DNA of 64,000 nt from Turneriella parva DSM 21527 (lineage in GTDB: Bacteria; Spirochaetota; Leptospiria; Turneriellales; Turneriellaceae), in assembly GCF_000266885.1 (NCBI RefSeq), contig NC_018020.1, positions 3,720,001-3,784,000 of the forward strand. The letters run 5' to 3'. A model generated the notes under the pieces. It searched no databases, had not been told where the DNA came from, and saw nothing but the letters and a program-made list of their open reading frames with translations. Shown here in pieces: positions 1 through 64,000 of this stretch (positions are counted from its first letter, which is position 1; every line of letters starts with the position of its first letter). Position numbers and translations under genes: made by a program.

Positions 1-105
1 CAAATCGATCTATTCCTGTGCTGGCTGCTCGACGGTGCCTACCTGGAAGATGAGTTCCGGAAAGAACCCGAAAACAGGCTACTCTCAATCCCAGAACTCA
101 GCTGA
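1..105 (+). CDS. C-terminal end of an unknown protein (truncated by window edge)
   Basis: An open frame enters from the left edge and ends at the TGA at 103-105, giving 34 residues that start QIDLFLCWLLDGAYLEDEF. The fragment is too short to assign a family. A strong terminator-like hairpin follows ten bases later, which supports this being the real end of a plus-strand gene. The frame, not the function, is what is supported. Confidence 0.55.
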   Translation, partial: QIDLFLCWLLDGAYLEDEFRKEPENRLLSIPELS

Positions 106-114
106 TCATCATCG

Positions 115-140
115 GGGCGGCCTCGCGCCGCCCTTCTTTT
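115..140 (+). terminator. rho-independent terminator
   Basis: A perfect 7-bp G+C stem (GGGCGGC at 115-121 and GCCGCCC at 127-133) with a 5-nt loop is followed directly by TTCTTTT. It lies just behind the stop codon at 105 and probably ends the transcript of the truncated upstream gene. Confidence 0.8.
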
Positions 141-223
141 GCCAAGCTCCCGGTTCTTTCATTTACCAGAAAATTCTCTCACCCGCACCGGCATCATTTT
201 TCATGTTAATGTTTCATTTCACT

Positions 224-520
224 ATGGAATCAAAACCAACATATAAATTCACCGCCAAGGATTTCTATTCTCTCCTTGAAAGACAGAACTACCGCTGCGC
301 CCTGTCCGGCCGCGAGCTTACGCCTGAAAACACAGACGCCGAACATATCTTGCCTCTCGACTCAGGGGGGTCCCACACTCCTCAGAATATTTATCTCATT
401 GTGCGTGATGCCGCTCGTCTCAAACGCCATCTGACCGAAGCGCAGGTCATCGATCTTTGCTTCGACATCCTTAAAACAAGAGGGCCAGCCTTTGGCATCA
501 CAGTCACGAAAGTTTCCTGA
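224..520 (+). CDS. small HNH endonuclease-like protein
   Basis: About 98 residues. The core reads RQNYRCALSGRELTPENTDAEHILPLDSGG followed by QNIYLIV: a CxLSG knuckle half, then the DAEHILPLxxGGxxxxxN signature of HNH nucleases. The second zinc-binding CxxC pair seen in many family members is missing, as in many compact phage or island HNH proteins. ATG 224 (MESKPTYKF) was chosen because the conserved part begins right after it; ATG 203 is possible, and neither has a clear ribosome site. Its last 29 bases overlap the next ORF. Role: probably DNA cleavage, either as mobile or homing DNA or in defence; the target is unknown. Confidence 0.7.
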   Translation: MESKPTYKFTAKDFYSLLERQNYRCALSGRELTPENTDAEHILPLDSGGSHTPQNIYLIVRDAARLKRHLTEAQVIDLCFDILKTRGPAFGITVTKVS

Positions 521-1133
521 GACCCGCGCCTGGGGCATCTGCAATAACTTTAACCAGCGCATTATCCGAGTTCAGGCCGTGCGGCGAAAGCGGGCGAGGC
601 AAGAGCCCGTGCGCCAATTCACGACATGGAATCTAACCAGCCGCCGCCTGTATCGATACTTCTTTTACAAAATCCATGAAGTCCCACCCTCCACTCGAAT
701 ACGCGCAAAGCGTTCACCCTGGACACTCCGGATTCAAGGACTAATCCGCGAGCTGCGCCGCCGAAATGGTGATTATCGTCGCCGTTGGCAACGTCGGATA
801 TTTCAAGTTCTGGAGCTTTGGTCTCGCTCTGCAAAGACCCTAAGACAAAAAAGAGACGACGCATGGCAAACCCGTATGCAAATCCTTATCTCGGCAAACT
901 ACTGGCTTCGGCGCCAAGGCACAAAGCCAGCTGGCCCGCAAACCTGGACAAACGTACTTTGGAGGGCGGCGCATCTGAAGCAGCGTAAATCAGAGAAAGC
1001 ACCTGAATCCGCATGGCAAGTCAGGCTTCGCATCATCGCAGCAACGCGGTTTCGTACTCGCACCCAGGGCTGGAATCGCACACATAATCGAATTGTGCAG
1101 AGCTTTAATTCAAATCTCAAGCGCGCAAAATAA
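492..1133 (+). CDS. Arg/Trp-rich protein with three degenerate ~48-residue repeats, function unknown
   Basis: A 213-codon frame opening with TTG; GTG starts at 579 or 609 are equally possible. I do not recognise a family. The protein is very basic and rich in Arg and Trp. Three degenerate repeats begin at about residues 77 (WTLRIQGLI), 125 (WQTRMQILI) and 175 (WQVRLRIIA). Each has an RRxG/RTQG turn 12-16 residues later and another Trp or Phe near the middle. The regular 48-50 residue spacing argues that the frame is real rather than a chance ORF. The composition suggests nucleic-acid binding. It overlaps the HNH gene by 29 bp, so the two may be co-transcribed. A shorter ORF in another frame at 785-988 and antisense ORFs look like shadows. 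No ATG precedes residue 129, which lowers confidence. Confidence 0.5.
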   Translation: MASQSRKFPETRAWGICNNFNQRIIRVQAVRRKRARQEPVRQFTTWNLTSRRLYRYFFYKIHEVPPSTRIRAKRSPWTLRIQGLIRELRRRNGDYRRRWQRRIFQVLELWSRSAKTLRQKRDDAWQTRMQILISANYWLRRQGTKPAGPQTWTNVLWRAAHLKQRKSEKAPESAWQVRLRIIAATRFRTRTQGWNRTHNRIVQSFNSNLKRAK

Positions 1134-1309
1134 TTTTTGACATTTTGGGCCTCGCTAGTTATTTTTGCCTTACTTCAGCGGAGAATTAGATACTCTGCTG
1201 CCTTTGCTTGGGCCTCAGCCCATCCATGGGTACCTGATGACGCTTGAAAAAGCGTGTTGAGCCTGCTGTTGTTGAGTCCCGAGGCGCCACTAATGCCACA
1301 CTCAACACC

Positions 1310-1325
1310 AGGCTCCCGGGAGCCT
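1310..1325. promoter_or_regulatory. 16-bp perfect palindrome just before an HTH gene (candidate autoregulatory operator)
   Basis: AGGCTCCCGGGAGCCT is a perfect palindrome ending one base before the ATG at 1327. A second inverted pair (GTTGAGTC... at 1271 and ...ACTCAAC ending 1306) lies just upstream. Its position next to a DNA-binding protein gene suggests an operator or a translation-blocking hairpin. It also occupies the place of a ribosome site, and no Shine-Dalgarno sequence is visible. Confidence 0.45.
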
Positions 1326-1326
1326 C

Positions 1327-1770
1327 ATGGAGTCAGCAAATTCAGTTCACGAAAAGCATCATCTTCGGGATTTTAAGGCACTTCACCTTCGGGCAAAGCA
1401 ACTGCGACGGAAAGGATATTCAAAAACAGAGATTGCGAAAGTTCTGGCTGTTAGCCGGATAACGATCTGCCGGTGGCTCCCGCCACGGGGTACACACCGC
1501 CGCAGAACTGCACCGCGCTCCAAAGGTAGGCCTCCAATCATTACGCATGACCTGTTAATCTATCTGGAGCAGATGCGTCAGAATGATCCAGACACCATTA
1601 GAGAAACGTGGGACGAGATACCGGCTGACTGGGTAATCAGTACTGTAAAGCGATACTGTCACAAGAAAATCAGTCGTGAATCCGTTAGAAGAATTCGGTT
1701 ACATTTCCAACATAGAAATCCAGAGAAGAGTGCATCTGCATTCTCCGAGCTCCGGGAAAGTCCGATGTAA
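1327..1770 (+). CDS. stand-alone helix-turn-helix protein resembling an IS630-type N-terminus
   Basis: 147 residues. Residues about 20-55 (AKQLRRKGYSKTEIAKVLAVSRITICRWL) are a clear homeodomain-like HTH, followed by a basic linker (RSKGRPPIITHD) and a second helical domain. This is the layout of the DNA-binding N-terminus of IS630/Tc1 transposases. No DDE catalytic domain follows: the frame stops at 1770 and the next gene is unrelated. It could be a regulator domesticated from a transposase or the remnant of one. The second ORF at 1244-1462 in another frame is a shadow. The palindrome touching the start codon suggests autoregulation. Confidence 0.6.
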   Translation: MESANSVHEKHHLRDFKALHLRAKQLRRKGYSKTEIAKVLAVSRITICRWLPPRGTHRRRTAPRSKGRPPIITHDLLIYLEQMRQNDPDTIRETWDEIPADWVISTVKRYCHKKISRESVRRIRLHFQHRNPEKSASAFSELRESPM

Positions 1771-1935
1771 CAATTTTTGTGCAAAACTCGCCAAATCTCT
1801 TCGGGCTGTAGAGGCTACATAGAGGAAACTGGCCGGGTTGGAGCACTTTTTTTAGTCATCGATTCTGCACCGCAGAAACATTGCTTTCATGCTTGGAACG
1901 CGATAGAGCGACCAGATGCATAAAGGAGAATAAGA

Positions 1936-3024
1936 ATGAAAAGTGATGATAGAGTTGAAAATATCCCGCTGCGTATAGATCGTGAACCCAACACCAATGA
2001 AGCCCCAGCGTCTGATTACGCTGAATTTGCCAGTATGGTCGATTCTGATAAACCAGTAGCCGCCCTCCTGCTCGAACGCGCGGCCGTCTCTGACGATGTA
2101 AAAGCGATGATGTCGGAGACGGAGAAAGTTTTAGGAGCCATAATCTCCGGAATTCGCGTATCCGTAACCACCTTGATTTTGGGTACAGAGGCCTACACCC
2201 TCCTGGCGAATGCAGCCACACCCGCCTATGACACAGAGGTTTATTTTGGCCGCGTTCGGCAAAACATTTATGACAGCATCAGTCAGGATGGTGTTGAGCG
2301 CTTTGCGAAGCATAAGGGCATCTTTCTGCGCGTAAATACCCCGATCAGCAAGTCATTTATCAGAAGCACTGTGGACGTTAATCGCGAAACGCGGATTGAT
2401 TCCAGTTTCAACGGCCCGGCGAAGTCAACAAAGATCACGGGGTCTATCGCTGTCTGCATAGACGGTAATCCCGACGAAATCCCGTACATTGATGGTGCGG
2501 AACTATGCTTCCTGCCGCTGGAGTTTGCACCCTTCGGATTTTCAGCCTTGCAATGGAATGCAATCAACCGTCTCGTGTCCATGCCTGAACAGATAAGAAA
2601 GTTTAGGGAATGGGTTAAGACTGGTGCAGAGCGCTTTCAGCGCGAGGGCATTGAAGTCAAGGCGATGAACACGATGATGCATGAATGGCGGATGCAGCAT
2701 GATGTGCTCTACCGATTTTACCATCGATTCTGTGAAAACACTCCAGGAAGACACACAGCGATTCATGAGTTCATGAAGTACTTTCGCATATTCCAACTCG
2801 AAAGTTGCAACTACGATCACATCGGGCAATATAAAGCGACCCAGTTCATTCGTCGCATGGGTCATGGCGAGTACATGGAGCATCAGCCGGGGAAGATTTC
2901 GGTCCGCATGCACCGCGATTTGTCTATCGATTCAAAGTACGTCAAGAAATGTAACGAAAACAATAAGTATAAACAGTTTCTCGACGGAGAATACGACGAC
3001 AAAACATGGAAGGAGTTCATATGA
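1936..3024 (+). CDS. conserved-looking hypothetical protein coupled to a clamp loader
   Basis: 362 residues with a good ribosome site (AAAGGAGAATAAG before ATG). I do not recognise a family. It is soluble, mixed alpha/beta, with no signal peptide or membrane segment, and is rich in Met, His and Arg in its last third (MHEWRMQHDVLYRFYHRF, MGHGEYMEHQPG). The stop codon overlaps the start of the DnaX-like gene as ATGA (3021-3024), so the two are translationally coupled. That suggests a role in the same DNA-processing complex, but this is inference from position only. Confidence 0.75.
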   Translation: MKSDDRVENIPLRIDREPNTNEAPASDYAEFASMVDSDKPVAALLLERAAVSDDVKAMMSETEKVLGAIISGIRVSVTTLILGTEAYTLLANAATPAYDTEVYFGRVRQNIYDSISQDGVERFAKHKGIFLRVNTPISKSFIRSTVDVNRETRIDSSFNGPAKSTKITGSIAVCIDGNPDEIPYIDGAELCFLPLEFAPFGFSALQWNAINRLVSMPEQIRKFREWVKTGAERFQREGIEVKAMNTMMHEWRMQHDVLYRFYHRFCENTPGRHTAIHEFMKYFRIFQLESCNYDHIGQYKATQFIRRMGHGEYMEHQPGKISVRMHRDLSIDSKYVKKCNENNKYKQFLDGEYDDKTWKEFI

Positions 3025-4196
3025 ACCTCGCGCAAAAATACGAACCTAAATTTCTGCGCGATTTAGTAGCCAGCCACTGGCTACTAAAATCCATCCGTCG
3101 ATTTGTTCTCTCACGTAGTCTCGAAATCTTGCTTTTCATTGGACCTTCAGGCGTCGGGAAGACGACGCTTGCACGAATGACAGCTAAGCTTTGCGTCTGC
3201 ACATCTTTCAATGCAGATTCACCCGACGCTTGCGGGAAATGTGATGCATGCAAGGCTTATGATGCGTACCCCGACCTCTATGTTGTGAAGGAACAATGTA
3301 GTGGTGATGACACAGAGGCATTGCAAAGGGCATTCGAGACCGCGCGTTACCATTGCGTTCAACCGGTAAGCCTCCTTTTCATCGATGAAGTTGGATACGC
3401 CAACAAGAACAGCCTGGCCGTAATCCACGAGCAAATAGATGGTATCAGCAGAATGCAGCCGATTCCCGGAAGACGTTTTGTTCTGGTTCTGGCGACCACC
3501 GAAGAATTCCGAAAAAAGTTATCGTCCTCTCTCAGTTCGCGCATTACAGAAGTCACCTTTCCGGAGCTGACGCAAGAGCAGGTAGCGAATCGCCTTCAGT
3601 ACATTGCGGATAAAGAAGGTTTTGTCTATGAGCCCGAAGCCATCTTCGCACTCGCGGAAGACACGGAACTGGGTTTGCGACACTCCATCAAGCTGCTGCA
3701 GCAAATTGTCCAGATGGCCGGCAGGGTAACTCAAAAGGAAGTGCATCGGATTACGGGAATGGCTCCCGAAGAGGTGTATATCTCTGTTTTAAGATTGCTA
3801 CGCAGAAACCCGAGGAAAATGTTCTATCGCACATGGAGGCTGCTCCTGCGAAGCGGCGTACCAGGATTTATAAGGCGTCTTTGCACGGTCTTCCACACCC
3901 TCAACACGTTTTCGCAGGGCATTCAACCAAGACGGATGCTCAGCCCGAAATTACGACGTCTGTATTCGGAAGCACAGAAGGAATTTCACCCGATCGAGCT
4001 CGCATACATCAGCGACGTGCTACACTCCCGGCGTTTCCAACAAGCAGCAAGCAGGAAGGCCATTCTCGATCAGCTATTGTCCTTACGCTCGCGCCTGGCC
4101 AGTATTCAGCTCACCGATCCAACCGCTGAGAGTATCGAAGACAGAATCTGGCGCGAGCGAAACAGGCGAAAACGCCCGAGACGGAGGCACAAATGA
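3021..4196 (+). CDS. DnaX-like AAA+ clamp-loader protein
   Basis: 391 residues. Walker A GPSGVGKT at residues 41-48, a zinc knuckle with Cys 60, 71, 74 and 77, Walker B LLFIDEVG near 118-125, sensor 1 LVLATTEE, and an SRI arginine-finger position (SRC in bacterial DnaX). The order and spacing match the DNA polymerase III gamma/tau subunit. The C-terminal third ends in a basic RNRRKRPRRRHK tail instead of the long tau extension. Start ATG 3021 has GGAG at 3009-3012; ATG 3006 lies inside the previous gene. Gene junctions on both sides are ATGA overlaps, so the three genes form one translational unit. Chromosomes carry their own dnaX; a DnaX-like gene among phage-like genes suggests an element-specific replication complex. 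Confidence 0.85.
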   Translation: MNLAQKYEPKFLRDLVASHWLLKSIRRFVLSRSLEILLFIGPSGVGKTTLARMTAKLCVCTSFNADSPDACGKCDACKAYDAYPDLYVVKEQCSGDDTEALQRAFETARYHCVQPVSLLFIDEVGYANKNSLAVIHEQIDGISRMQPIPGRRFVLVLATTEEFRKKLSSSLSSRITEVTFPELTQEQVANRLQYIADKEGFVYEPEAIFALAEDTELGLRHSIKLLQQIVQMAGRVTQKEVHRITGMAPEEVYISVLRLLRRNPRKMFYRTWRLLLRSGVPGFIRRLCTVFHTLNTFSQGIQPRRMLSPKLRRLYSEAQKEFHPIELAYISDVLHSRRFQQAASRKAILDQLLSLRSRLASIQLTDPTAESIEDRIWRERNRRKRPRRRHK

Positions 4197-4621
4197 ACAC
4201 TATTTTCTTTGGTACAGCTCAAAAGTTATGCGCATATCTGAAGCAGAAATACCTTCCCGGCGAAACAATCTTTCTGCCCGAAGCTGGGCTATCCTGGGGG
4301 GATTGTTACATCTGGGGGATTCACTCCCCAGATAATGAGCTTCCGCAATCAATTAGCGATACACGGATGAGAAAGAATCTGGCGATTCTGACGTTAGACG
4401 GTTTTTCATCAAGATTCAACCCATTGCTGCTTAGGCTTGCGGACGAATCAGAAAGATGGAATAAAGAGTTGGTGATCCATTCAGAACAAGAACTTGCGTT
4501 GCTCGCTACGATAAGAAGCCGCTTCCATACGATTAACCAACTGCCGGTTCCCGCACCTCCAAGGTACTGGGAAATCGATGAGTGGCCGCGGTATCTGGAG
4601 AAACCTGATGCATTTATGTAG
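4193..4621 (+). CDS. unknown protein, third member of the coupled clamp-loader trio
   Basis: 142 residues, starting with an ATGA overlap with the DnaX-like gene. No family recognised. It is soluble with several aromatic residues (WGDCYIWGIHSPDN, YWEIDEWPRYLEKPDAF). The order large ATPase subunit then small partner resembles phage clamp-loader operons, so this could be a clamp-loader accessory subunit, but nothing in the sequence proves it. Confidence 0.65.
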   Translation: MNTIFFGTAQKLCAYLKQKYLPGETIFLPEAGLSWGDCYIWGIHSPDNELPQSISDTRMRKNLAILTLDGFSSRFNPLLLRLADESERWNKELVIHSEQELALLATIRSRFHTINQLPVPAPPRYWEIDEWPRYLEKPDAFM

Positions 4622-4703
4622 GCAAGAAATTGTAACTTTCTCTTTTCATGGAGTTTCATAGCCGATCATGCTTTACTCGCGTTTGATATATATGCAAAAA
4701 GTC

Positions 4704-4744
4704 GAAAAATTTTCCAAAATTTTGTATACAAATATCCGGGGATG
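4704..4744. repeat. noncoding motif shared with 13299-13339 (copy 1)
   Basis: AATTTTCCAAAATTTT, then TATACA, then TCCGGGGATG. A near-identical arrangement (AATTTTCAAAATTTT, TATACA, TCCGAGGGATG) occurs at 13299-13339. Both copies are preceded by TACTCGCG, though at different distances. Both lie in gene-free DNA bounding the replication-like module. Candidate origin iteron, partition or regulator site. Confidence 0.45.
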
Positions 4745-4809
4745 TGAAAAAGCTTGGTCTCACAATCTGTTTGCTTTTCTGACTGCACGTCAAAAACATG
4801 ACGGGAAAA

Positions 4810-4836
4810 TTGATTTAAACGCGATTGTTCTATATG
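4810..4836 (+). promoter_or_regulatory. candidate promoter for the structured RNA at 4842
   Basis: TTGATT at 4810-4815, a 15-bp spacer, and TATATG at 4831-4836. The spacer is short, but the predicted start point near 4842 coincides with the first base of the large inverted-repeat structure. Confidence 0.35.
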
Positions 4837-4841
4837 GTTGA

Positions 4842-4954
4842 TTAGTACCGACCTGAACGACCGCAGCGTGACCGGCCGAGAGGCCTCCATTACTCGTATG
4901 GGGGTCTTTTGGCGTATTTGACTTCGGTCACGCTACGTCTGAAGGCCGTACTAA
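4842..4954 (+). ncRNA. candidate structured RNA (nested inverted repeats)
   Basis: Outer arms TTAGTAC (4842-4848) and GTACTAA (4948-4954) are complementary. Inside them AGCGTGACCG (4865-4874) pairs perfectly with CGGTCACGCT (4925-4934). Inside that, GGCC-GAGA-GGCC (4874-4885) and CCAT...ATGG (4887-4900) can each form a small hairpin. The internal-loop strands contain CTGAA on both sides. No convincing ORF covers the segment (520-bp gap 4622-5142), and a plausible promoter ends just before it. It matches no RNA family I can name. It could equally be an origin or transfer site that works as DNA, so orientation is only a guess. Confidence 0.4.
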
Positions 4955-5142
4955 CCCTATGGGTAGTGGGGGCCACTCGGCTCAATTCCTCTATACGACA
5001 ATCCCGCCAAAACTCAGTTTTAGACCATTGCGGCATGATTTGCTGAGCTAGCGTTCGCCCCCGCGTCCAATGCAGGGGTTTAGGGACTTTATAGTATCAG
5101 CAGCCCCTGTACGGCAATCGGTCTGCAATCTATGGAGGAAAC

Positions 5143-5661
5143 ATGCCAACACCCGAACAAATTCGCAAATATGAAGCGGATATGATCAAGTATCAGAACG
5201 ATATGGCTCGATACCACGAGCTACAGGAAGAATGGGACAGTCTATCGCCCGAAGAGAAAGAATACGCGGACTTCGAGGCCGAAATGGGGCAAATTTTCTG
5301 GTTTAGCTCCATCTCTGTAGGCTTGATCGCAACAAGCGGATTGCTTTATCTAAAGCTGCATTGGGCGCTTTCCTTGTTGCTCGGGATCGGTGCTGGCCTG
5401 GGATTAACCTCTTTAATGAAGCAGACCAAGCTCTTCTTCTTTACTGGAAGGTTCTTTCGTGCAACATTCTATGGCTTTCTATTGAATGCAACCTGGTGGT
5501 TATTTCAGCTTATCTTCAGTTCGCTAAAAATTAAATCCAATACGACGGCCTGGATAGTTGTCGGCATACTATATGCACTGGCATTCGCGGCCGAATTGCT
5601 CGGTATTACCAAAGCGAGTGCCGCACCGAAGAAACCTTCGGAGCCGGCGAAACCAATCTAA
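5143..5661 (+). CDS. small membrane protein with N-terminal coiled-coil
   Basis: 172 residues, ribosome site TGGAGGAAAC directly before ATG. Residues 1-48 are charged and helical (EQIRKYEADMIKYQNDMARYHELQEEW), likely a coiled coil. Hydrophobic segments follow near 50-68, 72-90, 100-125 and 135-155, then a Pro/Lys-rich tail. No family recognised. It is followed 17 bp later by a secreted protein gene, probably in the same operon. Confidence 0.7.
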   Translation: MPTPEQIRKYEADMIKYQNDMARYHELQEEWDSLSPEEKEYADFEAEMGQIFWFSSISVGLIATSGLLYLKLHWALSLLLGIGAGLGLTSLMKQTKLFFFTGRFFRATFYGFLLNATWWLFQLIFSSLKIKSNTTAWIVVGILYALAFAAELLGITKASAAPKKPSEPAKPI

Positions 5662-5678
5662 TAGCTAGAAGGAGCAAT

Positions 5679-6587
5679 ATGTTTAGACTTATCCTAATCC
5701 TTTCAGGCCTCGTCCTGATCACCGCAAACATCTTTTCCGCCGATATGAGCATAGAATTCGTACGGCGCCTTGCAGCCAACAAGAAGAAATATGACAAACT
5801 CCAGAGTGAAAGCAGAGATCAAAAGGCAGCGAACACATGGCAGGAAACTGACAATCAATTGCAGGCCACCTTCAAGACCGGCAACTGGTACACACTTCCG
5901 AATCAGTGTGCAGCCTTTCGGCGCATGCATTCAAATCGAATAGAAATCGAATGTGATCTGCCAGACCTTAAGCAACCACCGGAATCTTATGTTCCGAAGA
6001 TTGACTTCGAACTGATGTCGAGTAAACTAAACGGAAAATGGGAGGACGCGGAACTCGACACGCCCTATGCGATAAAGTTCAAACTAACCCGAAAGCGGCT
6101 CATGGACTCAGCCCTCTACAAGTCGCCGTGGCAGATAGGCTATGTTCACACTGGAATTGAAGGTTTTACATTATACGTAGATGCATTCCAAATCCTCGGA
6201 AAGAGAGAAGTAGCTGCGGAGGATCTTAACCAGTCAGGTCGAAATGGCCAGCCTCTCTCATACAAAGAGAAGGTGAAGATAATGTCCGGTGAAATTGCTC
6301 CGATGATGCAGGATATTGACTATAGGCCACAATTTATTTCAACATCCAAAGTCAAAGGTGTACTAAGCAATGGCCTGGCAAACTCCTGCAAGATGCCGGA
6401 TATCGAGGTAAGTAAGGAAACGGTAAACAGAATGCAGGAACTTTCGATCGAGAAAAATCTCCCGCTGGAGCGTGAAGACCTGCAATCCTATGCCCGGTAC
6501 GAAATCTGTTCTATCGTCAACGGAGGAGTCGCGGAAAGCCCATGCCTCGATGCCTGTTATGAGCGGATGGCAGGAACCTTGGATTAG
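5679..6587 (+). CDS. secreted or periplasmic protein of unknown function
   Basis: 302 residues, ribosome site AGAAGGAGCAAT. The N-terminus MFRLILILSGLVLITANIFSA is a typical signal peptide. The mature part has several cysteines (QCAAF, ECDLPD, SCKMPD, EICSI, PCLDACYE) that could form disulfides. No family recognised. Its pairing with the membrane protein upstream suggests an envelope-located complex encoded by the mobile region. Confidence 0.7.
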   Translation: MFRLILILSGLVLITANIFSADMSIEFVRRLAANKKKYDKLQSESRDQKAANTWQETDNQLQATFKTGNWYTLPNQCAAFRRMHSNRIEIECDLPDLKQPPESYVPKIDFELMSSKLNGKWEDAELDTPYAIKFKLTRKRLMDSALYKSPWQIGYVHTGIEGFTLYVDAFQILGKREVAAEDLNQSGRNGQPLSYKEKVKIMSGEIAPMMQDIDYRPQFISTSKVKGVLSNGLANSCKMPDIEVSKETVNRMQELSIEKNLPLEREDLQSYARYEICSIVNGGVAESPCLDACYERMAGTLD

Positions 6588-6607
6588 GGAATTTTTCTGA
6601 GGCAATC

Positions 6608-7405
6608 ATGTCAGACATTTATGGCATCAAACGCCTCAAGACAATTGAAGATTGGATTGAGGTCGTAAGCCGAAGGCACTACAAACCGGGCCACAGCGCC
6701 TATGAATGTGCACATCGTTGGCAGAACATAGGTGCTCGTTTTCCGGTAGAAATCGAAGCGATCCTTCGTGAGTCAAAAAACCGATTGTTGGGCGCTCTTG
6801 AAATCAAGCAGATCTACGCTGAATACCCTGTATGGTTAGATACGCATACTACGCCAAGCAAGAACGACCTCATGATTTTCGCAGAGGGGCCCGGCAACCG
6901 CAAGGTAGTCCTGGCAGTAGAAGCGAAATGTGACGAGACCTTTGCGCAGCCTGTGGATACCTGGATTCGAACTGCTGACAAGCCTGGACCGCGGCACCAG
7001 CGCAAACTCTTCAAGAAAGCCTCTGGCCCCGTAGAGCGCAAAGTCCGCCGTCTGGATTTTCTGAACACTATTCTCTCAACCAGCATAAGTCCTGACAGCA
7101 CCTTGAGGTATCAGTTGCTTCATAGAACTGCTTCTGCTATACTCACCGCGCGCCAAACCTATGCCGAAGCTGCGGTCGTGTTGATTCAGGCGTTCACAGA
7201 CTCAGAAAGAAACTTTCAGGATTTTCAGGCTTTTTGCGATCTGCTCAGATTTCCTGGAGTTGCCAAGGACGCTGTGATCGGGCCCTATTTTACCGCCGCC
7301 CTGCCTGAAGTTCCAATCTTCCTCATCTATTTTCAGGATCGTCGGCAAGGCGATCGCCCACACGATTCATTATTTCCAGAACCTTCAACCACCCAGGCCG
7401 CCTGA
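6608..7405 (+). CDS. DUF6946-like PD-(D/E)XK nuclease family protein
   Basis: 265 residues; GAGGCAATC precedes the ATG. The opening (TIEDWIEVVSRRHYKPGHSAYECAHRW) and the core SKNDLMIFAEG...KVVLAVEAKCDETF resemble the DUF6946 group, which I recall as restriction-endonuclease-like. The core gives the D-(x)n-ExK catalytic pattern: the Asp of NDLMI, then Glu and Lys in VEAKCDE. It probably cuts or binds DNA or RNA. It sits between envelope genes and recombination genes, so it may be a cargo defence gene. Confidence 0.65.
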   Translation: MSDIYGIKRLKTIEDWIEVVSRRHYKPGHSAYECAHRWQNIGARFPVEIEAILRESKNRLLGALEIKQIYAEYPVWLDTHTTPSKNDLMIFAEGPGNRKVVLAVEAKCDETFAQPVDTWIRTADKPGPRHQRKLFKKASGPVERKVRRLDFLNTILSTSISPDSTLRYQLLHRTASAILTARQTYAEAAVVLIQAFTDSERNFQDFQAFCDLLRFPGVAKDAVIGPYFTAALPEVPIFLIYFQDRRQGDRPHDSLFPEPSTTQAA

Positions 7406-7468
7406 GGACTTCTCTGAGTCATCAGGCAGGATGATTCCTGACCTGAAAACATAGTGAAGGAGAAGAAT

Positions 7469-8242
7469 ATGGAAAACAATATTAAAGAAATGCTGCAGAG
7501 GCTTGCGGCGCCTTTCCCCGAATCGGCTGTGAAATGGCGCGCCGCTTTGTCGGGTATCAACGGTAAGGGAGATGCATACGTGCTGGCCGTGCCCTACATT
7601 GATGCCCGTGCTATTCAGGATCGACTCGACCAGGTCGTCGGTGCGGAGAACTGGATGGCCGAATACCGGCAGGGCGCCAATAACGGGACGATGTGCAAAC
7701 TCAGCCTGCGCATCAATGGTCAGTTTGTGAGCAAAGAAGACGGCGCTGACATCAGCGAAATCGAACCGATCAAAGGTGGAATCAGCAACTCCTTTAGGCG
7801 CGCTGCCGTGGTATGGGGTATTGGGCGCTACCTGTACAAGCTCAATCAAATGTATGGCACTGTAACGGACAACGGTCTCTACAAAGGTTCAGCTAAAGAC
7901 CGTACGAACGGCCAATGGTTGAACTTCCGCTGGAATCCCCCTAAGTTGCCACCCTTCGCCATTCCGGAGCCGAACCTGAAAGTTCTGAATGGTGAGAAAG
8001 CCGTAGCAGCTCAGAAAGAGCCAACAAAACCCGCTGTCCGAACAGCGTCAGCTCCGGTCGCACCCATCAAATCAGAGATTACTATGGCTGACGTACCTGC
8101 AAGCCTGAGAGACCTGTTTGCGGAGCTACAGATCAGTGATGCTAAGGCCCTCGATCTGTTGAAACGCAAGGCGTACAATTATTCAGAGGTTGAGCGAATT
8201 CTGCAAGGTATTCGCGTCGACTCTGTCGCTGCTGGAGCATGA
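7469..8242 (+). CDS. Rad52/DdrA-type single-strand annealing protein
   Basis: 257 residues. The first 130 residues match the Rad52/Rad22 fold used by phage Sak-type recombinases: VPYIDARAIQDRLDQVVGAENW, then a KEDGADISEIEPIKGGISNSFRRAAVVWGIGRYLY stretch, the signature that ends the annealing core. A Pro/Ala linker follows, then a short C-terminal helical domain. ATG 7469 was chosen for its AAGGAGAAGAAT ribosome site; an upstream in-frame GTG at 7454 is unlikely. The stop overlaps the Gp157-like start as ATGA. Expected role: annealing complementary single strands during element replication or recombination. Confidence 0.85.
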   Translation: MENNIKEMLQRLAAPFPESAVKWRAALSGINGKGDAYVLAVPYIDARAIQDRLDQVVGAENWMAEYRQGANNGTMCKLSLRINGQFVSKEDGADISEIEPIKGGISNSFRRAAVVWGIGRYLYKLNQMYGTVTDNGLYKGSAKDRTNGQWLNFRWNPPKLPPFAIPEPNLKVLNGEKAVAAQKEPTKPAVRTASAPVAPIKSEITMADVPASLRDLFAELQISDAKALDLLKRKAYNYSEVERILQGIRVDSVAAGA

Positions 8243-8919
8243 CCGTGGCCGCTGGAGCCAAAGCTACTGCGGCGGGCGAGCAGACATCCAGCAAAGTAAC
8301 GCCTGCCAACTATGGCAGGTTTACTTTGTACGAGATTGAAGACTCGGTGCGAAGCGCCATTGAGCTCCTGGAGCTCGTGGTCGATGAACATGGAGAGATC
8401 GTCGACGAAAAACTCGAAGGTCAGATTCTTGAACGGCTGAATCAGTTGAATCTGGCCAAAGAGTTGAAGGCTACGAATGTCGCAGTCTACATCAAGAGTT
8501 TGTGGGGCCAGGTCTCATTGCTGGAACAGGAACGAATCAAGCTTGCCCGTCGGGAAAAATCACTGGCGAAAAAAGCTGAATGGCTTACGAAGTACCTGGT
8601 CTCGTATCTTCAGCTTGATCCGGCTAAGCCTGGAATGCTCGTCTCGGGACTGCGTGCCAATATCGGATGGCGGCGCTCTGACAGCGTCGAAGTCATCGCT
8701 CCCTCAAGGTTACCGCTGCCATACCAGAAGGCTAGTATCGCGGAGGTCAGCGATGAGGAGTTGGCAAAACACGGTCAGGTATTGCGCACACTTGAGGGAT
8801 ACCGTACAGACCCGCGGAAAGACCTGCTGAAGAAGCGCATCAAAGCGGGACTTGCGAAAGGCCGAAAGTACACGCATATCGCACGACTCGTAGAAAAATA
8901 CAACATCCAGATTAACTGA
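8239..8919 (+). CDS. Gp157-like phage protein (host-nuclease resistance family)
   Basis: 226 residues. A short disordered start is followed by the pattern of siphovirus Gp157 proteins: FTLYEIEDSVRSAIELLE, an acidic stretch, then a long coiled coil (SLLEQERIKLARREKSLAKKAEWL) and a beta region. In phages, Gp157 relatives usually neighbour single-strand annealing proteins; the original member was reported to affect phage resistance. The ATGA overlap with the Rad52-type gene fits that pairing. The last 50 residues are basic and look like an added domain. Confidence 0.7.
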   Translation: MTVAAGAKATAAGEQTSSKVTPANYGRFTLYEIEDSVRSAIELLELVVDEHGEIVDEKLEGQILERLNQLNLAKELKATNVAVYIKSLWGQVSLLEQERIKLARREKSLAKKAEWLTKYLVSYLQLDPAKPGMLVSGLRANIGWRRSDSVEVIAPSRLPLPYQKASIAEVSDEELAKHGQVLRTLEGYRTDPRKDLLKKRIKAGLAKGRKYTHIARLVEKYNIQIN

Positions 8920-8979
8920 CAGACCAAAATCTCCCCCTGTGACCGGGCAACCGGCGCAGGGTTTTGTTTTATAGAGCAG

Positions 8980-9720
8980 ATGACAGCCACTGCTCAGAAA
9001 TCTTCTGCACTCGATCAATCATCAGAACGGTTTAAGTCCCTGACCATGTCAGCCCGCAATGGGTGCAAAAGAAGCCAGGACGCACTCATACTGCATTGCC
9101 AACAACTTGTGAATGGAATCCTCAAGGGTTACCGTATTTGCGGGGAAATCTACAATGACTGTAAAAGCGAAGCTGCGATTGCGACTATAAAAGCTGTAAG
9201 GACATTCAATCCGCACCGTGGTTTTTCCCTTTCGAGCTATGCTTCATGGTATATCCACGCTGCTATCAGGAAGACATTAAGGGAGAACAAGCTGATATCG
9301 ATCCCAAAGGGCAAATGGTACCAGGCAAAAGCTGCACAAGAATCAGCGGATTGCCTCAGCACTACGAATACTACACTTTTTGCAGCACAGTTTCCGCAGA
9401 CAAGCCTGTTCTCTGAAATTCAATTTGAGCCAGAACAAATTTCGGCCAATTCGCGGTCAGTAGGCCCTGCAGACTTCGCAGAGCGCAATTATCTCGAGGA
9501 AGCCATTTACAAGGGTTTGGATCAACTTCCTGCTTTCGAGAAACGCGTAATTTCCGGGAGATACGGAATTAGCCAGGAAAAACCCGTCAGTTCGCGCGAA
9601 ATGGCCAGAAGGCTGAACTGTAACCGCTCAGCCATCGTGAAGGCAGAGGAGACTGCCAAGAGATCGCTGCAGATTTATTACGAGGCAAAAGGCCTACGTT
9701 CGTTCATAGGAGAAGAATAA
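8980..9720 (+). CDS. sigma-70 family RNA polymerase sigma factor
   Basis: 246 residues. Region 2 is visible at about 25-110: a core-binding helix (ALILHCQQLVNGILKGY), then TFNPHRGFSLSSYASWYIHAAIRKTL, the FxxYAxWWIRQAI-like region 2.3/2.4 pattern. Region 4 at about 170-240 (LDQLPAFEKRVISGRYG...SSREMARRLNCNRSAIVKAEETAKRSL) is a normal HTH. Region 1.1 is absent, so it is a group 3-like factor. It lies in the middle of the phage-like module and probably directs transcription of element genes; its promoter sequence cannot be read from this window alone. Confidence 0.85.
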   Translation: MTATAQKSSALDQSSERFKSLTMSARNGCKRSQDALILHCQQLVNGILKGYRICGEIYNDCKSEAAIATIKAVRTFNPHRGFSLSSYASWYIHAAIRKTLRENKLISIPKGKWYQAKAAQESADCLSTTNTTLFAAQFPQTSLFSEIQFEPEQISANSRSVGPADFAERNYLEEAIYKGLDQLPAFEKRVISGRYGISQEKPVSSREMARRLNCNRSAIVKAEETAKRSLQIYYEAKGLRSFIGEE

Positions 9721-9723
9721 TCA

Positions 9724-10485
9724 ATGCTGGATCTACAAACTTGCAATATCCCCGCAGTATTGGCGCAGGAGCCTTCGAAAGAAGTATCCGGTCGATACTC
9801 ATTCATACCAACTACGCGCCTCATCGACGACCTGAAGACCATGGACTGGCTTCCAGTGGGCGCAAAAGGGAGCACGAGAGCACACGATGTCGCAGCCCGA
9901 CACATGATTCGTTTTCGGTCTCGCGAACACCTGGAATCGCCTGTGCAAGCTGTCTGTCCTGAGCTGGTTGTTATTAACGCACACAACGGTTTGTGCTCAT
10001 TCAATTTAAAGGCAGGACTCTTTCGCCTGGTATGCTCGAATGGGATGATCGTGTCAGAGGCAGTATTTGCCTCAATAAAGATACGCCATATTAATTACAC
10101 CTACGAAGCCGTGCGAGATGCGGTGTTTCAGTACGCAGCGCAAATGCCTCAAATCACGCAGAAAGTTCACGAACTGCAGGCAATCCGCCTTGATGAAACC
10201 CTGAAGACGACCTTTGCACGCCAGGCACTCGCGTTGCGCTTTGAAGATCGACCTGATGCAGCGCAGTTGGTCGATGTACAGTCACTCTTGCGGCCGATGC
10301 GTACGGCAGACACCGGACAGGATGTCTGGTCTGTTCTCAACGTACTGCAGGAAAAGCTGATAAACGGCAAGTTTGTTATCGGTGACAAAAAGCGACAGGC
10401 AAGATCAATCCAAAATGTTCAGAGAACTGTGAGTCTGAACCAGCGGCTATTCGATCTGGCCGTATCCATAGGAAAACTGGCATGA
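9724..10485 (+). CDS. DUF932 (phage/plasmid-like) protein
   Basis: 253 residues, ribosome site AGGAGAAG inside the end of the sigma factor gene. The family pattern is clear: RYSFIPTTRLIDDLKTMDWLPV, AARHMIRFR, PELVVINAHNGLCSFNLKAGLFRLVCSNGMIV. DUF932 proteins are common on phages and plasmids with no settled biochemical role. The end overlaps the next gene as ATGA. Confidence 0.8.
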   Translation: MLDLQTCNIPAVLAQEPSKEVSGRYSFIPTTRLIDDLKTMDWLPVGAKGSTRAHDVAARHMIRFRSREHLESPVQAVCPELVVINAHNGLCSFNLKAGLFRLVCSNGMIVSEAVFASIKIRHINYTYEAVRDAVFQYAAQMPQITQKVHELQAIRLDETLKTTFARQALALRFEDRPDAAQLVDVQSLLRPMRTADTGQDVWSVLNVLQEKLINGKFVIGDKKRQARSIQNVQRTVSLNQRLFDLAVSIGKLA

Positions 10486-10868
10486 AGCAAGTAGCGCGTA
10501 CACCCATTCTCCCGGGAATCAAGATCTTACCCTTGAACTACGAGGTGCTTGAGATCAATTACACCACCGTTGAGGTCAGAAGGCCTGACGGATTCATCGT
10601 TTTCTTTGATCGCAGAAAAGATCCGTGCTCGACATTGCTGAACAGGATTCGCCTGGCATTGCCGCCAGAGACCGTCATCCGCCTCGTTGGTACGATCCGC
10701 GGATACCAAGCTTCAATTACCTACGCATCCAAGTATCAGAAATCAGCGCTCCATCAGCAAAAGCAGCAGTTGAAGCAGTTTGTTCACTGCATGAATCAAG
10801 CACTGGAGCTTGGATTCGACGCGCACAAGTTTCTGCAGGAAGAACCCAAGACGATTAAGGCGGCATAG
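10482..10868 (+). CDS. unknown small protein downstream of DUF932
   Basis: 128 residues, starting at an ATGA overlap. No family recognised. Predicted beta-rich first half (NYTTVEVRRPDGFIVFFDRRKD) and a helical second half with a Gln/Lys-rich stretch (YQKSALHQQKQQLKQF). Translational coupling suggests it works with the DUF932 protein or the AAA+ protein that follows. Confidence 0.65.
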   Translation: MKQVARTPILPGIKILPLNYEVLEINYTTVEVRRPDGFIVFFDRRKDPCSTLLNRIRLALPPETVIRLVGTIRGYQASITYASKYQKSALHQQKQQLKQFVHCMNQALELGFDAHKFLQEEPKTIKAA

Positions 10869-10871
10869 GCA

Positions 10872-13019
10872 ATGGGCCGAGGATACTGTCGACCGATGAA
10901 CGGAGTCTCCCATCGGGTCAATAAGCACCGCAGTGACTTCTTGTTTGTTCTCCATAACCTTCAGTCACATGACGAACTACTACGACAGGCATTTGGCTTT
11001 GTGGCAGCATTAGCCTCCGAAGCAGACATTCTGAAGCTCTGCCAAGAACTTAACTTCACCCCGGCTGTGATTGCCGAAGTTGAAGCTGATTGCCTGACAG
11101 ACAGATCAGAGCTCTTCGACCGGCTGAACTATCTGTCATCGAGGATAACCAACTCAAGTGAACAGACTAAGCTCAAACTGGCAAAAAAGTTGATTCGCGG
11201 TCTGCTAGAAGGCACCCCGGCGAAGTTACATTGGCAGAATAACGAGTTCTTGCTATACCTGCGGGATAATCTATCTCTCAATGAGACAGAGCTGCAGTTG
11301 CTCTGGATCTTGTACTTACGCCAATCAAGCCCTGAGCTTGATTTCCTCAATATGGGCATTTCTGGCCTTGCCGATGAGCTCTATATTCTTGAAGCATGCT
11401 TCGCAATGCCAGCCGAGAAAACGGGGGAAGTCCTATTAAGGGATTCCCTGTTAAGTCGGACTGGGCTGCTCGAGCCCGTAGGCGACACTATGCAGCTGCC
11501 GGCCAGAGTGTTAATGGCAATTGCAGGTAGTATCTCAATAACCGCCTTTCAGGCCGAGAGTTTTAGGAAAGATACTGCACCTGTATATGATCTGGCCTCA
11601 TTCGATCTGAATGCGATCGATATCAAAATCATGCTCGCTCTCTTGAAGAGTGAAGGACCTGCGAACATCCTCCTTTATGGCAAACCAGGCTGCGGGAAAA
11701 CCGAAGCTGCCCGCAGTCTCATTCGGGCAGCGGGACTCGATATTCTGCACGTACCGGTTCACTCGACAGGAGGCAGGCATTCGCGACTGACCCGCTTGCG
11801 TTACGCGGATTATTTCGCCCAGGGCAGCGGCCTGATTATTGATGAGGCTGAGCTCATCTTGAACATTGCAGTGAAGTTTATGGCCTTCGAAAGCGACTCG
11901 ACGCCCTCCAAGTCCGTTTTGAACACTTACCTGGATTCCTCAAGAAGCAAAACCATATGGATTCTGAATGACACCAACCACCTTCACGAATCAACAATGC
12001 GGAGGTTTAATTTTCGCCTCCAATTCGATAAATTATCCAGAAAACAGCGCAGCCATGCTTTGGATCTGATCATTCGCAAGCATGGTATTGAATCACTAAT
12101 TTCGCCAGAAATGGCCGAGCAATTGCTCTCTGATGAGAACTTAAGTCCTGGAGTGCTAAACCAAATGGCACATGCCCTTGTACAAGCCTCAAAGGTTTCA
12201 CCAGCTCAGGATAGTGGGAAAATTATCGCGCGCTTGTTGGCTTCGAATCGGCAGCCAGACAAACCGCTGGAAGAAGAGTCCAAAGTACATACTGCTTACA
12301 GCCTTGAAGCACTGAATCTATCCGTAGACCCGAATCAGATCGTTCAATCCCTGAAAAGCTTTCTCTCCTCGCCTAGAAGTCCTCGCAATGGCGTGAACCT
12401 TCTTTTCTACGGAATTCCCGGCACCGGCAAGACAGAGTTTGCTCGATATCTCTCCCATTGCTTATCGCGTGATCTCATTATTAAGCGAGGAAGTGATCTC
12501 TTAGGCATGTATGTCGGCAGTACGGAGCAATCAATCGCTGCCGCATTCAAGCAAGCCCAACAGAACGAAGCAGTTCTGCTCATTGATGAGGCAGATACCT
12601 TTTTTCAGTCACGCGTTGAGGCCCGGCAGACCTACGAGATTTCCAGAACCAATGAATTTCTCAACCAGATGGAGAATCACAACACGGTTCTCATTTGTTG
12701 CACCAACCTGATCGACACCTTTGATCAGGCTGCCCTTCGCCGGTTCGCGATGAAGCTTGAATTCAAGGCATTGCAGGCTGCACAGACACCCATTCTTTTT
12801 CAAACCTATTTTAGTTCACTTTGCGAGGCAATGCCTGATGCCGAAGAAATATCTCGGGCCATCGGTAGTCTGGATAACCTCACACCTGGGGATTTCCGTA
12901 ATGTTGAGCGGCGCGTGCTGCTCGGACAGGGTAACGTCACGTGGGATGTACTTGTAGGCGAGTTGCGAGAAGAAATCCGCAGTAAAGCACGAGGTTCCGT
13001 TCGGCCTATCGGCTTCTGA
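10872..13019 (+). CDS. double-AAA+ ATPase
   Basis: 715 residues. A helical N-terminal domain of about 230 residues is followed by two AAA+ modules. First module: GKPGCGKT near residue 268 and GLIIDEAELI Walker B. Second module: GIPGTGKT near 513, VLLIDEADTFF near 568, sensor NTVLICCTN and an arginine-finger region RRFAMKLEF. The second module is of the Cdc48/FtsH-like 'classic' type. The tandem arrangement resembles Cdc48/ClpX-type remodelling machines, but no protease or zinc site is present. It could act as an unfoldase or loading factor for the element's replication or recombination proteins. Confidence 0.8.
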   Translation: MGRGYCRPMNGVSHRVNKHRSDFLFVLHNLQSHDELLRQAFGFVAALASEADILKLCQELNFTPAVIAEVEADCLTDRSELFDRLNYLSSRITNSSEQTKLKLAKKLIRGLLEGTPAKLHWQNNEFLLYLRDNLSLNETELQLLWILYLRQSSPELDFLNMGISGLADELYILEACFAMPAEKTGEVLLRDSLLSRTGLLEPVGDTMQLPARVLMAIAGSISITAFQAESFRKDTAPVYDLASFDLNAIDIKIMLALLKSEGPANILLYGKPGCGKTEAARSLIRAAGLDILHVPVHSTGGRHSRLTRLRYADYFAQGSGLIIDEAELILNIAVKFMAFESDSTPSKSVLNTYLDSSRSKTIWILNDTNHLHESTMRRFNFRLQFDKLSRKQRSHALDLIIRKHGIESLISPEMAEQLLSDENLSPGVLNQMAHALVQASKVSPAQDSGKIIARLLASNRQPDKPLEEESKVHTAYSLEALNLSVDPNQIVQSLKSFLSSPRSPRNGVNLLFYGIPGTGKTEFARYLSHCLSRDLIIKRGSDLLGMYVGSTEQSIAAAFKQAQQNEAVLLIDEADTFFQSRVEARQTYEISRTNEFLNQMENHNTVLICCTNLIDTFDQAALRRFAMKLEFKALQAAQTPILFQTYFSSLCEAMPDAEEISRAIGSLDNLTPGDFRNVERRVLLGQGNVTWDVLVGELREEIRSKARGSVRPIGF

Positions 13020-13072
13020 TATGTCACCACAACCGACCGAGACGGCTGTTCAGCACGCTTGAGAATTGAGGC

Positions 13073-13231
13073 ATGGAGCTCATGGGAATTGCAGTGTTGG
13101 CTACCGTCATGGTCTCAGTCGCAATCATGCTCTTGCTGTCTTACAAACGCAGGCGGAGTAGCGAGCTCTATATAAAGCGTCAGCACCAGATTCAATCGTT
13201 TCCGCCTGATCATCTGAAGCATCGCCGTTGA
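13073..13231 (+). CDS. 52-residue single-pass membrane protein
   Basis: ATG at 13073 is preceded by TTGAGGC. The product starts MELMGIAVLATVMVSVAIML, one clear transmembrane helix (residues 3-23), then a basic cytoplasmic part (YKRRRSSELYIKRQHQ). It lies 53 bp after the AAA+ gene on the same strand and is the last gene of the plus-strand module. Its small size hides it from length-limited ORF calling. Function unknown. Confidence 0.5.
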   Translation: MELMGIAVLATVMVSVAIMLLLSYKRRRSSELYIKRQHQIQSFPPDHLKHRR

Positions 13232-13298
13232 TTCCGGACTTGCAGAAGCTTGCCTATTGCCACCAGTGACTTCAGGTGAAGTCTGTATACTCGCGGCG

Positions 13299-13339
13299 GA
13301 ATTTTCAAAATTTTCGTCTATACACACTTCCGAGGGATG
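13299..13339. repeat. noncoding motif shared with 4704-4744 (copy 2)
   Basis: AATTTTCAAAATTTT, TATACA and TCCGAGGGATG occur in the same order and similar spacing as at 4704-4744, again with TACTCGCG just upstream. The surrounding 13232-13640 stretch holds no convincing gene. Confidence 0.45.
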
Positions 13340-13640
13340 GCCATATACCCACACCGGTATCACGACGCTTCAGTGCCAGGTTCGATACGTATTCCATCTT
13401 CAGCTCGCTCTATTGTGACCTCGCGCCATCTCGGCAGAGTGATTTTCCAGGACGCCAATGGAAAAGCACGAGCAGTTCCTATTTCGCACTAGAGTTAAAT
13501 TCTCTTGATTCGGAATAAACTAATGTTTCAACTTGGTCCCGATCAGGAGAGTACCACTAATCAGCTGGTGATGGGAAGTGTGGACGCGATACGTCATGCT
13601 CAGGTTACTGACGTTGTGTGACAAGCGCGCGCTCAATATG

Positions 13641-13667
13641 CGTCCGCCTCCTTGCGGGCGTTCTTCC
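13641..13667. terminator. terminator-like hairpin between convergent genes
   Basis: CGTCCGC (13641-13647) pairs with GCGGGCG (13654-13660) with one G-U pair, followed by TTCTTCC. It sits 24 bp from the end of the minus-strand ATPase gene at 13691 and after the plus-strand module. Confidence 0.4.
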
Positions 13668-13690
13668 CGTAGAATCAAATTGCCTCTATA

Positions 13691-16123
13691 TCAGTTCGCA
13701 TCAGAATTGCGAGCTCTCCGTTCTTCATACTTCCGGTGAGCTAGTTCGATACTTTTCTCGATGTCTTGCTGATAATCTGTCCAATCAAATCCCTGAATGC
13801 TCGCCTCCGTTGCACAGTCCGTTAAGTATATCAGGAATTCGCGTGCATTATCCAATCTAGCTTCGATCAACGCGTCCTGTACGTCAATGGCCTCCTTTAT
13901 ACCAGTATCTAATATCGGTGTGTCAACAACTACGGCATCTAAATACACAAATTCACGTGATAAATACTTAATCATATACAACCCATTAGCCGTTATTCGC
14001 AAGCGCACTTCATTGCTATAGGCCGTTATATTCCCCGAGTGTACATTGTCTTCAATCAATTTGCCATCAAATAAATTCTCAATCTTTGCTTTGACCTGGC
14101 GATCCAGAAAGCCCTTCGACTGTGCGTAATTAAAGATTTCCTGAAAGGAGCTGTAACCATAATCAATGTTCTGATTCATCTTGCTTTCCAGATATTCAAG
14201 AATAATCAGCCCTAAAAAATGTTCTGCCTTATTCCTTTCGATGATATCATAGATATTTACAATCGGAGAGCTTTTTGCATCAAAGTATTTGTACTCTCCG
14301 AAAATAACAGCTCTGGTTATTGCATGCTTAGGGATCAGATAGAGACCATGCCTATTATATCGATCAATAATATCATCGGTATTTATGTGACCACTTTTCA
14401 TAAAGGTCTTGATAAACTCAAGTGCTCTTCTGACATTACTATTGCTCACATTATCAAGGAATCGATATAATTCAGCATTTTGCGACAATGAATAGAGCAT
14501 GATTTCAATAAAATCCTGTAGATTCTTTAACTGCACAGAGACACGAGCAATCCTCTCAAGAGGAATTTCACCCTTAACTATTTTCAATGCAAACTCCAGT
14601 CGCTTTCTTAATACCTCATCGATACGCGGCGGTGAAATAGTATATGCAGTAGGATGATATGCACTCAACGAGCCAGTTTTAACAGACCTATGAAAAGTAT
14701 CTGGTCTAAGGCTAATAAAAACAGGTAAGTTGTGTTGCGCTGTGAATTCTGTGGCAATTAAGAATCCTTTTTCTTGGTCACTCTCACTTCTTTGGTCAAG
14801 GTTATCCAATATTAAAACCAATTTCTGATTTCGTGCCTTAAGGAAATGATCGATCACATTCTTTAGATGCTTCTCTCGATTCCCCACAAGATTCTTGAGA
14901 AATTCATACCGCTCTTTGTCGTAAAGACTGGGATTTGAAACCTTTAAATCCTTTGCGATTCCTCTTTCGAACTTGCTGAGTTGTGAATGGTACACTCCGG
15001 TAATGAAACTGCTCTCTGTAATATCAATCTTGAAATTTTCTATTAGCTGCTTTTCAATTTGATCAAGAATAAAACCACCTAAATCGGTTTCAATGATCGC
15101 ATTTAGGCCAAGGTCAATATGAATCAGTACGATGCCTAATTGCTTGGCAGGGATGACATTCTCAAAGAGATTATGCATGAATGTGGTTTTTCCAATCCCA
15201 ACATCGCCCAGGATGATAATGGGTTTTCGTGCAAATGAAATATCGAAAACCTCCCCCTTTACGCCTGATTTGCGATTAACGATCGTCTCGATGCTCGGTG
15301 CCTGAATTCCCGGGAATAGCCCAGCATATCTCGCCTGCAGAATGTTTCTTGCCTGCAAAGAATACTGGGACAATGCTCCCGAATCACAGTAACAGTTATC
15401 CAAGAATACTTTGCGAATTTCCGAAAGGTCAGAAATTTCTGCAATCACCATTTCGGCTAGTGTTACCAATTCACTCTGAAGATGATTTCGTCTCTTGTAT
15501 ACCGGGAAATCCGGTATGGATTCGGAAATCTTTGCTGGCGGAAAATTTGTTGGCGAGCTATCCAAATTGATTGATAAATATGCTCTTTCTATGCCCTGCT
15601 TCGAAAAACAGTTCCAAAATTCTGTAAAATTATCTCGTATGCGCTCTAAAGAGTCAAAGACAATAGCATTTCCTTCGTACAGCTCTTGATTCTGTTTAAA
15701 CGTTAAAAATCCCACATACTGAGTCCCGTTGGTGATAGCGACAACTCGGCAACCCTTACGAAGGCCATACATTGCCACTTGCTCTACGGCTGCTTTAACC
15801 TGTTTATTGCTTTCAGTTATGTGACGCAATTTTATTTTCGTCCTCGAGTAATCTAACGGCAATTCAAAATATACTCCTTCCCGCTTTGCCTCTACGATCA
15901 GGGCAATCCCTGGGGCCATAAAGCTGTAATCATGGTACTCTTGCCCGTCATAGTTTTCTGCAATGCAATCTGCTTCAATCCAGTCTAGACAATCAAAAAA
16001 CACCTTGTTTATCAAATGCAATCGAGTCGTCGCCTCATTCCGACTTTTTTTGAAGTCTTTATCAGTATTTTCTTGAATCAAGGCCTTTAGATTTTGAAAA
16101 GAAACTTGGTAGTCCTTAGCCAT
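13691..16123 (-). CDS. PD-(D/E)XK nuclease fused to a STAND-like P-loop ATPase (putative defence protein)
   Basis: 810 residues. Residues about 25-150 resemble the HsdR N-terminal nuclease fold: a predicted Asp-containing turn (YHDYSF) then ALIVEAKREG, giving ExK at 78-80, and VAMYGLRKGCRVVAITNG. A P-loop ILGDVGIGKTTF lies near residues 303-314 and a Walker B LVLILDNLD near 433-441, with HNLPVFISLRPDTF after it, as in STAND/NACHT-type or archaeal-type ATPases. The remaining 300 residues are helical, without recognisable repeats. Nuclease plus STAND ATPase is a common plan in anti-phage sensors such as the Avs group, where a C-terminal sensor triggers the nuclease. The gene is noticeably more A+T-rich than the neighbouring module, consistent with separate acquisition. 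Confidence 0.7.
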   Translation of the reverse strand: MAKDYQVSFQNLKALIQENTDKDFKKSRNEATTRLHLINKVFFDCLDWIEADCIAENYDGQEYHDYSFMAPGIALIVEAKREGVYFELPLDYSRTKIKLRHITESNKQVKAAVEQVAMYGLRKGCRVVAITNGTQYVGFLTFKQNQELYEGNAIVFDSLERIRDNFTEFWNCFSKQGIERAYLSINLDSSPTNFPPAKISESIPDFPVYKRRNHLQSELVTLAEMVIAEISDLSEIRKVFLDNCYCDSGALSQYSLQARNILQARYAGLFPGIQAPSIETIVNRKSGVKGEVFDISFARKPIIILGDVGIGKTTFMHNLFENVIPAKQLGIVLIHIDLGLNAIIETDLGGFILDQIEKQLIENFKIDITESSFITGVYHSQLSKFERGIAKDLKVSNPSLYDKERYEFLKNLVGNREKHLKNVIDHFLKARNQKLVLILDNLDQRSESDQEKGFLIATEFTAQHNLPVFISLRPDTFHRSVKTGSLSAYHPTAYTISPPRIDEVLRKRLEFALKIVKGEIPLERIARVSVQLKNLQDFIEIMLYSLSQNAELYRFLDNVSNSNVRRALEFIKTFMKSGHINTDDIIDRYNRHGLYLIPKHAITRAVIFGEYKYFDAKSSPIVNIYDIIERNKAEHFLGLIILEYLESKMNQNIDYGYSSFQEIFNYAQSKGFLDRQVKAKIENLFDGKLIEDNVHSGNITAYSNEVRLRITANGLYMIKYLSREFVYLDAVVVDTPILDTGIKEAIDVQDALIEARLDNAREFLIYLTDCATEASIQGFDWTDYQQDIEKSIELAHRKYEERRARNSDAN

Positions 16124-16544
16124 GACTTACAACTAAAAACGGTAACACTTACGCAATCAATATTAATCTCAGAAAGTGCCAATGTTGGTAAACTGGTTAC
16201 CACTTGGCGTCACTACGACGTGGTCAGCCTTGCAAGGCTGACCACGCAAGCGCGCGCACGTCATCCAACAATAGTAATAAGCTGCGCGAGCGAGCAATTT
16301 GTGGGATCGCATGCTTGGCCTCACCCACGAAGAAGCCTTGCCTCCGCATGCACGGGACGTGCATTCGGTGCGGCACAACGCTGTTGGTTCGGCAAATTGA
16401 TGACGCGCATATCCAGTCTCCGAAAGAAGCCCGCATTTAGGGCGCGGCGCGTCCTAAGCTTCTTGTAAATCCAACGTTGCAGTATTGGCGCCTCTTACAT
16501 GTGTAGACTTCATCTGGGCTTTGCAATGATTTTTTGGCAGCAAA
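16124..16544. other. 421-bp gap without a convincing gene
   Basis: Short ORFs here overlap each other in several frames and have no family features. The stretch holds the 28-bp palindrome at 16219-16246, an inverted CAATTTG/CAAATTG pair and two GCATGC sites. I see no promoter pair or RNA gene I can defend. Confidence 0.5.
16219..16246. repeat. 28-bp perfect palindrome
   Basis: CGTGGTCAGCCTTG is followed at once by its exact reverse complement CAAGGCTGACCACG, with no spacer. It sits 95 bp beyond the start of the minus-strand STAND-like gene, so it could be an operator for that gene or a recombination scar. Confidence 0.6.
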
Positions 16545-17048
16545 TCAAGGCGAATTTTCTTTCAATAATTGAAGAGCTCTCTCCCCAGTAAACGTCCAGT
16601 CTTCAGGTATGGCATCGGTCGTATTTTTTGCCACGGCATTGCCCTTCCATGTATGACTCTCATGCAGGATGGTATCACCATGCCCTGCTCTAGACATCTT
16701 CAGATGTTGAGCAATTTCACTTGGTGTTGCCAAATACATATTTGGCAACGCCTCGATTCCTTTACCAAGGAACTGCACGAAGCAAAATATTGTATGCTTG
16801 CTATGCGCAGCCAGCCATTGCTCTGCAGCCTCATGCTATTTAGCATCTTTTAAGTATGATTGGGTTAACCCCCAACCACCATCCTGACTTCCCTTGATGG
16901 AAACTTTCAAGAATCGATCAGACTTCGTGACTAACAAATCATACTCAGGCTGATTAGCTCCATATTGGATAGAGACATCAAAGCCAATTCTGGCGAATTG
17001 GGCTGCCGCAAAAGCCTCGGCAGCGACGCCTACCTGGTAGGAATTCAT
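16545..17048 (-). pseudogene. restriction-endonuclease-fold protein gene interrupted by an in-frame TAG
   Basis: Two minus-strand ORFs (17048-16836 and 16778-16545) are in the same frame, and the intervening codons read through cleanly except for one TAG at 16838-16836. The joined product would be about 167 residues: MNSYQVGVAAEAFAAAQFARIG, YGANQPEYDLLV and FLKVSIKGSQDGGW give the E-D-(x)n-xxK pattern of PD-(D/E)XK proteins (KVSIKGS in place of the usual ExK/QxK). A single CAG-to-TAG or TAT-to-TAG change would explain it. Either an amber pseudogene, a sequencing error, or suppressed readthrough. Confidence 0.65.
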
Positions 17049-17130
17049 AGAATTACTAAATCCCTGCGGTTGATATCTTGGGCCATAATGTCACCATAGC
17101 TGATTTCTCAAATACGGACGTATGGCAGGA

Positions 17131-17991
17131 CTACTTCTGGCGAGCTCCCGCCTTTAAGAGTTTTTGCACTATGGCGTCATGTCCCGAGGCCTTTGCTAAG
17201 CCTAATACACTACTGCCTGATGGGTTCCTGAATGATACCTTTTTTTCAATAAGGTACTCAATGCACCCGACACAGTAAAACCAATTGCCTCGAGTTGGCT
17301 CCTCATACAAAAACGCATCTGGTAAGGGTTTCTTGCCCGTCTTTTCGTAGAACATTGGAAGCATTCTTTTGGCCACTGCGATTTTTTCGGGTTCTGAATA
17401 GTATACTGCGAACAATTGTGGCCAGTTTCCGGGTATTTTCATCTGAGGTCTGCTTTGGTAAGCCTGCACGCTCGCCACATCGCCGCAATATATCGCTATG
17501 ACCCAAGCTGCATACTGACCAGACTCGGATGTCTCTGCTGCAAGCGTTGGATAGTATTGAGGTACAGTAGCCTCACAGAGTGGTCTACCATTTGCAGTGG
17601 CACTGTAGAGAGTAATTGGCACGTCAGCTTCACCGTGAATCAAGCCCAGCATGCCATGCAAGAAATCCTGCAGAATCTTCCTCCGCGAAATATTGAACCC
17701 TTCATTTGATTGTGCTGACGAATCTGTATCATCCAATAGGTTTCGCTCGGCAAATACCTCCTTGTAGACCCGAAGGAATTCAAGATGTGTTTCATCTGGT
17801 TGTTTCTCCATCGACTTCAAGACGCTAATCATCTCGTCAGTCGACGAAACTTTCAGTAAGAGTTCTCTGTAACGTTTTGAATCTTTCTTCGCCAAAGCAT
17901 CGTTCATTTGTTCAGCTCCGGTGGCGCAAAACTGCACGATAAGTGGCAGCACCAAGCACATCTTCTTAACAACATTCTTCAATCGATCCAT
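17131..17991 (-). CDS. secreted ankyrin-repeat-like protein
   Basis: 286 residues with ribosome site AGGAGTCAGGAA. The N-terminus (KKMCLVLPLIVQFCATGAEQ) is a signal peptide, possibly with a lipoprotein-like Cys. The middle is helical. The C-terminal 60 residues (CIEYLIEKKVSFRNPSGSSVLGLAKASGHDAIVQKLLKAGA) form one to two ankyrin repeats. It is likely periplasmic or surface-associated and binds protein partners. Its relation to neighbouring nuclease genes is unknown. Confidence 0.65.
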   Translation of the reverse strand: MDRLKNVVKKMCLVLPLIVQFCATGAEQMNDALAKKDSKRYRELLLKVSSTDEMISVLKSMEKQPDETHLEFLRVYKEVFAERNLLDDTDSSAQSNEGFNISRRKILQDFLHGMLGLIHGEADVPITLYSATANGRPLCEATVPQYYPTLAAETSESGQYAAWVIAIYCGDVASVQAYQSRPQMKIPGNWPQLFAVYYSEPEKIAVAKRMLPMFYEKTGKKPLPDAFLYEEPTRGNWFYCVGCIEYLIEKKVSFRNPSGSSVLGLAKASGHDAIVQKLLKAGARQK

Positions 17992-17999
17992 TTCCTGAC

Positions 18000-18429
18000 T
18001 CCTACAACAAAGCCTTTATCCAATTTAAATGGCCAAGGTTTCTTCTAAACTCCGCTGTCAAGCCCCATAATTTTGGATTCTTGAACCACATATCTGGAAA
18101 TTCTAGCTTTGGCCGCCCGTCCACACGTGGCTGGGCTCATAGGTGGAATTCATTCATACAACAATATTTATGCACGGCGATTCCGTACCTCCTCGGGTGC
18201 CTGGGACTTGCGCCAAAGACGCCATCCCTGCGCAAGCATCTGATTTAAATCCAGTGCGATTACGGGAACTGGGTCTCAATGCGAGAAATATGTGACCGAC
18301 ATTCAAACGACAGCCACCTCATTTTTGCCATCAAGGCGTACCAAGATAAACCATTACACGACGGAAGTAAACAGAGAGGAACGAATGAAGATTGTTCAAC
18401 AAAGTGTCATTGAACCAACAAAAGTGCGC
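18000..18429. other. 430-bp gap without a supported gene
   Basis: No ORF of useful length with a ribosome site. A 16-codon ORF at 18385-18435 has AGAGGAACG before its ATG but runs into the end of the opposing HNH gene and has no other support. No clear hairpin or tRNA was found. Confidence 0.45.
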
Positions 18430-19278
18430 CTATAGGCCTTCGTAGACTTTCGGCAGCTTCGGATGTACTTTGGTTAGTCTATACCAGTCCATAATGTATT
18501 TATTCGGCTTAGACTTCTCGATGAATAACTCAACCAAGTAGACAAATATTGCAGAACCACCATCCCAATCTTTCAAGGACCCTGGTGCATGAAGCCTCCA
18601 GCCAAGATCCTGCAGCGACCACGGACCCTTGGCCATATTGCGGCGCATTGAAGTCGTAATCCAATTGCTCTTTTCATCTTTGCCACCCCTAGCCAGGGGA
18701 GTCTGATGATCTAGGCTAGGCATCAGGTCCCAATATATTTCATGGCATTTCTCAAAATGGCCATGAGCGTCATAAGGGAACTGGTCAGGCAGCAGCACGT
18801 TGAGCAGTCGCAAGAAACCGGGATTATACAATCGTTCGCCAGAGTAACGATCGACGAACCCGTCTCGAAAGAATGTGTTCAACATCTCTCGTTGCGTATA
18901 CGTCCGTTTGAGCTTCTTTTCAGGTTTGAACGGAAACCACTTGTCTGCGGTTTTCGCTGCCTTGGTTAGATCACCAGCAATAAGGTTTTCCATCAGCAAT
19001 TCCATCGGCGTTGAATATCCTTCGATTATCGTTTCCCGATCTGGCCGCTTCCATTTGATCGTCCCCTTCGCGACCAGCTCATCCATTATCTCCAGCGCTT
19101 TCTTAGCTTTTAGAGGATCGGTGCCATACGCGTCGCGGCTCAAGTTTGCTAGGTTATCCGTAATGATTTTAGCCAGCAAATTTGCAGCTTCTTGCGGGAT
19201 TACGTAGCCTGATGGTTCATTTGCGGCTTCAGCAGATTTGCTCTCCTTCATCGGAGGGATGCTATGCCCGCGGGGCAT
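18430..19278 (-). CDS. HNH endonuclease domain protein
   Basis: 282 residues; a start at residue 10 (MKESKSAEA) is as likely as the first ATG. The C-terminal half carries the nuclease signature: FVDRYSGERLYNPGFLRLL, then FEKCHEIYWDLMPSLDHQTPLARGGKDEKSNWITTSMRRNMAKGPW. SLDHQTPLARGG with the following N is the HNH active-site pattern. This architecture (DRYxGERL ... DHxxPxARGGxDxxxNWxTTSM) is familiar from stand-alone bacterial HNH proteins. The N-terminal helical part probably gives specificity. Location in the defence-like island suggests a restriction role, not shown. Confidence 0.75.
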   Translation of the reverse strand: MPRGHSIPPMKESKSAEAANEPSGYVIPQEAANLLAKIITDNLANLSRDAYGTDPLKAKKALEIMDELVAKGTIKWKRPDRETIIEGYSTPMELLMENLIAGDLTKAAKTADKWFPFKPEKKLKRTYTQREMLNTFFRDGFVDRYSGERLYNPGFLRLLNVLLPDQFPYDAHGHFEKCHEIYWDLMPSLDHQTPLARGGKDEKSNWITTSMRRNMAKGPWSLQDLGWRLHAPGSLKDWDGGSAIFVYLVELFIEKSKPNKYIMDWYRLTKVHPKLPKVYEGL

Positions 19279-19566
19279 CGCTGTAAAGCATGTATCGCTC
19301 GCCTACTGTAAACTATGTGTCGGTACGTTGAAAGGGGAGCGTCCCAAGATGTGACAGAACGGCCCTTATGTGCAGTTCTCAGACGCACGGCGAGCATTAC
19401 AGGAAGACACGCCTCTCCTTGAGATACGGAGCTCGATTCGTGAGTGCAGAATTACTACATTTACTACACATTCTGAGACCGATGTGAGTGAAGGTCCTTG
19501 GGCAAATTATTGGTGGCTGAAACAAAGTCGCGTTTAAGTGCGGTAAGAAACAACGAATGACCGATC

Positions 19567-20109
19567 ATGGCAGAGAAGACGCTAGATTTAACACTCCTGA
19601 GTAAGGGCTTGCCCTCCCTGACGCCAGTCATGGGGCAAATGCTGCTTGAAGCGTGCAGTATCTGCCTGCACGCTCACAATCATGCGAATCCAGCTGTGCT
19701 TACAGTCTACGGCGATATCGGCGATAGCTATTCCGTCGGGTACCTCCGGGTAACCCAGCAGATGCAGCGTACATATGCAGATCAAGACCGAGCTACGGAA
19801 TCAGCGGCGGAAGCGGTGGCTATTGCCCTCATTACACAAGAAACTGATTATACGGTCATTGAACGATCGATGAAGAAAACTGGCATTGATTATTGGCTTG
19901 GCAAGAAAGAGGACGCGAAGTTACCGCTATTCCAAAATAAGGCCAGACTTGAAATCTCAGGCATATTCAAGGGTGATCGCAGCAAAGTAGATGGCAGGGT
20001 AAAAACAAAAATCGCCCAAGTACAACAATCTGCCAATACTGGCTTGCCCGCTTATATAGTCGTAACAGAATTCAGTAGTCCAATCTCGCAGGTTAAGGCA
20101 AATGGCTGA
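19567..20109 (+). CDS. hypothetical protein, first of a coupled pair
   Basis: 180 residues. No family I can name; soluble, with conserved-looking segments (ACSICLHAHNHANPAVLTVYGDIGDSYSVGY; ATESAAEAVAIALI; IDYWLGKK). The stop overlaps the next start by 8 bp, so the two are translationally coupled. A weak start context precedes ATG 19567. Confidence 0.7.
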   Translation: MAEKTLDLTLLSKGLPSLTPVMGQMLLEACSICLHAHNHANPAVLTVYGDIGDSYSVGYLRVTQQMQRTYADQDRATESAAEAVAIALITQETDYTVIERSMKKTGIDYWLGKKEDAKLPLFQNKARLEISGIFKGDRSKVDGRVKTKIAQVQQSANTGLPAYIVVTEFSSPISQVKANG

Positions 20110-21217
20110 TTTTACAATCCTGCACAAGAAAGCCATGGATTTGGCAGAAAAGGCAGTCTTGGCCAAAATCAAGAATGACATACAAAATTCAAAATCTCTG
20201 TTTGAACAAGCATATGAAGCGGAACGCAAAGCGGCATTCGCGTACGCAGACAAGATTGCAAAAGAACCGACGCGTTCTGTTCTGTTTCGTAGTGCAGCAG
20301 CCTTGGCTTTGAATGCAGAACTGTTTCGTGAGGCCGAGCAGATGGCATGTCTTGGGATTTCGGGCACAGCACCCCAGGAAATCTTGGAGGAATTGAGAGA
20401 TATACTTGAAGATGTCCATTTTGGACGACACCTAAAGCTTCGGGGAATTGAATTAGAAGAGCGAGATATTCAACTCAGCATAGCTGGTGGCGAAACAGGC
20501 CTCGGTGTCGTCCAGAGCGATGTATTCATGGAAAAATTCAATACCACGGAGAGATTGTTCTATCGGATAGTTGAGCGAAAAATGAAAAAGCCATTTCGCG
20601 AACAGGGCAGAATCGAGAACAACATCAAGGAAAATTATCAATTGTACCTTTCTGTTCCGAGAGCTGCCAGTTACGCAGTTACAATTCGTATCGGCAGGCC
20701 CACGACGCAGATGATGATTCCTGGTACAGATGTGGTTGGCGATATCGTAGCTGAGCTGATGGAAAACTTGAGGCTGGTCAATGAAGGTGATGAAGTAACA
20801 CTGCGAGAGAAAATACCGGAAGATGATTACTATCAGAATTTTGTTGCCTTAGCTAAAAACCTGGCCCCGGACGGAAAGAAGGTTAACCTTGTGGGATTTA
20901 CTGCGAATTTATCAGGGGAAGTCAAGGAACTCGCTTTAACGAGAAAAAAGGCTGAGATAACACCGGTACCCCTACGCAACAAAGAAAAGACCGTGGAGAT
21001 AACGGGAACACTCTCCTATGCGGATGCGAAGAACAAGAAAATAAAAGTCACAGATAAGAAAGGCGTCGACCACAAGGTTATTGTCGACAAAGCGATTCTG
21101 TCTGACATCGTAAAACCACTGTGGGAAGACACGGTAACGCTTACCGGAACTATTGAAGGCCGGTCAAAGGAAATTAGACTCCTTTCTATTGAGAAAGCGG
21201 TGGACAATGCAGAATGA
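20102..21217 (+). CDS. hypothetical protein with C-terminal OB-like region
   Basis: 371 residues. The first 110 residues are helical with repeat-like features (AMDLAEKAVLAKIKNDIQNSKSLFEQAYEAERKAAFAYADKIA). The middle is alpha/beta. The last 75 residues (VEITGTLSYADAKNKKIKVTDKKGVDHKVIVDK...TVTLTGTIEGRSKEIRLLSIEKA) look like an OB-type beta barrel. No enzymatic motif seen. It converges on the minus-strand operon, whose last gene ends 20 bp away. Confidence 0.65.
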   Translation: MADFTILHKKAMDLAEKAVLAKIKNDIQNSKSLFEQAYEAERKAAFAYADKIAKEPTRSVLFRSAAALALNAELFREAEQMACLGISGTAPQEILEELRDILEDVHFGRHLKLRGIELEERDIQLSIAGGETGLGVVQSDVFMEKFNTTERLFYRIVERKMKKPFREQGRIENNIKENYQLYLSVPRAASYAVTIRIGRPTTQMMIPGTDVVGDIVAELMENLRLVNEGDEVTLREKIPEDDYYQNFVALAKNLAPDGKKVNLVGFTANLSGEVKELALTRKKAEITPVPLRNKEKTVEITGTLSYADAKNKKIKVTDKKGVDHKVIVDKAILSDIVKPLWEDTVTLTGTIEGRSKEIRLLSIEKAVDNAE

Positions 21218-21237
21218 AACAGTCCCGCACCAATTGC

Positions 21238-22218
21238 TCATAACTCGAAGTGAAAACGAGCCCCCGTGTTCATTTCCTGGAGCACTGGCTGCTCACGTTC
21301 ATCAAAATCAACAAACCTTAGATGGATCGATCCCCGCGGCGAATCATCGGAGGCCTGAATGCGACTAATTATATCTGAATATCCGCTCTGTTCCAAATAA
21401 GCTTGTAGGCGCTCAAATGTATCGATGACTTTATCGGCTTCCATGACGTGTAAAAAGTTCGAGCCAGAACGCATGATACCACCCCCAATCGGCCCATAGA
21501 CCGAATCCCCGATCTGAATTGTGGTATTACAGTTGGCCAACTTGATTTGTCTGCGGCTTTCTAGGCTGTATGACGAACTAGTACTGCTGACACCCTGCAA
21601 AGCTTGGTGTCTTAGTAAATATGGCCAGTGTCGATGAAGAATCTCTATTAGCTCCGGCTGCACCCAGATATACTTATCGTCGTGGGGGACGAAGTTGATC
21701 AAATAAGCGTCTCGTTCATCGATGCGCGCCAGGAGCAAGAAGGTAATTGGCTTTTTATATTTGTCGATAGCTTCAGAAGACTGGGCTTGAAAGTGCAGAT
21801 GATGTATGCCCCAACCGTGAAGCAAAGGATCATTATAGGTAGGGTCTCGACTTCGCTTGCTCAAATGATCCTGAACAGAATGTCCTTTCTTCAGTTTCAA
21901 TTTTAGCAGCCGTAAGGCCTCTGCCTCGTCCGTCTGCAGTTGCCGCTTTTTGTCCTTAAGTTCAGATGACTCGTGAACCTTCCGCGGCCGTCGAGTGATC
22001 AGTTTTGAACGGGTATTCATCCACTGGATCAAAAGTTCATTTAAAGGCTGAACGCCGTCTGCTTCGATCCCAATTGTTTGAAAGCATCGCAGTATCCATG
22101 TTCGTAGATCATGAAGCAAGTCGATTGGTGGGATGATGACTTGGTTTGTTTTATCAATCGTCCCTGGATTCACAATCCCCTCGGCTAAAAGATAATGACC
22201 TGTTTTTGATGCGGCCAT
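21238..22218 (-). CDS. hypothetical protein with DPLLHGWGIHHLHF motif
   Basis: About 326 residues from ATG 22218 (MAASKTGHYLLAEG); an upstream ATG at 22335 would add 39 residues of atypical sequence. A central motif NDPLLHGWGIHHLHF is followed by FLLLARIDERDAYLINFVPHDD. I have seen this motif in unannotated island proteins and think it could be RelE/toxin-like, but I cannot name the family. It is the last gene of the minus-strand run and 141 bp after the membrane-protein gene, so its membership in the operon is uncertain. Confidence 0.6.
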   Translation of the reverse strand: MAASKTGHYLLAEGIVNPGTIDKTNQVIIPPIDLLHDLRTWILRCFQTIGIEADGVQPLNELLIQWMNTRSKLITRRPRKVHESSELKDKKRQLQTDEAEALRLLKLKLKKGHSVQDHLSKRSRDPTYNDPLLHGWGIHHLHFQAQSSEAIDKYKKPITFLLLARIDERDAYLINFVPHDDKYIWVQPELIEILHRHWPYLLRHQALQGVSSTSSSYSLESRRQIKLANCNTTIQIGDSVYGPIGGGIMRSGSNFLHVMEADKVIDTFERLQAYLEQSGYSDIISRIQASDDSPRGSIHLRFVDFDEREQPVLQEMNTGARFHFEL

Positions 22219-22359
22219 AATTATGTCACTTCCCAGGGCTGGTGTCTGTACCAAGAGCCTCAACGGCAACTTGTCATCTTGCCGTTGCCTTGCTGATACG
22301 GAAGGAGGACAGGGACGCCAAACAAGGCGCATCAAGGCAGACGTACTGCCTGTCCCACA

Positions 22360-22776
22360 TCAGAAGAGTTTCATTTCTGGAATCATGGAAAGCACTGAAA
22401 AGTAGCCAATCGTTAAGCCGAGCACGAAGTAGAAAGGAAAAATCGTTTTAGAAAAAAAGACCCCGCAAAAACCAACCTGATTTGCCAAGTGTCCCGTCTT
22501 CATCGAAAAATCAATGTGCTTTTCCTTCTTTGCTCTAACCTCATCAAAAAGCAATCTATATAATCGTTCTTGCCTGAGGTAAAAGGTATCGAGAAACCAG
22601 AACAATAGGATCGGAATAATCGCATATATCGCAAAGGCGACAAGCTTTTCCTTGAGCGACAAGACGAGAATACCGGTTACAAGACCTGTTGACCAAGTCT
22701 TGATTGAGAACGAGTTGCTGCCCATCCGGGTGATAATGTTAGAAATCAGTTCCAGATGTTTTCGCTTATTGTCCAT
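22360..22776 (-). CDS. small membrane protein partnered with a TIR protein
   Basis: 138 residues. A charged N-terminal helix (DNKRKHLELISNIITRMGSNSFSIKTWS) is followed by transmembrane segments at about 30-65 (two) and near 110-130 (one). The NSFxxKxW motif before the first helix is characteristic of a small membrane family I recall beside TIR genes. Its start lies inside the end of the upstream TIR gene (11-bp overlap), so production is tightly coupled. Possible role: a membrane effector or an anchor for the TIR protein. Confidence 0.7.
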   Translation of the reverse strand: MDNKRKHLELISNIITRMGSNSFSIKTWSTGLVTGILVLSLKEKLVAFAIYAIIPILLFWFLDTFYLRQERLYRLLFDEVRAKKEKHIDFSMKTGHLANQVGFCGVFFSKTIFPFYFVLGLTIGYFSVLSMIPEMKLF

Positions 22777-23338
22777 TTAGCCACCCTTTGAATTGCTTAT
22801 AGGTTTCTGGCGCCGTGCATACCCAGATTAATTCACTGCCATTGCCACCTTTAGCCGTCGCGTGAAAGGCGTATGGATACAAACCCAAGTATTCCTGACC
22901 GACATACTCAAAACCGGCTCGACTTGTCTGCAATATCGGTAGTACGGCAACCTTATTTTTGAATGCGTCAAAATATCCCAATTCCCAAGGCATCCAGACT
23001 GAACTCTGTGAGTTCTCAGTGAAAGCGTAGACTAAGCATCTGCATTGTTTGAGGCGAGTGCGCAGTGTCGCTGCGGTTTGTCGGTCAACCTTTGTCCGAT
23101 CTAATCCCTTGTCGACAACCCAATCAACGTAAACCGAGAATCCAGCGGCTTCAAACTCCAGCTTCAAGCCAAGTATCTCGTTTGAATCCAGATAGCTGTG
23201 AGAGAGGAAAATATCAAACTTATCGGCATTGTTTATCCGACTAAAGTTTTCCGCAAGGACCACTCGACTGTCCTTACGTACTGCATTGGCTCGCGTCTGT
23301 CCTTTGAGCCGCAAATCATTTCGTACGTATAATCCCAT
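22766..23338 (-). CDS. TIR domain protein
   Basis: 190 residues. Residues about 35-160 are a TIR fold: KFDIFLSHSYLDSNEI (strand A and BB-region), FSVYVDWVVD, then CRCLVYAFTENSQSSVWMPWELGYFD, where the Glu of WELGYFD is the position of the catalytic Glu in NAD-cleaving TIRs. The gene overlaps the membrane-protein gene downstream. Bacterial TIR proteins usually deplete or convert NAD during infection; whether this one is active is not known. Confidence 0.8.
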   Translation of the reverse strand: MGLYVRNDLRLKGQTRANAVRKDSRVVLAENFSRINNADKFDIFLSHSYLDSNEILGLKLEFEAAGFSVYVDWVVDKGLDRTKVDRQTAATLRTRLKQCRCLVYAFTENSQSSVWMPWELGYFDAFKNKVAVLPILQTSRAGFEYVGQEYLGLYPYAFHATAKGGNGSELIWVCTAPETYKQFKGWLNGQ

Positions 23339-23501
23339 ATTAAATCAAACGGCGCAAGCGGTGTCTGTACCAGTCTCACGATCATCGTCGCTGGCAAGTA
23401 AATTCCGTTGGATTGCACGCTTATAGCAAACATGGGGAACTTGCCAATAATCTGGTACGACACATGTCTGCAGAGAACAAGGGCTATACGCCCCTTGAAA
23501 T

Positions 23502-23984
23502 TTATTCTTCATCATCCTCATCGTCCTCTTCAAGAAACCTCTCCAGCGCATCCTCAATCTCGCTGCGTATCCGCTCGAACGTCGATTGAATATTGTTCCC
23601 GACGAACGGCTCATACACGATGCCTGCAATATTAGAAAACTCCTCAACGGGCTCCTGTCTTAATACCAAAACATTTTCTCGGCCAAACTTACCCTGAAAG
23701 TAGCCTATTTCATGCACGACATTCTGACGTGCCCGAATACTTCCGTCTGCTTGTTCATCCTCAGCCGTCATTACAATGATGGCATAGTGGCACTCATCAG
23801 TTTCCTCATCAAGTTTCTCAATTATCGTGCGCCCTCGATTAACCTGATCTTTTAATATGACCACATCGATTTCAAGCTGCGTTCGCACGAAACGTTCGAC
23901 TTCTTGCCACAAGGAGCTCCGTCCGTGCGAAACAAAAATCTTAAATTCTTCGACCATCTCTTCATCATCACTTTCTTCAAACAT
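23502..23984 (-). CDS. TIR-like (CAP12/nucleotide-binding type) protein
   Basis: 160 residues, ribosome site TTCAGGAGGTTACA. The pattern EFKIFVSHGRSSLWQEVERFVR, VVILKDQVNRGRTIIEKLDEET, CHYAIIVMTAEDE and RQNVVHEIGYFQGKFGRENVLVL is that of the predicted nucleotide-binding TIR-like family found in CBASS and Pycsar effectors. The HEIGYF Glu is the expected catalytic residue. The C-terminus is very acidic (LEEDDEDDEE). No separate sensor domain is attached, so it may need a partner. Confidence 0.8.
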   Translation of the reverse strand: MFEESDDEEMVEEFKIFVSHGRSSLWQEVERFVRTQLEIDVVILKDQVNRGRTIIEKLDEETDECHYAIIVMTAEDEQADGSIRARQNVVHEIGYFQGKFGRENVLVLRQEPVEEFSNIAGIVYEPFVGNNIQSTFERIRSEIEDALERFLEEDDEDDEE

Positions 23985-24020
23985 TGTAACCTCCTGAATG
24001 CCCCACCCTCAACCTTAGGT

Positions 24021-24812
24021 TTATATTCGATTGTCTTGTCGTGGCGGTCTCAGTTCGTACAGAACGTCCAGGGCCTGAAGACCTTTCTGATTTTGGCAAG
24101 CATCGCGCCATTCTATCAAACTATCAACTTCCATTGTATTTAAATGCGATAAGTCTACGCGATGTATAATCTGTAAATCTGACTTCTCCAAACTCTCTTC
24201 AAGCTTTCCCCCATATTTATTGAATCGATTCTCCCGGGTCTTCTTTTTGGGACGTAGCAATTGACTCATTGCTAACTCATGGTAAATCCAGGGGGAAAGC
24301 GTCTGGCCCTGATCCCTCACCGTTTCTTCCACAGTTATCGAGGCAGGCGTATTGAGAAAAAAGAGGCACTCGCAATTATCCATCATTCTTGTTAGAGCCG
24401 TGGCAAGCATTATATGAACATGGCTCGTCGAATAATTACGCTTATCATAATCATAAGTCTGACTATTCGCGTTGTAGCAATACTCTTTATCGATGGCCTT
24501 GAGCAGAGCGTTTGAGTGCCCCCATGCGCAGGAATCAATAAATGAAAAAAGTTCAAAAGACTTGTAAAGCCAACCCGCAAGTGCAATGGCCAAGTCTTCA
24601 TCTTTGTGAGCATGAGAGATGAATACATCGGCCTGAACCTGAGGAAACCAATTTGCCTGCATCTTTGTCGCGTCGAGTATTCCGTCCTTCCGCAAATATG
24701 GATCCAAGGTCTCGCGAAAGATATTTTTGATCGCGCCGTGAACGGCTTTGCCAACAACCAGGTCTGAAGCAAAGTCATCAGAATCAAGTGTTACATTAAA
24801 TCCACGATACAT
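24021..24812 (-). CDS. TIR/toll-like domain protein
   Basis: 263 residues, starting 7 bp after the helicase stop. An N-terminal 60 residues precede VFISHAHKDEDLAIALAGWLYKSFELFSFIDS, a TIR start, followed by LMDNCECLFFLNTPASI-type strand D and TLSPWIYHELAMSQLL with the expected catalytic Glu. A 50-residue insert with Tyr-rich sequence lies in the middle. The C-terminus is helical. The 7-bp spacing ties this TIR directly to the methylase/helicase set. Confidence 0.75.
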   Translation of the reverse strand: MYRGFNVTLDSDDFASDLVVGKAVHGAIKNIFRETLDPYLRKDGILDATKMQANWFPQVQADVFISHAHKDEDLAIALAGWLYKSFELFSFIDSCAWGHSNALLKAIDKEYCYNANSQTYDYDKRNYSTSHVHIMLATALTRMMDNCECLFFLNTPASITVEETVRDQGQTLSPWIYHELAMSQLLRPKKKTRENRFNKYGGKLEESLEKSDLQIIHRVDLSHLNTMEVDSLIEWRDACQNQKGLQALDVLYELRPPRQDNRI

Positions 24813-24819
24813 GGTAATC

Positions 24820-27579
24820 TCACCGCCACCCCGTCGCCAGCAACTCCAACCGCTCCACCTTGTTCAGCACCTCAGAACATTCCTCCCATTTCGGACCCGT
24901 GATGTTTGCGTTGGTATTGTAGCGAATATCAAACGGATGCTTCTGTACCACGGCATTGATACGATTCTGAGCTTCTTCGATGCGACCAAGGGCTGTATGA
25001 ACCCATACGTCTTCGAGCGTGTCGGGTATCTGACCGAACAGGTCATGGATATCATTGAGACGTGAAGAGAGTCGTGCGTGAACTTCATCTTCGACAGACC
25101 CGAGGTAGCGCATATTATAGACAAAGACTTTCTCGTACCGCTGACCAATACGTTGGATACGGCCTTTGCGCTGTTCGAGGCGCGTTGGGTTCCAGGGTAA
25201 GTCGAGGTTGATGAGGGAGCCAAGAATCTGCAGGTTTAAGCCCTCGCTGGCAGCATCAGTGCCGACGATGAGCTTGATTTCGCCCGACTTGACCATGCTC
25301 TTAATTTTCTCACGCTCAATGCGGGTCTTACGGCCATCGAGGTAGATGGCTGATTTCTGCGCGCCTGCATAGAGACCAATCGTGAGATCATGATATTGCG
25401 CTGACAAGCGGCTCGCGACGTATTCTGCCGTGTCAAAATACTGGCTGAAGAGTATGCAGCCTCGCTCGCGCCAGGGGCCAGTATCGGCGGCGCCATGATC
25501 GAGCAGGTGAATCACACGATTATACTTGGGGTCCGCATCGAGCCTTTCAGCCAGGGCATTCACGATGCGCGTGAGCATTTCATTTTCTTCGGGTGTATTA
25601 CGTGAGCTGCCCTGCTCTGCCGATAGCTCTTCGAATTCTGAGCTATCCTCTTCTTCGAGATCAAACTCTTCAGTCCGGGCCTCACCGAGAAGGCGCTTGG
25701 CTGTATTCAGGCCTGCGACCATAGAACTTCCGATGCGGCGCAGAAGCAGAGTCTGTAAGAAGCCCGCGCTGCGCGTACGTTTAGCCAAGAGACGGCAGTA
25801 CTCGAGTGCGGAATCGTAGGCATCCTTCAGATAGCCTGGCAGCTCCAGCGCCTCGATGTCATCTTCACCGTAGAGCTGGACTTCGACTTTCTGCAGGTAT
25901 GGCTTGTTGGTTTCGGGATCGATCGTGTTTTCCAGGTAACCGCGTGTACGCCGAATGATTGAGCGAATGAACGGGTTATGAAATTTGAAGAACGATGCCT
26001 TGAGATTGCGCACCTTGCTCTTTGTCGGGGCATCCAGTTCAGCCTGCTTCTCCAGTTCAGCTATGGTATCGGCGTCACCCATATTCAAAGTATTGCGGAT
26101 CGAACGAAACGGGAGCACCCCGGTTTCGTCCTTTTCATCGGCTGGTGGCAAAGGATTTCGTAGCCAGTTCCAGAATTCGATGTCATCCAGGGCCTGGCCT
26201 GATTCATTGATTTTGCCCAGCGCCTCATCAGGGTGGCGCCATGGGCTGAATTCATTGCCCAAGACGTGCTGTTTGTCGATGGACAAAGCGCTCAACAGAT
26301 CCCAGGCTTCAATGGGGTGCAGCTGCACCGGTGTCGCCGTGGCGAGCAACAGAGTCTTGGTCTTTTCGGCGATTTGTTGAATAAATTCCAGAAGATTGTT
26401 CACTTCAGGTCGTGACTCGTTCTCAGGATTCGCTCCCATCGATTTGCGCCGCGCCCTGTGGGCTTCATCCACGATGACGCACTCGTAATTTCCTTTGAGC
26501 AAGGTTGTGTACGCGTTGCCACGCCGAGAGATCAGCCCTTGTGAAATGATACCGATTCTCCGCGGGCAATGCTGAATATACTGACCGCCTTTTTCATGTT
26601 CCACGCCGTTTTCATCAATCCAGGAGCTACCAGTCCAGTAGGCCGAGGGAACTTCGAGCAGGTTCCAAAACTCCTCTTGCCATTGTTGCATCAGCGTCTT
26701 GGGAACAACGATGAGTACAGGGAGCTTTCCGGCAAGGGCAATCAACTGTGCCGCCATTGCCAGCTGCAATGTTTTACCGAGACCCACCTGATCGGCGAGA
26801 ATCAGCCGTGCACCCTCATACCGTTTATGCTCGTCGAAAGCGCGTTGAACGAAGTACTTCTGGTGATTCCAGAGTCCGTTATGTTTGCGATAAACAGGGC
26901 TCTCTATTATAGGCGCGGCAGGGTTTGAATTGCCCAGCCATTCAGGCATGGTGAAAACCTTGCGCTTCGCAGTCCTTTGGATATCCTGAATGATTTCCTG
27001 TGTCAGAGTCAGCGCATGCGCATCACCCCAGAGGCTATCGAACTCATTTTGCACCCAGGTAACTGCAGACTGATCGTCATCTTCCCAGACCAACTCATAA
27101 TTGAGCTGCCAGGCGGTTATGGATTCGTTCGCGCTGCCCATGAAGGCGGTTTTATTGCCATCGTGAAAGGTTATCACTCCCGCTTTGCCATGAATGAGGC
27201 CAAACCGATCGTCTGGGAGAATGCGCACCTCCATGCGGCCGGTATTGAGCAGATGATAGAGTCTTTCCAAGACCGAACCCGTGACAGGTTTTTCGGGCAG
27301 ATCGAAATCGCACCACTCATTCCACAAAGCCTGCTTGAATGCAGGCATCGATGGCTCTTGGTTGGCTGAGTAGATATTGAAGGTGATCTTTGAGTTTGCC
27401 ACCACGCGCACTTTGCCGATGGCTGCGATCTCTTCGCCCGCAACCTGGATGATCGATGGACTGAAGAAGCCCGCGATGCGGTCGTATGCTTTCGCGCGGG
27501 AGAGCTTTTCAGCCAGAAAGCCTTTGCCCAGGCTTTCGCCCGAATGGCGCATGAGACGAGATGAATAGCGGGCAATCAT
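24820..27579 (-). CDS. PLD-like nuclease domain fused to SNF2/DEAD helicase
   Basis: 919 residues. Near residue 128 an HGKAGVITF...NKTAFMGSANES stretch is an HKD-type phospholipase-D nuclease motif. The helicase follows: DQVGLGKT near 261, VDEAHRAR near 370, LLATATPVQ, and in the C-terminal lobe ILFSQYFDTAEY, GTDAASEGLNLQ near 783 and RKGRIQRIGQ. This PLD-SNF2 plan is known from defence systems, where the helicase moves along DNA and the PLD domain cuts or only binds. The gene starts 2 bp after the methyltransferase stop. Confidence 0.85.
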   Translation of the reverse strand: MIARYSSRLMRHSGESLGKGFLAEKLSRAKAYDRIAGFFSPSIIQVAGEEIAAIGKVRVVANSKITFNIYSANQEPSMPAFKQALWNEWCDFDLPEKPVTGSVLERLYHLLNTGRMEVRILPDDRFGLIHGKAGVITFHDGNKTAFMGSANESITAWQLNYELVWEDDDQSAVTWVQNEFDSLWGDAHALTLTQEIIQDIQRTAKRKVFTMPEWLGNSNPAAPIIESPVYRKHNGLWNHQKYFVQRAFDEHKRYEGARLILADQVGLGKTLQLAMAAQLIALAGKLPVLIVVPKTLMQQWQEEFWNLLEVPSAYWTGSSWIDENGVEHEKGGQYIQHCPRRIGIISQGLISRRGNAYTTLLKGNYECVIVDEAHRARRKSMGANPENESRPEVNNLLEFIQQIAEKTKTLLLATATPVQLHPIEAWDLLSALSIDKQHVLGNEFSPWRHPDEALGKINESGQALDDIEFWNWLRNPLPPADEKDETGVLPFRSIRNTLNMGDADTIAELEKQAELDAPTKSKVRNLKASFFKFHNPFIRSIIRRTRGYLENTIDPETNKPYLQKVEVQLYGEDDIEALELPGYLKDAYDSALEYCRLLAKRTRSAGFLQTLLLRRIGSSMVAGLNTAKRLLGEARTEEFDLEEEDSSEFEELSAEQGSSRNTPEENEMLTRIVNALAERLDADPKYNRVIHLLDHGAADTGPWRERGCILFSQYFDTAEYVASRLSAQYHDLTIGLYAGAQKSAIYLDGRKTRIEREKIKSMVKSGEIKLIVGTDAASEGLNLQILGSLINLDLPWNPTRLEQRKGRIQRIGQRYEKVFVYNMRYLGSVEDEVHARLSSRLNDIHDLFGQIPDTLEDVWVHTALGRIEEAQNRINAVVQKHPFDIRYNTNANITGPKWEECSEVLNKVERLELLATGWR

Positions 27580-27581
27580 GG

Positions 27582-30500
27582 TCAGCCTGCGTCGTTGGTC
27601 AGCACCCCGGCCAGAAGCCCAGCCATTTTGAATTCGGCGCTGCGGTGTCTCACGCTGTGTTCAAAGCGCGAGAGATATTCGAGCAATTTGATGATATTCT
27701 GCCGACGCGACCAAAAGTCAGGAAGCTCTGATCGTAAGTAATTGCGACCAACTTCTGGGTTCTCTTCGGCGACAGAGATGTTGATTGCATACAACAGATG
27801 CCGCAGGGTTGAGCTATTAAAGCCGTCACCCGTCATCTGCCCGGAACCAAACTCAGCCGCAGTTTTCACCCGTGCTTCATTGGCCCTCACGCTGCCCAAA
27901 AGCTCGGTGTAATCCCGAATGCCATAGTTCTTCGCCAGTTCTTGAAACGCACCGGCTTTGTTTTCGCCTTTCGATTCAAAATCCAGCCCGCGCAGGTAAT
28001 AGCGTTCTTCGGGAGAGATGGATCTCCAGAGAAGGATGTCAAAGGCTTCAGGAATACGTATTGCTGCCGCAACATTGCGCGCGTTTTCGATGATGCTTTC
28101 GAGCGGACTTTTGGCATCTTTGCCCGTGCGCGAGAGTTCTCGTTCGACGTTGAGGTCTTCAATCTGCCGATAACCGGTGATGACGCGCAAGGCTGCGGCA
28201 TACGCCGCGAGCTGGTAATCGGTGTCGGAAAAATTGGGTTCTTCTTTGTCTTCGATGCGCTCCATCGATTCAACCTGAGCTTTGACTTCTTGTTCAATGC
28301 GGGGTACCATCTCATCGAGAAAGGCGACATCAGACGAGATATTCTTCCTCAAAATCAGGAGCACAGTACCTTGAACGTAGTTACCTTCTTTAAGGGCTGA
28401 GGTCGTTTCAGTAGCAATTGTCCACGCAGAAGTAACTTGAAGCCCGGACGCCCAAAGAATGACAGCAAGGTCTGCCCATACACCTGCGTCTTGATGGGTG
28501 AACATGACGGTTTGCATTCCGTTGTCGGGCATGAGCCTGCAAAGATTTGAATACGCCTTAACCATTGCTCGTCGGAAACCTTCACCATCACCTTGAATTG
28601 CAAGTGACCGGCGTGAATCATTGCTCCAAGCAGGAAAAAGCCGGTTAAGAAATTTTTCATACCACGCTAAGAAGAACTCAGAAAGCTCATGATAATTAAT
28701 AGCATCTGCGTATGGCGGATCAGTAATCCAAAGGTCATTATCGCAGATAACCTTTTCTGCAACGGTTGTTTCAATTATAGCGGTGCCAGCATGGCTTACG
28801 TTCTTTACGTCGAAGACCAAACCACCACCATACCAACGTTCCCGAATCTCCGAAAATCCTCTAATCGCGTAATCAAATAGGGTATTTAAGGCCTGATTTG
28901 AATATGTTTCCGAAATAGACTCTTTGCTACCTCCTACGCGGAAGCGACATAGTTTGCTATTCCAATTCGTGATCGAGCCGAATAGGGATAGGTTTCCCGC
29001 AATGAGATCTCCACCTACGCTCTGAATCTTTGAGTTCAGAAACCCCAAAAATAGTAATTGCCGAGCACAAAACAAATGATGCCAGTGCGTCCATCCGCGC
29101 TCCCGAATCGGTTGATCCGTATTATATCCTGATTCAATCTTTCGAGATGGAACAATACCATTCTTCTGCCACTCTGCGAAACTTGCCTGCAACAAGGACA
29201 ATACCTTGGCCTCACGCTGCAAATCCGCCTGGTCAGGTGCTGCATAATAGCGATATTCCTTATCTGTCGCCTTGCTGATTAATTCTTGACACAGCTCACG
29301 AAAATGATCATTATTGTCCCCAAGGGGGAGCGTTCCGGACGATGGTGCAGGGTCCGCAAGGGCATTGTCACGCCCCCTTCGTATATACATCGTATTGAGA
29401 CTGAGTTCCTTTTTTCCCGTGCGGGTCTCTGTCAGGTAGAAGATTGCACCGTTGATGCGCTTCTCGAAAATCAAAACCTCTAAGCCGCGCTTGTTCTTCT
29501 CAGGCGACACAGAGACTTTGTCATAATTCTGCAAAACATAGGGTATGAGTTCAAACGCCTCATCGGTCACTGCGATTTGTCCGCGTTTCTCTTCATGTTC
29601 TGCATCACCATGGTCTTTGATGACCTTGCGTATTGCATAGTTGTCGATAGAGTAAGAGTATCCGCTGAGATCAATACCAGTGGCCTTCTTAAGATTCTTT
29701 GCCTGCTTCTCATCGATTTCATCGAGCAGTAATTTGTGCTCTTCGTTGTCCTTCTGCAATCGTGCAAGGCGAACCAACGTGCGTACTCGCTCGTGTGCTG
29801 GCGGCACGACCCAGCGAATACAGTAGAGGCGTTCTTGAAAAACGTCGTCTGGCCGCGGCACCACGTCTTCGTTTTCCCACAACCGCAATCCACCTGAATT
29901 CTCACGGCGAATGATCGACATCGGTATCGGGTTGGGGTTCTTAGGATGAACGACGTAGTTACTCTTGACCGTGCCTTCTTTGGCGGCCTTCATTTCAGCC
30001 GCAGTAGCGTTCATCTTGATTTTGATGTCGTAACGCTTCTTCTTTTCATCGGGCACCAGAATGCCAACTGTCTTGGTCTTCTCACCGATCACCCAGGACG
30101 GAGCGAGAGGCACCATCCAGCCTGTTTCAGGGTCTTTGACTTCGACACAGTACAGATACGCGTCGGCGCGATGTCCCCTGGCATTGTGCTCGATTCCCCA
30201 TTCGCAAATCTGTTGGTCGACGGCATCATAGACTTCCTGTTGTGCCTTTTTGACTTGTTCAGCCACTTCAGGCCCACCGCCGACAATGTGAATCGCCGCC
30301 CAGGTGAGTAGTGCCGCGACCGGATTCAGATCTGAGGCATACACATCGCAGCCCAGGCGTGCTGCCTCAAAGGGAATGCTTCCGCCACCGCAGAATGCAT
30401 CACCGACTTTCGGGTTATGACCAAAACGGCGTTGACCCAGCTCTTGAATCAATTCTTGTAAGTTCTTTGCTTTTGTGCCCAGGTGAGCATTGATCTCCTT

Positions 30501-31085
30501 GAAAGCAGCGGCCGATGGGCCTGCGATCTGCTCAGGCCTAACGCAGTAGTCCAGCTTCTCGTCGTAATAAAGTGCGCTGAAGGCAATGCGCTCCAAAGCC
30601 GCTTTGACGTGGTCTCCTGTCTCTTTGGAGAATTTGGCCCAGGAAATCTTATCGCCCTCGACCTTAAAGTAATCAGCCCATATCTTTGTGTGATCTTTCT
30701 GATCTGCTTCAAACATCGGCAGAGTCAGTCCGTGATCCACTTTCTGTAAGGCTTTTATAACCCGAGCATGGTGTTCCTCATCGGTCAAGATTTCATAGAT
30801 AACCTTGGCTGGAAGTTTGCCTTCCTTCGCCTGGTAACGTTGCCAAAGACCATCTTCATCCATGGTCATGATCTTCAAAAAGATTTCACGATCCCTTTCA
30901 GCGTTATCGCTGGCTGGCATCAATAGACCGACAATCGTCGCGCGCACTAGCACCAGCGGTTTGCGCCCCCACCATTTGCCAAGGCCCGTCAGCGTCTGGC
31001 TGTAGTTTGCCATGCGCTCCTTATAAGACTCCTTTGAGACTTTAGAGACGGGAAACTGTGTTTCGATAAACGTGCGATCAGTCAT
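27582..31085 (-). CDS. DUF1156 adenine-specific DNA methyltransferase
   Basis: 1167 residues. The N-terminal DUF1156 part carries SQTLTGLGKWWGRKPLVLVRA. The SAM site is GDAFCGGGSIPFEAARLGCDVYASDLNP near 225-255, and the catalytic DPPY tetrad lies near residue 790 (LWITDPPYADAINYHELSEFF). Length and order fit the large BREX-like methylases. The expected product is N6-methyladenine at an unknown site, marking self DNA. It sits between DUF3780 and the helicase in one run. Confidence 0.85.
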   Translation of the reverse strand: MTDRTFIETQFPVSKVSKESYKERMANYSQTLTGLGKWWGRKPLVLVRATIVGLLMPASDNAERDREIFLKIMTMDEDGLWQRYQAKEGKLPAKVIYEILTDEEHHARVIKALQKVDHGLTLPMFEADQKDHTKIWADYFKVEGDKISWAKFSKETGDHVKAALERIAFSALYYDEKLDYCVRPEQIAGPSAAAFKEINAHLGTKAKNLQELIQELGQRRFGHNPKVGDAFCGGGSIPFEAARLGCDVYASDLNPVAALLTWAAIHIVGGGPEVAEQVKKAQQEVYDAVDQQICEWGIEHNARGHRADAYLYCVEVKDPETGWMVPLAPSWVIGEKTKTVGILVPDEKKKRYDIKIKMNATAAEMKAAKEGTVKSNYVVHPKNPNPIPMSIIRRENSGGLRLWENEDVVPRPDDVFQERLYCIRWVVPPAHERVRTLVRLARLQKDNEEHKLLLDEIDEKQAKNLKKATGIDLSGYSYSIDNYAIRKVIKDHGDAEHEEKRGQIAVTDEAFELIPYVLQNYDKVSVSPEKNKRGLEVLIFEKRINGAIFYLTETRTGKKELSLNTMYIRRGRDNALADPAPSSGTLPLGDNNDHFRELCQELISKATDKEYRYYAAPDQADLQREAKVLSLLQASFAEWQKNGIVPSRKIESGYNTDQPIRERGWTHWHHLFCARQLLFLGFLNSKIQSVGGDLIAGNLSLFGSITNWNSKLCRFRVGGSKESISETYSNQALNTLFDYAIRGFSEIRERWYGGGLVFDVKNVSHAGTAIIETTVAEKVICDNDLWITDPPYADAINYHELSEFFLAWYEKFLNRLFPAWSNDSRRSLAIQGDGEGFRRAMVKAYSNLCRLMPDNGMQTVMFTHQDAGVWADLAVILWASGLQVTSAWTIATETTSALKEGNYVQGTVLLILRKNISSDVAFLDEMVPRIEQEVKAQVESMERIEDKEEPNFSDTDYQLAAYAAALRVITGYRQIEDLNVERELSRTGKDAKSPLESIIENARNVAAAIRIPEAFDILLWRSISPEERYYLRGLDFESKGENKAGAFQELAKNYGIRDYTELLGSVRANEARVKTAAEFGSGQMTGDGFNSSTLRHLLYAINISVAEENPEVGRNYLRSELPDFWSRRQNIIKLLEYLSRFEHSVRHRSAEFKMAGLLAGVLTNDAG

Positions 31086-31113
31086 TGTGTCAGGGTATAT
31101 GCGAATCAGACCG

Positions 31114-31662
31114 CTATTCGGTCGGGTTTTCGGTTAACGCAAAGCGGACGGCCTTGCGCCAGCCACGGTTACGCCCCTGCACAGCCTGGCCCGTGGCCGC
31201 GTTCGTCATGGTGAAAAGCCACCAGCGTTCTTCGGGCTTTAAGCCCTGCCAGTTCTTTATTGCAGTGGGGATCTGGCCAGGATCGGCATCTTCGATGGCC
31301 CAACAGAGCAAAAGCAGTTCTTTGCCGAAGAGTCGCGGTAAGATATTGAAGCCGGCATTGAACCTAGAACTCTTCAGGCCCGCACGCTGCAAGCGCTGGT
31401 TAAATTCGAAGCGCACAGGTTCTTCTATCATCTTCCATTTTTCATAGGGCAGAATCACACGTAGAGCCTTGTCCTGAACTCCCAGGGTGTATTCAAGGCG
31501 CCGCCGTTCGGGGCTGTCAAAATACTCGAAATGCTCGCTGATGTAGATGTGAGGGCTCTTCTTATCGCCGAGGTTTACTACAATGTGGTGAGCCGTTTCT
31601 TCGGGATGCAGTCCGAAACTGGCATCTTTTCTAGCAGCGGCAGTGGACTTCTGCTTTTTCAT
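31114..31662 (-). CDS. DUF3780 protein
   Basis: 182 residues, starting with an ATGA overlap with the DUF499 gene. The pattern FGLHPEETAHHIVVNLGDKKSPHIYISEHFEY, RRLEYTLGVQDKALRVILPYEKW and GLKPEERWWLFTMTNAATG fits DUF3780, a family known mainly from this gene neighbourhood. No catalytic motif is seen. It is likely a structural or adaptor subunit of the DUF499/DUF1156 system. Confidence 0.75.
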   Translation of the reverse strand: MKKQKSTAAARKDASFGLHPEETAHHIVVNLGDKKSPHIYISEHFEYFDSPERRRLEYTLGVQDKALRVILPYEKWKMIEEPVRFEFNQRLQRAGLKSSRFNAGFNILPRLFGKELLLLCWAIEDADPGQIPTAIKNWQGLKPEERWWLFTMTNAATGQAVQGRNRGWRKAVRFALTENPTE

Positions 31663-34600
31663 TGCTTCACCTCTTGAGGTTCATAACCCGCCAGATTCAT
31701 CTCTGACGCAAAATGCTGTATATCCCCACCCTGCTTGTAATGCATTTCCTGAACAAAAAGCGTAATGCGATAATCTTCCTGATCGCCGTCAGTAAATGGC
31801 TTTCTCAGGTACTGCATAAGGTCCCGCAGATTATCCGCATCAAATCGGATCAGCTGGCCGCCTGTCGAATAGCTGATGAACGTGTTAGCGTGCGCAACAG
31901 CTTCAATGGCCACTTCAATATGGCTTGCTGCAATCTGATAACGGCGCATGCACTCTATAAGCTGGTAACATCTGTCGGTGCCGTCAAACTTGTGGCGACG
32001 TACGACCGTAGCGGGCTTGTTATCGTCAATGCGTGCGCCTTTGCTATCGCCTGGGTCAACTTCAAATGATCGTATCTCAGACTCGACACCTTCTTTGCTG
32101 GCGATCGCCATGATGGTGGATTTCTTTTTGACCTCAAAGGTTCCAGTGTAGGTGCCGCCTACATCGCGTGGTGAAGAACCGTCGGTCGTGTAGCGAATCT
32201 CTGCATCGGGTATGGCTTTCAGCGTGACGAAAACCTTGCCGTCTCTCGGCACCGCGTCAAACTTGAGATCAATCTTGTTCTTCCAAACCCGTACTGGCCC
32301 CGGTGGATGCTTACCAGTCGAGTCAACACATAAGAAGCGGACTTCCATCCGCGCGGTCTCGAAGTTTCCATGATCCTGAATCAACTCAGATGCCGTGGTA
32401 GGATCAGCCCCATAATCAACGTAGATTTTATCTCCATGTTGAGGCTCGACCCTCAATTTGACGGCACCTGTCTCTTCATCCCGTAGGCTTCCGCCAAATA
32501 TTATATCGGTCTTTGCGGCTTCGAATGGCCCAGTCTGAACAAACTTACCGTTCTCTCGCCAGACCTTCTCTCTTACCAGCTTTGACTTGAGGCGATCAAG
32601 TGCATCACTGCGATGCCACTGCCAGATCGGTTCGCGCGCTGCCCGCTTCTTGATTTCTGCCCATTCCATTTCACGTGGCTCATCGGCAGCCTTGCCAAAG
32701 AGGCGTTTCTCACACTTTTTGCGGAACGTATCGCTGTCCGTGTCGGTAGTGAACTTCTGCTTCGATTCAAGGGTAGTACGTATCTGCTGCTCACCGTTGT
32801 AGTTGTTCGAGCTGAACTGCATGAAAAATTCAGCATCCATGAGGCGATCTGCGCTGGGGTAATACAGTTTCGTGAAAGTCTCGCGAACCGCACTCCTAAA
32901 GCTATTGGAGTACAAGTCTCTGAGGCTCAATGCCTCCACATATTGTGGGTCTTTGGCGGAAATCTTATCGGATTCAAGCTCGTTGATGACATAGTCAATC
33001 GCCTTGATTTCCTTCGCGGTATACAAGACCGAATCCATCGCCGCACGTTCGCCCGTAAGAAAAAGAACACGGTTCTTGTATATTTGATTCTGATAGAAGG
33101 CCAACAAATCCGGGTGTAGCCCCGCTCCCTTGTCGTTCGGCTGGTAAACTGCCAGTAAGACAGAATCGACATCAAGGCTAAGTACGTCCGGTGTTTCCAG
33201 AACCGAAAGCCTCTGGTACACATCTTTGTCCACCGGCTTAAAAAGTGCTTCAAGTTCACTCCGCACCTGCTTGATAGCCTGATCGGGATTATACGTTGCC
33301 ACGAGAGAATTAATCTTCGCGACGATATTCTGAACGTTCTTGAAGAGATAACTTCCCTGACGGTCAAGATGCAAATACCAGCATGTGGTCTTCAACGAGG
33401 GCAAAACTTTGGTTTTGAGATCGCGCAGATCACGACCTGGCTTTGCCAGATAATACACGAGGTCTGACTGATTCAGACCCAGCACAGCATTCTGTACCGC
33501 AGCGAGCGACGAAAGCATGATTGTCTTGGTAGCGGCTTGATGTATGTCAGTCTTGAACTGATTATCAAGCTTTTCTGCCTCGGCACTACCAGCAGAAGCG
33601 ATGTCGTGGCTTATCGCATTCTTCAGAGTGCCGTTAATCTTATTGATTTCAGTTACTGTGTCGGGGTCATTCAGATCGAACGCGTCAGGTGACAGCAAGT
33701 AGACGCTCTCGCTCTTTCGCGCATCACTGAACACCGAGCGCACTTGTGCCCTGAGCAAGCGAATGAGTCCCCTTGTTTGTTGAAATCCGGGGTTCTCTTT
33801 GAAGCGGGCATAAAGGTCGCGGACGGCCGGATGGAACGGATATGATTGTTTGATATGGCTGACAAATTCTTCGGGGGAGTTACTGGTGATATCCATCAGC
33901 TTCGCAGTCTGTAACTCTTCGCCAAATGCGAGGGCAATAGGTGCGACTTCAGACTCAGTAGGCACCTTCTCGAAAAGCTTACTCTTGAGAATATGGTAGA
34001 TTTCGTCTGAGTTCTGCCGAACCGGTTCAAGCTCCATTGCCGTTCGATTCAATTCATGGTCAAAGTTCTTCAAAGGCCCGCTTGCCAGTGCCGCTGAGCC
34101 TGACTCATAAGCTGCTTTCAAATCTGAGATGACCACGAGCACATTAGCCAGTTCTGCTTTGTTCACGGCGACCAAGAGATTCGACAGTGCGCTGGTCGTT
34201 ACAACCGCTAGGTTTGAGTCGCCCACCGAAACCGAAGCTGCATAATCGAGGTACGGAGGTAGCTCATCCAAGAGTATGAGCAGGGGTTCGCCTTTGAGCA
34301 GATTCACCCAACTGGTTTCACCAGGAGCTTTGAGAACACCGCGAAAATAATCTGCAAAGTCATCCAGCTTACCTATTTGCTGAGCAATGCTACCCCAAAT
34401 GCCATACTGACTGTCGCTTTCCCGCCCGCTAAATGAAGCAACGCGTATCGATGACTTCAACCCCGTCTTGAAACCGTACTTTGCTCTCAGCGCAGGGGTA
34501 GCCGCTAACAGAGCCAGGGCTATCATATTGTGGGTCTTACCACCACCCATCGCCTGCGTGAGCTTAACCACGCTGATATTCGACTTGCCCTCAAATCGAT

Positions 34601-34811
34601 CGAAAGCAGTATCCAGCAGCGTCCTCATTCCATCAGTGATGAAGTTTTCGGCAAAGAACTCCTCTGCGTCGATTTTGCCTTGTGCCAGGTCTGTCAGATT
34701 GAGCGCATAATCCTTGAAGCGTGTCTCGAATAGGCTCTTACGCGGGGTGCAGAGCTGTTGAACTGACCTTAGGGCTATACGCTTATCTGATTGGAGAACT
34801 GTGGACGCCAT
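31659..34811 (-). CDS. DUF499 (PglY/BrxC-like) ATPase with C-terminal beta-hexosaminidase-like domain
   Basis: 1050 residues, ribosome site CAGGAGTTTAATAG. Walker A AMGGGKTHNM lies at 87-96 and Walker B LLILLDEL at 177-184, as in DUF499/PglY ATPases related to BrxC. Near residues 840-915 there is a fibronectin-like CHB_HEX_C pattern (AEIRYTTDGSSP...GGTYTGTFEV), a domain usually found in carbohydrate enzymes and surface proteins. The last 110 residues form another helical region. It is the first gene of the minus-strand operon. Confidence 0.85.
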   Translation of the reverse strand: MASTVLQSDKRIALRSVQQLCTPRKSLFETRFKDYALNLTDLAQGKIDAEEFFAENFITDGMRTLLDTAFDRFEGKSNISVVKLTQAMGGGKTHNMIALALLAATPALRAKYGFKTGLKSSIRVASFSGRESDSQYGIWGSIAQQIGKLDDFADYFRGVLKAPGETSWVNLLKGEPLLILLDELPPYLDYAASVSVGDSNLAVVTTSALSNLLVAVNKAELANVLVVISDLKAAYESGSAALASGPLKNFDHELNRTAMELEPVRQNSDEIYHILKSKLFEKVPTESEVAPIALAFGEELQTAKLMDITSNSPEEFVSHIKQSYPFHPAVRDLYARFKENPGFQQTRGLIRLLRAQVRSVFSDARKSESVYLLSPDAFDLNDPDTVTEINKINGTLKNAISHDIASAGSAEAEKLDNQFKTDIHQAATKTIMLSSLAAVQNAVLGLNQSDLVYYLAKPGRDLRDLKTKVLPSLKTTCWYLHLDRQGSYLFKNVQNIVAKINSLVATYNPDQAIKQVRSELEALFKPVDKDVYQRLSVLETPDVLSLDVDSVLLAVYQPNDKGAGLHPDLLAFYQNQIYKNRVLFLTGERAAMDSVLYTAKEIKAIDYVINELESDKISAKDPQYVEALSLRDLYSNSFRSAVRETFTKLYYPSADRLMDAEFFMQFSSNNYNGEQQIRTTLESKQKFTTDTDSDTFRKKCEKRLFGKAADEPREMEWAEIKKRAAREPIWQWHRSDALDRLKSKLVREKVWRENGKFVQTGPFEAAKTDIIFGGSLRDEETGAVKLRVEPQHGDKIYVDYGADPTTASELIQDHGNFETARMEVRFLCVDSTGKHPPGPVRVWKNKIDLKFDAVPRDGKVFVTLKAIPDAEIRYTTDGSSPRDVGGTYTGTFEVKKKSTIMAIASKEGVESEIRSFEVDPGDSKGARIDDNKPATVVRRHKFDGTDRCYQLIECMRRYQIAASHIEVAIEAVAHANTFISYSTGGQLIRFDADNLRDLMQYLRKPFTDGDQEDYRITLFVQEMHYKQGGDIQHFASEMNLAGYEPQEVKQ

Positions 34812-34861
34812 CTATTAAACTCCTGGACAATACTCCGGCATACCTTATAGGCAGGAAGTCC

Positions 34862-34920
34862 TGTCAATTAAGTGGCTTGCCGGACTGCTTTTGGCGGCCG
34901 GTCCGTGCCAATAATTGACA
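34862..34920. promoter_or_regulatory. nested palindrome with outward TTGACA boxes between divergent genes
   Basis: TGTCAATTA (34862-34870) and TAATTGACA (34912-34920) are exact inverted repeats and each contains TTGACA reading outward. Inside them TGGC/GCCA and CGGAC/GTCCG pairs continue the symmetry. The two TTGACA boxes could be -35 elements for the DUF499 operon (minus) and the PD-(D/E)XK gene (plus), sharing one operator. Matching -10 boxes are weak. Confidence 0.45.
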
Positions 34921-34942
34921 CGTCGGCCATTGAATAATTCAA

Positions 34943-36157
34943 GTGCCTACCAAAATGTTGGAGCAGTTTCTCAAGGAATACAGACAGCTGGCGTCGGCAC
35001 CCACAGAACCTGAAACGGCTCCTGATTTGTCCGCTTTTCTCAGCGATTATGCCCGCTTGCCTCCCGATCGCAAGAGACCGCCAAAATCCTTTCTCGACAT
35101 CATTCGCAGACCGTTCGATGAAAACACTATTACAGACTACCTCGCCTACCTTTTAGATTTCGACCACAGCGAAGAAGCCCTGGCCATAATAAACTGGTTC
35201 TGGAATCGCGGAAATCAAGATCCGTTGCCGATAGCTCCAGCCGACATCAGCAGCTTTCGCGTAAAGCGCGAGCATACCTTCTCGGACTCTGGCCGCATCG
35301 ATTTACTGGTGTTCTTGAACGGCACGCACCTGTTGGCAGTGGAAAACAAGATATTCTCAGGAGAAGGCATAAGCCAGACGGAGTCGTATGCAGCCTCACT
35401 GGATGAGGAATTCCCTGAATTTAAAAAATCCATGATACTTCTGAGTCCATACTCGATGAAGCCGTCGTCCGACAGGTTTGTCAATGTTCTATATTCAGAA
35501 CTAATTGAATACCTGCGGTCGCTCAAGTATTCAAACAAACTCAATGCATCGACAACCGAGAACTTCATTTATCATTTTGAGGAGCATTTCATGAATAAGA
35601 CCAAATTCGACCTGTCTGAGAAATCCCTGGTTTATCTCAGGCACAAGCGAGAAATTGAGGATGTTAGAGCAGCGTTTGAAAAAGACTCAGAAGCGATTTT
35701 TGAAATCGCGATGTCTTTTCCCCTGAAACACCTGGCTCAACAGACGCGAACGCAATGGACACAGAATACGAATCCGAATCGCCATTATCAGCAATTCACC
35801 AAAGACTCCTGGGAGGCAAAGAATGACCTCTATTTTCACTTTGAATATTACCTGACTGCCGATTCTTTGCTAAGGTCTGGCGCCATAGAATTCATGCTCC
35901 ATGTCGAAGGGAAGAACAACGCAACGTTTTTCCAACAATTCGAAAAAGAATTCAACCAATTGCCCGAAGAATACAGAAATAAGGGATTGGATTACCGCCC
36001 CCGTGGTAACCGGAACGCCCTGGCTTCAAAATCTTACAATTACGAAGTGAATCCAGAGAAGCTAGACGCCTCGGCGATGGAGACATTTTTTAACGAAACG
36101 ATTGAGGATTTCGCGTTCCTGATTCCTCTAGTGGATCGAATGTCCCTGAAACACTGA
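34943..36157 (+). CDS. PD-(D/E)XK nuclease superfamily protein (PDDEXK_4 type)
   Basis: 404 residues, GTG start (an ATG at 34955 is the alternative). The nuclease core is SFLDIIRRPFDENTITDYLAYLLD, then GRIDLLVFLNGTHLLAVENKIFSGEGISQTESYAASL: Asp of IDLLV, Glu and Lys of VENK, and a following Gln. This matches the PDDEXK_4 group, common in defence islands. Divergent from the DUF499 operon across a palindrome, so co-regulation is plausible. Confidence 0.75.
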   Translation: MPTKMLEQFLKEYRQLASAPTEPETAPDLSAFLSDYARLPPDRKRPPKSFLDIIRRPFDENTITDYLAYLLDFDHSEEALAIINWFWNRGNQDPLPIAPADISSFRVKREHTFSDSGRIDLLVFLNGTHLLAVENKIFSGEGISQTESYAASLDEEFPEFKKSMILLSPYSMKPSSDRFVNVLYSELIEYLRSLKYSNKLNASTTENFIYHFEEHFMNKTKFDLSEKSLVYLRHKREIEDVRAAFEKDSEAIFEIAMSFPLKHLAQQTRTQWTQNTNPNRHYQQFTKDSWEAKNDLYFHFEYYLTADSLLRSGAIEFMLHVEGKNNATFFQQFEKEFNQLPEEYRNKGLDYRPRGNRNALASKSYNYEVNPEKLDASAMETFFNETIEDFAFLIPLVDRMSLKH

Positions 36158-36246
36158 CGCATTTTTCCCAAGGGCATTCGCAAAAAAATGCAAATCATAG
36201 CCCAAAATGGCACCTTCCCCGATGCCCCAATAGTTATCTTACCAGA

Positions 36247-37998
36247 ATGCGTGAGAATCTCGCTTCGCTAAATAGCCCCCTAGTATCGAGAAAGCTATCG
36301 GAAAATACCTGCCAAACGGGCATACGGACGGATCCGAATCCACAAAGTCAGCCTATAAGGGCTATTCCCTCTGCCAACCAATCTTACCACGCGAACTATG
36401 CGTATCAGGTATTGCTACTCCTGTACCCCAAGTTCTGCCCGACCCACAATCAGCCCCTGACAAAGTCCATTTCCACCAGGGCATACTCTATTCGTTGTTC
36501 ACACCCAGACTGTCAGCACCAGCAATCACGCTTCAGCCACACCCCCCTGCACCATTTCAAACTCCCCATCTGGATGTTTGGCTGGGCCCTGCACGAATCC
36601 ATTGCGCGATATCCCCAAGTTTTGTCCGCTTCTGAAATAGAGCGCCGGCTCGGTATCTCAAAGAACTCCGCCCTGCTCCTAAAACGCAGGCTTCAACTAT
36701 TCGCCTCCGACCAGATGGAGAAAGTTAAATCTCTGATGCAAAGAGAGCTAACCGAAAAGTTTCCTGACTCCGCCTCCGGCGAAACCAAACTACCACCCAC
36801 CGCAGGCGATCAACACGTCTCTACCGTTCTCGGCGACCGACCTGTTCCCCAAGCCGACTCTTGTGTCCTGTACTCAGCCTCCCAACGCGCAAACCAGGGA
36901 CGTAAGCGGCACAAGCACACCGGTCAGACAGCATCCATCTACCTTGCAAACAAACTCGGCGGAAAACAAGTCGGGACACTCGTCCACACCCTGTCCTGGA
37001 AAGGCGGTCCTATCATATACGACTCAATCCCCAACAACCAGGCTCAAACACTCCGACCCTTATTAGACAAGTATATACCAAAGAACGTGCCCCTGTTCAC
37101 CGACGAAGGCTACAAGTTCTACTACCGAATCAATCGAAACCACCGGATGGTGAATCACAACAGAAAGTCCGCAGACCCCCGTTACAAATGGGCACGTAAT
37201 CGTTGGTCAATCAACGGGATCCACAACCAGGTCGCCGAAGGCAACCACCGAAACCTGAAGTACCACTTCACCGCAGGTTACTCATACATCCGACCAGAGT
37301 TCAGTCAGCTGTACCTGAACGAATACGCCTTCTGGAAGAGCTTAAAGTATTACGGCTGGAGTAAGCTCATAGACCAGAGATTAAGAGACCACTTAGAAAA
37401 CAGCCAGACTCAAAGGTCGGCACAAGAACAGGTAGAGCAAAGCTCCCGCAGCGCAACCGGAACCAAAGGTTCCTGCGGTTCTACCGCAACTACACTTACT
37501 TCAGATTTCCCTGTCCAGCTTCAGTACCCCAGACCCATGAAGCCATACGTTCGAAGAACACCCAACGCTAAACGCAAAGATAACACAGCCAGGAACGAAG
37601 CTCGAATTCCACAGGAGTCGACCCAAGAATATTCACCCCAGAAGACAAAAACTCAAAACTTTGTTGACAACTTCAAAAATCCCGAATCGTCTATAGATTC
37701 CCGACGAGCGTTAAATCTTCCTTCTTCCAATGCGATAGCATCCCAAGATGCAATCGCATTCCCCTCAAGAGAACAAAACAAATACGTTCTCTCTTCCCCG
37801 ATTGCAGTTTCTGCAAACCTGTCTTCAGGATCTTCTCTTTCTAAGGTCACTGGTTCGAATCCTGCATTTCGCATTATCGAAAGTGAGCAAGTCCCAACAT
37901 CGGCAACCGGATCTGACAGCTTCGCTGTCAGCCCGGACCCGACAAGTTTGGGGTTTGTGAGCTTGAGATTTTGCGAAATACTGGATTCGAACCAGTGA
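36247..37998 (+). CDS. IS1595-like transposase with long unusual C-terminal tail
   Basis: 583 residues. Residues about 55-390 look like an IS1595-type transposase: a Cys/His ribbon (FCPTHNQPLTK...CSHPDCQHQQSRFS), an HTH region (SASEIERRLGISKNSALLLKRRLQ), and DDE-like elements (LFTDEGYKFYYRINRNHRMVNHN, NGIHNQVAEGNHRNLKYHF, YLNEYAFWKSL). IS1595 proteins are usually about 300-350 residues. Here the frame stays open for about 190 more residues of Ser/Asn/Gln-rich sequence, passes through the tRNA-like copy at 37844 and ends inside the tRNA-Val gene. The tail is therefore probably read-through into noncoding DNA after loss of the original stop. Codon use is C-rich and unlike neighbours. No clear terminal inverted repeats were found. 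Confidence 0.65.
   Translation: MRENLASLNSPLVSRKLSENTCQTGIRTDPNPQSQPIRAIPSANQSYHANYAYQVLLLLYPKFCPTHNQPLTKSISTRAYSIRCSHPDCQHQQSRFSHTPLHHFKLPIWMFGWALHESIARYPQVLSASEIERRLGISKNSALLLKRRLQLFASDQMEKVKSLMQRELTEKFPDSASGETKLPPTAGDQHVSTVLGDRPVPQADSCVLYSASQRANQGRKRHKHTGQTASIYLANKLGGKQVGTLVHTLSWKGGPIIYDSIPNNQAQTLRPLLDKYIPKNVPLFTDEGYKFYYRINRNHRMVNHNRKSADPRYKWARNRWSINGIHNQVAEGNHRNLKYHFTAGYSYIRPEFSQLYLNEYAFWKSLKYYGWSKLIDQRLRDHLENSQTQRSAQEQVEQSSRSATGTKGSCGSTATTLTSDFPVQLQYPRPMKPYVRRTPNAKRKDNTARNEARIPQESTQEYSPQKTKTQNFVDNFKNPESSIDSRRALNLPSSNAIASQDAIAFPSREQNKYVLSSPIAVSANLSSGSSLSKVTGSNPAFRIIESEQVPTSATGSDSFAVSPDPTSLGFVSLRFCEILDSNQ
37844..37873 (+). repeat. inverted partial copy of the tRNA-Val 3' end (candidate att remnant)
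   Basis: AGGTCACTGGTTCGAATCC, three bases, then ATTTCGCA matches the 3' end of tRNA-Val(GAC) at 28 of 30 positions but on the opposite strand, about 100 bp from it. The match stops exactly at the tRNA end. The two mismatches break the T-stem, and no matching 5' half is visible, so it is not a functional tRNA. Confidence 0.65.
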
Positions 37999-38045
37999 CC
38001 TCTTCCATGTCAAGGAAGCGCTCTAACCAACTGAGCTAATTCCGC
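37972..38045 (-). tRNA. tRNA-Val(GAC)
   Basis: On the minus strand the 74-nt sequence folds as a full cloverleaf: acceptor GCGGAAT/ATTTCGC with one G-U pair and discriminator A, D arm GCTC/GAGC, anticodon arm CTTCC-TTGACAT-GGAAG with anticodon GAC, T arm ACTGG-TTCGAAT-CCAGT. CCA is not encoded. Its 3' end faces the accessory region, the usual orientation for island insertion. Confidence 0.95.
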
Positions 38046-38181
38046 CGCTGCCTAAAAAGGCGTGAGGCCGCAAAAACGGAGGTTTAAACACGCTGTCAAC
38101 GAGAATGAAAGTGCTAACAGCCTTTCAGCCGAAAAAACCTCGACTGGCCAGGGCACTTGAAGTCGATGCCTGTTCAGCCCG

Positions 38182-38736
38182 ATGCGCCATTTAGCGGTAA
38201 TGATGTTGATTGTGGTCGCGCCCGGTCTTGTGCTGGCCGATAGCGGCAGCGCGAACGGGAAAAATCCCACTCTGCCATTTACCCGCTACGTTGTCGCAGC
38301 TGAATCGTATGGACAGGGCATCTGGTACGCTGCGCGTTTGAGTTACCGTTTCAACCGGTTGGCAATGGCCAATGCGGGGTATAGTTATCTGAGCATTCCG
38401 CCGGGTAATTCGGGCGGGGCAACGGCGGCGTTTCATCTGTTGCCTGTTTCGCTTTCGGCAATGTGGCCCCTCGCTCAAGATCAACCTTTTTTTGCCGAGA
38501 TCTTGTTTGGCGGCAATTTCGTGATCGGTGACGAGCGCACTGCGCGCACCGGGGTGCGGGCGACAGCGACTGGCCAGGCTTTCACGCCGGTGGTGGGTTT
38601 CGGCGTGGCGTATTTTCCCGATGTGGGGGGCATCGTGGTGCGCACCATGTGCTATCTGTACCAGGGCATCGACAGCATCGGCATCGAGTCGCGCCGACTG
38701 CCATGGCTTGGGGGCTCTGTTGGTTATTCGTTCTGA
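38182..38736 (+). CDS. outer-membrane beta-barrel-like protein
   Basis: 184 residues. Signal peptide MRHLAVMMLIVVAPGLVLAD, then alternating amphipathic strands (WYAARLSYRFNRLAMANAGYSYL; PFFAEILFGGNFVIGD) ending in a C-terminal aromatic (SVGYSF), typical of outer-membrane barrels. No specific family. Its last 17 bases overlap the PAP2 gene, so they may be co-translated. Confidence 0.6.
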   Translation: MRHLAVMMLIVVAPGLVLADSGSANGKNPTLPFTRYVVAAESYGQGIWYAARLSYRFNRLAMANAGYSYLSIPPGNSGGATAAFHLLPVSLSAMWPLAQDQPFFAEILFGGNFVIGDERTARTGVRATATGQAFTPVVGFGVAYFPDVGGIVVRTMCYLYQGIDSIGIESRRLPWLGGSVGYSF

Positions 38737-39649
38737 AAGCCCCGTAAAGACACCCCAAATTCGCATTTTTGCCGTTTTGTTTTTTTTTCTGCTGGCAGCA
38801 GGTTCTGACACCCCGGCAGCGGAGAAACTACCGCGACTCGATTTTTCGACGTATGAAAAACCGGCCGCACTGCACCCGTTCAGCATTCTGGGCAAGAATG
38901 CGACCGATTGTTTCTGGGGTACTTCGACCTACTTGCACCTTGGCGCGTTCGCCACAACTGTGGTGATGGTCAAGACGCCTGCCGACCGCGACATACAGAC
39001 TTATTTCCAGAAAGAAAGTCCGCTCGGTCAGCCGTTCGCGTTTGCGATGCTGCGGCTCGGCGATGCCACATCTTTCGTTCTCGGTATCTCTGGCTATCTG
39101 ATCGGCGTCTGGCAAGACCACCGGCGCTTTACCGGCGCGGGTGCGGCGGCGACGCAGGCAGTGCTGCTGAACGGCGGCTTTGTCGGTTCGCTTAAGGTAA
39201 TTACCGGCAGACACCGCCCGGGCGAATTTGCCTTGGCTGACGATTTTTTCCCAAGCATCGATGAGCGCATCGATAACTTTCGCTTTCGCCATTCGTATCC
39301 CTCGGGGCATACCTCCACTTCGTTTGCTTTCGTCGCCTCGCAGCACGCGTACTACCCCGAACACAAATGGATTCCCTGGGTCGGGTACCCGATTGCAGCG
39401 GCTATCGGCGTTGGCATGATTGAAGGCGACTACCACTGGACTTCAGAGGTCGTGGCGGGAGCAATCATCGGCACAACGATCGGCTACATCACGGGCAAAA
39501 ACTTTCGTGCTGAATATGAACGCCGCCAGAACGGTACTTCAGAAGATGAGGTGGATGCCTATCGTAGAAAACAGAAGGCGCTGGGCTTTTTCATCTCGCC
39601 GACGATCAGCAATGGCAGATATGCCGCATCGGTGACCTGGTACTGGTGA
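38720..39649 (+). CDS. PAP2-superfamily phosphatase, exported
   Basis: About 309 residues if TTG 38720 is used; upstream codons in this frame overlap the previous gene and look non-coding. A hydrophobic leader (IRIFAVLFFFLLAAGSDTPAAE) gives export. The PAP2 motifs are present: VITGRHRPGEF (KxxxxxxRP-like), SYPSGHTSTSF and GMIEGDYHWTSEVVAG (SRxxxxxHxxxD-like). It is likely a lipid phosphatase in the envelope. Start site is uncertain. Confidence 0.75.
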   Translation: MVIRSESPVKTPQIRIFAVLFFFLLAAGSDTPAAEKLPRLDFSTYEKPAALHPFSILGKNATDCFWGTSTYLHLGAFATTVVMVKTPADRDIQTYFQKESPLGQPFAFAMLRLGDATSFVLGISGYLIGVWQDHRRFTGAGAAATQAVLLNGGFVGSLKVITGRHRPGEFALADDFFPSIDERIDNFRFRHSYPSGHTSTSFAFVASQHAYYPEHKWIPWVGYPIAAAIGVGMIEGDYHWTSEVVAGAIIGTTIGYITGKNFRAEYERRQNGTSEDEVDAYRRKQKALGFFISPTISNGRYAASVTWYW

Positions 39650-39695
39650 GCCGTATTCTGCTTTGCGCCCTGCCTGCGGCAGCCAACCACCCGGC

Positions 39696-39974
39696 ATGTG
39701 GTATCAGACTTTCGTAACCGTCTTCACTACCGTTTTTATCGCCGAAATCGGCGACAAGACCCAACTCGCGACCATGCTTTTTTCGACCAACGATCAGCAT
39801 TCGCGCTGGGTAATCTTCGCCGCATCTTCGTGCGCACTGGTTCTCGCTGCCGGTATCGGTGTACTGGCGGGTCAGGTCATCGGCAAGTTTGTTCCGGAAA
39901 AAGTATTGCATATCGCGGCTGGCGTTGGATTCATCGCCATTGGCGTACTCACTCTCGTGCGCAGTGGCACCTGA
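39696..39974 (+). CDS. UPF0016/GDT1-family half-size cation transporter
   Basis: 92 residues from ATG 39696 (MWYQTFVTVFTTVFIAEIGDKTQLATM). The ExGDKTQ motif is diagnostic of the UPF0016/GDT1 (Mn2+/Ca2+ transport) family, and three hydrophobic helices follow. Full-length members have two such repeats, so this is a one-repeat version that would need to dimerise. It is followed by a strong terminator hairpin. Confidence 0.8.
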   Translation: MWYQTFVTVFTTVFIAEIGDKTQLATMLFSTNDQHSRWVIFAASSCALVLAAGIGVLAGQVIGKFVPEKVLHIAAGVGFIAIGVLTLVRSGT

Positions 39975-39981
39975 ATCAATC

Positions 39982-40026
39982 CCCACCGCCGCCCGCTCGC
40001 TGCAGACAGGGAGCGGGCGGGGGTGG
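39982..40026. terminator. bidirectional terminator-like hairpin
   Basis: CCGCCCGCTC (39989-39998) pairs perfectly with GAGCGGGCGG (40011-40020), extended outward by CCCACC/GGGTGG. It lies between two convergent genes (stops at 39974 and 40037). No T-run follows, so termination efficiency is uncertain. Confidence 0.6.
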
Positions 40027-40036
40027 AGAGCTTTAA

Positions 40037-41752
40037 TCAACCAAACGCACGGTTCACAGCAGAGAACAGCGCCTCGATCGAAGCGCGCGAAATATTGGGG
40101 CTGACTCCCACGCCGTAAAACGTGGACTTGTCTTCGCGCTCGATCTGTATGTACGCGATCGCACGCGCGTCAGAACCTTCTCCCAGCGAATGCTCGCTGT
40201 AGTTCTTGATCTGAAACTGCGTTCTGCCGCTCGTGGCGCTTTGAATCGCATCGCGCGCGGCATCGAGCGGCCCATTGCCCCTGCCCTCGTATTCGCCATT
40301 ACCCGATTTCAGAAATCCGGCTTTGTTGGAGTGAATCTTTAATTTAAGATTTACTTCACCGCTGTCGGGCTTTTCTTCAATCGCAGAAATACCCGCGAGC
40401 TCAAGCGGCGATTTGCGTTTCAGGTATTCATTCTCAAAGGCGGTGTTGATCTCGGCGGGCATCACTTCGCCGCCCTGTTTTTCGGCGATAACCTGCACGA
40501 CACGGGCGAATTCGGGGTGCATGGTCTTCGGCAACCGGCAGCCGAAATCGTGCTCCATAACGTATGCAACGCCGCCCTTGCCCGACTGCGAATTGATGCG
40601 GATGATCGATTCGTACGTACGACCAATGTCGTGCGGGTCGATCGGCAAATACGGAACGGCCCAGGTAATCGCTTTGCCTTCGTGCTCTGCCTGCTTGCGC
40701 TTTGCCAATCCCTTATTGATCGCGTCCTGGTGCGATCCTGAGAAAGCAGTAAAGACCAATTCGCCCACGTATGGGTGGCGCTGGTGAATGTTCATGCGCG
40801 TGGTGCGCTCGTACACTTCGGCAACCTGGTTAATATTCGAGAAATCGAGTTTCGGATCAACGCCCTGAGTCAGCATATTCAATGCCACGGTCACGAGGTC
40901 GCAGTTGCCGGTGCGCTCACCGTTACCAAAAAGAGTGCCCTCGACCCGGTCAGCGCCTGCCATGAGTCCCAGCTCTGACGCAGCCACGCCGCAGCCGCGG
41001 TCGTTGTGTGTGTGCAGGCTAATCACCGCCAGGTCGCGGCGCGGTATGTTGCGCACAAAGTACTCAATCTGGTCTGCGTACAGGTTCGGTGTCGTCATCT
41101 CGACGGTACTGGGCAAGTTGAGTATCACCTTGCTCTGCTCCGTGGGCTCCCATACGTCCATGACCGCGGCACATATCTCGACGGCAAAGTCGACTTCGGT
41201 GCCGGTGAAACTTTCTGGCGAATACTCGAGGTCGAAAATGGTACCGGTCTTCTTGTGGTACTCGACCGCGAGCTGCTTCACCAACTTCACTCCGTCAACT
41301 GCGAGCTGCTTGATCTGCTCGCGGCTCATGCCGAACACGACATCCCGCTGCAACGTCGAGGTGGAGTTATACATGTGAACGATTGCCCGGTGCACACCGG
41401 CGAGTGCATCGAAACTCTTACGAATCAGGTGCTCGCGCGCCTGCGTCAGAATCTGTACGGTGACGTCATTCGGTACCAGCTTGTTATCGACCAGGTAGCG
41501 TAAGAAATTGTACTCCACATCGGCCGCCGCCGGAAAGCCGACCTCGATTTCCTTGAAGCCGACCGCCACGAGCAGGTTAAAGAGCTCTGCCTTCTCGGGA
41601 ATCTCCATTGGGTAGACGAGCGCCTGGTTGCCGTCGCGCAAATCGACGCTGCACCAGCGGGGTGCCGTGGTGATAGATTTATTGGGCCAGGTACGGTCTT
41701 TCAGATCGACGGGCCGGTAAGGTTGGTATTTTTTAACTATTTCATGTTTCAT
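40037..41752 (-). CDS. leuA: 2-isopropylmalate synthase
   Basis: 571 residues with ribosome site CGGAGGCAAT. The opening MKHEIVKKYQPYRPVDLKDRTWPNKSITTAPRWCSVDLRDGNQAL contains the catalytic RDGNQ motif; SLHTHNDRGCGVA gives the metal-binding HxH; the C-terminal regulatory domain is present. The layout matches the longer class of LeuA, as in actinobacteria. It condenses acetyl-CoA with 2-ketoisovalerate, the first committed step of leucine synthesis. No other leu gene is adjacent. Confidence 0.95.
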   Translation of the reverse strand: MKHEIVKKYQPYRPVDLKDRTWPNKSITTAPRWCSVDLRDGNQALVYPMEIPEKAELFNLLVAVGFKEIEVGFPAAADVEYNFLRYLVDNKLVPNDVTVQILTQAREHLIRKSFDALAGVHRAIVHMYNSTSTLQRDVVFGMSREQIKQLAVDGVKLVKQLAVEYHKKTGTIFDLEYSPESFTGTEVDFAVEICAAVMDVWEPTEQSKVILNLPSTVEMTTPNLYADQIEYFVRNIPRRDLAVISLHTHNDRGCGVAASELGLMAGADRVEGTLFGNGERTGNCDLVTVALNMLTQGVDPKLDFSNINQVAEVYERTTRMNIHQRHPYVGELVFTAFSGSHQDAINKGLAKRKQAEHEGKAITWAVPYLPIDPHDIGRTYESIIRINSQSGKGGVAYVMEHDFGCRLPKTMHPEFARVVQVIAEKQGGEVMPAEINTAFENEYLKRKSPLELAGISAIEEKPDSGEVNLKLKIHSNKAGFLKSGNGEYEGRGNGPLDAARDAIQSATSGRTQFQIKNYSEHSLGEGSDARAIAYIQIEREDKSTFYGVGVSPNISRASIEALFSAVNRAFG

Positions 41753-41796
41753 ATTGCCTCCGAATGCTTATTGGATGGCGCTTGCTGCGCCGCAAT

Positions 41797-41835
41797 GCCA
41801 TAGGGTTCGGTTGGGTAGTCTAACCGACCTATGGC
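41797..41835 (-). promoter_or_regulatory. leader hairpin upstream of leuA
   Basis: On the minus strand GCCATAGG pairs perfectly with CCTATGGC, and inside it TCGGTT pairs with AACCGA. A second small hairpin (GGCGC-TTGCT-GCGCC, 41777-41791) lies closer to the start. A TATAAT box (41838-41843, minus) precedes the hairpin by two bases, so the transcript would start within it. No leader peptide with leucine codons is seen. The structure could be an operator or an mRNA 5' element. Confidence 0.45.
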
Positions 41836-41843
41836 ACATTATA

Positions 41844-42061
41844 GTCGGGGCAATAGGTATAGTTCGAGGGACAAAGTCATCGGCACTTGTGGTGAGCCTT
41901 GTCGAACCATGCTGGTAATATATACATGTTCGACATACCGGCAAGTTTTTTGAAGATTCTCCCCATTGCCCATGAACTAATGCGGGGGCAATGGCAATTC
42001 ACCGTTCCCTAAGGCCTTGCGAATTTATTTGCCAGCCAAGCCAGCCATGGCCTGATGGCTG
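41844..42061. other. rest of the intergenic gap between leuA and the metalloprotease gene
   Basis: Part of a 309-bp gap between divergent genes. Apart from the leuA leader structures, I see no ORF, RNA gene or repeat. The -35 region for leuA would lie near 41861 but has no good TTGACA match. Confidence 0.4.
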
Positions 42062-42874
42062 ATGAAGCGAACTGCAATAGCCTTTTTATTGTGCCAGGCA
42101 ATTATCATGCCGACGTTCATCAATGCCGATGACGCCGGCAACACTGAGGCTACCGGCGAACCGGCAGAACGTTCTGCGTCCGAATATAAAGGCGGCACGA
42201 GTGCGCTCAGCAAACCAGAACTCCCCCTGTTTGCTTTGCATTTTGTGCTTATGACCGACCACCCTAAGGCCGTGGCTGGCGCGACACCTGAGCGGCTGCA
42301 GCAAATTGAGAATCTGCTTAACGAAAAGTTTGCCTCGACAGGCGGCGAGAACCTCGCGCGCTTCAAGATTCGTTCATTCGCCGACCTTGAAGTCATCAAG
42401 AATTCGACCTGCCCCGAGATCTATGAATCGATAGTGAACCGCACCAACACCCGCTACGGCGATTACTGGAAATGCAAAGACCTGCGCGTACGCGCGCCGC
42501 AGGGCATTACCATTTTCATTAAGCACCATGATAAAGACAAGCTCTCATACGGTGGCCGGGTCAACGGTATGCCATTTGCGCAAATTAACTGGGAACGCTT
42601 TCTCAAAGACCAGCGGGTGTTTCTGCACGAGCTCGGCCATGCCTTTGGTCTCGGACATTCATGCCCACCCACCAAGGCAAAACCCGGTCGCCCCAACGTG
42701 ATGAATTTCAGCAAAGGTTGCAAACCTTTACCCGAAGGCGAAGCGGGCTGGCTCTACACTCCCTCGCAGGCAGCGACCGTCAAGAAGCGGCGCGACGCCT
42801 ACGCAAAGAAATTCCGCAAGACCAAAGACCCCATATGGGATAAAGTCGTCACCGACAACCAGCTCACGCGCTGA
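42062..42874 (+). CDS. secreted zinc metalloprotease (metzincin/matrixin-like)
   Basis: 270 residues. Signal peptide MKRTAIAFLLCQAIIMPTFINA. The zinc site is HELGHAFGLGHS (HExxHxxGxxH), followed by NVMNFSKGC, a Met-turn-like segment. This places it in the metzincin group. Likely substrates are extracellular or periplasmic proteins. It has four or more Cys residues near the active domain. Confidence 0.75.
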   Translation: MKRTAIAFLLCQAIIMPTFINADDAGNTEATGEPAERSASEYKGGTSALSKPELPLFALHFVLMTDHPKAVAGATPERLQQIENLLNEKFASTGGENLARFKIRSFADLEVIKNSTCPEIYESIVNRTNTRYGDYWKCKDLRVRAPQGITIFIKHHDKDKLSYGGRVNGMPFAQINWERFLKDQRVFLHELGHAFGLGHSCPPTKAKPGRPNVMNFSKGCKPLPEGEAGWLYTPSQAATVKKRRDAYAKKFRKTKDPIWDKVVTDNQLTR

Positions 42875-42926
42875 AGGCCCGCAGCGCTGCCTGTCGTTGC
42901 CACACAGGCGGGAATCGACAGCATAA

Positions 42927-42956
42927 TTGACATGATGTATACACCGACATATATGT
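42927..42956 (+). promoter_or_regulatory. promoter and operator of the toxin-antitoxin pair
   Basis: TTGACA (42927-42932), a 17-bp spacer and TATATG (42950-42955). Two palindromes, TGTATACA (42936-42943) and ACATATATGT (42947-42956), overlap it, as expected for repression by the ribbon-helix-helix antitoxin. The start point would lie at or next to ATG 42961, so the mRNA is probably leaderless. Confidence 0.6.
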
Positions 42957-42960
42957 GGCT

Positions 42961-43212
42961 ATGGCGATGAAGCGCACACAGGTCTACCTGACGCAGAATG
43001 AACACAAGGCTCTGACTGCACTCAGCAAGAAGACGAAGAAAAAGCGCAGCGAGATCATTCGTGAGGCGATCGATGCGCATCTCGAGAAGCAGCAGAAGAA
43101 AAAGACCCGTGCCGAGATACTCGATGAAGTAGCGGGCACGTGGAAAGACAATGATTTTGATTTCGAAGGTTTGCGCAAATCATGGAACAGCCGCATTGAA
43201 GATCTTGGTTGA
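42961..43212 (+). CDS. ribbon-helix-helix antitoxin (CopG-like)
   Basis: About 83 residues. MKRTQVYLTQNEHKALTALSKKTKKKRSEIIREAIDAHL is a clear RHH DNA-binding domain; the C-terminal tail (DFDFEGLRKSWNSRIEDLG) would bind the toxin. No Shine-Dalgarno site; the promoter position predicts a leaderless mRNA starting at ATG 42961 (ATG 42967 is also possible). It overlaps the PIN toxin gene. Confidence 0.85.
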   Translation: MAMKRTQVYLTQNEHKALTALSKKTKKKRSEIIREAIDAHLEKQQKKKTRAEILDEVAGTWKDNDFDFEGLRKSWNSRIEDLG

Positions 43213-43567
43213 CACAAACATACTGATCGATCAGCTGCGTGGTCTGCCGGCAGCTATTTTGTTTGGCAAGACTTTGCCTGCGGACACAGCAATTTCGGCT
43301 GTGACTGTCAGCAAACTTTTTGCGGGTATACGATCGGCTCAACAGCGCCAAAGAGTAAAAGATTTGGTTGAAAGCTATCGTATTATTCCCTTCGATGTCG
43401 GCGCTGCCGAATTAGCAGGGGACTACCTGCAAAAGTTTCGGAAATCGCACTCCCTGAATATTAGCGATGCAGCGATAGCAGCCACAGCCCGGATTCACGA
43501 TCTTAATTTGGTAACTCTAAACCTAAAACACTTCCCCATGTTCCCCGGGCTGCGCAAACCCTATTAA
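43196..43567 (+). CDS. PIN-domain toxin (VapC-like)
   Basis: About 123 residues from TTG 43196 (KILVDTNILIDQLRG); ATG 43151 would overlap the antitoxin further. PIN acidic residues are visible: D in VDTNILID, E in AAELAGDYLQ, and D in NISDAAIAATA. VapC-type toxins are ribonucleases, often cutting initiator tRNA. Overlap with the antitoxin by 17 bp gives coupled translation. Confidence 0.85.
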   Translation: MKILVDTNILIDQLRGLPAAILFGKTLPADTAISAVTVSKLFAGIRSAQQRQRVKDLVESYRIIPFDVGAAELAGDYLQKFRKSHSLNISDAAIAATARIHDLNLVTLNLKHFPMFPGLRKPY

Positions 43568-43591
43568 GGCACCAGGCCCATGAGCGTCAGC

Positions 43592-45325
43592 TCACACTCC
43601 CAATGCGGTTAAAAACTTCTTCAGAATTCCCTCCGCCTCTGCCTTGAGCGCCTCTTTGTCAGCGGCAAGCGACGCAGCCGTCGGCTTCTGTTTGCCCATG
43701 AGGCTCAGGTATGCCTTGATTTTGGGTTCAGTACCAGAAGGGCGGATTGTTAGCCGCGAGTAATCCTTTAACCAGAACTGGATGACATCCGCCTCACCGA
43801 GTTGCTGCTGCAGTTCGCGGCCGGCCTGCGTTTTGGGTTCTGCAGCACCTTTGCGCAGGTCGAGAATATCCACTACCTCGCGGCCGAAATCGACCTTTGC
43901 CGCAAACGCCTTGGGATCGGCGAGCTTCGCGAGAGTCTCAGGTAGCAGCGACGGGTTCTTGCTGAGGTCAATGCTGTGCAGAAGTTCATGGAAGAGCCCA
44001 TGGCGTATGTAGATCGCGTCCAGGGCCTGCACGAGGTTCTCGTCTTCGGCGAGTTCTGCCAGGGCGAGCGCCGATGAGAGCGAGTCTTTGTCGCGTACCC
44101 AGTGTATCGGCAGGTAACCAAAGCTTTCCTCGCCACCAAAGAGATAGTTCTCGGGGTCTTTCGCGACCTGCTCTGCAATATACTTGAATCCAGTGAGCGT
44201 TTCAACGGTCTTTATACCATAGCCGTCGGCAATGAGGCGTTGCAATTCAGTGGTGACGATGGTCTTGCAGATGTACGGATTCTTGCGCTGTTGGGGCAGA
44301 AGATTTTCTGCCCTTACACTCTTACGGGAAATGCTCTCTAATAGCAATGAGCCGATCTGGTTACCCGTGAGAAAATGGTAACCCGTGGCCGTCTTCAGCA
44401 TACACCCTACCCGGTCTGCGTCAGGATCAGTTGCCACGAGCAGGTCGGGTTTGTTGGGAGCTGCATTAGCCGCCGCCAGCAGGCGCTCGAACGCCGCCGG
44501 TTCTTCGGGGTTGGGTGATTTCACCGTGGGGAAATTGCCGTCGGGCTTTGCCTGTTCGGGCAAAACAGAGAATGAATCATAGCCGAGTTCTTTGAACGCC
44601 CGCTCGAACAACCAGCCGCCGGTGCCATGCAGCGGCGAATAAAGAATGCGCGCTCGCTTGGGTTTGTTGGTGTAGAAGATCTCTTTTTTGAGGCGGCTGA
44701 TGTATGACTGGTAAATCTCTTCTTCGATGAGGTCGGCTTCGGGAATCGCCTTCTCCGCCAGCTCGTGCAGGTTCGCCGGCAGAACGTCGTAGCCGGTTTC
44801 GAGAAACAACTTCTGCACCTCTTTGTCGACGGGCGAGATGATCTGCCCGCCATCGGCTCCATAGGCTTTGTAGCCGTTGTACTGCGGCGGGTTGTGTGAT
44901 GCGGTCAGCACGACGCCACAATCGGCGCCGAGCTCGCGCACTGCGTAAGAGAGCAAAGGTGTCGGCGTCGGGCGGCGAAAGATTTTCACCCTCAAGCCAT
45001 TCTGCGTCAGGATATGGTAGCTGAGCCGGCTAAACTCGGGCGACGTGAGACGCGAGTCATAACCCATCGCCAGCAGCGGTGAGGCTTTGCCCTGTTTGAA
45101 ATATTTCGCCACGGCGAGATTGAGCCGCGCAATATTCTGCAGGTTCAACCGGTTCGTACCGAGTCCCGTGATCGCCCGCATGCCGCCGGTGCCGAACGCC
45201 GGTTCACCGTCGAACGCCCGTTCTGCGATGAGCCGGGACTTGTCGGCCTGCAGCTGCGCTTTTTCGGCGGCGGTCAGGGGGGATTGCAGAAATTTCTGAA
45301 AATATTCCTCAGCAGTGAGAGACAT
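43592..45325 (-). CDS. phosphohexomutase (phosphoglucomutase/phosphomannomutase)
   Basis: 577 residues from ATG 45325 (MSLTAEEYFQKFL); a further upstream ATG adds unlike sequence. All family motifs are present: AFGTGGMRA, active-site Ser in TASHNPPQYNGYK, metal site DPDADR, sugar-binding GGEESFGY, and phosphate-binding RPSGTEPKIK. It interconverts hexose 1- and 6-phosphates for glycogen, LPS or nucleotide-sugar synthesis. The size fits the PgcA-like branch. Confidence 0.9.
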   Translation of the reverse strand: MSLTAEEYFQKFLQSPLTAAEKAQLQADKSRLIAERAFDGEPAFGTGGMRAITGLGTNRLNLQNIARLNLAVAKYFKQGKASPLLAMGYDSRLTSPEFSRLSYHILTQNGLRVKIFRRPTPTPLLSYAVRELGADCGVVLTASHNPPQYNGYKAYGADGGQIISPVDKEVQKLFLETGYDVLPANLHELAEKAIPEADLIEEEIYQSYISRLKKEIFYTNKPKRARILYSPLHGTGGWLFERAFKELGYDSFSVLPEQAKPDGNFPTVKSPNPEEPAAFERLLAAANAAPNKPDLLVATDPDADRVGCMLKTATGYHFLTGNQIGSLLLESISRKSVRAENLLPQQRKNPYICKTIVTTELQRLIADGYGIKTVETLTGFKYIAEQVAKDPENYLFGGEESFGYLPIHWVRDKDSLSSALALAELAEDENLVQALDAIYIRHGLFHELLHSIDLSKNPSLLPETLAKLADPKAFAAKVDFGREVVDILDLRKGAAEPKTQAGRELQQQLGEADVIQFWLKDYSRLTIRPSGTEPKIKAYLSLMGKQKPTAASLAADKEALKAEAEGILKKFLTALGV

Positions 45326-45440
45326 CCCCCATATCTGCAGGCAAAAATGACGCTGTAAAGCAGAATCGTTTGTGCTTGAATTTGGCGCCGAATTCATTCG
45401 GGGCCAAATAGAAATGTATTGGGCTATTGCGTTATGATCT

Positions 45441-45513
45441 GTAGAGACGCCCTTTACGGGCGTCTCTCAACTATATCATTGTAAAACGGAGACAGCCTTG
45501 AAGGCTGTCTCTA
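45441..45513. repeat. pair of related hairpins before a radical SAM gene
   Basis: AGAGACGCCC (45443-45452) pairs with GGGCGTCTCT (45458-45467), and GAGACAGCC (45489-45497) pairs with GGCTGTCTC (45503-45511). The outer GTAGAGAC and GTCTCTAC arms also match each other, so the whole 73 bp can fold as one unit. It lies just before the ATG at 45521, in place of a ribosome site. Looks like an interspersed palindromic repeat. Confidence 0.6.
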
Positions 45514-45520
45514 CGTTTTC

Positions 45521-46567
45521 ATGTATTCTTTTTCCGACATCAAGCAAGTCCACCTCGAGGTGACCGAGCGCTGCAATGCAGCCTGCCCGCAATGCCCCCG
45601 CCGCATCGAGGGCGGTGTCCTGAACCCGAAGCTCACCATGGCGGAGCTTTCGCTGAACCAGGTCAGGCAGCTCTTGCCAGCAGATTTCCTGAAGCAGCTG
45701 AAGAAGGTCTATCTCTGCGGCAACTACGGTGACGCCGCGGCGGCCGCCGAAACTCTTGGGATAGTCAGCTATTTGAGAGAGAGCTCCGCCGATCTGCAGA
45801 TTGGTGTGCACTCGAACGGCAGCCTGCGCGATAGGTCGTGGTGGGCTGAGCTTGCGCATCTCACCGGTCAGCACGGTTATGCGCGTTTTGCCATCGACGG
45901 CCTCGAAGACACGAACGCGATTTACCGCCGCAATACCGAATGGTCGAAGATTATGGAAAATGCCGCGGCGTTCATCGCTGCGGGTGGGCGTGCCGAATGG
46001 GATTTTATAGTCTTCGCGCACAACGAGCACCAGGTCGAAGCGGCGCGCGGGTTCGCCTTTGAAATGGGTTTTGCCGCCTTCAATGTGAAGCGCACCGCGC
46101 GGTTTCTCAAGCGCGAAGCCGTCAGCGCCGATGTGCCGGCCCCCGTGCGCCACCGCAGCGGAGCGACTGAGGCAGAGCTGGCCCCACCGGTGGCCACCGA
46201 GCATCGCCACCCGGTAGCGGGCGAACTGCAAAGCGCGGCAGAGCGACACCAGAGTTATGCCGACTTTTTGGCCTCGCGCGAAATTCATTGCCAGGTAGCT
46301 GAGTCGAAGAGCCTCTACATCTCGGCGCGGGGGTACGTTCTTCCCTGCTGCTGGCTTGCGGGAATGCTGCATAACCCCGAGAACGCAGAGACGCGGCAGT
46401 TCGCCGCCGAGTTTAATAAACTGCAGACCTCGGGAAGCATTGACGGCCTGAAAAATTCTCCCGAAACAATCGTCATGGGAGATTTCTTCCAGCGCGAAAT
46501 TTCGAGTAGGTGGCCCAGTGGCAGTAAGGGCCGTCTTGAAGTCTGCGCGCGCGTCTGCGGCAAATAA
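45521..46567 (+). CDS. radical SAM/SPASM-like protein
   Basis: 348 residues. The FeS motif is CNAACPQC (CxxxCxxC) in LEVTERCNAACPQCPRR. A typical radical SAM barrel follows (KKVYLCGNYGDA, VHSNGSLR, RFAIDGLEDT). The end has SKSLYISARGYVLPCCWLAG, a SPASM-like extra cluster. The substrate is unknown. Its stop overlaps the CDF gene start (TAATG). Confidence 0.8.
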   Translation: MYSFSDIKQVHLEVTERCNAACPQCPRRIEGGVLNPKLTMAELSLNQVRQLLPADFLKQLKKVYLCGNYGDAAAAAETLGIVSYLRESSADLQIGVHSNGSLRDRSWWAELAHLTGQHGYARFAIDGLEDTNAIYRRNTEWSKIMENAAAFIAAGGRAEWDFIVFAHNEHQVEAARGFAFEMGFAAFNVKRTARFLKREAVSADVPAPVRHRSGATEAELAPPVATEHRHPVAGELQSAAERHQSYADFLASREIHCQVAESKSLYISARGYVLPCCWLAGMLHNPENAETRQFAAEFNKLQTSGSIDGLKNSPETIVMGDFFQREISSRWPSGSKGRLEVCARVCGK

Positions 46568-47472
46568 TGGGACACCACCACGACCATTCGCACCACCACC
46601 ATGGGCCTGGCCACGAACATGCCTCGAATAATCTGCTGCTCGCGCTCGCGCTCAACCTCGGCTTTGCCGTCATTGAGCTCGTCGGCGGTCTCTATACCAA
46701 CAGCGTCGCGATCTTATCTGACGCATTGCATGATCTCGGCGATACTTTTTCCCTCGGTGTCGCCTGGTATCTGCAAAAAATATCGGGCAAACCTCGAGAC
46801 GAATATTACTCCTATGGCTACCGGCGCTTTTCTTTATTGGGAGCTCTGGTTGTTTCGTCGGTGCTGCTGATCGGCGTGGCACTCGTGATACGCGAATCGG
46901 TCGAGCGGCTGCTGAAGCCTGAACAGGCTGACGCAAAAGGGATGCTGTTGCTCGCAGTTCTGGGTGTTGCCATTAACGGCTTTGCTGCACTGCGCGTCAA
47001 AAAAGGCCATTCATTGAACGAACGCGCGGTCTATCTGCACCTGCTCGAAGATGTATTGGGGTGGATAGCCGTGCTCGTCAGCAGTATCGTCATGATCTTC
47101 TTTAATCTGCCGTTTCTTGACCCGCTCGTATCGCTGGGCATTTCGCTTTTTATACTGTTTAACGTTTACAAGAATCTGCGCAGCGTGGTACGCATTCTGT
47201 TGCTGGAGGTTCCTGGTCATGTCAAGCTGCCCGAATTTGAGTCGGCTGTGCGTGGATTGAAACACGTCAAAGATCTCGACGATCTTCACCTGTGGACTCT
47301 CGATGGGCAAAACCATGTCTTAACGATGCAGGTGATTGTCTCTGATAAGCTGGGCTTTTCAGCGCTGCGGAATATCAAACACGAGATCAGAGAGTTGGCG
47401 AGGGGCAGAGGCATTATGCACACCACAATCGAATTCTGCTGCAATAGCGAAGACAGACACCAGCATCATTGA
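46567..47472 (+). CDS. cation diffusion facilitator (Zn2+/Co2+-type efflux)
   Basis: 301 residues. His-rich N-terminus GHHHDHSHHHHGPGHEH, six hydrophobic helices, metal sites SDALHDLGD in helix 2 and HLLEDVLG in helix 5, then a cytoplasmic domain. These are features of CzcD/ZitB-like CDF antiporters. The stop overlaps the next outer-membrane gene as TGATG, which suggests one metal-handling operon. Confidence 0.9.
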   Translation: MGHHHDHSHHHHGPGHEHASNNLLLALALNLGFAVIELVGGLYTNSVAILSDALHDLGDTFSLGVAWYLQKISGKPRDEYYSYGYRRFSLLGALVVSSVLLIGVALVIRESVERLLKPEQADAKGMLLLAVLGVAINGFAALRVKKGHSLNERAVYLHLLEDVLGWIAVLVSSIVMIFFNLPFLDPLVSLGISLFILFNVYKNLRSVVRILLLEVPGHVKLPEFESAVRGLKHVKDLDDLHLWTLDGQNHVLTMQVIVSDKLGFSALRNIKHEIRELARGRGIMHTTIEFCCNSEDRHQHH

Positions 47473-48347
47473 TGGCACCAGTAAAGCGAATAATCCTACC
47501 TGTACTTATCCCTGTACTGCTCTTTTCTGCGGGCAACACAGTTGCAGCTGAAGAGTCTGAGAGCAAGACCCGAAAAAAACTCGATTCGGAGTACATCGCC
47601 GAAATCGAGAATCCGGAAAACGAAGTTGTGGATAAGGTATTGCATGCCGAACCGCTGTACATCGATCTGATTCGTGACCTGGGCGCACGTGCTGGCGAGC
47701 TCGAAGTCAACCTGGGCTACGGTGTGCAGGACAAGCGGGAGTTTGCGCGCTTCGATTACCTTGCTGAGATTGAATGGGCGCCGATCAACCGCCTCGGTAT
47801 TGAGCTCGAACTTCCTTTTAGCCAGACGACGCAGTACGCAGAACGCACTCTCGACCAACCGCGCACTGACGGGTTAAATTCCGTCAAAGCGGCGACGCAG
47901 TACACCTTTCTGGTGTCTGAAAGGTACGCCACCAGCGCCGCGGTAGGTTACCTGCACGAGTTCTTACGGGCGCCGGCGATTGCAGACAACACGCAGACCG
48001 GTTTTATTGGCAATCTTTACAATCCGTTCTTCGTCGTTGCCCATCGCTGGAGCAACAACTGGCACACCCTACTCTACGCCGGCCCCCGACACACTGCTGC
48101 ACCAGAGTCATATACAACCTGGGAGAACAACCTCAGTTTTCATTACATGCTTTCAGGCACCCGGCATTTCATCGGATTAGAGATGAATCAGGAGATTGCG
48201 AACAGGCGCAGCACAATTACCTTTCGCCCGCAGATTCGTTTACAGCTTTCGCATAACCTGCTTATCGGGCTCGTGGCTGGTTTGCCGGACAACATGCGCC
48301 GTAATGGCATGAGCACCTTTGTGCGCCTCATCTATGAGCTGAGTTAG
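47472..48347 (+). CDS. outer-membrane beta-barrel protein linked to the CDF gene
   Basis: 291 residues from ATG 47472. Signal peptide ending VAAEE. The mature part is barrel-like (VNLGYGVQDKREFARFDYLAEIEWAPINRLGIELELPF; LSFHYMLSGTRHFIGLEMNQE), with a HAEPLYIDLIRD plug-like segment. No specific family could be assigned. Coupled to the CDF transporter, so metal or stress related export is plausible. Confidence 0.65.
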   Translation: MAPVKRIILPVLIPVLLFSAGNTVAAEESESKTRKKLDSEYIAEIENPENEVVDKVLHAEPLYIDLIRDLGARAGELEVNLGYGVQDKREFARFDYLAEIEWAPINRLGIELELPFSQTTQYAERTLDQPRTDGLNSVKAATQYTFLVSERYATSAAVGYLHEFLRAPAIADNTQTGFIGNLYNPFFVVAHRWSNNWHTLLYAGPRHTAAPESYTTWENNLSFHYMLSGTRHFIGLEMNQEIANRRSTITFRPQIRLQLSHNLLIGLVAGLPDNMRRNGMSTFVRLIYELS

Positions 48348-48393
48348 GCACCATATTCTCTTTACATGGCGCTGCCAGAATCAGGACTTAGTT

Positions 48394-51033
48394 GTGCCAC
48401 GCTTCGCTTCGCTTGCCCTGATATTCATTCTTGCCACAGACCTCTTTGCCCGTGCCGGCGGCGGCGGTAGCTACCGTTCATCGAGCAGCAGCAGTTCGTC
48501 GCGTTCTTCATCCTCGTCGAGTCGGTCTTCGAGTTCATCCAGTTATCGATCGTCTTCGAGCAGTTCTTCATACCGACCTTCGTCATCGGGTTCTTCTTAC
48601 AAGTCGTCATCGGGTTACTCAGGCAGCAGCTCTTCATACAGTGCACCTGCCTACCGCCAACTACCCATCAGCAAAATTGAAGCGTATTCCGCGACGGTCA
48701 CTTTAACGCCACGGGGGCGTGTGCGTCTGAGCGAGAATCTTGAATTCATTGCGTATGACAAGAACCCCAAGAACGTCTATTCCCGGGAGGTCGAAGGGCG
48801 ACGGCTCGCGCAAAAGGTCTGGCCCGGGCACACCGTAACGGGCAATCTTAAGAAAGACTACCGCACGAGCAACACGCTGGGGTTTGAAGTTGTCAAACCC
48901 GACTCCGGGCCTATTAAAGCAACTCTTGACTACGAGATGGAGCGCGTCTATTACTCGGGCATCCCGGGTTACTGGGTATTCGATTTTGGTTTCGATTCCG
49001 CAAAAACAGCCAATGTGACGCTCACTGAACTCGCCCCCGGCTCCAGGGCCTGGCTCTACGATTCGTCGATAGGCGGCAAGATAATTGCAACCTGCGAAGG
49101 TAATGGTTCACCCTGCATTCTGGTTGCAGGCAAGAAAATCGATAAGCCGCGCCTCATCATTTCTGGCGTCGTGCCCGCTGACCCTTACCAACCTGGCGTT
49201 GTCGGGTTGTTCAAAGAAGCTGATGTAGAGGCTAAAATTCAGCAGAATTCTACGCTGCAGCTTTCATTCACAATAAAGGGTAAACCCGAGCTGTGGTACA
49301 TGCCCATACTCAACGAACGCGAAACTTTTGTCGCAAGAACAAGCGGCGCCTATTTCGGCAAATTTGAACGCTATGCCGTGAATGCGAATCTCTACTCGGC
49401 AAGGGAATCGCAATCCATAACCGCAGATCTGCTGCCTACCTTTGCCGACAAAGAGCGCGGAGGATACTTTGATATTGCCATCGGCTCGCTCGAGCCAATA
49501 AGCAGAATCGGTGGCATGAACGCCTCTTCAGCCAAGGCACTTTATACGGACTACAACAGCATCAAAATTCATCTTCCGTTCGAGAAGAAGATTCTGGCAG
49601 AAGTGATTCTCTGCAAAGATAACTGGACTTACAGCTATACATGCGAGCACGAGAAACAGCTGCTCAGTACCTTCACGCAGACCGGTAATATCGCCGAAGT
49701 GAAGCTGCTTGAACCTGCAATAGAAAGTGAAATAGTCGTGAGGATTTTTACTCCTTATGATTCATTAACCAAGCCCGATGCGTGGACCGAGTTCACATAC
49801 CAACTGCGCCACTACTGGAAGTATGGAATGAAGCCCGGCTGGCTACACCTGATTTTTATGCTTGTTTATCTCGTGCTTGCCGTTGCTGGCATTATTTTCT
49901 CCTTCAGGCTTGTCGGCTACCTGCGCGAAAAAGCCGCGAATGCGAAAGAGCGGGCGATGCTGCAAAAAACAGAGGCAGCGGCGATAGACAAGGTTCTCAA
50001 GCACGATGCGAAATTTGATCTCGAAGCATTTCGAACCCGGGCATCTGAAATCGCCACCCGTATTCAGCACAGTTGGTGTGCAGGCGATATGCGCGATTGC
50101 CGCCGATACCTGTCGCAGGGGGTCTATAACCGATTTCGGCTGCAGCTGAAAATCATGCGCGAGCTAGAAAAACGCAGGAATATTATGGCTGATTTCGAGA
50201 TCCGCCGGTTCTTTGTTGTGGCACACAGCAAATCGGGAGAATTCGACTGCCTTACTGTGCGCATGGATGCTGCGGCCCGGGATATCATGGCCAAAATTGG
50301 CCGCCCCGATGACGATGCACTGCGTGCGGCAAAAAAGGCACCGCTGAACCCATTTACCGAATTCTATTCTTTTATGCGCCGGCGCGAAGCCACCACTGAC
50401 CACCCCGATCGAATCGACAGCTGCAGCCATTGCGGCACCCCCTTTAAAGGTGAAGGAGAGCTGAATAAATGCAAAAGTTGCGGCGCCATCGCCGGCTCTG
50501 GCACTTTTGACTGGGTATTGGCTGAAATCACGCAGGCCAGCGAGTACCGCGGCCCGGGCGCCCGCCAGAATCTCACCAGTGCAAGTTCTGATCGCATTGA
50601 AGACCGCGCGTCATTTGTTTTCTGGCGCGACATTATGGCGGCGCTGACACAGAATAAAAACTATATCGTGCGCGACGCCACCGACACTTACCTCGCCGGC
50701 GAGCTGAAGCCGCAGAGCCTCTACGATATCGCAGTCGGCGCGGCAGACCTGGAGAGTTTCAAAGCAAACAGCAGCGAAGCGATTGCAAAAGTGCGCATCA
50801 AGTGGTCGGCAGCTGCGTTGCCCAATACAAAGGTACGCCACCGGCAATCGGTCATCACGCTGCGTGCGCAAAACACGCACCTGAATAATGCGGGCTTCGC
50901 CGAACACAGCTGCGCCTCATGCGGAGCGCCGCTGCCCGAAACCGACAGCATCGAGTGTTCATATTGTCACTCGCCCATACAGGGCAAAAATGCAGATTGG
51001 CTTCTCGACTCAGTCGAAACCAAAGTTGAATGA
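48394..51033 (+). CDS. Ser-rich exported membrane protein with DUF2207-like and Tim44-like domains
   Basis: 879 residues, GTG start. After a signal peptide (residues 1-20) comes about 60 residues almost only Ser, Arg, Tyr and Gly. Residues about 95-470 are DUF2207-like beta structure. One transmembrane helix lies near 486-512 (LHLIFMLVYLVLAVAGIIFSF). Then comes a Tim44-like domain (RASEIATRIQHSWCAGDMRDCRRYLSQGVYNRF) and two zinc ribbons (CSHCGTPF...CKSCG near 675-700; CASCGAPL...CSYC near the end). It sits upstream of the mla genes and overlaps mlaE by ATGA, so it may belong to the lipid-transport operon. Function unknown. Confidence 0.7.
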   Translation: MPRFASLALIFILATDLFARAGGGGSYRSSSSSSSSRSSSSSSRSSSSSSYRSSSSSSSYRPSSSGSSYKSSSGYSGSSSSYSAPAYRQLPISKIEAYSATVTLTPRGRVRLSENLEFIAYDKNPKNVYSREVEGRRLAQKVWPGHTVTGNLKKDYRTSNTLGFEVVKPDSGPIKATLDYEMERVYYSGIPGYWVFDFGFDSAKTANVTLTELAPGSRAWLYDSSIGGKIIATCEGNGSPCILVAGKKIDKPRLIISGVVPADPYQPGVVGLFKEADVEAKIQQNSTLQLSFTIKGKPELWYMPILNERETFVARTSGAYFGKFERYAVNANLYSARESQSITADLLPTFADKERGGYFDIAIGSLEPISRIGGMNASSAKALYTDYNSIKIHLPFEKKILAEVILCKDNWTYSYTCEHEKQLLSTFTQTGNIAEVKLLEPAIESEIVVRIFTPYDSLTKPDAWTEFTYQLRHYWKYGMKPGWLHLIFMLVYLVLAVAGIIFSFRLVGYLREKAANAKERAMLQKTEAAAIDKVLKHDAKFDLEAFRTRASEIATRIQHSWCAGDMRDCRRYLSQGVYNRFRLQLKIMRELEKRRNIMADFEIRRFFVVAHSKSGEFDCLTVRMDAAARDIMAKIGRPDDDALRAAKKAPLNPFTEFYSFMRRREATTDHPDRIDSCSHCGTPFKGEGELNKCKSCGAIAGSGTFDWVLAEITQASEYRGPGARQNLTSASSDRIEDRASFVFWRDIMAALTQNKNYIVRDATDTYLAGELKPQSLYDIAVGAADLESFKANSSEAIAKVRIKWSAAALPNTKVRHRQSVITLRAQNTHLNNAGFAEHSCASCGAPLPETDSIECSYCHSPIQGKNADWLLDSVETKVE

Positions 51034-51839
51034 AACGCTTTCACCAGACACTTATTCCCATTTTTGACAGCATCGGCAGCGGCGTGCTCGGACTGCTCGA
51101 AGCGATCGGCGGTTTTGCCATTTTCGCCGGCCAGACTTTTCGCTATGTTTTCGCCCGGCCATTCGATGTGCGCAACCTGCTCTACCAAATGGGCGAAATC
51201 GGCGTGAAGTCGATTCCCGTCGGCGTGGTGAGTTCTTTCTTTGTGGGCATGGTCATGGCGCTGCAGCTCGGCGGCCCGATGGAACAGCAAATTCAGGGCA
51301 TTTCTACTTTTATGGGCGGCGGTATCGCGCTCGCGATGGTGCGCGAACTTTCGCCGGTTCTGACCGCAGTTCTGCTCGCCGGCCGCGTCGGCTCGTCAAT
51401 CGCCGCCGAAGTCGGCACCATGAAAGTTACCGAACAGATCGACGCGCTCTCGACGCTCGCGACCAACCCGATTCATTATCTGTCGGTGCCCCGCTTTCTC
51501 GCGGCACTATTTTGTATACCCATGATTACCGTGATGGCAATCGTCGTCGGGGTCTTAGGGGGAGCTCTCATTTCAAACATCAGTCTCGACATTCCGTATA
51601 ATCTTTACTTTGATTCTGCGCGCACGCTCGTGCGCAGCCAAGACCTGATCTCAGGCGTCGGCAAAACTTTTTTCTTTGGTGCTGAGATCGCGCTGATCTC
51701 ATGCTTCTCGGGCTTTCGCGCGCGCGGGGGCGCAGAGGGTGTCGGTCAGGCGACGATTCAGGCAGTGGTGTTTTCGTTTATGATGATCATTGTGTCTGAT
51801 TATTTTATTACATATATTTTTCAATTGTTCGGATTGTAA
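51030..51839 (+). CDS. mlaE: MlaE-type permease of the MCE lipid transporter
   Basis: 269 residues. Membrane protein with the MlaE pattern: VGVVSSFFVGMVMALQLGGPMEQ, REL(S)PVLTAVLLAGRVGSSIAAEVGTMKVTEQIDAL, which contains the conserved EQIDAL motif. It forms the inner-membrane channel for the MCE complex that moves phospholipids between membranes. Starts by ATGA overlap with the Tim44-like gene. Confidence 0.9.
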   Translation: MKRFHQTLIPIFDSIGSGVLGLLEAIGGFAIFAGQTFRYVFARPFDVRNLLYQMGEIGVKSIPVGVVSSFFVGMVMALQLGGPMEQQIQGISTFMGGGIALAMVRELSPVLTAVLLAGRVGSSIAAEVGTMKVTEQIDALSTLATNPIHYLSVPRFLAALFCIPMITVMAIVVGVLGGALISNISLDIPYNLYFDSARTLVRSQDLISGVGKTFFFGAEIALISCFSGFRARGGAEGVGQATIQAVVFSFMMIIVSDYFITYIFQLFGL

Positions 51840-51858
51840 GATCTATGCTATTTCTTAC

Positions 51859-52701
51859 ATGTCCCCACCCCCGCCTACGGCACCCCCTCCCCACATGTGG
51901 GGAGGGGGTCGGGGGGTGGGGAGAGTGACTTCCCCGGCCCCCACCCGCGAGACGCATGTGCAGCTCGCGGGAATCTATAAAAGTTTCGGCAGCAAACACG
52001 TTCTGCGCGGTGTAGACCTCGACATCTACCGCGGCGAGATAATTTATATCATCGGCAAGAGTGGTTCGGGCAAATCGGTCACCTTGAAGAACATCACCGG
52101 ATTACTGAAGCCCGACGCGGGTACGGTCTATATCGACGGTATCGACGTGCACGCGGCCGACGACGCCGAGCTGAATAATCTCAGGCGCAAAATGGGCGTG
52201 CTGTTTCAGATGGCCGCCCTCTTCGATTCCATGTCGGTGTTTGAGAATGTGGCTTTTGGGCCACGGCGGTTTTCGCGCCTGCCAGAAAAAGAAATCGCAG
52301 AACTCGTCACAGAAAAACTCGCCATGGTCGGCCTTAAAGGCGTTGAAAATCTAAATCCCTCTGCATTATCGGGTGGCATGCAAAAGCGTGTCGGCCTCGC
52401 GCGCGCAATTGCGCTGAACCCTGAAATTGTGCTCTATGACGAACCCACCACCGGGGTTGACCCGATTCTCGGCGCTGCGGTCGACGACCTCATCAAGACG
52501 CTCAACGCAAAAACCGGCGTTACTTCGATTGTGATATCTCACGATATGGCTTCGGTTTTTCGCACGGCACACAGAGTCGCCATGCTATACGATGGGGTCT
52601 TTCGCCTCATCGGCACGCCCGATGATTTCAAAAAATCGGATGACCCTGTGATTAGGCAATTCGTTGAAGGTTCAGCAGACGGCCCGATTCCGATTCTCTG
52701 A
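51859..52701 (+). CDS. mlaF: MlaF-type ATPase of the MCE lipid transporter
   Basis: Walker A GKSGSGKS, Q-loop FQMAALFDSM, signature LSGGMQKRVGLARA, Walker B IVLYDEPTTGVDP and a switch His in VISHDM are all intact. The start is uncertain: ATG 51859 would translate through a GC-rich palindrome into a Pro/Gly-rich leader; GTG 51925 (TSPAPTRETHVQL) begins just behind it and fits the family better, although its ribosome site is only one base away. The palindrome is probably an inserted repeat. Confidence 0.9.
   Translation: MSPPPPTAPPPHMWGGGRGVGRVTSPAPTRETHVQLAGIYKSFGSKHVLRGVDLDIYRGEIIYIIGKSGSGKSVTLKNITGLLKPDAGTVYIDGIDVHAADDAELNNLRRKMGVLFQMAALFDSMSVFENVAFGPRRFSRLPEKEIAELVTEKLAMVGLKGVENLNPSALSGGMQKRVGLARAIALNPEIVLYDEPTTGVDPILGAAVDDLIKTLNAKTGVTSIVISHDMASVFRTAHRVAMLYDGVFRLIGTPDDFKKSDDPVIRQFVEGSADGPIPIL
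51862..51922. repeat. GC-rich palindromic repeat at the mlaE-mlaF junction
   Basis: A 26-bp perfect palindrome, CCCCCTCCCCACA plus its reverse complement, at 51883-51908 is enclosed by TCCCCACCCCC (51862-51872) and GGGGGTGGGGA (51912-51922). It lies over the apparent 5' end of mlaF and is a strong hairpin. Confidence 0.7.
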
Positions 52702-52702
52702 T

Positions 52703-53593
52703 ATGGATAAAGACAAACGCACCCGCATCGCCGTCGGCATCATGACCTTCGTGTCGCTCGCGACGTTTATCGCTCTTTTGGCGATTCTTGGCCGCTGGCA
52801 GGTTTCGGGCGAAGGCATGCGCCTCAGCCTGAAGTTCAGATTTCTCAACAACCTGGCAACCGGGGCTCCGGTGCGCATCTCGGGTGGTTTGCCGGTGGGT
52901 TACGTGGAGAAGATTTTTCAGAAAGATCTCAAGACGTTCGTCACAATTTCGCTGAACAAAGACCTGAGAAACAAAATACCCAAACGCGTCGAAACGGTCT
53001 TTGCGATTTACACGACAGGCCTCATGGGCCAGAAATATATCAACATCACCATACCCGATGAAAAACCCAATGAGGTTTATTTCGCCGACGGCGACGAATG
53101 GGTCGGTATCGACCCACCTTCGATCGACCAGATGATGATGGCGTTTTCAAGCTGGTTCGACGGCAAGAACGGCGGTCAGGTGCTCGCCGAAATCATGAAA
53201 GAAACCGAGACGTTTTTGGCAAATCTCAACGGCATCGTGAACGAAAACCGGGGGGATATCAGAACCACGATAAAGCAGGCGCGCGAATCATTCACCTCGC
53301 TCTCTGCGCAGCTCGACACACTGATGCAAAAGCTGAATATTTTGTCCAAAAACTTCACCGACATTTCAAACCAGAACAAGCAAGATATTCAGATCATGCT
53401 CGAAAACATGTCGAAAATCTCGCGCGACCTGAACCTGATCACGCAGCGCGTCAACTCAGGCCGCGGCTCGGTGGGCAAGCTGATACAAGACGAAGAACTC
53501 TACAAAAACGCCAATGAAGCCGCGTACCATGCGCGTGAGCTGTTTCGCAAACTCGAAGAAAATCCATCTTTATTTTTGAACAAGAGCAATTAA
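52703..53593 (+). CDS. mlaD: MlaD-like MCE domain protein (first copy)
   Basis: 296 residues from ATG 52703. One N-terminal transmembrane helix (IAVGIMTFVSLATFIALLAIL), an MCE domain at about 35-130 (KFRFLNNLATGAPVRISGGLPVGYV; LMGQKYINITIPD), then a long helical region (FLANLNGIVNENRGDI..). MCE proteins form hexamers that carry lipid across the periplasm. A second copy follows 4 bp later; two MCE proteins probably make a mixed assembly. Confidence 0.85.
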   Translation: MDKDKRTRIAVGIMTFVSLATFIALLAILGRWQVSGEGMRLSLKFRFLNNLATGAPVRISGGLPVGYVEKIFQKDLKTFVTISLNKDLRNKIPKRVETVFAIYTTGLMGQKYINITIPDEKPNEVYFADGDEWVGIDPPSIDQMMMAFSSWFDGKNGGQVLAEIMKETETFLANLNGIVNENRGDIRTTIKQARESFTSLSAQLDTLMQKLNILSKNFTDISNQNKQDIQIMLENMSKISRDLNLITQRVNSGRGSVGKLIQDEELYKNANEAAYHARELFRKLEENPSLFLNKSN

Positions 53594-53597
53594 GCGC

Positions 53598-54515
53598 ATG
53601 AAGCCGAATCTCGATGCCACACGCCGAGCCTCGATTCGTGCCGGTGCCTGGGTGCTTGCCGGCTTTCTGGTTATCACTCTCACCGCAATCGTCGGAGCGC
53701 GCATTCACACCGCGCGCGCCGGTTTCACCATCGACATCGCTTTTTCATTTCTGAGCAACCTGACGCGTAATGCCAAGGTGCTGCTCGCCGGCGGCAGGCA
53801 GGTGGGCTATGTACAGGATATTTTTCAGCGCGATCGCCAGACCTATGTGCGCATCTATCTTGAAAATGCGCTTCGCAATGCCATGCCCCTCAGCAACGAA
53901 ACGCAGATTTCGATATTCAGCAATAACCTAATGGGCCAGAAATACATCAACATTCAATTTAATGAGCCCAAACCCAATGAGCCCCTCATCGCTCCCGGGC
54001 AGGTCGTGCGCGGTATTTCGCCACCGTCATTCGAGCAGATGATGCTTTCGTTCTCAAGCTGGTTCGATGGCAAAAGCGCTGGCGAAGTAGCCGAAGAGAT
54101 CATGGCGAAGGCCGCGCTTTTGCGTTACAACATCGATGCCATCGTCGCCGAAAACCGCGAAGACCTCGCAGCTACGGCATCGGGGGCGACCAACTATTTC
54201 AAAGCCATATCAGGACAATTTGATGCCCTGAAAGAAAACCTGTCATCGATTGCACGCAACAGCGAAGAAATTCTGACGGCGCAGCAGCAGAGCCTCACGC
54301 AGCTGGTAGCCAACAGCGCGAGCATGGCCCAGAACCTTGAACTGCTCGAAAAGGCGCTGTCGAATAACAGAGGCAGCCTCGGCAAGTTCAACAACGAGAG
54401 CAAGGTCTTACGCGACAACATTCGCCAGACAATCGAATACAGCCGCTCGTTTATCAAGTGTATTCAAGAACGCCCGTGGGTGATTATTTACAAAGAATCT
54501 TGCCGCGAACGGTAG
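53598..54515 (+). CDS. MlaD-like MCE domain protein (second copy)
   Basis: 305 residues, recognisable paralog of the first: N-terminal helix, FSFLSNLTRNAKVLLAGGRQVGYVQDIFQRD and LMGQKYINIQFNEPKPNEP in the same order, then the helical tail. It ends with ERPWVIIYKESCRER. The stop codon TAG lies inside the stem of the hairpin at 54513-54541. Confidence 0.85.
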   Translation: MKPNLDATRRASIRAGAWVLAGFLVITLTAIVGARIHTARAGFTIDIAFSFLSNLTRNAKVLLAGGRQVGYVQDIFQRDRQTYVRIYLENALRNAMPLSNETQISIFSNNLMGQKYINIQFNEPKPNEPLIAPGQVVRGISPPSFEQMMLSFSSWFDGKSAGEVAEEIMAKAALLRYNIDAIVAENREDLAATASGATNYFKAISGQFDALKENLSSIARNSEEILTAQQQSLTQLVANSASMAQNLELLEKALSNNRGSLGKFNNESKVLRDNIRQTIEYSRSFIKCIQERPWVIIYKESCRER

Positions 54516-54674
54516 CAGTTTCCTGAAGAAGGAAACTGCTAGCAGGCTCCCGGAACCGAAAAAGCGAAAAGCAGCAAAGTCGCTTGCTGCCAAGCGACGT
54601 CGCGCTTTAGCAGTCGTTTGTTTTTGCAAACGACGAGGCTTTTCGCTTTTTCGGGAGTTTTCCGGAGCCTGCTA
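54513..54674. repeat. 162-bp complex of nested hairpins between convergent genes
   Basis: TAGCAGTTTCC (54513-54523) pairs with GGAAACTGCTA (54531-54541). TAGCAGGCTCC (54540-54550) pairs with GGAGCCTGCTA (54664-54674); CCGAAAAAGCGAAAAGC (54556-54572) pairs with GCTTTTCGCTTTTTCGG (54638-54654). Two more hairpins lie inside, GTCGCTTG/CAAGCGAC and GTCGTTTG/CAAACGAC. All stems are perfect. It may work as a bidirectional terminator; its size also suggests a small mobile repeat. Confidence 0.7.
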
Positions 54675-54679
54675 GGCCA

Positions 54680-55252
54680 TCAACTTTCTTCAGCTGAGAT
54701 CTTTTTCAATAACGCTGCACGGTGCTCGTCGTCGAGCAGCTGCAATGTCTGATTTCCATCGGTTTTCTTGCGCTTTTTGCGAATAAAGAGCGCAGCGACA
54801 CCCACAGCGAGCACAAAACCCAGAAAGGCAAAAACACCCAGATAGTTACTCTGCGGTATGCTCATGATCTGCGAACCGAAACCATTCTTGAACTGGGCCT
54901 GCATATAGCCATAGTCGGGCGTGCGCGCCATCGCGAATGCATCCCCCTTATCTGCTACCGCACCGAAGCCGTGCTGAAAACCCTTAAGAATTTCTTCGTC
55001 GCTCGCGCCAGACAACAGCAGCTTGTCAAGCGCGTCGCGCTGCGGCCAGGCATTGCAGTGACCCGTATGGTTGCAGTTTCTGAGCGGCATATTGCAGCCG
55101 CAGGTGCACATGAGCTGGCGCGAAAGGCTGTCGAAGCGCTTCAACAGCGCCGGGGCGTTCAGACGGCTGTGCGCGCTCTGTGCATAAAGCGGCAGCGCCA
55201 TAAAAATTGCCAGCGCCGCAGCAAATGCGCCAGTGACCCGAAGAACTCTCAT
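54680..55252 (-). CDS. CcmH-like cytochrome c maturation protein
   Basis: 190 residues from ATG 55252 (an ATG 6 codons upstream is possible). Signal sequence (GAFAAALAIFMALPLYAQS), then FDSLSRQLMCTCGCNMPLRNCNHTGHC, a Cys-rich variant of the CcmH LRCxxC motif, a helical domain (LLSGASDEEILKGFQHGFG) and one C-terminal transmembrane helix (VFAFLGFVLAVGVAALFIRKKRKK). CcmH reduces apocytochrome cysteines before haem attachment. No other ccm gene is next to it. Divergent from an outer-membrane protein. Confidence 0.75.
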   Translation of the reverse strand: MRVLRVTGAFAAALAIFMALPLYAQSAHSRLNAPALLKRFDSLSRQLMCTCGCNMPLRNCNHTGHCNAWPQRDALDKLLLSGASDEEILKGFQHGFGAVADKGDAFAMARTPDYGYMQAQFKNGFGSQIMSIPQSNYLGVFAFLGFVLAVGVAALFIRKKRKKTDGNQTLQLLDDEHRAALLKKISAEES

Positions 55253-55254
55253 AT

Positions 55255-55995
55255 ATGGACTTGTTAGCAAAACTCAGACGCGGCATAAATAGAATTTCAC
55301 TCGCTCTTTGCCTGGCGGCGACCGGGGTCAACGCCGATGCCAACTATCTCGTCGCGGTGGGTGGCAGCTACTCCATGGCGACGGCCGCAATGCCCGCCGG
55401 CCTCGAAAAGGTTTATTCAAACCTGGCCCCTGAATACAACTTCACCGACTATGGCGGCAAAGTCTTTTTCGTCAATGGCGGGCATGGTTTCGGCGGCTCG
55501 CTCGGCCTCGTCTCGGCGATGAATGCCCGCGCGCTGTCGAAGCCCGGTTCGGCAATTGTCGACGATGCACTCACCCGCATGAACACCACATTCGGGGGCA
55601 GCCACCAGCTTTCTTCTGGCAAATACAGCCTCGGCCTCGCCTGGGTACCGCTTTTGGCGCGCTATCGATTTAACTTCGTCGATAACTTACTTTTCATCGA
55701 AGCCGGCGCCGGGCCTGCCTATGGCTTCGGCGCGCTCGAATCACTGGTGACTGCGACAAACGGTGCCGACGCCCGCAGCGAAAACCGCTACCACAAGTTC
55801 AACGAATGGGGATTCATGACGAACCTGACGCTCGGCGCGAATATCAACCTTGCCGCAGGTCTTGATCTGCAGGTTTTTGCCGAAGGCGCATGGCTCTACG
55901 CCGAAATACGTAGCCCTAATTTGCTCGTTTCTGATTCGGTAGTTTGGCAGCAGTACTTCTTTCGGCCGGGACTCGCCGTCGCGTTGAGTTTTTAG
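55255..55995 (+). CDS. outer-membrane barrel protein of unknown function
   Basis: 246 residues. A signal-like start (ISLALCLAATGVNADANYLVAVGGSYS), then barrel strands (FNFVDNLLFIEAGAGPAYGFG; LQVFAEGAWLYAEIR) and a C-terminal Phe (AVALSF). No family assigned. The starts of this gene and the CcmH-like gene are only a few bases apart on opposite strands. Confidence 0.6.
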   Translation: MDLLAKLRRGINRISLALCLAATGVNADANYLVAVGGSYSMATAAMPAGLEKVYSNLAPEYNFTDYGGKVFFVNGGHGFGGSLGLVSAMNARALSKPGSAIVDDALTRMNTTFGGSHQLSSGKYSLGLAWVPLLARYRFNFVDNLLFIEAGAGPAYGFGALESLVTATNGADARSENRYHKFNEWGFMTNLTLGANINLAAGLDLQVFAEGAWLYAEIRSPNLLVSDSVVWQQYFFRPGLAVALSF

Positions 55996-56003
55996 CCAAT
56001 AAA

Positions 56004-56026
56004 AAATCCCCTTGCGGGGATTTCTA
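56004..56026. terminator. rho-independent terminator, strongest for ahcY (minus)
   Basis: AAATCCCC-TTGC-GGGGATTT (56004-56023). Read on the minus strand the stem is followed by TTTATTGG, giving a six-T run. It lies between two convergent genes and can serve both. Confidence 0.8.
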
Positions 56027-56035
56027 ATCTTGCTA

Positions 56036-56070
56036 CCGTTATTAATTTTCCGAAGGAAAATTAATAACGG
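56036..56070. repeat. perfect 16-bp hairpin covering the ahcY stop codon
   Basis: CCGTTATTAATTTTCC, loop GAA, then GGAAAATTAATAACGG. The last codons of ahcY (Arg-Tyr-stop, conserved as YRY in the family) form one arm; the other arm is an exact inverted copy of coding sequence. Confidence 0.8.
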
Positions 56071-57500
56071 TAATGCTCAGGCTTATAAGGACCTGCAACA
56101 TCGACACCGATGTAGTCGGCCTGCTCTTTGGTGAGCTTGGTCAGTTTTACACCGATGCGCTCGAGGTGCAGGCGTGCAACTTCTTCATCGAGAACTTTTG
56201 ACAGGCGCGTTACGCCGATCTTGTTTGTGTCTCGGTTTTTCCAGAGGTCGATCTGGGCAAGAGTCTGGTTGGTGAATGAGTTGCTCATCACGAATGATGG
56301 GTGGCCCGTTGCGCAACCGAGGTTGACGAGTCGGCCTTCGGCCAGCAGATAAATGGTTTTGCCGTTCGGCAAGATGTACTTATCGTACTGCGGCTTGATG
56401 TTGATGCGTGTCACACCTTTCATGTTCTCCAACGCTTCGATCTGAATTTCATTGTCGAAGTGACCAATATTGCAGATGATCGCCTGGTCTTTCATTTTGC
56501 TCATATGTTCGAGCGTGATGATGTCTTTGTTACCCGTGGTGGTCACGTAGATGTCGGCGCTTTCCAGTGCGTCTTCGATCGGCGCTACCTGATAACCTTC
56601 CATCGCTGCCTGAAGGGCGCAGATCGGGTCGATTTCTGAGACGATCACACGCGCACCAAAGTTGCGCATCGATTGTGCTGAACCTTTGCCCACGTCGCCA
56701 TAGCCTGCGATGAACGCCACTTTGCCGGCAATCATCGTGTCAGTTGCGCGCTTGATGCCGTCGGCTAGTGATTCGCGGCAGCCATAGAGGTTGTCAAATT
56801 TTGATTTTGTGACTGAGTCATTGACGTTGATCGCCGGGAAAAGCAGCTCGCCTTTTTCGAGCATTGAATAGAGGCGTTTGACGCCCGTAGTTGTTTCTTC
56901 TGAAACTCCACGCACTGCTTTGCCTATTTTCGTCCACTTGTCTTTCGACTTCTTGAGGCTTTCACGAATGAGGTTCAGAACGATCTTGTATTCTTTGTTG
57001 TCAGTTGGCTGATCGACAAACTTCGGGTCTTTTTCAGCTTTTGTGCCGTCGTGAATGAGCATAGTTGCGTCGCCACCGTCGTCGACGATCAGGTCTGGGC
57101 CTGAACCGTCTGGCCAGGTCAGCGCCTGTTCAGTGCACCACCAGTATTCTTCAAGCGTCTCACCTTTCCAGGCAAATACCGGAATACCTGCTTTCGCAAT
57201 TGCTGCCGCAGCGTGGTCTTGTGTTGAAAAGATATTGCACGAGCACCAGCGCACATCGGCGCCGAGTTCTTTGAGTGTTTCAATCAGAACCGCTGTCTGA
57301 ATCGTCATGTGCAGCGAGCCCATGATTTTTGCGCCCTTCAATGGCTTTTCGGGGCCATATTTCTTGCGCAGCGACATGAGGCCTGGCATTTCATGCTCAG
57401 CGATGTCGAGTTCTTTGCGGCCCCAATCGGCCAGGTTGATATCGGCGACTTTGTAGTCGGCGTTGCTGGTCGAGCCAGCGGTTGCTTCTGGTGTTTTCAT
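56061..57500 (-). CDS. ahcY: adenosylhomocysteinase
   Basis: 479 residues. Family motifs: [34 protein letters not shown], catalytic [17 protein letters not shown]-binding [14 protein letters not shown], and the conserved C-terminus YKPEHYRY. It hydrolyses S-adenosylhomocysteine to adenosine and homocysteine, so methylation reactions can continue. The promoter holds a palindrome reaching the start codon; no ribosome site is visible before the ATG. Confidence 0.97.
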
Positions 57501-57501
57501 A

Positions 57502-57538
57502 CGTATCGATACATTTCAATATATCGATACGTTGTCAA
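57502..57538 (-). promoter_or_regulatory. ahcY promoter with palindromic operator
   Basis: CGTATCGATA (57502-57511) and TATCGATACG (57522-57531) are perfect inverted repeats 10 bp apart. TTGACA lies at 57538-57533 on the minus strand, only 33 nt before the ATG. The transcript would thus be nearly leaderless, leaving no room for an SAH riboswitch. A repressor binding here would block ahcY, and possibly the divergent methyltransferase gene at 57594. Confidence 0.65.
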
Positions 57539-57593
57539 GGAGGATTTGAAATTCGGATAGGCAATCTGTACGGATTTCCGCCGATCCTTATTC

Positions 57594-58388
57594 ATGCTTA
57601 CACTACCCGCCCGCATTGACACTTTTGAAAGCCACGAACTTTCTTGGGTACCTGATGACCTAAAGGTGCTGTTTCGCGAGATTCTCTCGTGGACGCAAGA
57701 TATTGGTGGTGTGTATGCAACGGCGTTGCCCATCGTTCGACGCTGGTTTGAAGCAACCGGCGCGGAAGGCATTCTGGATCTATGCTCAGGGGCCGGTGGT
57801 CCAGGTGTAACGCTGTTAAACGCGATGCGGGCCGACAACCTTAAGGTGAAAATGAAACTTACTGATCTGTATCCTGCAAATGAAGTTTATGCTAACCTCA
57901 AGCTCCAGTACCCGGGCATTCTTGAGTTTGAATCGGCGAGCACCGATGCAACGAACAGCAGGCGGGATGCGGATTATCCCGTGCGCAGCTTGCTATCGGC
58001 ATTTCACCAATTCTCTCCGAACCTTGCCCGGAAAATTCTGATAGATGCGGCTAAGAACAGCGACGGCATCTGTATCATGGATCCATTTCAGCGCGATCTC
58101 TGGCACCTGATGTCGGTGCCGATCGGCGCGACGCTCAGCACGCAGATTTATCCGCTGCTCAGGCAACGCACCCCGTTCGCATTCGCGATGTGTAACCTGA
58201 CCCCCGTCATACCCTCTATGTTCTTCTGGGACAGCATCGCCAGCGTGCTGCGCGGTTACACACCCGATGAACTGCTGAGCCTTGCTGATGTGCCAGAGTG
58301 CAGATCGTTTGTCTGGCAGGCCGGCACCTGGAACTACCTGCCGGGCACGGGGCTCAGCGGAGTTTATCTGATCGGCAGGCGCAAATAG
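57594..58388 (+). CDS. class I SAM-dependent methyltransferase-like protein
   Basis: 264 residues. The SAM motif GILDLCSGAGGPGVTLL lies near residue 60 and an acidic motif II (LKLTDLYPANE) follows. The post-motif region (DPFQRDLWHLMSVPIGATLSTQIYPLL) is hydrophobic, suggesting a lipid or small hydrophobic substrate. It is divergent from ahcY across the shared palindrome, and SAH recycling would serve it. Confidence 0.75.
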   Translation: MLTLPARIDTFESHELSWVPDDLKVLFREILSWTQDIGGVYATALPIVRRWFEATGAEGILDLCSGAGGPGVTLLNAMRADNLKVKMKLTDLYPANEVYANLKLQYPGILEFESASTDATNSRRDADYPVRSLLSAFHQFSPNLARKILIDAAKNSDGICIMDPFQRDLWHLMSVPIGATLSTQIYPLLRQRTPFAFAMCNLTPVIPSMFFWDSIASVLRGYTPDELLSLADVPECRSFVWQAGTWNYLPGTGLSGVYLIGRRK

Positions 58389-58395
58389 GTGGATC

Positions 58396-59829
58396 TCAGA
58401 AGATAAACGTCGACATGAAATAGGCAAACTGGTAATCACCGCTTTTGTTCGCTGCATTCATTGCTTTGCCGCGCATAGCGTACGCATAACCCGACTGGAA
58501 CATCAGATAGTCGCGGGGTTTGTAGTTAATCAGCACTCCCGCCTCTTGATATAGCTCTTTTTCCGTACCGAGCGCAGCCGATGCGTAGGGTGTACCGCCG
58601 ATCGAATACCAGCTGTCATTGCCGCTTGTACGCATCGCGTACCAATAATCAAGCTTAACACTGAAATCTGGGGTAAACCAGACAGTATAATCGAGTCCAC
58701 CGCCGGTCAAATTGCGCCAGCTCGTCATATCGGCCTGACCAAACTGGTAGTGCGGTGTGGGATACAGTGAATCAAATGTTTCGTACTTACCATCGTTTGG
58801 GTTGCGGTCACCACTCGAATAGGCTCCCTGGCCACCAAAACGCATCTTCACGCCGAGATCAAACTTAACGCCAACAAAAGCAACTGCGCCGTATGCCTGA
58901 ATTTCTTTGCCGGCTTTTTGTCCGCCCTGATACGCACCTTCGATTGAATAATCAAACCACATATCGGCTGGCGTCTTGTTACCCGCGTCGGTGCGGTTAC
59001 TGAAACGCAGGCCGCCCGTATAGAGTTGATTTGAATGGCCGTCAACATCCTGGTTGCGCGCCAGACCAAAAAGGTCGACCATGAACCCGCGGTGAAATTT
59101 CACCTGGTTGTAAAAACCGCTGAAGTACATGCCTTGCTTGTTCAGCGAATTCGCCGTATTGTTCAGGTCATTTGAGTTGGACTCTTGAATGATGGTTGAA
59201 AAAGCCTGAAAGTTATTTATCCCCTTGTCCCAGGTGAGTTTGAAACCGTCAAAAGACCGACCGACGTTTGACCAATCGAGCGACCCGACGAGCATCTCCT
59301 CACCGAATTCGAGCTTTTGGCGCCCCAGTTTCAGATCGAATGGGGTATAGAAAAAGTTCTTCATCTGCACGTAAGCTTCACGAATATCGGTTGCCTGCTG
59401 TTCAGTAGAACTATCGGTTATTGTCGGATTCTGACCGCCCCAGATACGCGCATCTTGCAGGGTGATAACAAGTTTTGTCTTGTCGTCGAACTCTTTTTCG
59501 GCGCGCAGCCAAACCTTCTGGCCAACGAAATTATAACGCTGACCTGCATCGAACGCGAAATTCTCTTTAACTTCAGGTCGCACCCGCACCATGCCGGTAA
59601 TTTTCACACTGTCATACCATTTTGCAGTAACCGCAGGTGTACTGCCCGTCACCGAGGTAGCAGATTCAGCGGTTGCTGCCTTGAGCGGTTCTGCAGGTGT
59701 CGCGGGAGCCACAACGACGCCCGCTGGCTTGATCGGCCCTTTTCTCGGTTTTTGTGCCCCGAGTGCAGTGACCGAGGCAATCGCCAGCACGATGGCGAGA
59801 AATCTGATTTTGGTTGAGTGAGTTTTCAT
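58396..59829 (-). CDS. alginate-export-family outer-membrane porin
   Basis: 477 residues. Signal peptide (FLAIVLAIASVTALGAQ), a Pro/Ala/Thr-rich linker, then barrel pattern beginning GMVRVRPEVKENFAFD and the alginate-export signature FYTPFDLKLGRQKLEFGEEMLVGSLDWSNVGRSFDGFKLTW. It ends YFMSTFIF. Despite the family name, substrates vary; a specific substrate cannot be inferred. It converges with the methyltransferase gene. Confidence 0.75.
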   Translation of the reverse strand: MKTHSTKIRFLAIVLAIASVTALGAQKPRKGPIKPAGVVVAPATPAEPLKAATAESATSVTGSTPAVTAKWYDSVKITGMVRVRPEVKENFAFDAGQRYNFVGQKVWLRAEKEFDDKTKLVITLQDARIWGGQNPTITDSSTEQQATDIREAYVQMKNFFYTPFDLKLGRQKLEFGEEMLVGSLDWSNVGRSFDGFKLTWDKGINNFQAFSTIIQESNSNDLNNTANSLNKQGMYFSGFYNQVKFHRGFMVDLFGLARNQDVDGHSNQLYTGGLRFSNRTDAGNKTPADMWFDYSIEGAYQGGQKAGKEIQAYGAVAFVGVKFDLGVKMRFGGQGAYSSGDRNPNDGKYETFDSLYPTPHYQFGQADMTSWRNLTGGGLDYTVWFTPDFSVKLDYWYAMRTSGNDSWYSIGGTPYASAALGTEKELYQEAGVLINYKPRDYLMFQSGYAYAMRGKAMNAANKSGDYQFAYFMSTFIF

Positions 59830-59983
59830 GGCTTACCCCTGATGGTTTGTTACAGACCCGATGCATCACGAAGACGAGCCGTAAAGCTACTCATTGCATT
59901 GCTGCCATATCAAATTGATGGCCATCAATTATCGCTTACCTTTTTGTTTTGCAGAATGTCCGCGATTCTCGAGCATACCCGCC

Positions 59984-60457
59984 ATGAGCGATTGGCGAAA
60001 CGAGGTAAATTACCTTGTACACGAAAGCAAGATCAAGGTGCCCTACACCTGGTCGGTCGGCGACACGGGCTCGCGATTTTTGCGCGCGCTGCGCGACGAC
60101 AAAAAAATTCTCGCGAACAAATGCCCGAAAACAGGGCAGGTCTTCTGCCCGCCAAAACTCAACTCACCCTATTCGCTCGAACCGATCACAGAATGGCTCG
60201 AGCTTTCGGGAACCGGCACCGTCACGACCTTTACTGAGCGCAGCTATGACTCGCGCGCGGCATTGCCCGAGCAATCCAGAATTTACGCTCTCATCACACT
60301 CGACGGCGCAACGCAGGCGCTACCGCATCTTTTAGGTGAGGTGGATTTCAAAAACGTCAAAATCGGCTTACGTGTTGAGCCTGTATTTAAAGAAACACGC
60401 GAGGGCCATATCTTGGATATTGCTTATTTTCGCCCTACGGGCGAAAATAAGCAATAG
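59984..60457 (+). CDS. DUF35 OB-fold protein, zinc ribbon degenerate
   Basis: 157 residues from ATG 59984 (MSDWRNEVNYLV). The OB part (WLELSGTGTVTTFTERSY...IYALITLDGATQALPHLLGEV) is typical of DUF35 acyl-CoA-associated proteins, but the ribbon keeps only two Cys (KCPKTGQVFCPP). DUF35 proteins bind thiolase-type enzymes. It is followed 11 bp later by the thiolase-like gene. Its C-terminal codons form one arm of a perfect hairpin. Confidence 0.75.
   Translation: MSDWRNEVNYLVHESKIKVPYTWSVGDTGSRFLRALRDDKKILANKCPKTGQVFCPPKLNSPYSLEPITEWLELSGTGTVTTFTERSYDSRAALPEQSRIYALITLDGATQALPHLLGEVDFKNVKIGLRVEPVFKETREGHILDIAYFRPTGENKQ
60420..60454. repeat. perfect 16-bp hairpin at the end of the DUF35 gene
   Basis: TTGCTTATTTTCGCCC, loop TAC, then GGGCGAAAATAAGCAA, ending directly before the TAG at 60455. 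Both arms are translated as the last codons of the gene. Confidence 0.8.
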
Positions 60458-60468
60458 GTAAATTACAC

Positions 60469-61626
60469 ATGGAAAAAACAGCAATTATTGGCGTGGCACA
60501 GACCAAACAGCTGCGCCGCAACGTAAAACAGAACTTCGCCGAAATGGTGTACGAAGTCACCACCGCGGCGCTCGCCGACGCGGGCATTGAAATCAAAGAC
60601 ATCGACAACATCGTCACCGTCTCGAACGACTTTTGGGATGGCAGAACCATATCATCGATGGCGATACAAGATGCGTGTGGCGCCTATGAAAAGAATGTGT
60701 CGACCGTCGAAGGCGATGGCACGTTCGGCGCGCACTATGCTCTCACGCGTATTCTCTCAGGTTCTTATAAGAATACCCTCGTCGTCGCGCACAGCAAAGG
60801 CTCTGAAAGCGACACGAACCTTATCACGAACGGCATGTTCGAGCCGATCTTCACCCGCCCGCTCGGCCTCGACAATCTGACATCCGCCGCTATGCAGGCG
60901 CGCGCGTATATGCATGCTTTTGGCGCAAAAGAAGAAGATTTTGCCGAAGTATCGGTGAAAAACCATGGAAATGCGCTGAAGAACCCATACGCGCAGGTTG
61001 CCAAAAAGGTGAGCGTGGCAGACGTGATGGCTTCGCGACGCCTCGCCGACCCATTGAAGCTCTTTGATGTCTCGCCCATATCTGACGGCGCGGCGGCGAT
61101 GATTATCTCAGGCGACGAATTCACACGCAGCCTTAGAGGCGGCAAAGCCAAGCCTGTCTACATCAAAGGCGCGGCTTTCTATTCAGACGCTTACGATCTT
61201 GGCCTGCGCGACCTCGCGCGCTCACCTGCCCTTAAACTCGCTGCCGAAAAGACATACAGCATGGCGGGTATCAAGAATCCCGCGAAAGACGTTGACCTCG
61301 CAGAAATCTACGATGCATTCAGCTATATGGAGCTCATGTGGTATGAGGGCCTGGGCTTTTGCGGCGAAGGCAAAGGTGCAGAATTCATGAAAAGTGGCGC
61401 TACGCAAATTAACGGCGCCTTGCCCGTAAACGCCTCGGGCGGAGTTTTGTCGGCGCACACGGTTATCGCCGCGGGGCTCATCCGCATGATCGAGGCGACA
61501 CTACAGATCAGGGGCGATGCCGGTGCACACCAGCTCGACAAAAAAATCAACACGGCGATCGCGCATGGCATCAACGGGCCGTGCGGGCAGGCGCACTGCG
61601 TCTGGGCACTGGGGAGTTCAATCTAA
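60469..61626 (+). CDS. thiolase-like protein lacking the nucleophilic cysteine (first)
   Basis: 385 residues. Thiolase fold (KTAIIGVAQTKQLRRN; IDNIVTVSNDFWDGRTI; SDGAAAMIISGD; NASGGVLSAHTVIAAGLIRMIEA). Where classical thiolases carry a nucleophilic Cys, the corresponding segment reads VSTVEGDGTFGAH. The C-terminal PCGQAHCVWALG has a Cys pair. It belongs to the SCP2/lipid-transfer thiolase-like group, which includes retro-aldolases and non-thiolytic enzymes. The stop overlaps the second copy as TAATG. Confidence 0.8.
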   Translation: MEKTAIIGVAQTKQLRRNVKQNFAEMVYEVTTAALADAGIEIKDIDNIVTVSNDFWDGRTISSMAIQDACGAYEKNVSTVEGDGTFGAHYALTRILSGSYKNTLVVAHSKGSESDTNLITNGMFEPIFTRPLGLDNLTSAAMQARAYMHAFGAKEEDFAEVSVKNHGNALKNPYAQVAKKVSVADVMASRRLADPLKLFDVSPISDGAAAMIISGDEFTRSLRGGKAKPVYIKGAAFYSDAYDLGLRDLARSPALKLAAEKTYSMAGIKNPAKDVDLAEIYDAFSYMELMWYEGLGFCGEGKGAEFMKSGATQINGALPVNASGGVLSAHTVIAAGLIRMIEATLQIRGDAGAHQLDKKINTAIAHGINGPCGQAHCVWALGSSI

Positions 61627-62780
61627 TGGCACGCAGGGTTGCAGTCATCGGCTCAGGCCAGACTTACCATACCGGGGGGCGCAGCGACGTCAACGGGCAA
61701 GAGATGATCACTGAAGCGGTGACGCGCGCGCTGACCGCGGCGCAGCTCACGATCGACGATATCGACGGCATCGTCATCGGCAACATGGACCACTTTGAAG
61801 GCATCAACTATGTCGATTCATGGTCGGTGCCCGGCACCGGCGGCACGATGAAACCGGTCATTAAACTCACAACCGGGGGCACGACGGGCACAACGCTCGC
61901 GATCGCGGGCTACCACATGGTGGCATCGGGTCTCTTTTCAAAACTGCTCGTGATCGGGTGGGAAAAGAACACCGAATCGGACACGACGGCTGCGATCACC
62001 ACGGCGTTCGACCCCATCTGGGACAGGCTCGTCTTTGCCGGTGCCATCGGTGGCCTTGCCGTCGAAGCGCAAGCGTATCTCGCACGCCATAACCACAAGA
62101 AAGAAGACGCGGCCCGCGTCGTCGTGCGCGACCGCAAGAATGGCGCGAACAACCCGTTTGCGCACGTACAAAAAGAGACGACCATTAAACAAGTGATGGC
62201 ATCGCCGCTCATCGCCGACCCATTGCACTGGCTCGACATGTGCCCGCGCACCGACGGCGCGTGCGCGGTGATCTTTGCCGACGAATATGTCGCCGAAAAA
62301 ATTTGTGACAAGCCTGCGTGGGTGCTCGGCACCTCGGTGCGGCACAACGCGTCTTTCACCACTGACGTCAGCCTCGATGGTCTCAAGTCGATGGAGAGCG
62401 CTGCGAAAGAGCTGTTCTCAAAAACCGGCATCACCGACCCGCTGAAACAGCTCGACGTGATCGAAATGTACCTGCCGTATTCGTACGCGGGTCTCAGCTG
62501 GATAGAATCATTAGGGCTCTGCAAACCCGGTGAAGGCCCCAAACTTTTGTGGGACGGCGTCACCGACATGGATGGTGAGTTGCCGATCAACCCCTCGGGT
62601 GGCCCGATCTGCGGTAACCCGATTGGCGCAACTGCCCTCATTCGCGTTGCCGAAGCGACTTTGCAGATTCAGAACCGCGCCGAAGCGCGCCAGGTAAAAG
62701 ACGCAAAGGTCGCCTTGGCCACCGGCTTCGGCGGCTGCTTCTGGACTGACTTGCTGCTTTTTGGAGCGCAGAAACCCTAA
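61626..62780 (+). CDS. thiolase-like protein lacking the nucleophilic cysteine (second)
   Basis: 384 residues from ATG 61626. Paralog of the preceding gene (RRVAVIGSGQTYHTGG; DIDGIVIGNMDHFEGINYVD; RTDGACAVIFADE; NPSGGPICGNPIGATALIRVAEA). The expected nucleophile region reads IKLTTGGTTGTTLAI, with no Cys. The two are probably subunits of one enzyme with DUF35 partners. Confidence 0.8.
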   Translation: MARRVAVIGSGQTYHTGGRSDVNGQEMITEAVTRALTAAQLTIDDIDGIVIGNMDHFEGINYVDSWSVPGTGGTMKPVIKLTTGGTTGTTLAIAGYHMVASGLFSKLLVIGWEKNTESDTTAAITTAFDPIWDRLVFAGAIGGLAVEAQAYLARHNHKKEDAARVVVRDRKNGANNPFAHVQKETTIKQVMASPLIADPLHWLDMCPRTDGACAVIFADEYVAEKICDKPAWVLGTSVRHNASFTTDVSLDGLKSMESAAKELFSKTGITDPLKQLDVIEMYLPYSYAGLSWIESLGLCKPGEGPKLLWDGVTDMDGELPINPSGGPICGNPIGATALIRVAEATLQIQNRAEARQVKDAKVALATGFGGCFWTDLLLFGAQKP

Positions 62781-62785
62781 GGGAG

Positions 62786-62815
62786 TTTCGCGCGTGGCGA
62801 AAGCCACGCGCGAAA
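62786..62815. repeat. perfect 13-bp hairpin with GAAA tetraloop after the thiolase-like gene
   Basis: TTTCGCGCGTGGC, loop GAAA, then GCCACGCGCGAAA. It lies 5 bp after the stop at 62780 and 10 bp before the next ATG, leaving only an A-rich stretch in place of a ribosome site. It may protect or separate the upstream mRNA. Confidence 0.8.
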
Positions 62816-62825
62816 GAAAAAAAAT

Positions 62826-63299
62826 ATGGAAGAAAACAAACAAGGTCAATTTTCAATGAGCTCCGGCGAGGGGTCGCAGCCCTATGGTTACGGTGTCGGC
62901 CTCTATGGCAGCAAGTTCTTGCACGAACTCACTGAAAACCACCGCATCACCGGCATACGCTGCCCAAAGTGCAAAAAGGTGTATGTGCCGATGCGCCAGG
63001 TCTGCGGCCCCTGCTTTACCGCAATGGACGAACTCGTGCCGGTAGCGTCAGAGGGCAAAATCGTCAGCTTCACGATTCTGCGCTTTCAGTTCTTGGACCC
63101 TGAAACCGGCGAAAAAAAGCCGGTGCCTTATGGGTATGGCTTTTTCAAGCTCGACGGGGCCGATAACAACTTTCAGCATTTTCTTGAAGTACCTGAGGAT
63201 GAATCGCGTTTATGGATCGGCGCCCGGGTAAAAGCCGTATTTTCTGACAAAAAGACCAATTCTCTGAAAGACATCAAACACTTCACGCTAGTGGAGTGA
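62826..63299 (+). CDS. DUF35 OB-fold protein with zinc ribbon
   Basis: 157 residues. A full ribbon (RCPKCKKVYVPMRQVCGPC) and OB fold (LVPVASEGKIVSFTILRFQF...IGARVKAVF). It is the standard partner form of DUF35 proteins for thiolase-like enzymes. Together with the degenerate DUF35 gene at 59984 it encloses the two thiolase-like genes. Confidence 0.8.
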   Translation: MEENKQGQFSMSSGEGSQPYGYGVGLYGSKFLHELTENHRITGIRCPKCKKVYVPMRQVCGPCFTAMDELVPVASEGKIVSFTILRFQFLDPETGEKKPVPYGYGFFKLDGADNNFQHFLEVPEDESRLWIGARVKAVFSDKKTNSLKDIKHFTLVE

Positions 63300-63319
63300 C
63301 CCGCCTCGCGCCGGGTCAC
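63296..63319. terminator. hairpin overlapping a stop codon
   Basis: GTGACCCG (63296-63303) pairs with CGGGTCAC (63312-63319), the TGA stop lying in the first arm. No T-run follows. The rest of 63320-63598 contains no supported gene. Confidence 0.6.
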
Positions 63320-63598
63320 GACCAGATTTCACCCAGAGATTAATTAGGGTTGAGAACCAGTCTCCCTTTATGAATGTGCCGTAGAGCCGGCCGAAAAAGT
63401 CCCGCCTGCGTTTGCGCGCGCGATCTGGCATACGCTTTTCGTTTTCTTGAAAAGCCCCTGATTTTGACTTTTTCACCCCCGGCCCCAATACTTTTCCGTC
63501 TGAGCGACGGATTTCGCATGAGTTGGCCCTGAAATGGCCACCTACAGTCCCGGAACGTCGTGCTCACGGAATACTCGTCAGAGAAGGATTCTATTTCG

Positions 63599-64000
63599 AT
63601 GTTCCAGAAAATTCTAAAACTCTTAGGGGTGAAAAAACACCTCACCGCAGACCAGATTCTGCGCTACCCGAAGCCGATGCAATACGGCCCCGACCAACAC
63701 TCGATTCGCCTTGAACACCTCGATCAAGATGCCCTCAAAGTCGTGGCGCGCATTCAGCAATGCGGGTGCCGCGCGTATATCGTCGGTGGTTCTGTGCGCG
63801 ATCTGTTGCTCGGCCGCAAGCCGAAAGATTACGACATCGTGACCGACGCGCACCCGCAAGAGCTGAGGCGCATGTTTACCAACAGCCGCATCATCGGGCG
63901 CCGTTTCAGACTCGTGCACGTTGTCTTCAAGGGCGGCAAGATTATCGAGGTGTCAACGGCACGCTCCCTGCCCACGAACCGCTCTTCGGCGAAGAACGAA
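63599..64000 (+). CDS. pcnB: poly(A) polymerase / CCA-adding-like nucleotidyltransferase, N-terminal part
   Basis: 134 residues from ATG 63599 (GAGAAGGATTC upstream), open to the window edge. YIVGGSVRDLLLGRKPKDYDIVTDAHPQEL is the class II nucleotidyltransferase active site (GGxVRD plus DxD), and RIIGRRFRLVHV is typical of PcnB rather than of the CCA-adding branch. It adds 3' A tails to RNA or CCA to tRNA. The rest of the gene lies outside. Confidence 0.85.
   Translation, partial: MFQKILKLLGVKKHLTADQILRYPKPMQYGPDQHSIRLEHLDQDALKVVARIQQCGCRAYIVGGSVRDLLLGRKPKDYDIVTDAHPQELRRMFTNSRIIGRRFRLVHVVFKGGKIIEVSTARSLPTNRSSAKNE

Follow-up and report, generated by a model that had tools for sequence, protein, structure and literature searches.

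A candidate two-state leader RNA ahead of a mobile-element operon in Turneriella parva

Between two plus-strand genes of Turneriella parva DSM 21527, one ending at 4621 and the next starting at 5143 of the 64,000-nucleotide stretch of contig NC_018020.1 that was analyzed here (the window, to whose positions coordinates refer unless contig positions are named), lies a gene-free gap with a long hairpin-forming element at 4842–4954. The locus raises the question of whether this element is an RNA, a DNA-level site or a stretch whose preservation says little about function, and, if it is an RNA, what it would act on. The gap, given as 520 bp in a first-pass annotation, measures 521 bp (4622–5142), and the perfect nested arms of 7 and 10 bp described there are both present exactly as stated. 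The outer arm pairs TTAGTAC (4842–4848) with GTACTAA (4948–4954), and the second arm pairs AGCGTGACCG (4865–4874) with CGGTCACGCT (4925–4934) over 10 perfect base pairs, all on the plus strand; the near-symmetrical internal loop (CCTGAA / CTGAAGG) was also recovered. Two inner hairpins had been proposed, GGCC-GAGA-GGCC and CCAT..ATGG, and both are possible locally, but the predicted minimum-energy fold instead contains a single long hairpin at 4875–4913. Its core, GGCCTCCAT-TACTCGT-ATGGGGGTC followed by TTTT (TTTTT in the sibling copy described below), resembles an intrinsic terminator; this terminator-like hairpin (4882–4910, stem −12.3 kcal/mol) belongs to the rod spanning 4842–4954, referred to here as fold 1.

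The comparison of folding energy with shuffled sequence suggested by the first-pass annotation was run, and the plus-strand 113-nt element folds at −56.9 kcal/mol, compared with −33.9 ± 3.7 kcal/mol for its shuffles, none of 200 being as good (z −6.17, the same value as for the sibling copy); the minus-strand fold of the element gives z −4.8. A structured noncoding RNA, with a fold beyond chance, arms kept in the sibling and no matching Rfam family, is the best-supported reading. The structured nature of the RNA has good support, strong from folding and conservation and moderate from the compensatory changes described next.

The genome searched (4,409,302 bp in two contigs) contains a single sibling copy, which lies in a related island, B, at a distance of 38 kb (the window copy lying in island A). 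The two copies align without gaps over a conserved plus-strand block at 4807–5006 (contig positions 3686581–3686780 in the sibling), with 180 of 200 positions identical, so that the hairpin is indeed at 4842–4954 but the conserved unit is larger than first annotated. When the full 8 kb was aligned with MAFFT, some of the block was misplaced (82.9%), and the ungapped blastn value of 90% was adopted. The operon common to both islands downstream is 71% identical in nucleotides and the genes adjoining the block in one island are unrelated to those in the other; the noncoding block is therefore the best-kept part, and 4953–4992 is the sole 40-nt window without differences in the aligned 8 kb. Within the 113 nt, the copies differ at 13 positions, six of which make up three adjacent base pairs of the outer arm in which both partners differ yet pairing is kept (TTAGTAC/GTACTAA in the window, TTGAGAC/GTCTCAA in the sibling). 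The first-pass annotation had staked its reading on the arms being conserved in related elements, and this sole relative keeps the outer arm by means of these double-compensatory changes. Three compensated pairs arose in 0.04% of trials in which 13 changes were placed randomly; a column shuffle gave 67 of 500, a test with little power for two sequences. Covariation is limited to one helix because only two copies are known, and the three adjacent changes could represent one event or could result from palindrome correction at replication, without selection.

The high identity of the block might also reflect recent ancestry and not function, if these 200 bp were recently exchanged between the islands by gene conversion or inserted as a MITE-like element. 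The similarity does end abruptly on both sides against unrelated flanks, and the ends of the window copy are weakly inverted (CGCGATTGTTCTATA / TATACGACAATCCCG, 80%). However, in the sibling the end repeat matches at only 8 of 15 positions, both copies occupy the same place in their islands (an HNH-like region on one side and the operon on the other), the changes between them are concentrated outside the core and are compensated, and the tail discussed below is unchanged over 40 nt. Neutral exchange is the least likely of the explanations considered here and, in our view, improbable. A MITE in the strict sense was rejected, since such elements are expected in multiple dispersed copies with inverted repeats at their termini and a target duplication, and the genome holds two full copies with no duplication visible at their ends.

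The first-pass annotation ended at 4954 and so missed a 3′ tail, CCCTATGGGTAGTGGGGGCCACTCGGCTCAATTCCTCT (4955–4992, plus strand), which is identical in both copies and complementary to the arm of the inner hairpin. Its first ~28 nt (4955–4982) are near-complementary to 4874–4902, and pairing between them creates a second rod at 4874–4982, fold 2, in which the start of the 4925–4934 strand becomes part of a TGAC-TTCG-GTCA hairpin. The tail-to-arm duplex was calculated at −48.7 kcal/mol for the window copy (A) and −46.2 kcal/mol for the sibling (B), against −24 ± 4 kcal/mol for shuffled tails (0 of 1000 as good for each copy). For a 149-nt RNA, the two best folds share no base pair and have nearly the same energy, −68.8 and −69.2 kcal/mol in A and −65.0 and −64.8 kcal/mol in B; the gaps are 0.4 and 0.2 kcal/mol, and the two folds are predicted to be occupied at about 74:26 in A and 77:23 in B. 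Shuffling only the tail while keeping the first 113 nt widened the gap to 19.4 ± 3.4 (A) and 16.4 ± 3.5 kcal/mol (B), with 0 of 500 as small in each case, and shuffling the whole sequence gave a gap as small in 2 of 500 and 5 of 500. These energies are model estimates, and the length of 149 nt was picked after the tail had been seen; the near balance holds from 140 to 200 nt, to within 1 kcal/mol in A and 3 kcal/mol in B. The proposed two-state RNA would span 4842–4993 on the plus strand, its 3′ end being approximate.

Whether the conserved structure is that of an RNA or of DNA was addressed by comparing strands and parameter sets. The tail-pairing arms show six differences, five of which are G-U wobbles on the plus strand and A-C mismatches on the minus strand, where fold 2 becomes worse than fold 1 by 11–12 kcal/mol, and single-stranded DNA folds calculated with DNA parameters are much less distinct from their shuffles (z −2.9 and −2.5). 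Together, these three results favor a plus-strand RNA. They weaken the alternative of a DNA-level origin or transfer site, which the first-pass annotation had put forward and which may be widened to include a single-stranded origin, an Frpo-like single-stranded promoter or an attC-like hairpin, acting either as folded single-stranded DNA or as a dyad bound by protein. The presence of long inverted repeats in a mobile island would suit such a site, as would an operon of genes for handling single-stranded DNA (Rad52/Erf-like, Gam-like and DUF932), similar to those of plasmids and phages, but fold 2 is stable only as plus-strand RNA, and no relaxase, Rep or T4SS was recognized among the Pfam domain hits of a general scan covering a subset of the island genes. 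Integron attC cores end at the hairpin base in AAC and GTT, and these ends are absent from the outer arms of both copies. We consider a DNA-level element unlikely, and less likely than a free RNA (see below).

Sites resembling attC do occur elsewhere in the genome. An attC-like repeat end, GTAAAACCAACGTTGT, is present in eighty-odd copies on one strand over about 200 kb (contig positions about 3472000–3668000; up to 2 mismatches, with 1 for controls), lying between small genes, some of them toxin-antitoxin-like. An integron-integrase-like gene (3455166–3455981; 106 bits, under the family cut-off) stands at one end of the array, which looks like a large chromosomal integron, and a stray attC-like site is present inside island A (window 16465–16480).

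The first-pass annotation also had the element begin at the start point of a plausible promoter. A promoter-like stretch (TTGATT, 17 nt, TATGGT; 4810–4841, plus strand) does end just 5′ of the outer arm and is kept in the sibling as TTGAAT..TACGGT, but it matches the sigma-70 consensus poorly, and a consensus scan did not pick it up. Its core, TTAAACGCGATTGTTCTATA, has two sites in the genome with up to 3 mismatches allowed, one per copy, and the conserved block starts 35 nt upstream of the outer arm, the expected place of a −35 box for a transcript beginning at the arm. Separately, a promoter-like motif, TTTANNCGCGNTTGNTNTATA, occurs twice ahead of the leader, 142 bp apart (4672–4692 and 4814–4834), and elsewhere in the genome was found only in the sibling (one mismatch) and at two weak sites; the operon that it precedes encodes its own sigma-like protein.

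That operon (5143–13019, plus strand) begins with two variable genes (5143 and 5679), followed by seven that encode a DUF6946 protein, a Rad52-like protein, a Gp157/Gam-like protein, a sigma-70-like protein, a DUF932 protein, a 128-aa protein and a double AAA protein. The last seven are the part common to the sibling island, the first two differing between islands, and every gene up to 13019 runs in the same direction with little space in between. In the window copy, the interval from the RNA to the first gene gave no call of a terminator with a good U-run or of a promoter-like site, and the ribosome-binding site of the first gene lies outside the block. Because transcription would meet no good terminator or new promoter before this co-directional series, the element reads as a 5′ leader, and a two-state leader RNA that acts in cis on the DUF6946-Rad52-Gp157-sigma-DUF932-AAA operon is our preferred explanation, to which we give about an even chance. 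The difference between the islands in the first two genes counts against it, as the controlled gene is then not obvious. Terminator-like sites within the operon number 10, against 8.5 expected, and are thus at chance level. One such hairpin, at 8301–8320 within the Gp157-like gene, has a stem identical in the sibling island and could be an internal operon terminator or merely conserved coding sequence.

The main rival is a free-standing sRNA of ~150 nt that is made from its own promoter, ends near 4993 and would act in trans, targeting mRNAs or serving as a protein sponge or a 6S-like polymerase decoy. The conserved unit resembles a promoter plus an RNA with a defined end, the genes on both sides have been replaced with the RNA retained, and 4970–4992 contains a weak stem resembling a terminator, GGGCC-ACTC-GGCTC, followed by a tail rich in U and C. 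This stem was called as a terminator in the sibling but not in the window copy, however, and in both islands same-strand operon genes begin 137–144 nt past the block. The 6S model (RF00013) found no match in the genome, a result tempered by its also missing several control genomes. A free sRNA is possible but, in our judgment, doubtful.

The two islands lie side by side (A, roughly 3716803–3757969; B, 3682522–3716528; contig coordinates), each with direct copies of an ISXO2/IS1595-type transposase gene at its ends, and share the operon (DUF6946-Rad52-Gp157-sigma-DUF932-x-AAA) and a defense cluster. The ends of island A are identical 1646-bp direct copies (window 36324–37969 and contig 3716803–3718448), the right-hand one abutting a tRNA-Val gene (window 37972–38045), and the copies that bound island B are diverged. 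The defense cluster (window 22766–34811) contains three TIR-like genes (Thoeris ThsB-like, CAP12/Pycsar-like) adjoining a PLD-helicase, DUF1156 methyltransferase, DUF3780 and DUF499 set; its large genes are repeated in island B with 82–89% protein identity.

Under the preferred leader explanation, a plus-strand RNA of about 150–165 nt would start at about 4842 and head the transcript of the operon, with transcription reading through into 5143–13019. Fold 1, the long hairpin, would be expected to form first because it is complete before the tail is transcribed; once made, the tail (4955–4986) would displace the inner hairpin and convert the RNA to fold 2, an equally stable and fully different rod. 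The RNA may thereby work as a bistable switch in cis on its own transcript, most likely on elongation or termination, or on the stability of the operon mRNA through a 5′ end that is hidden in one state and free in the other. More tentatively, and rather improbably, the element may represent a new family of leader RNAs on mobile elements, in which a 28-nt tail converts a first rod to an unrelated rod of equal energy to toggle or time a recombination/establishment operon, with the variable outer helix serving as an island identity tag.

Relatives of the element were sought widely. No Rfam 15 family reached its gathering threshold, the best local matches being far below; blastn against plasmids and phages returned no relative (matches at E 5, as expected by chance); exact-core scans of viral contigs found nothing; and blastn and covariance-model searches across 296 genomes of the phylum recovered only the two T. 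parva copies. Weak covariance-model matches were rejected (three with many broken pairs and one generic hairpin), as were one further sequence match, AT-rich and attributable to chance, and 34 stretches from a degenerate-core scan of genome contigs, none of which fitted the model. Searches with the operon proteins found nothing close, and Rad52 relatives in other spirochetes lie in unrelated gene contexts. The element has no family match, is conserved more strongly than the recombination genes downstream of it, and carries a tail that seems to have been preserved for the alternative fold. Few structured leader RNAs are known to control the operons of mobile elements, and none is known to have been described for this spirochete group. 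If the switch is real, it would provide a small model system for bistable control by RNA, and two sibling islands with their own versions on one chromosome would reveal whether specificity depends on the compensated outer helix.

Among known systems, 6S RNA (RF00013) is a long, interrupted rod-like RNA, and the element shares this interrupted rod; it differs in having no Rfam match itself, in a genome without a 6S match. The put RNAs of phage HK022 (putL/putR) are structured, follow the promoter of a long mobile-element operon and act in cis on RNA polymerase (PMC9378689), so that the element resembles them as a structured RNA heading a mobile-element operon, the operon here being deduced from gene order; this is a likeness by description, and no sequence similarity is claimed. 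They are about 70 nt long with two stem-loops, and the available part of that account mentions no alternative fold (PMC9378689), in contrast to the ~150-nt predicted two-state RNA described here. The conAn system of plasmid pLS20 (ConAn1 protein and conAn2 RNA) likewise opens a mobile-element operon with an RNA for processive antitermination (PMC8955417). Its operons exceed 30 kb and have many terminators, whereas the operon here is 8 kb with terminator-like sites at chance level, and no ConAn1 partner was identified. With riboswitches and attenuators, the element shares a 5′ leader position, folds predicted to be mutually exclusive and a terminator-like hairpin, but it has no known aptamer (Rfam), and its switching strand lies downstream of that hairpin. 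As this strand is transcribed after 4882–4910, a classical attenuator role was set aside; a put- or conAn-like effect on the polymerase, or control of mRNA stability, would fit the order of events better than textbook attenuation.
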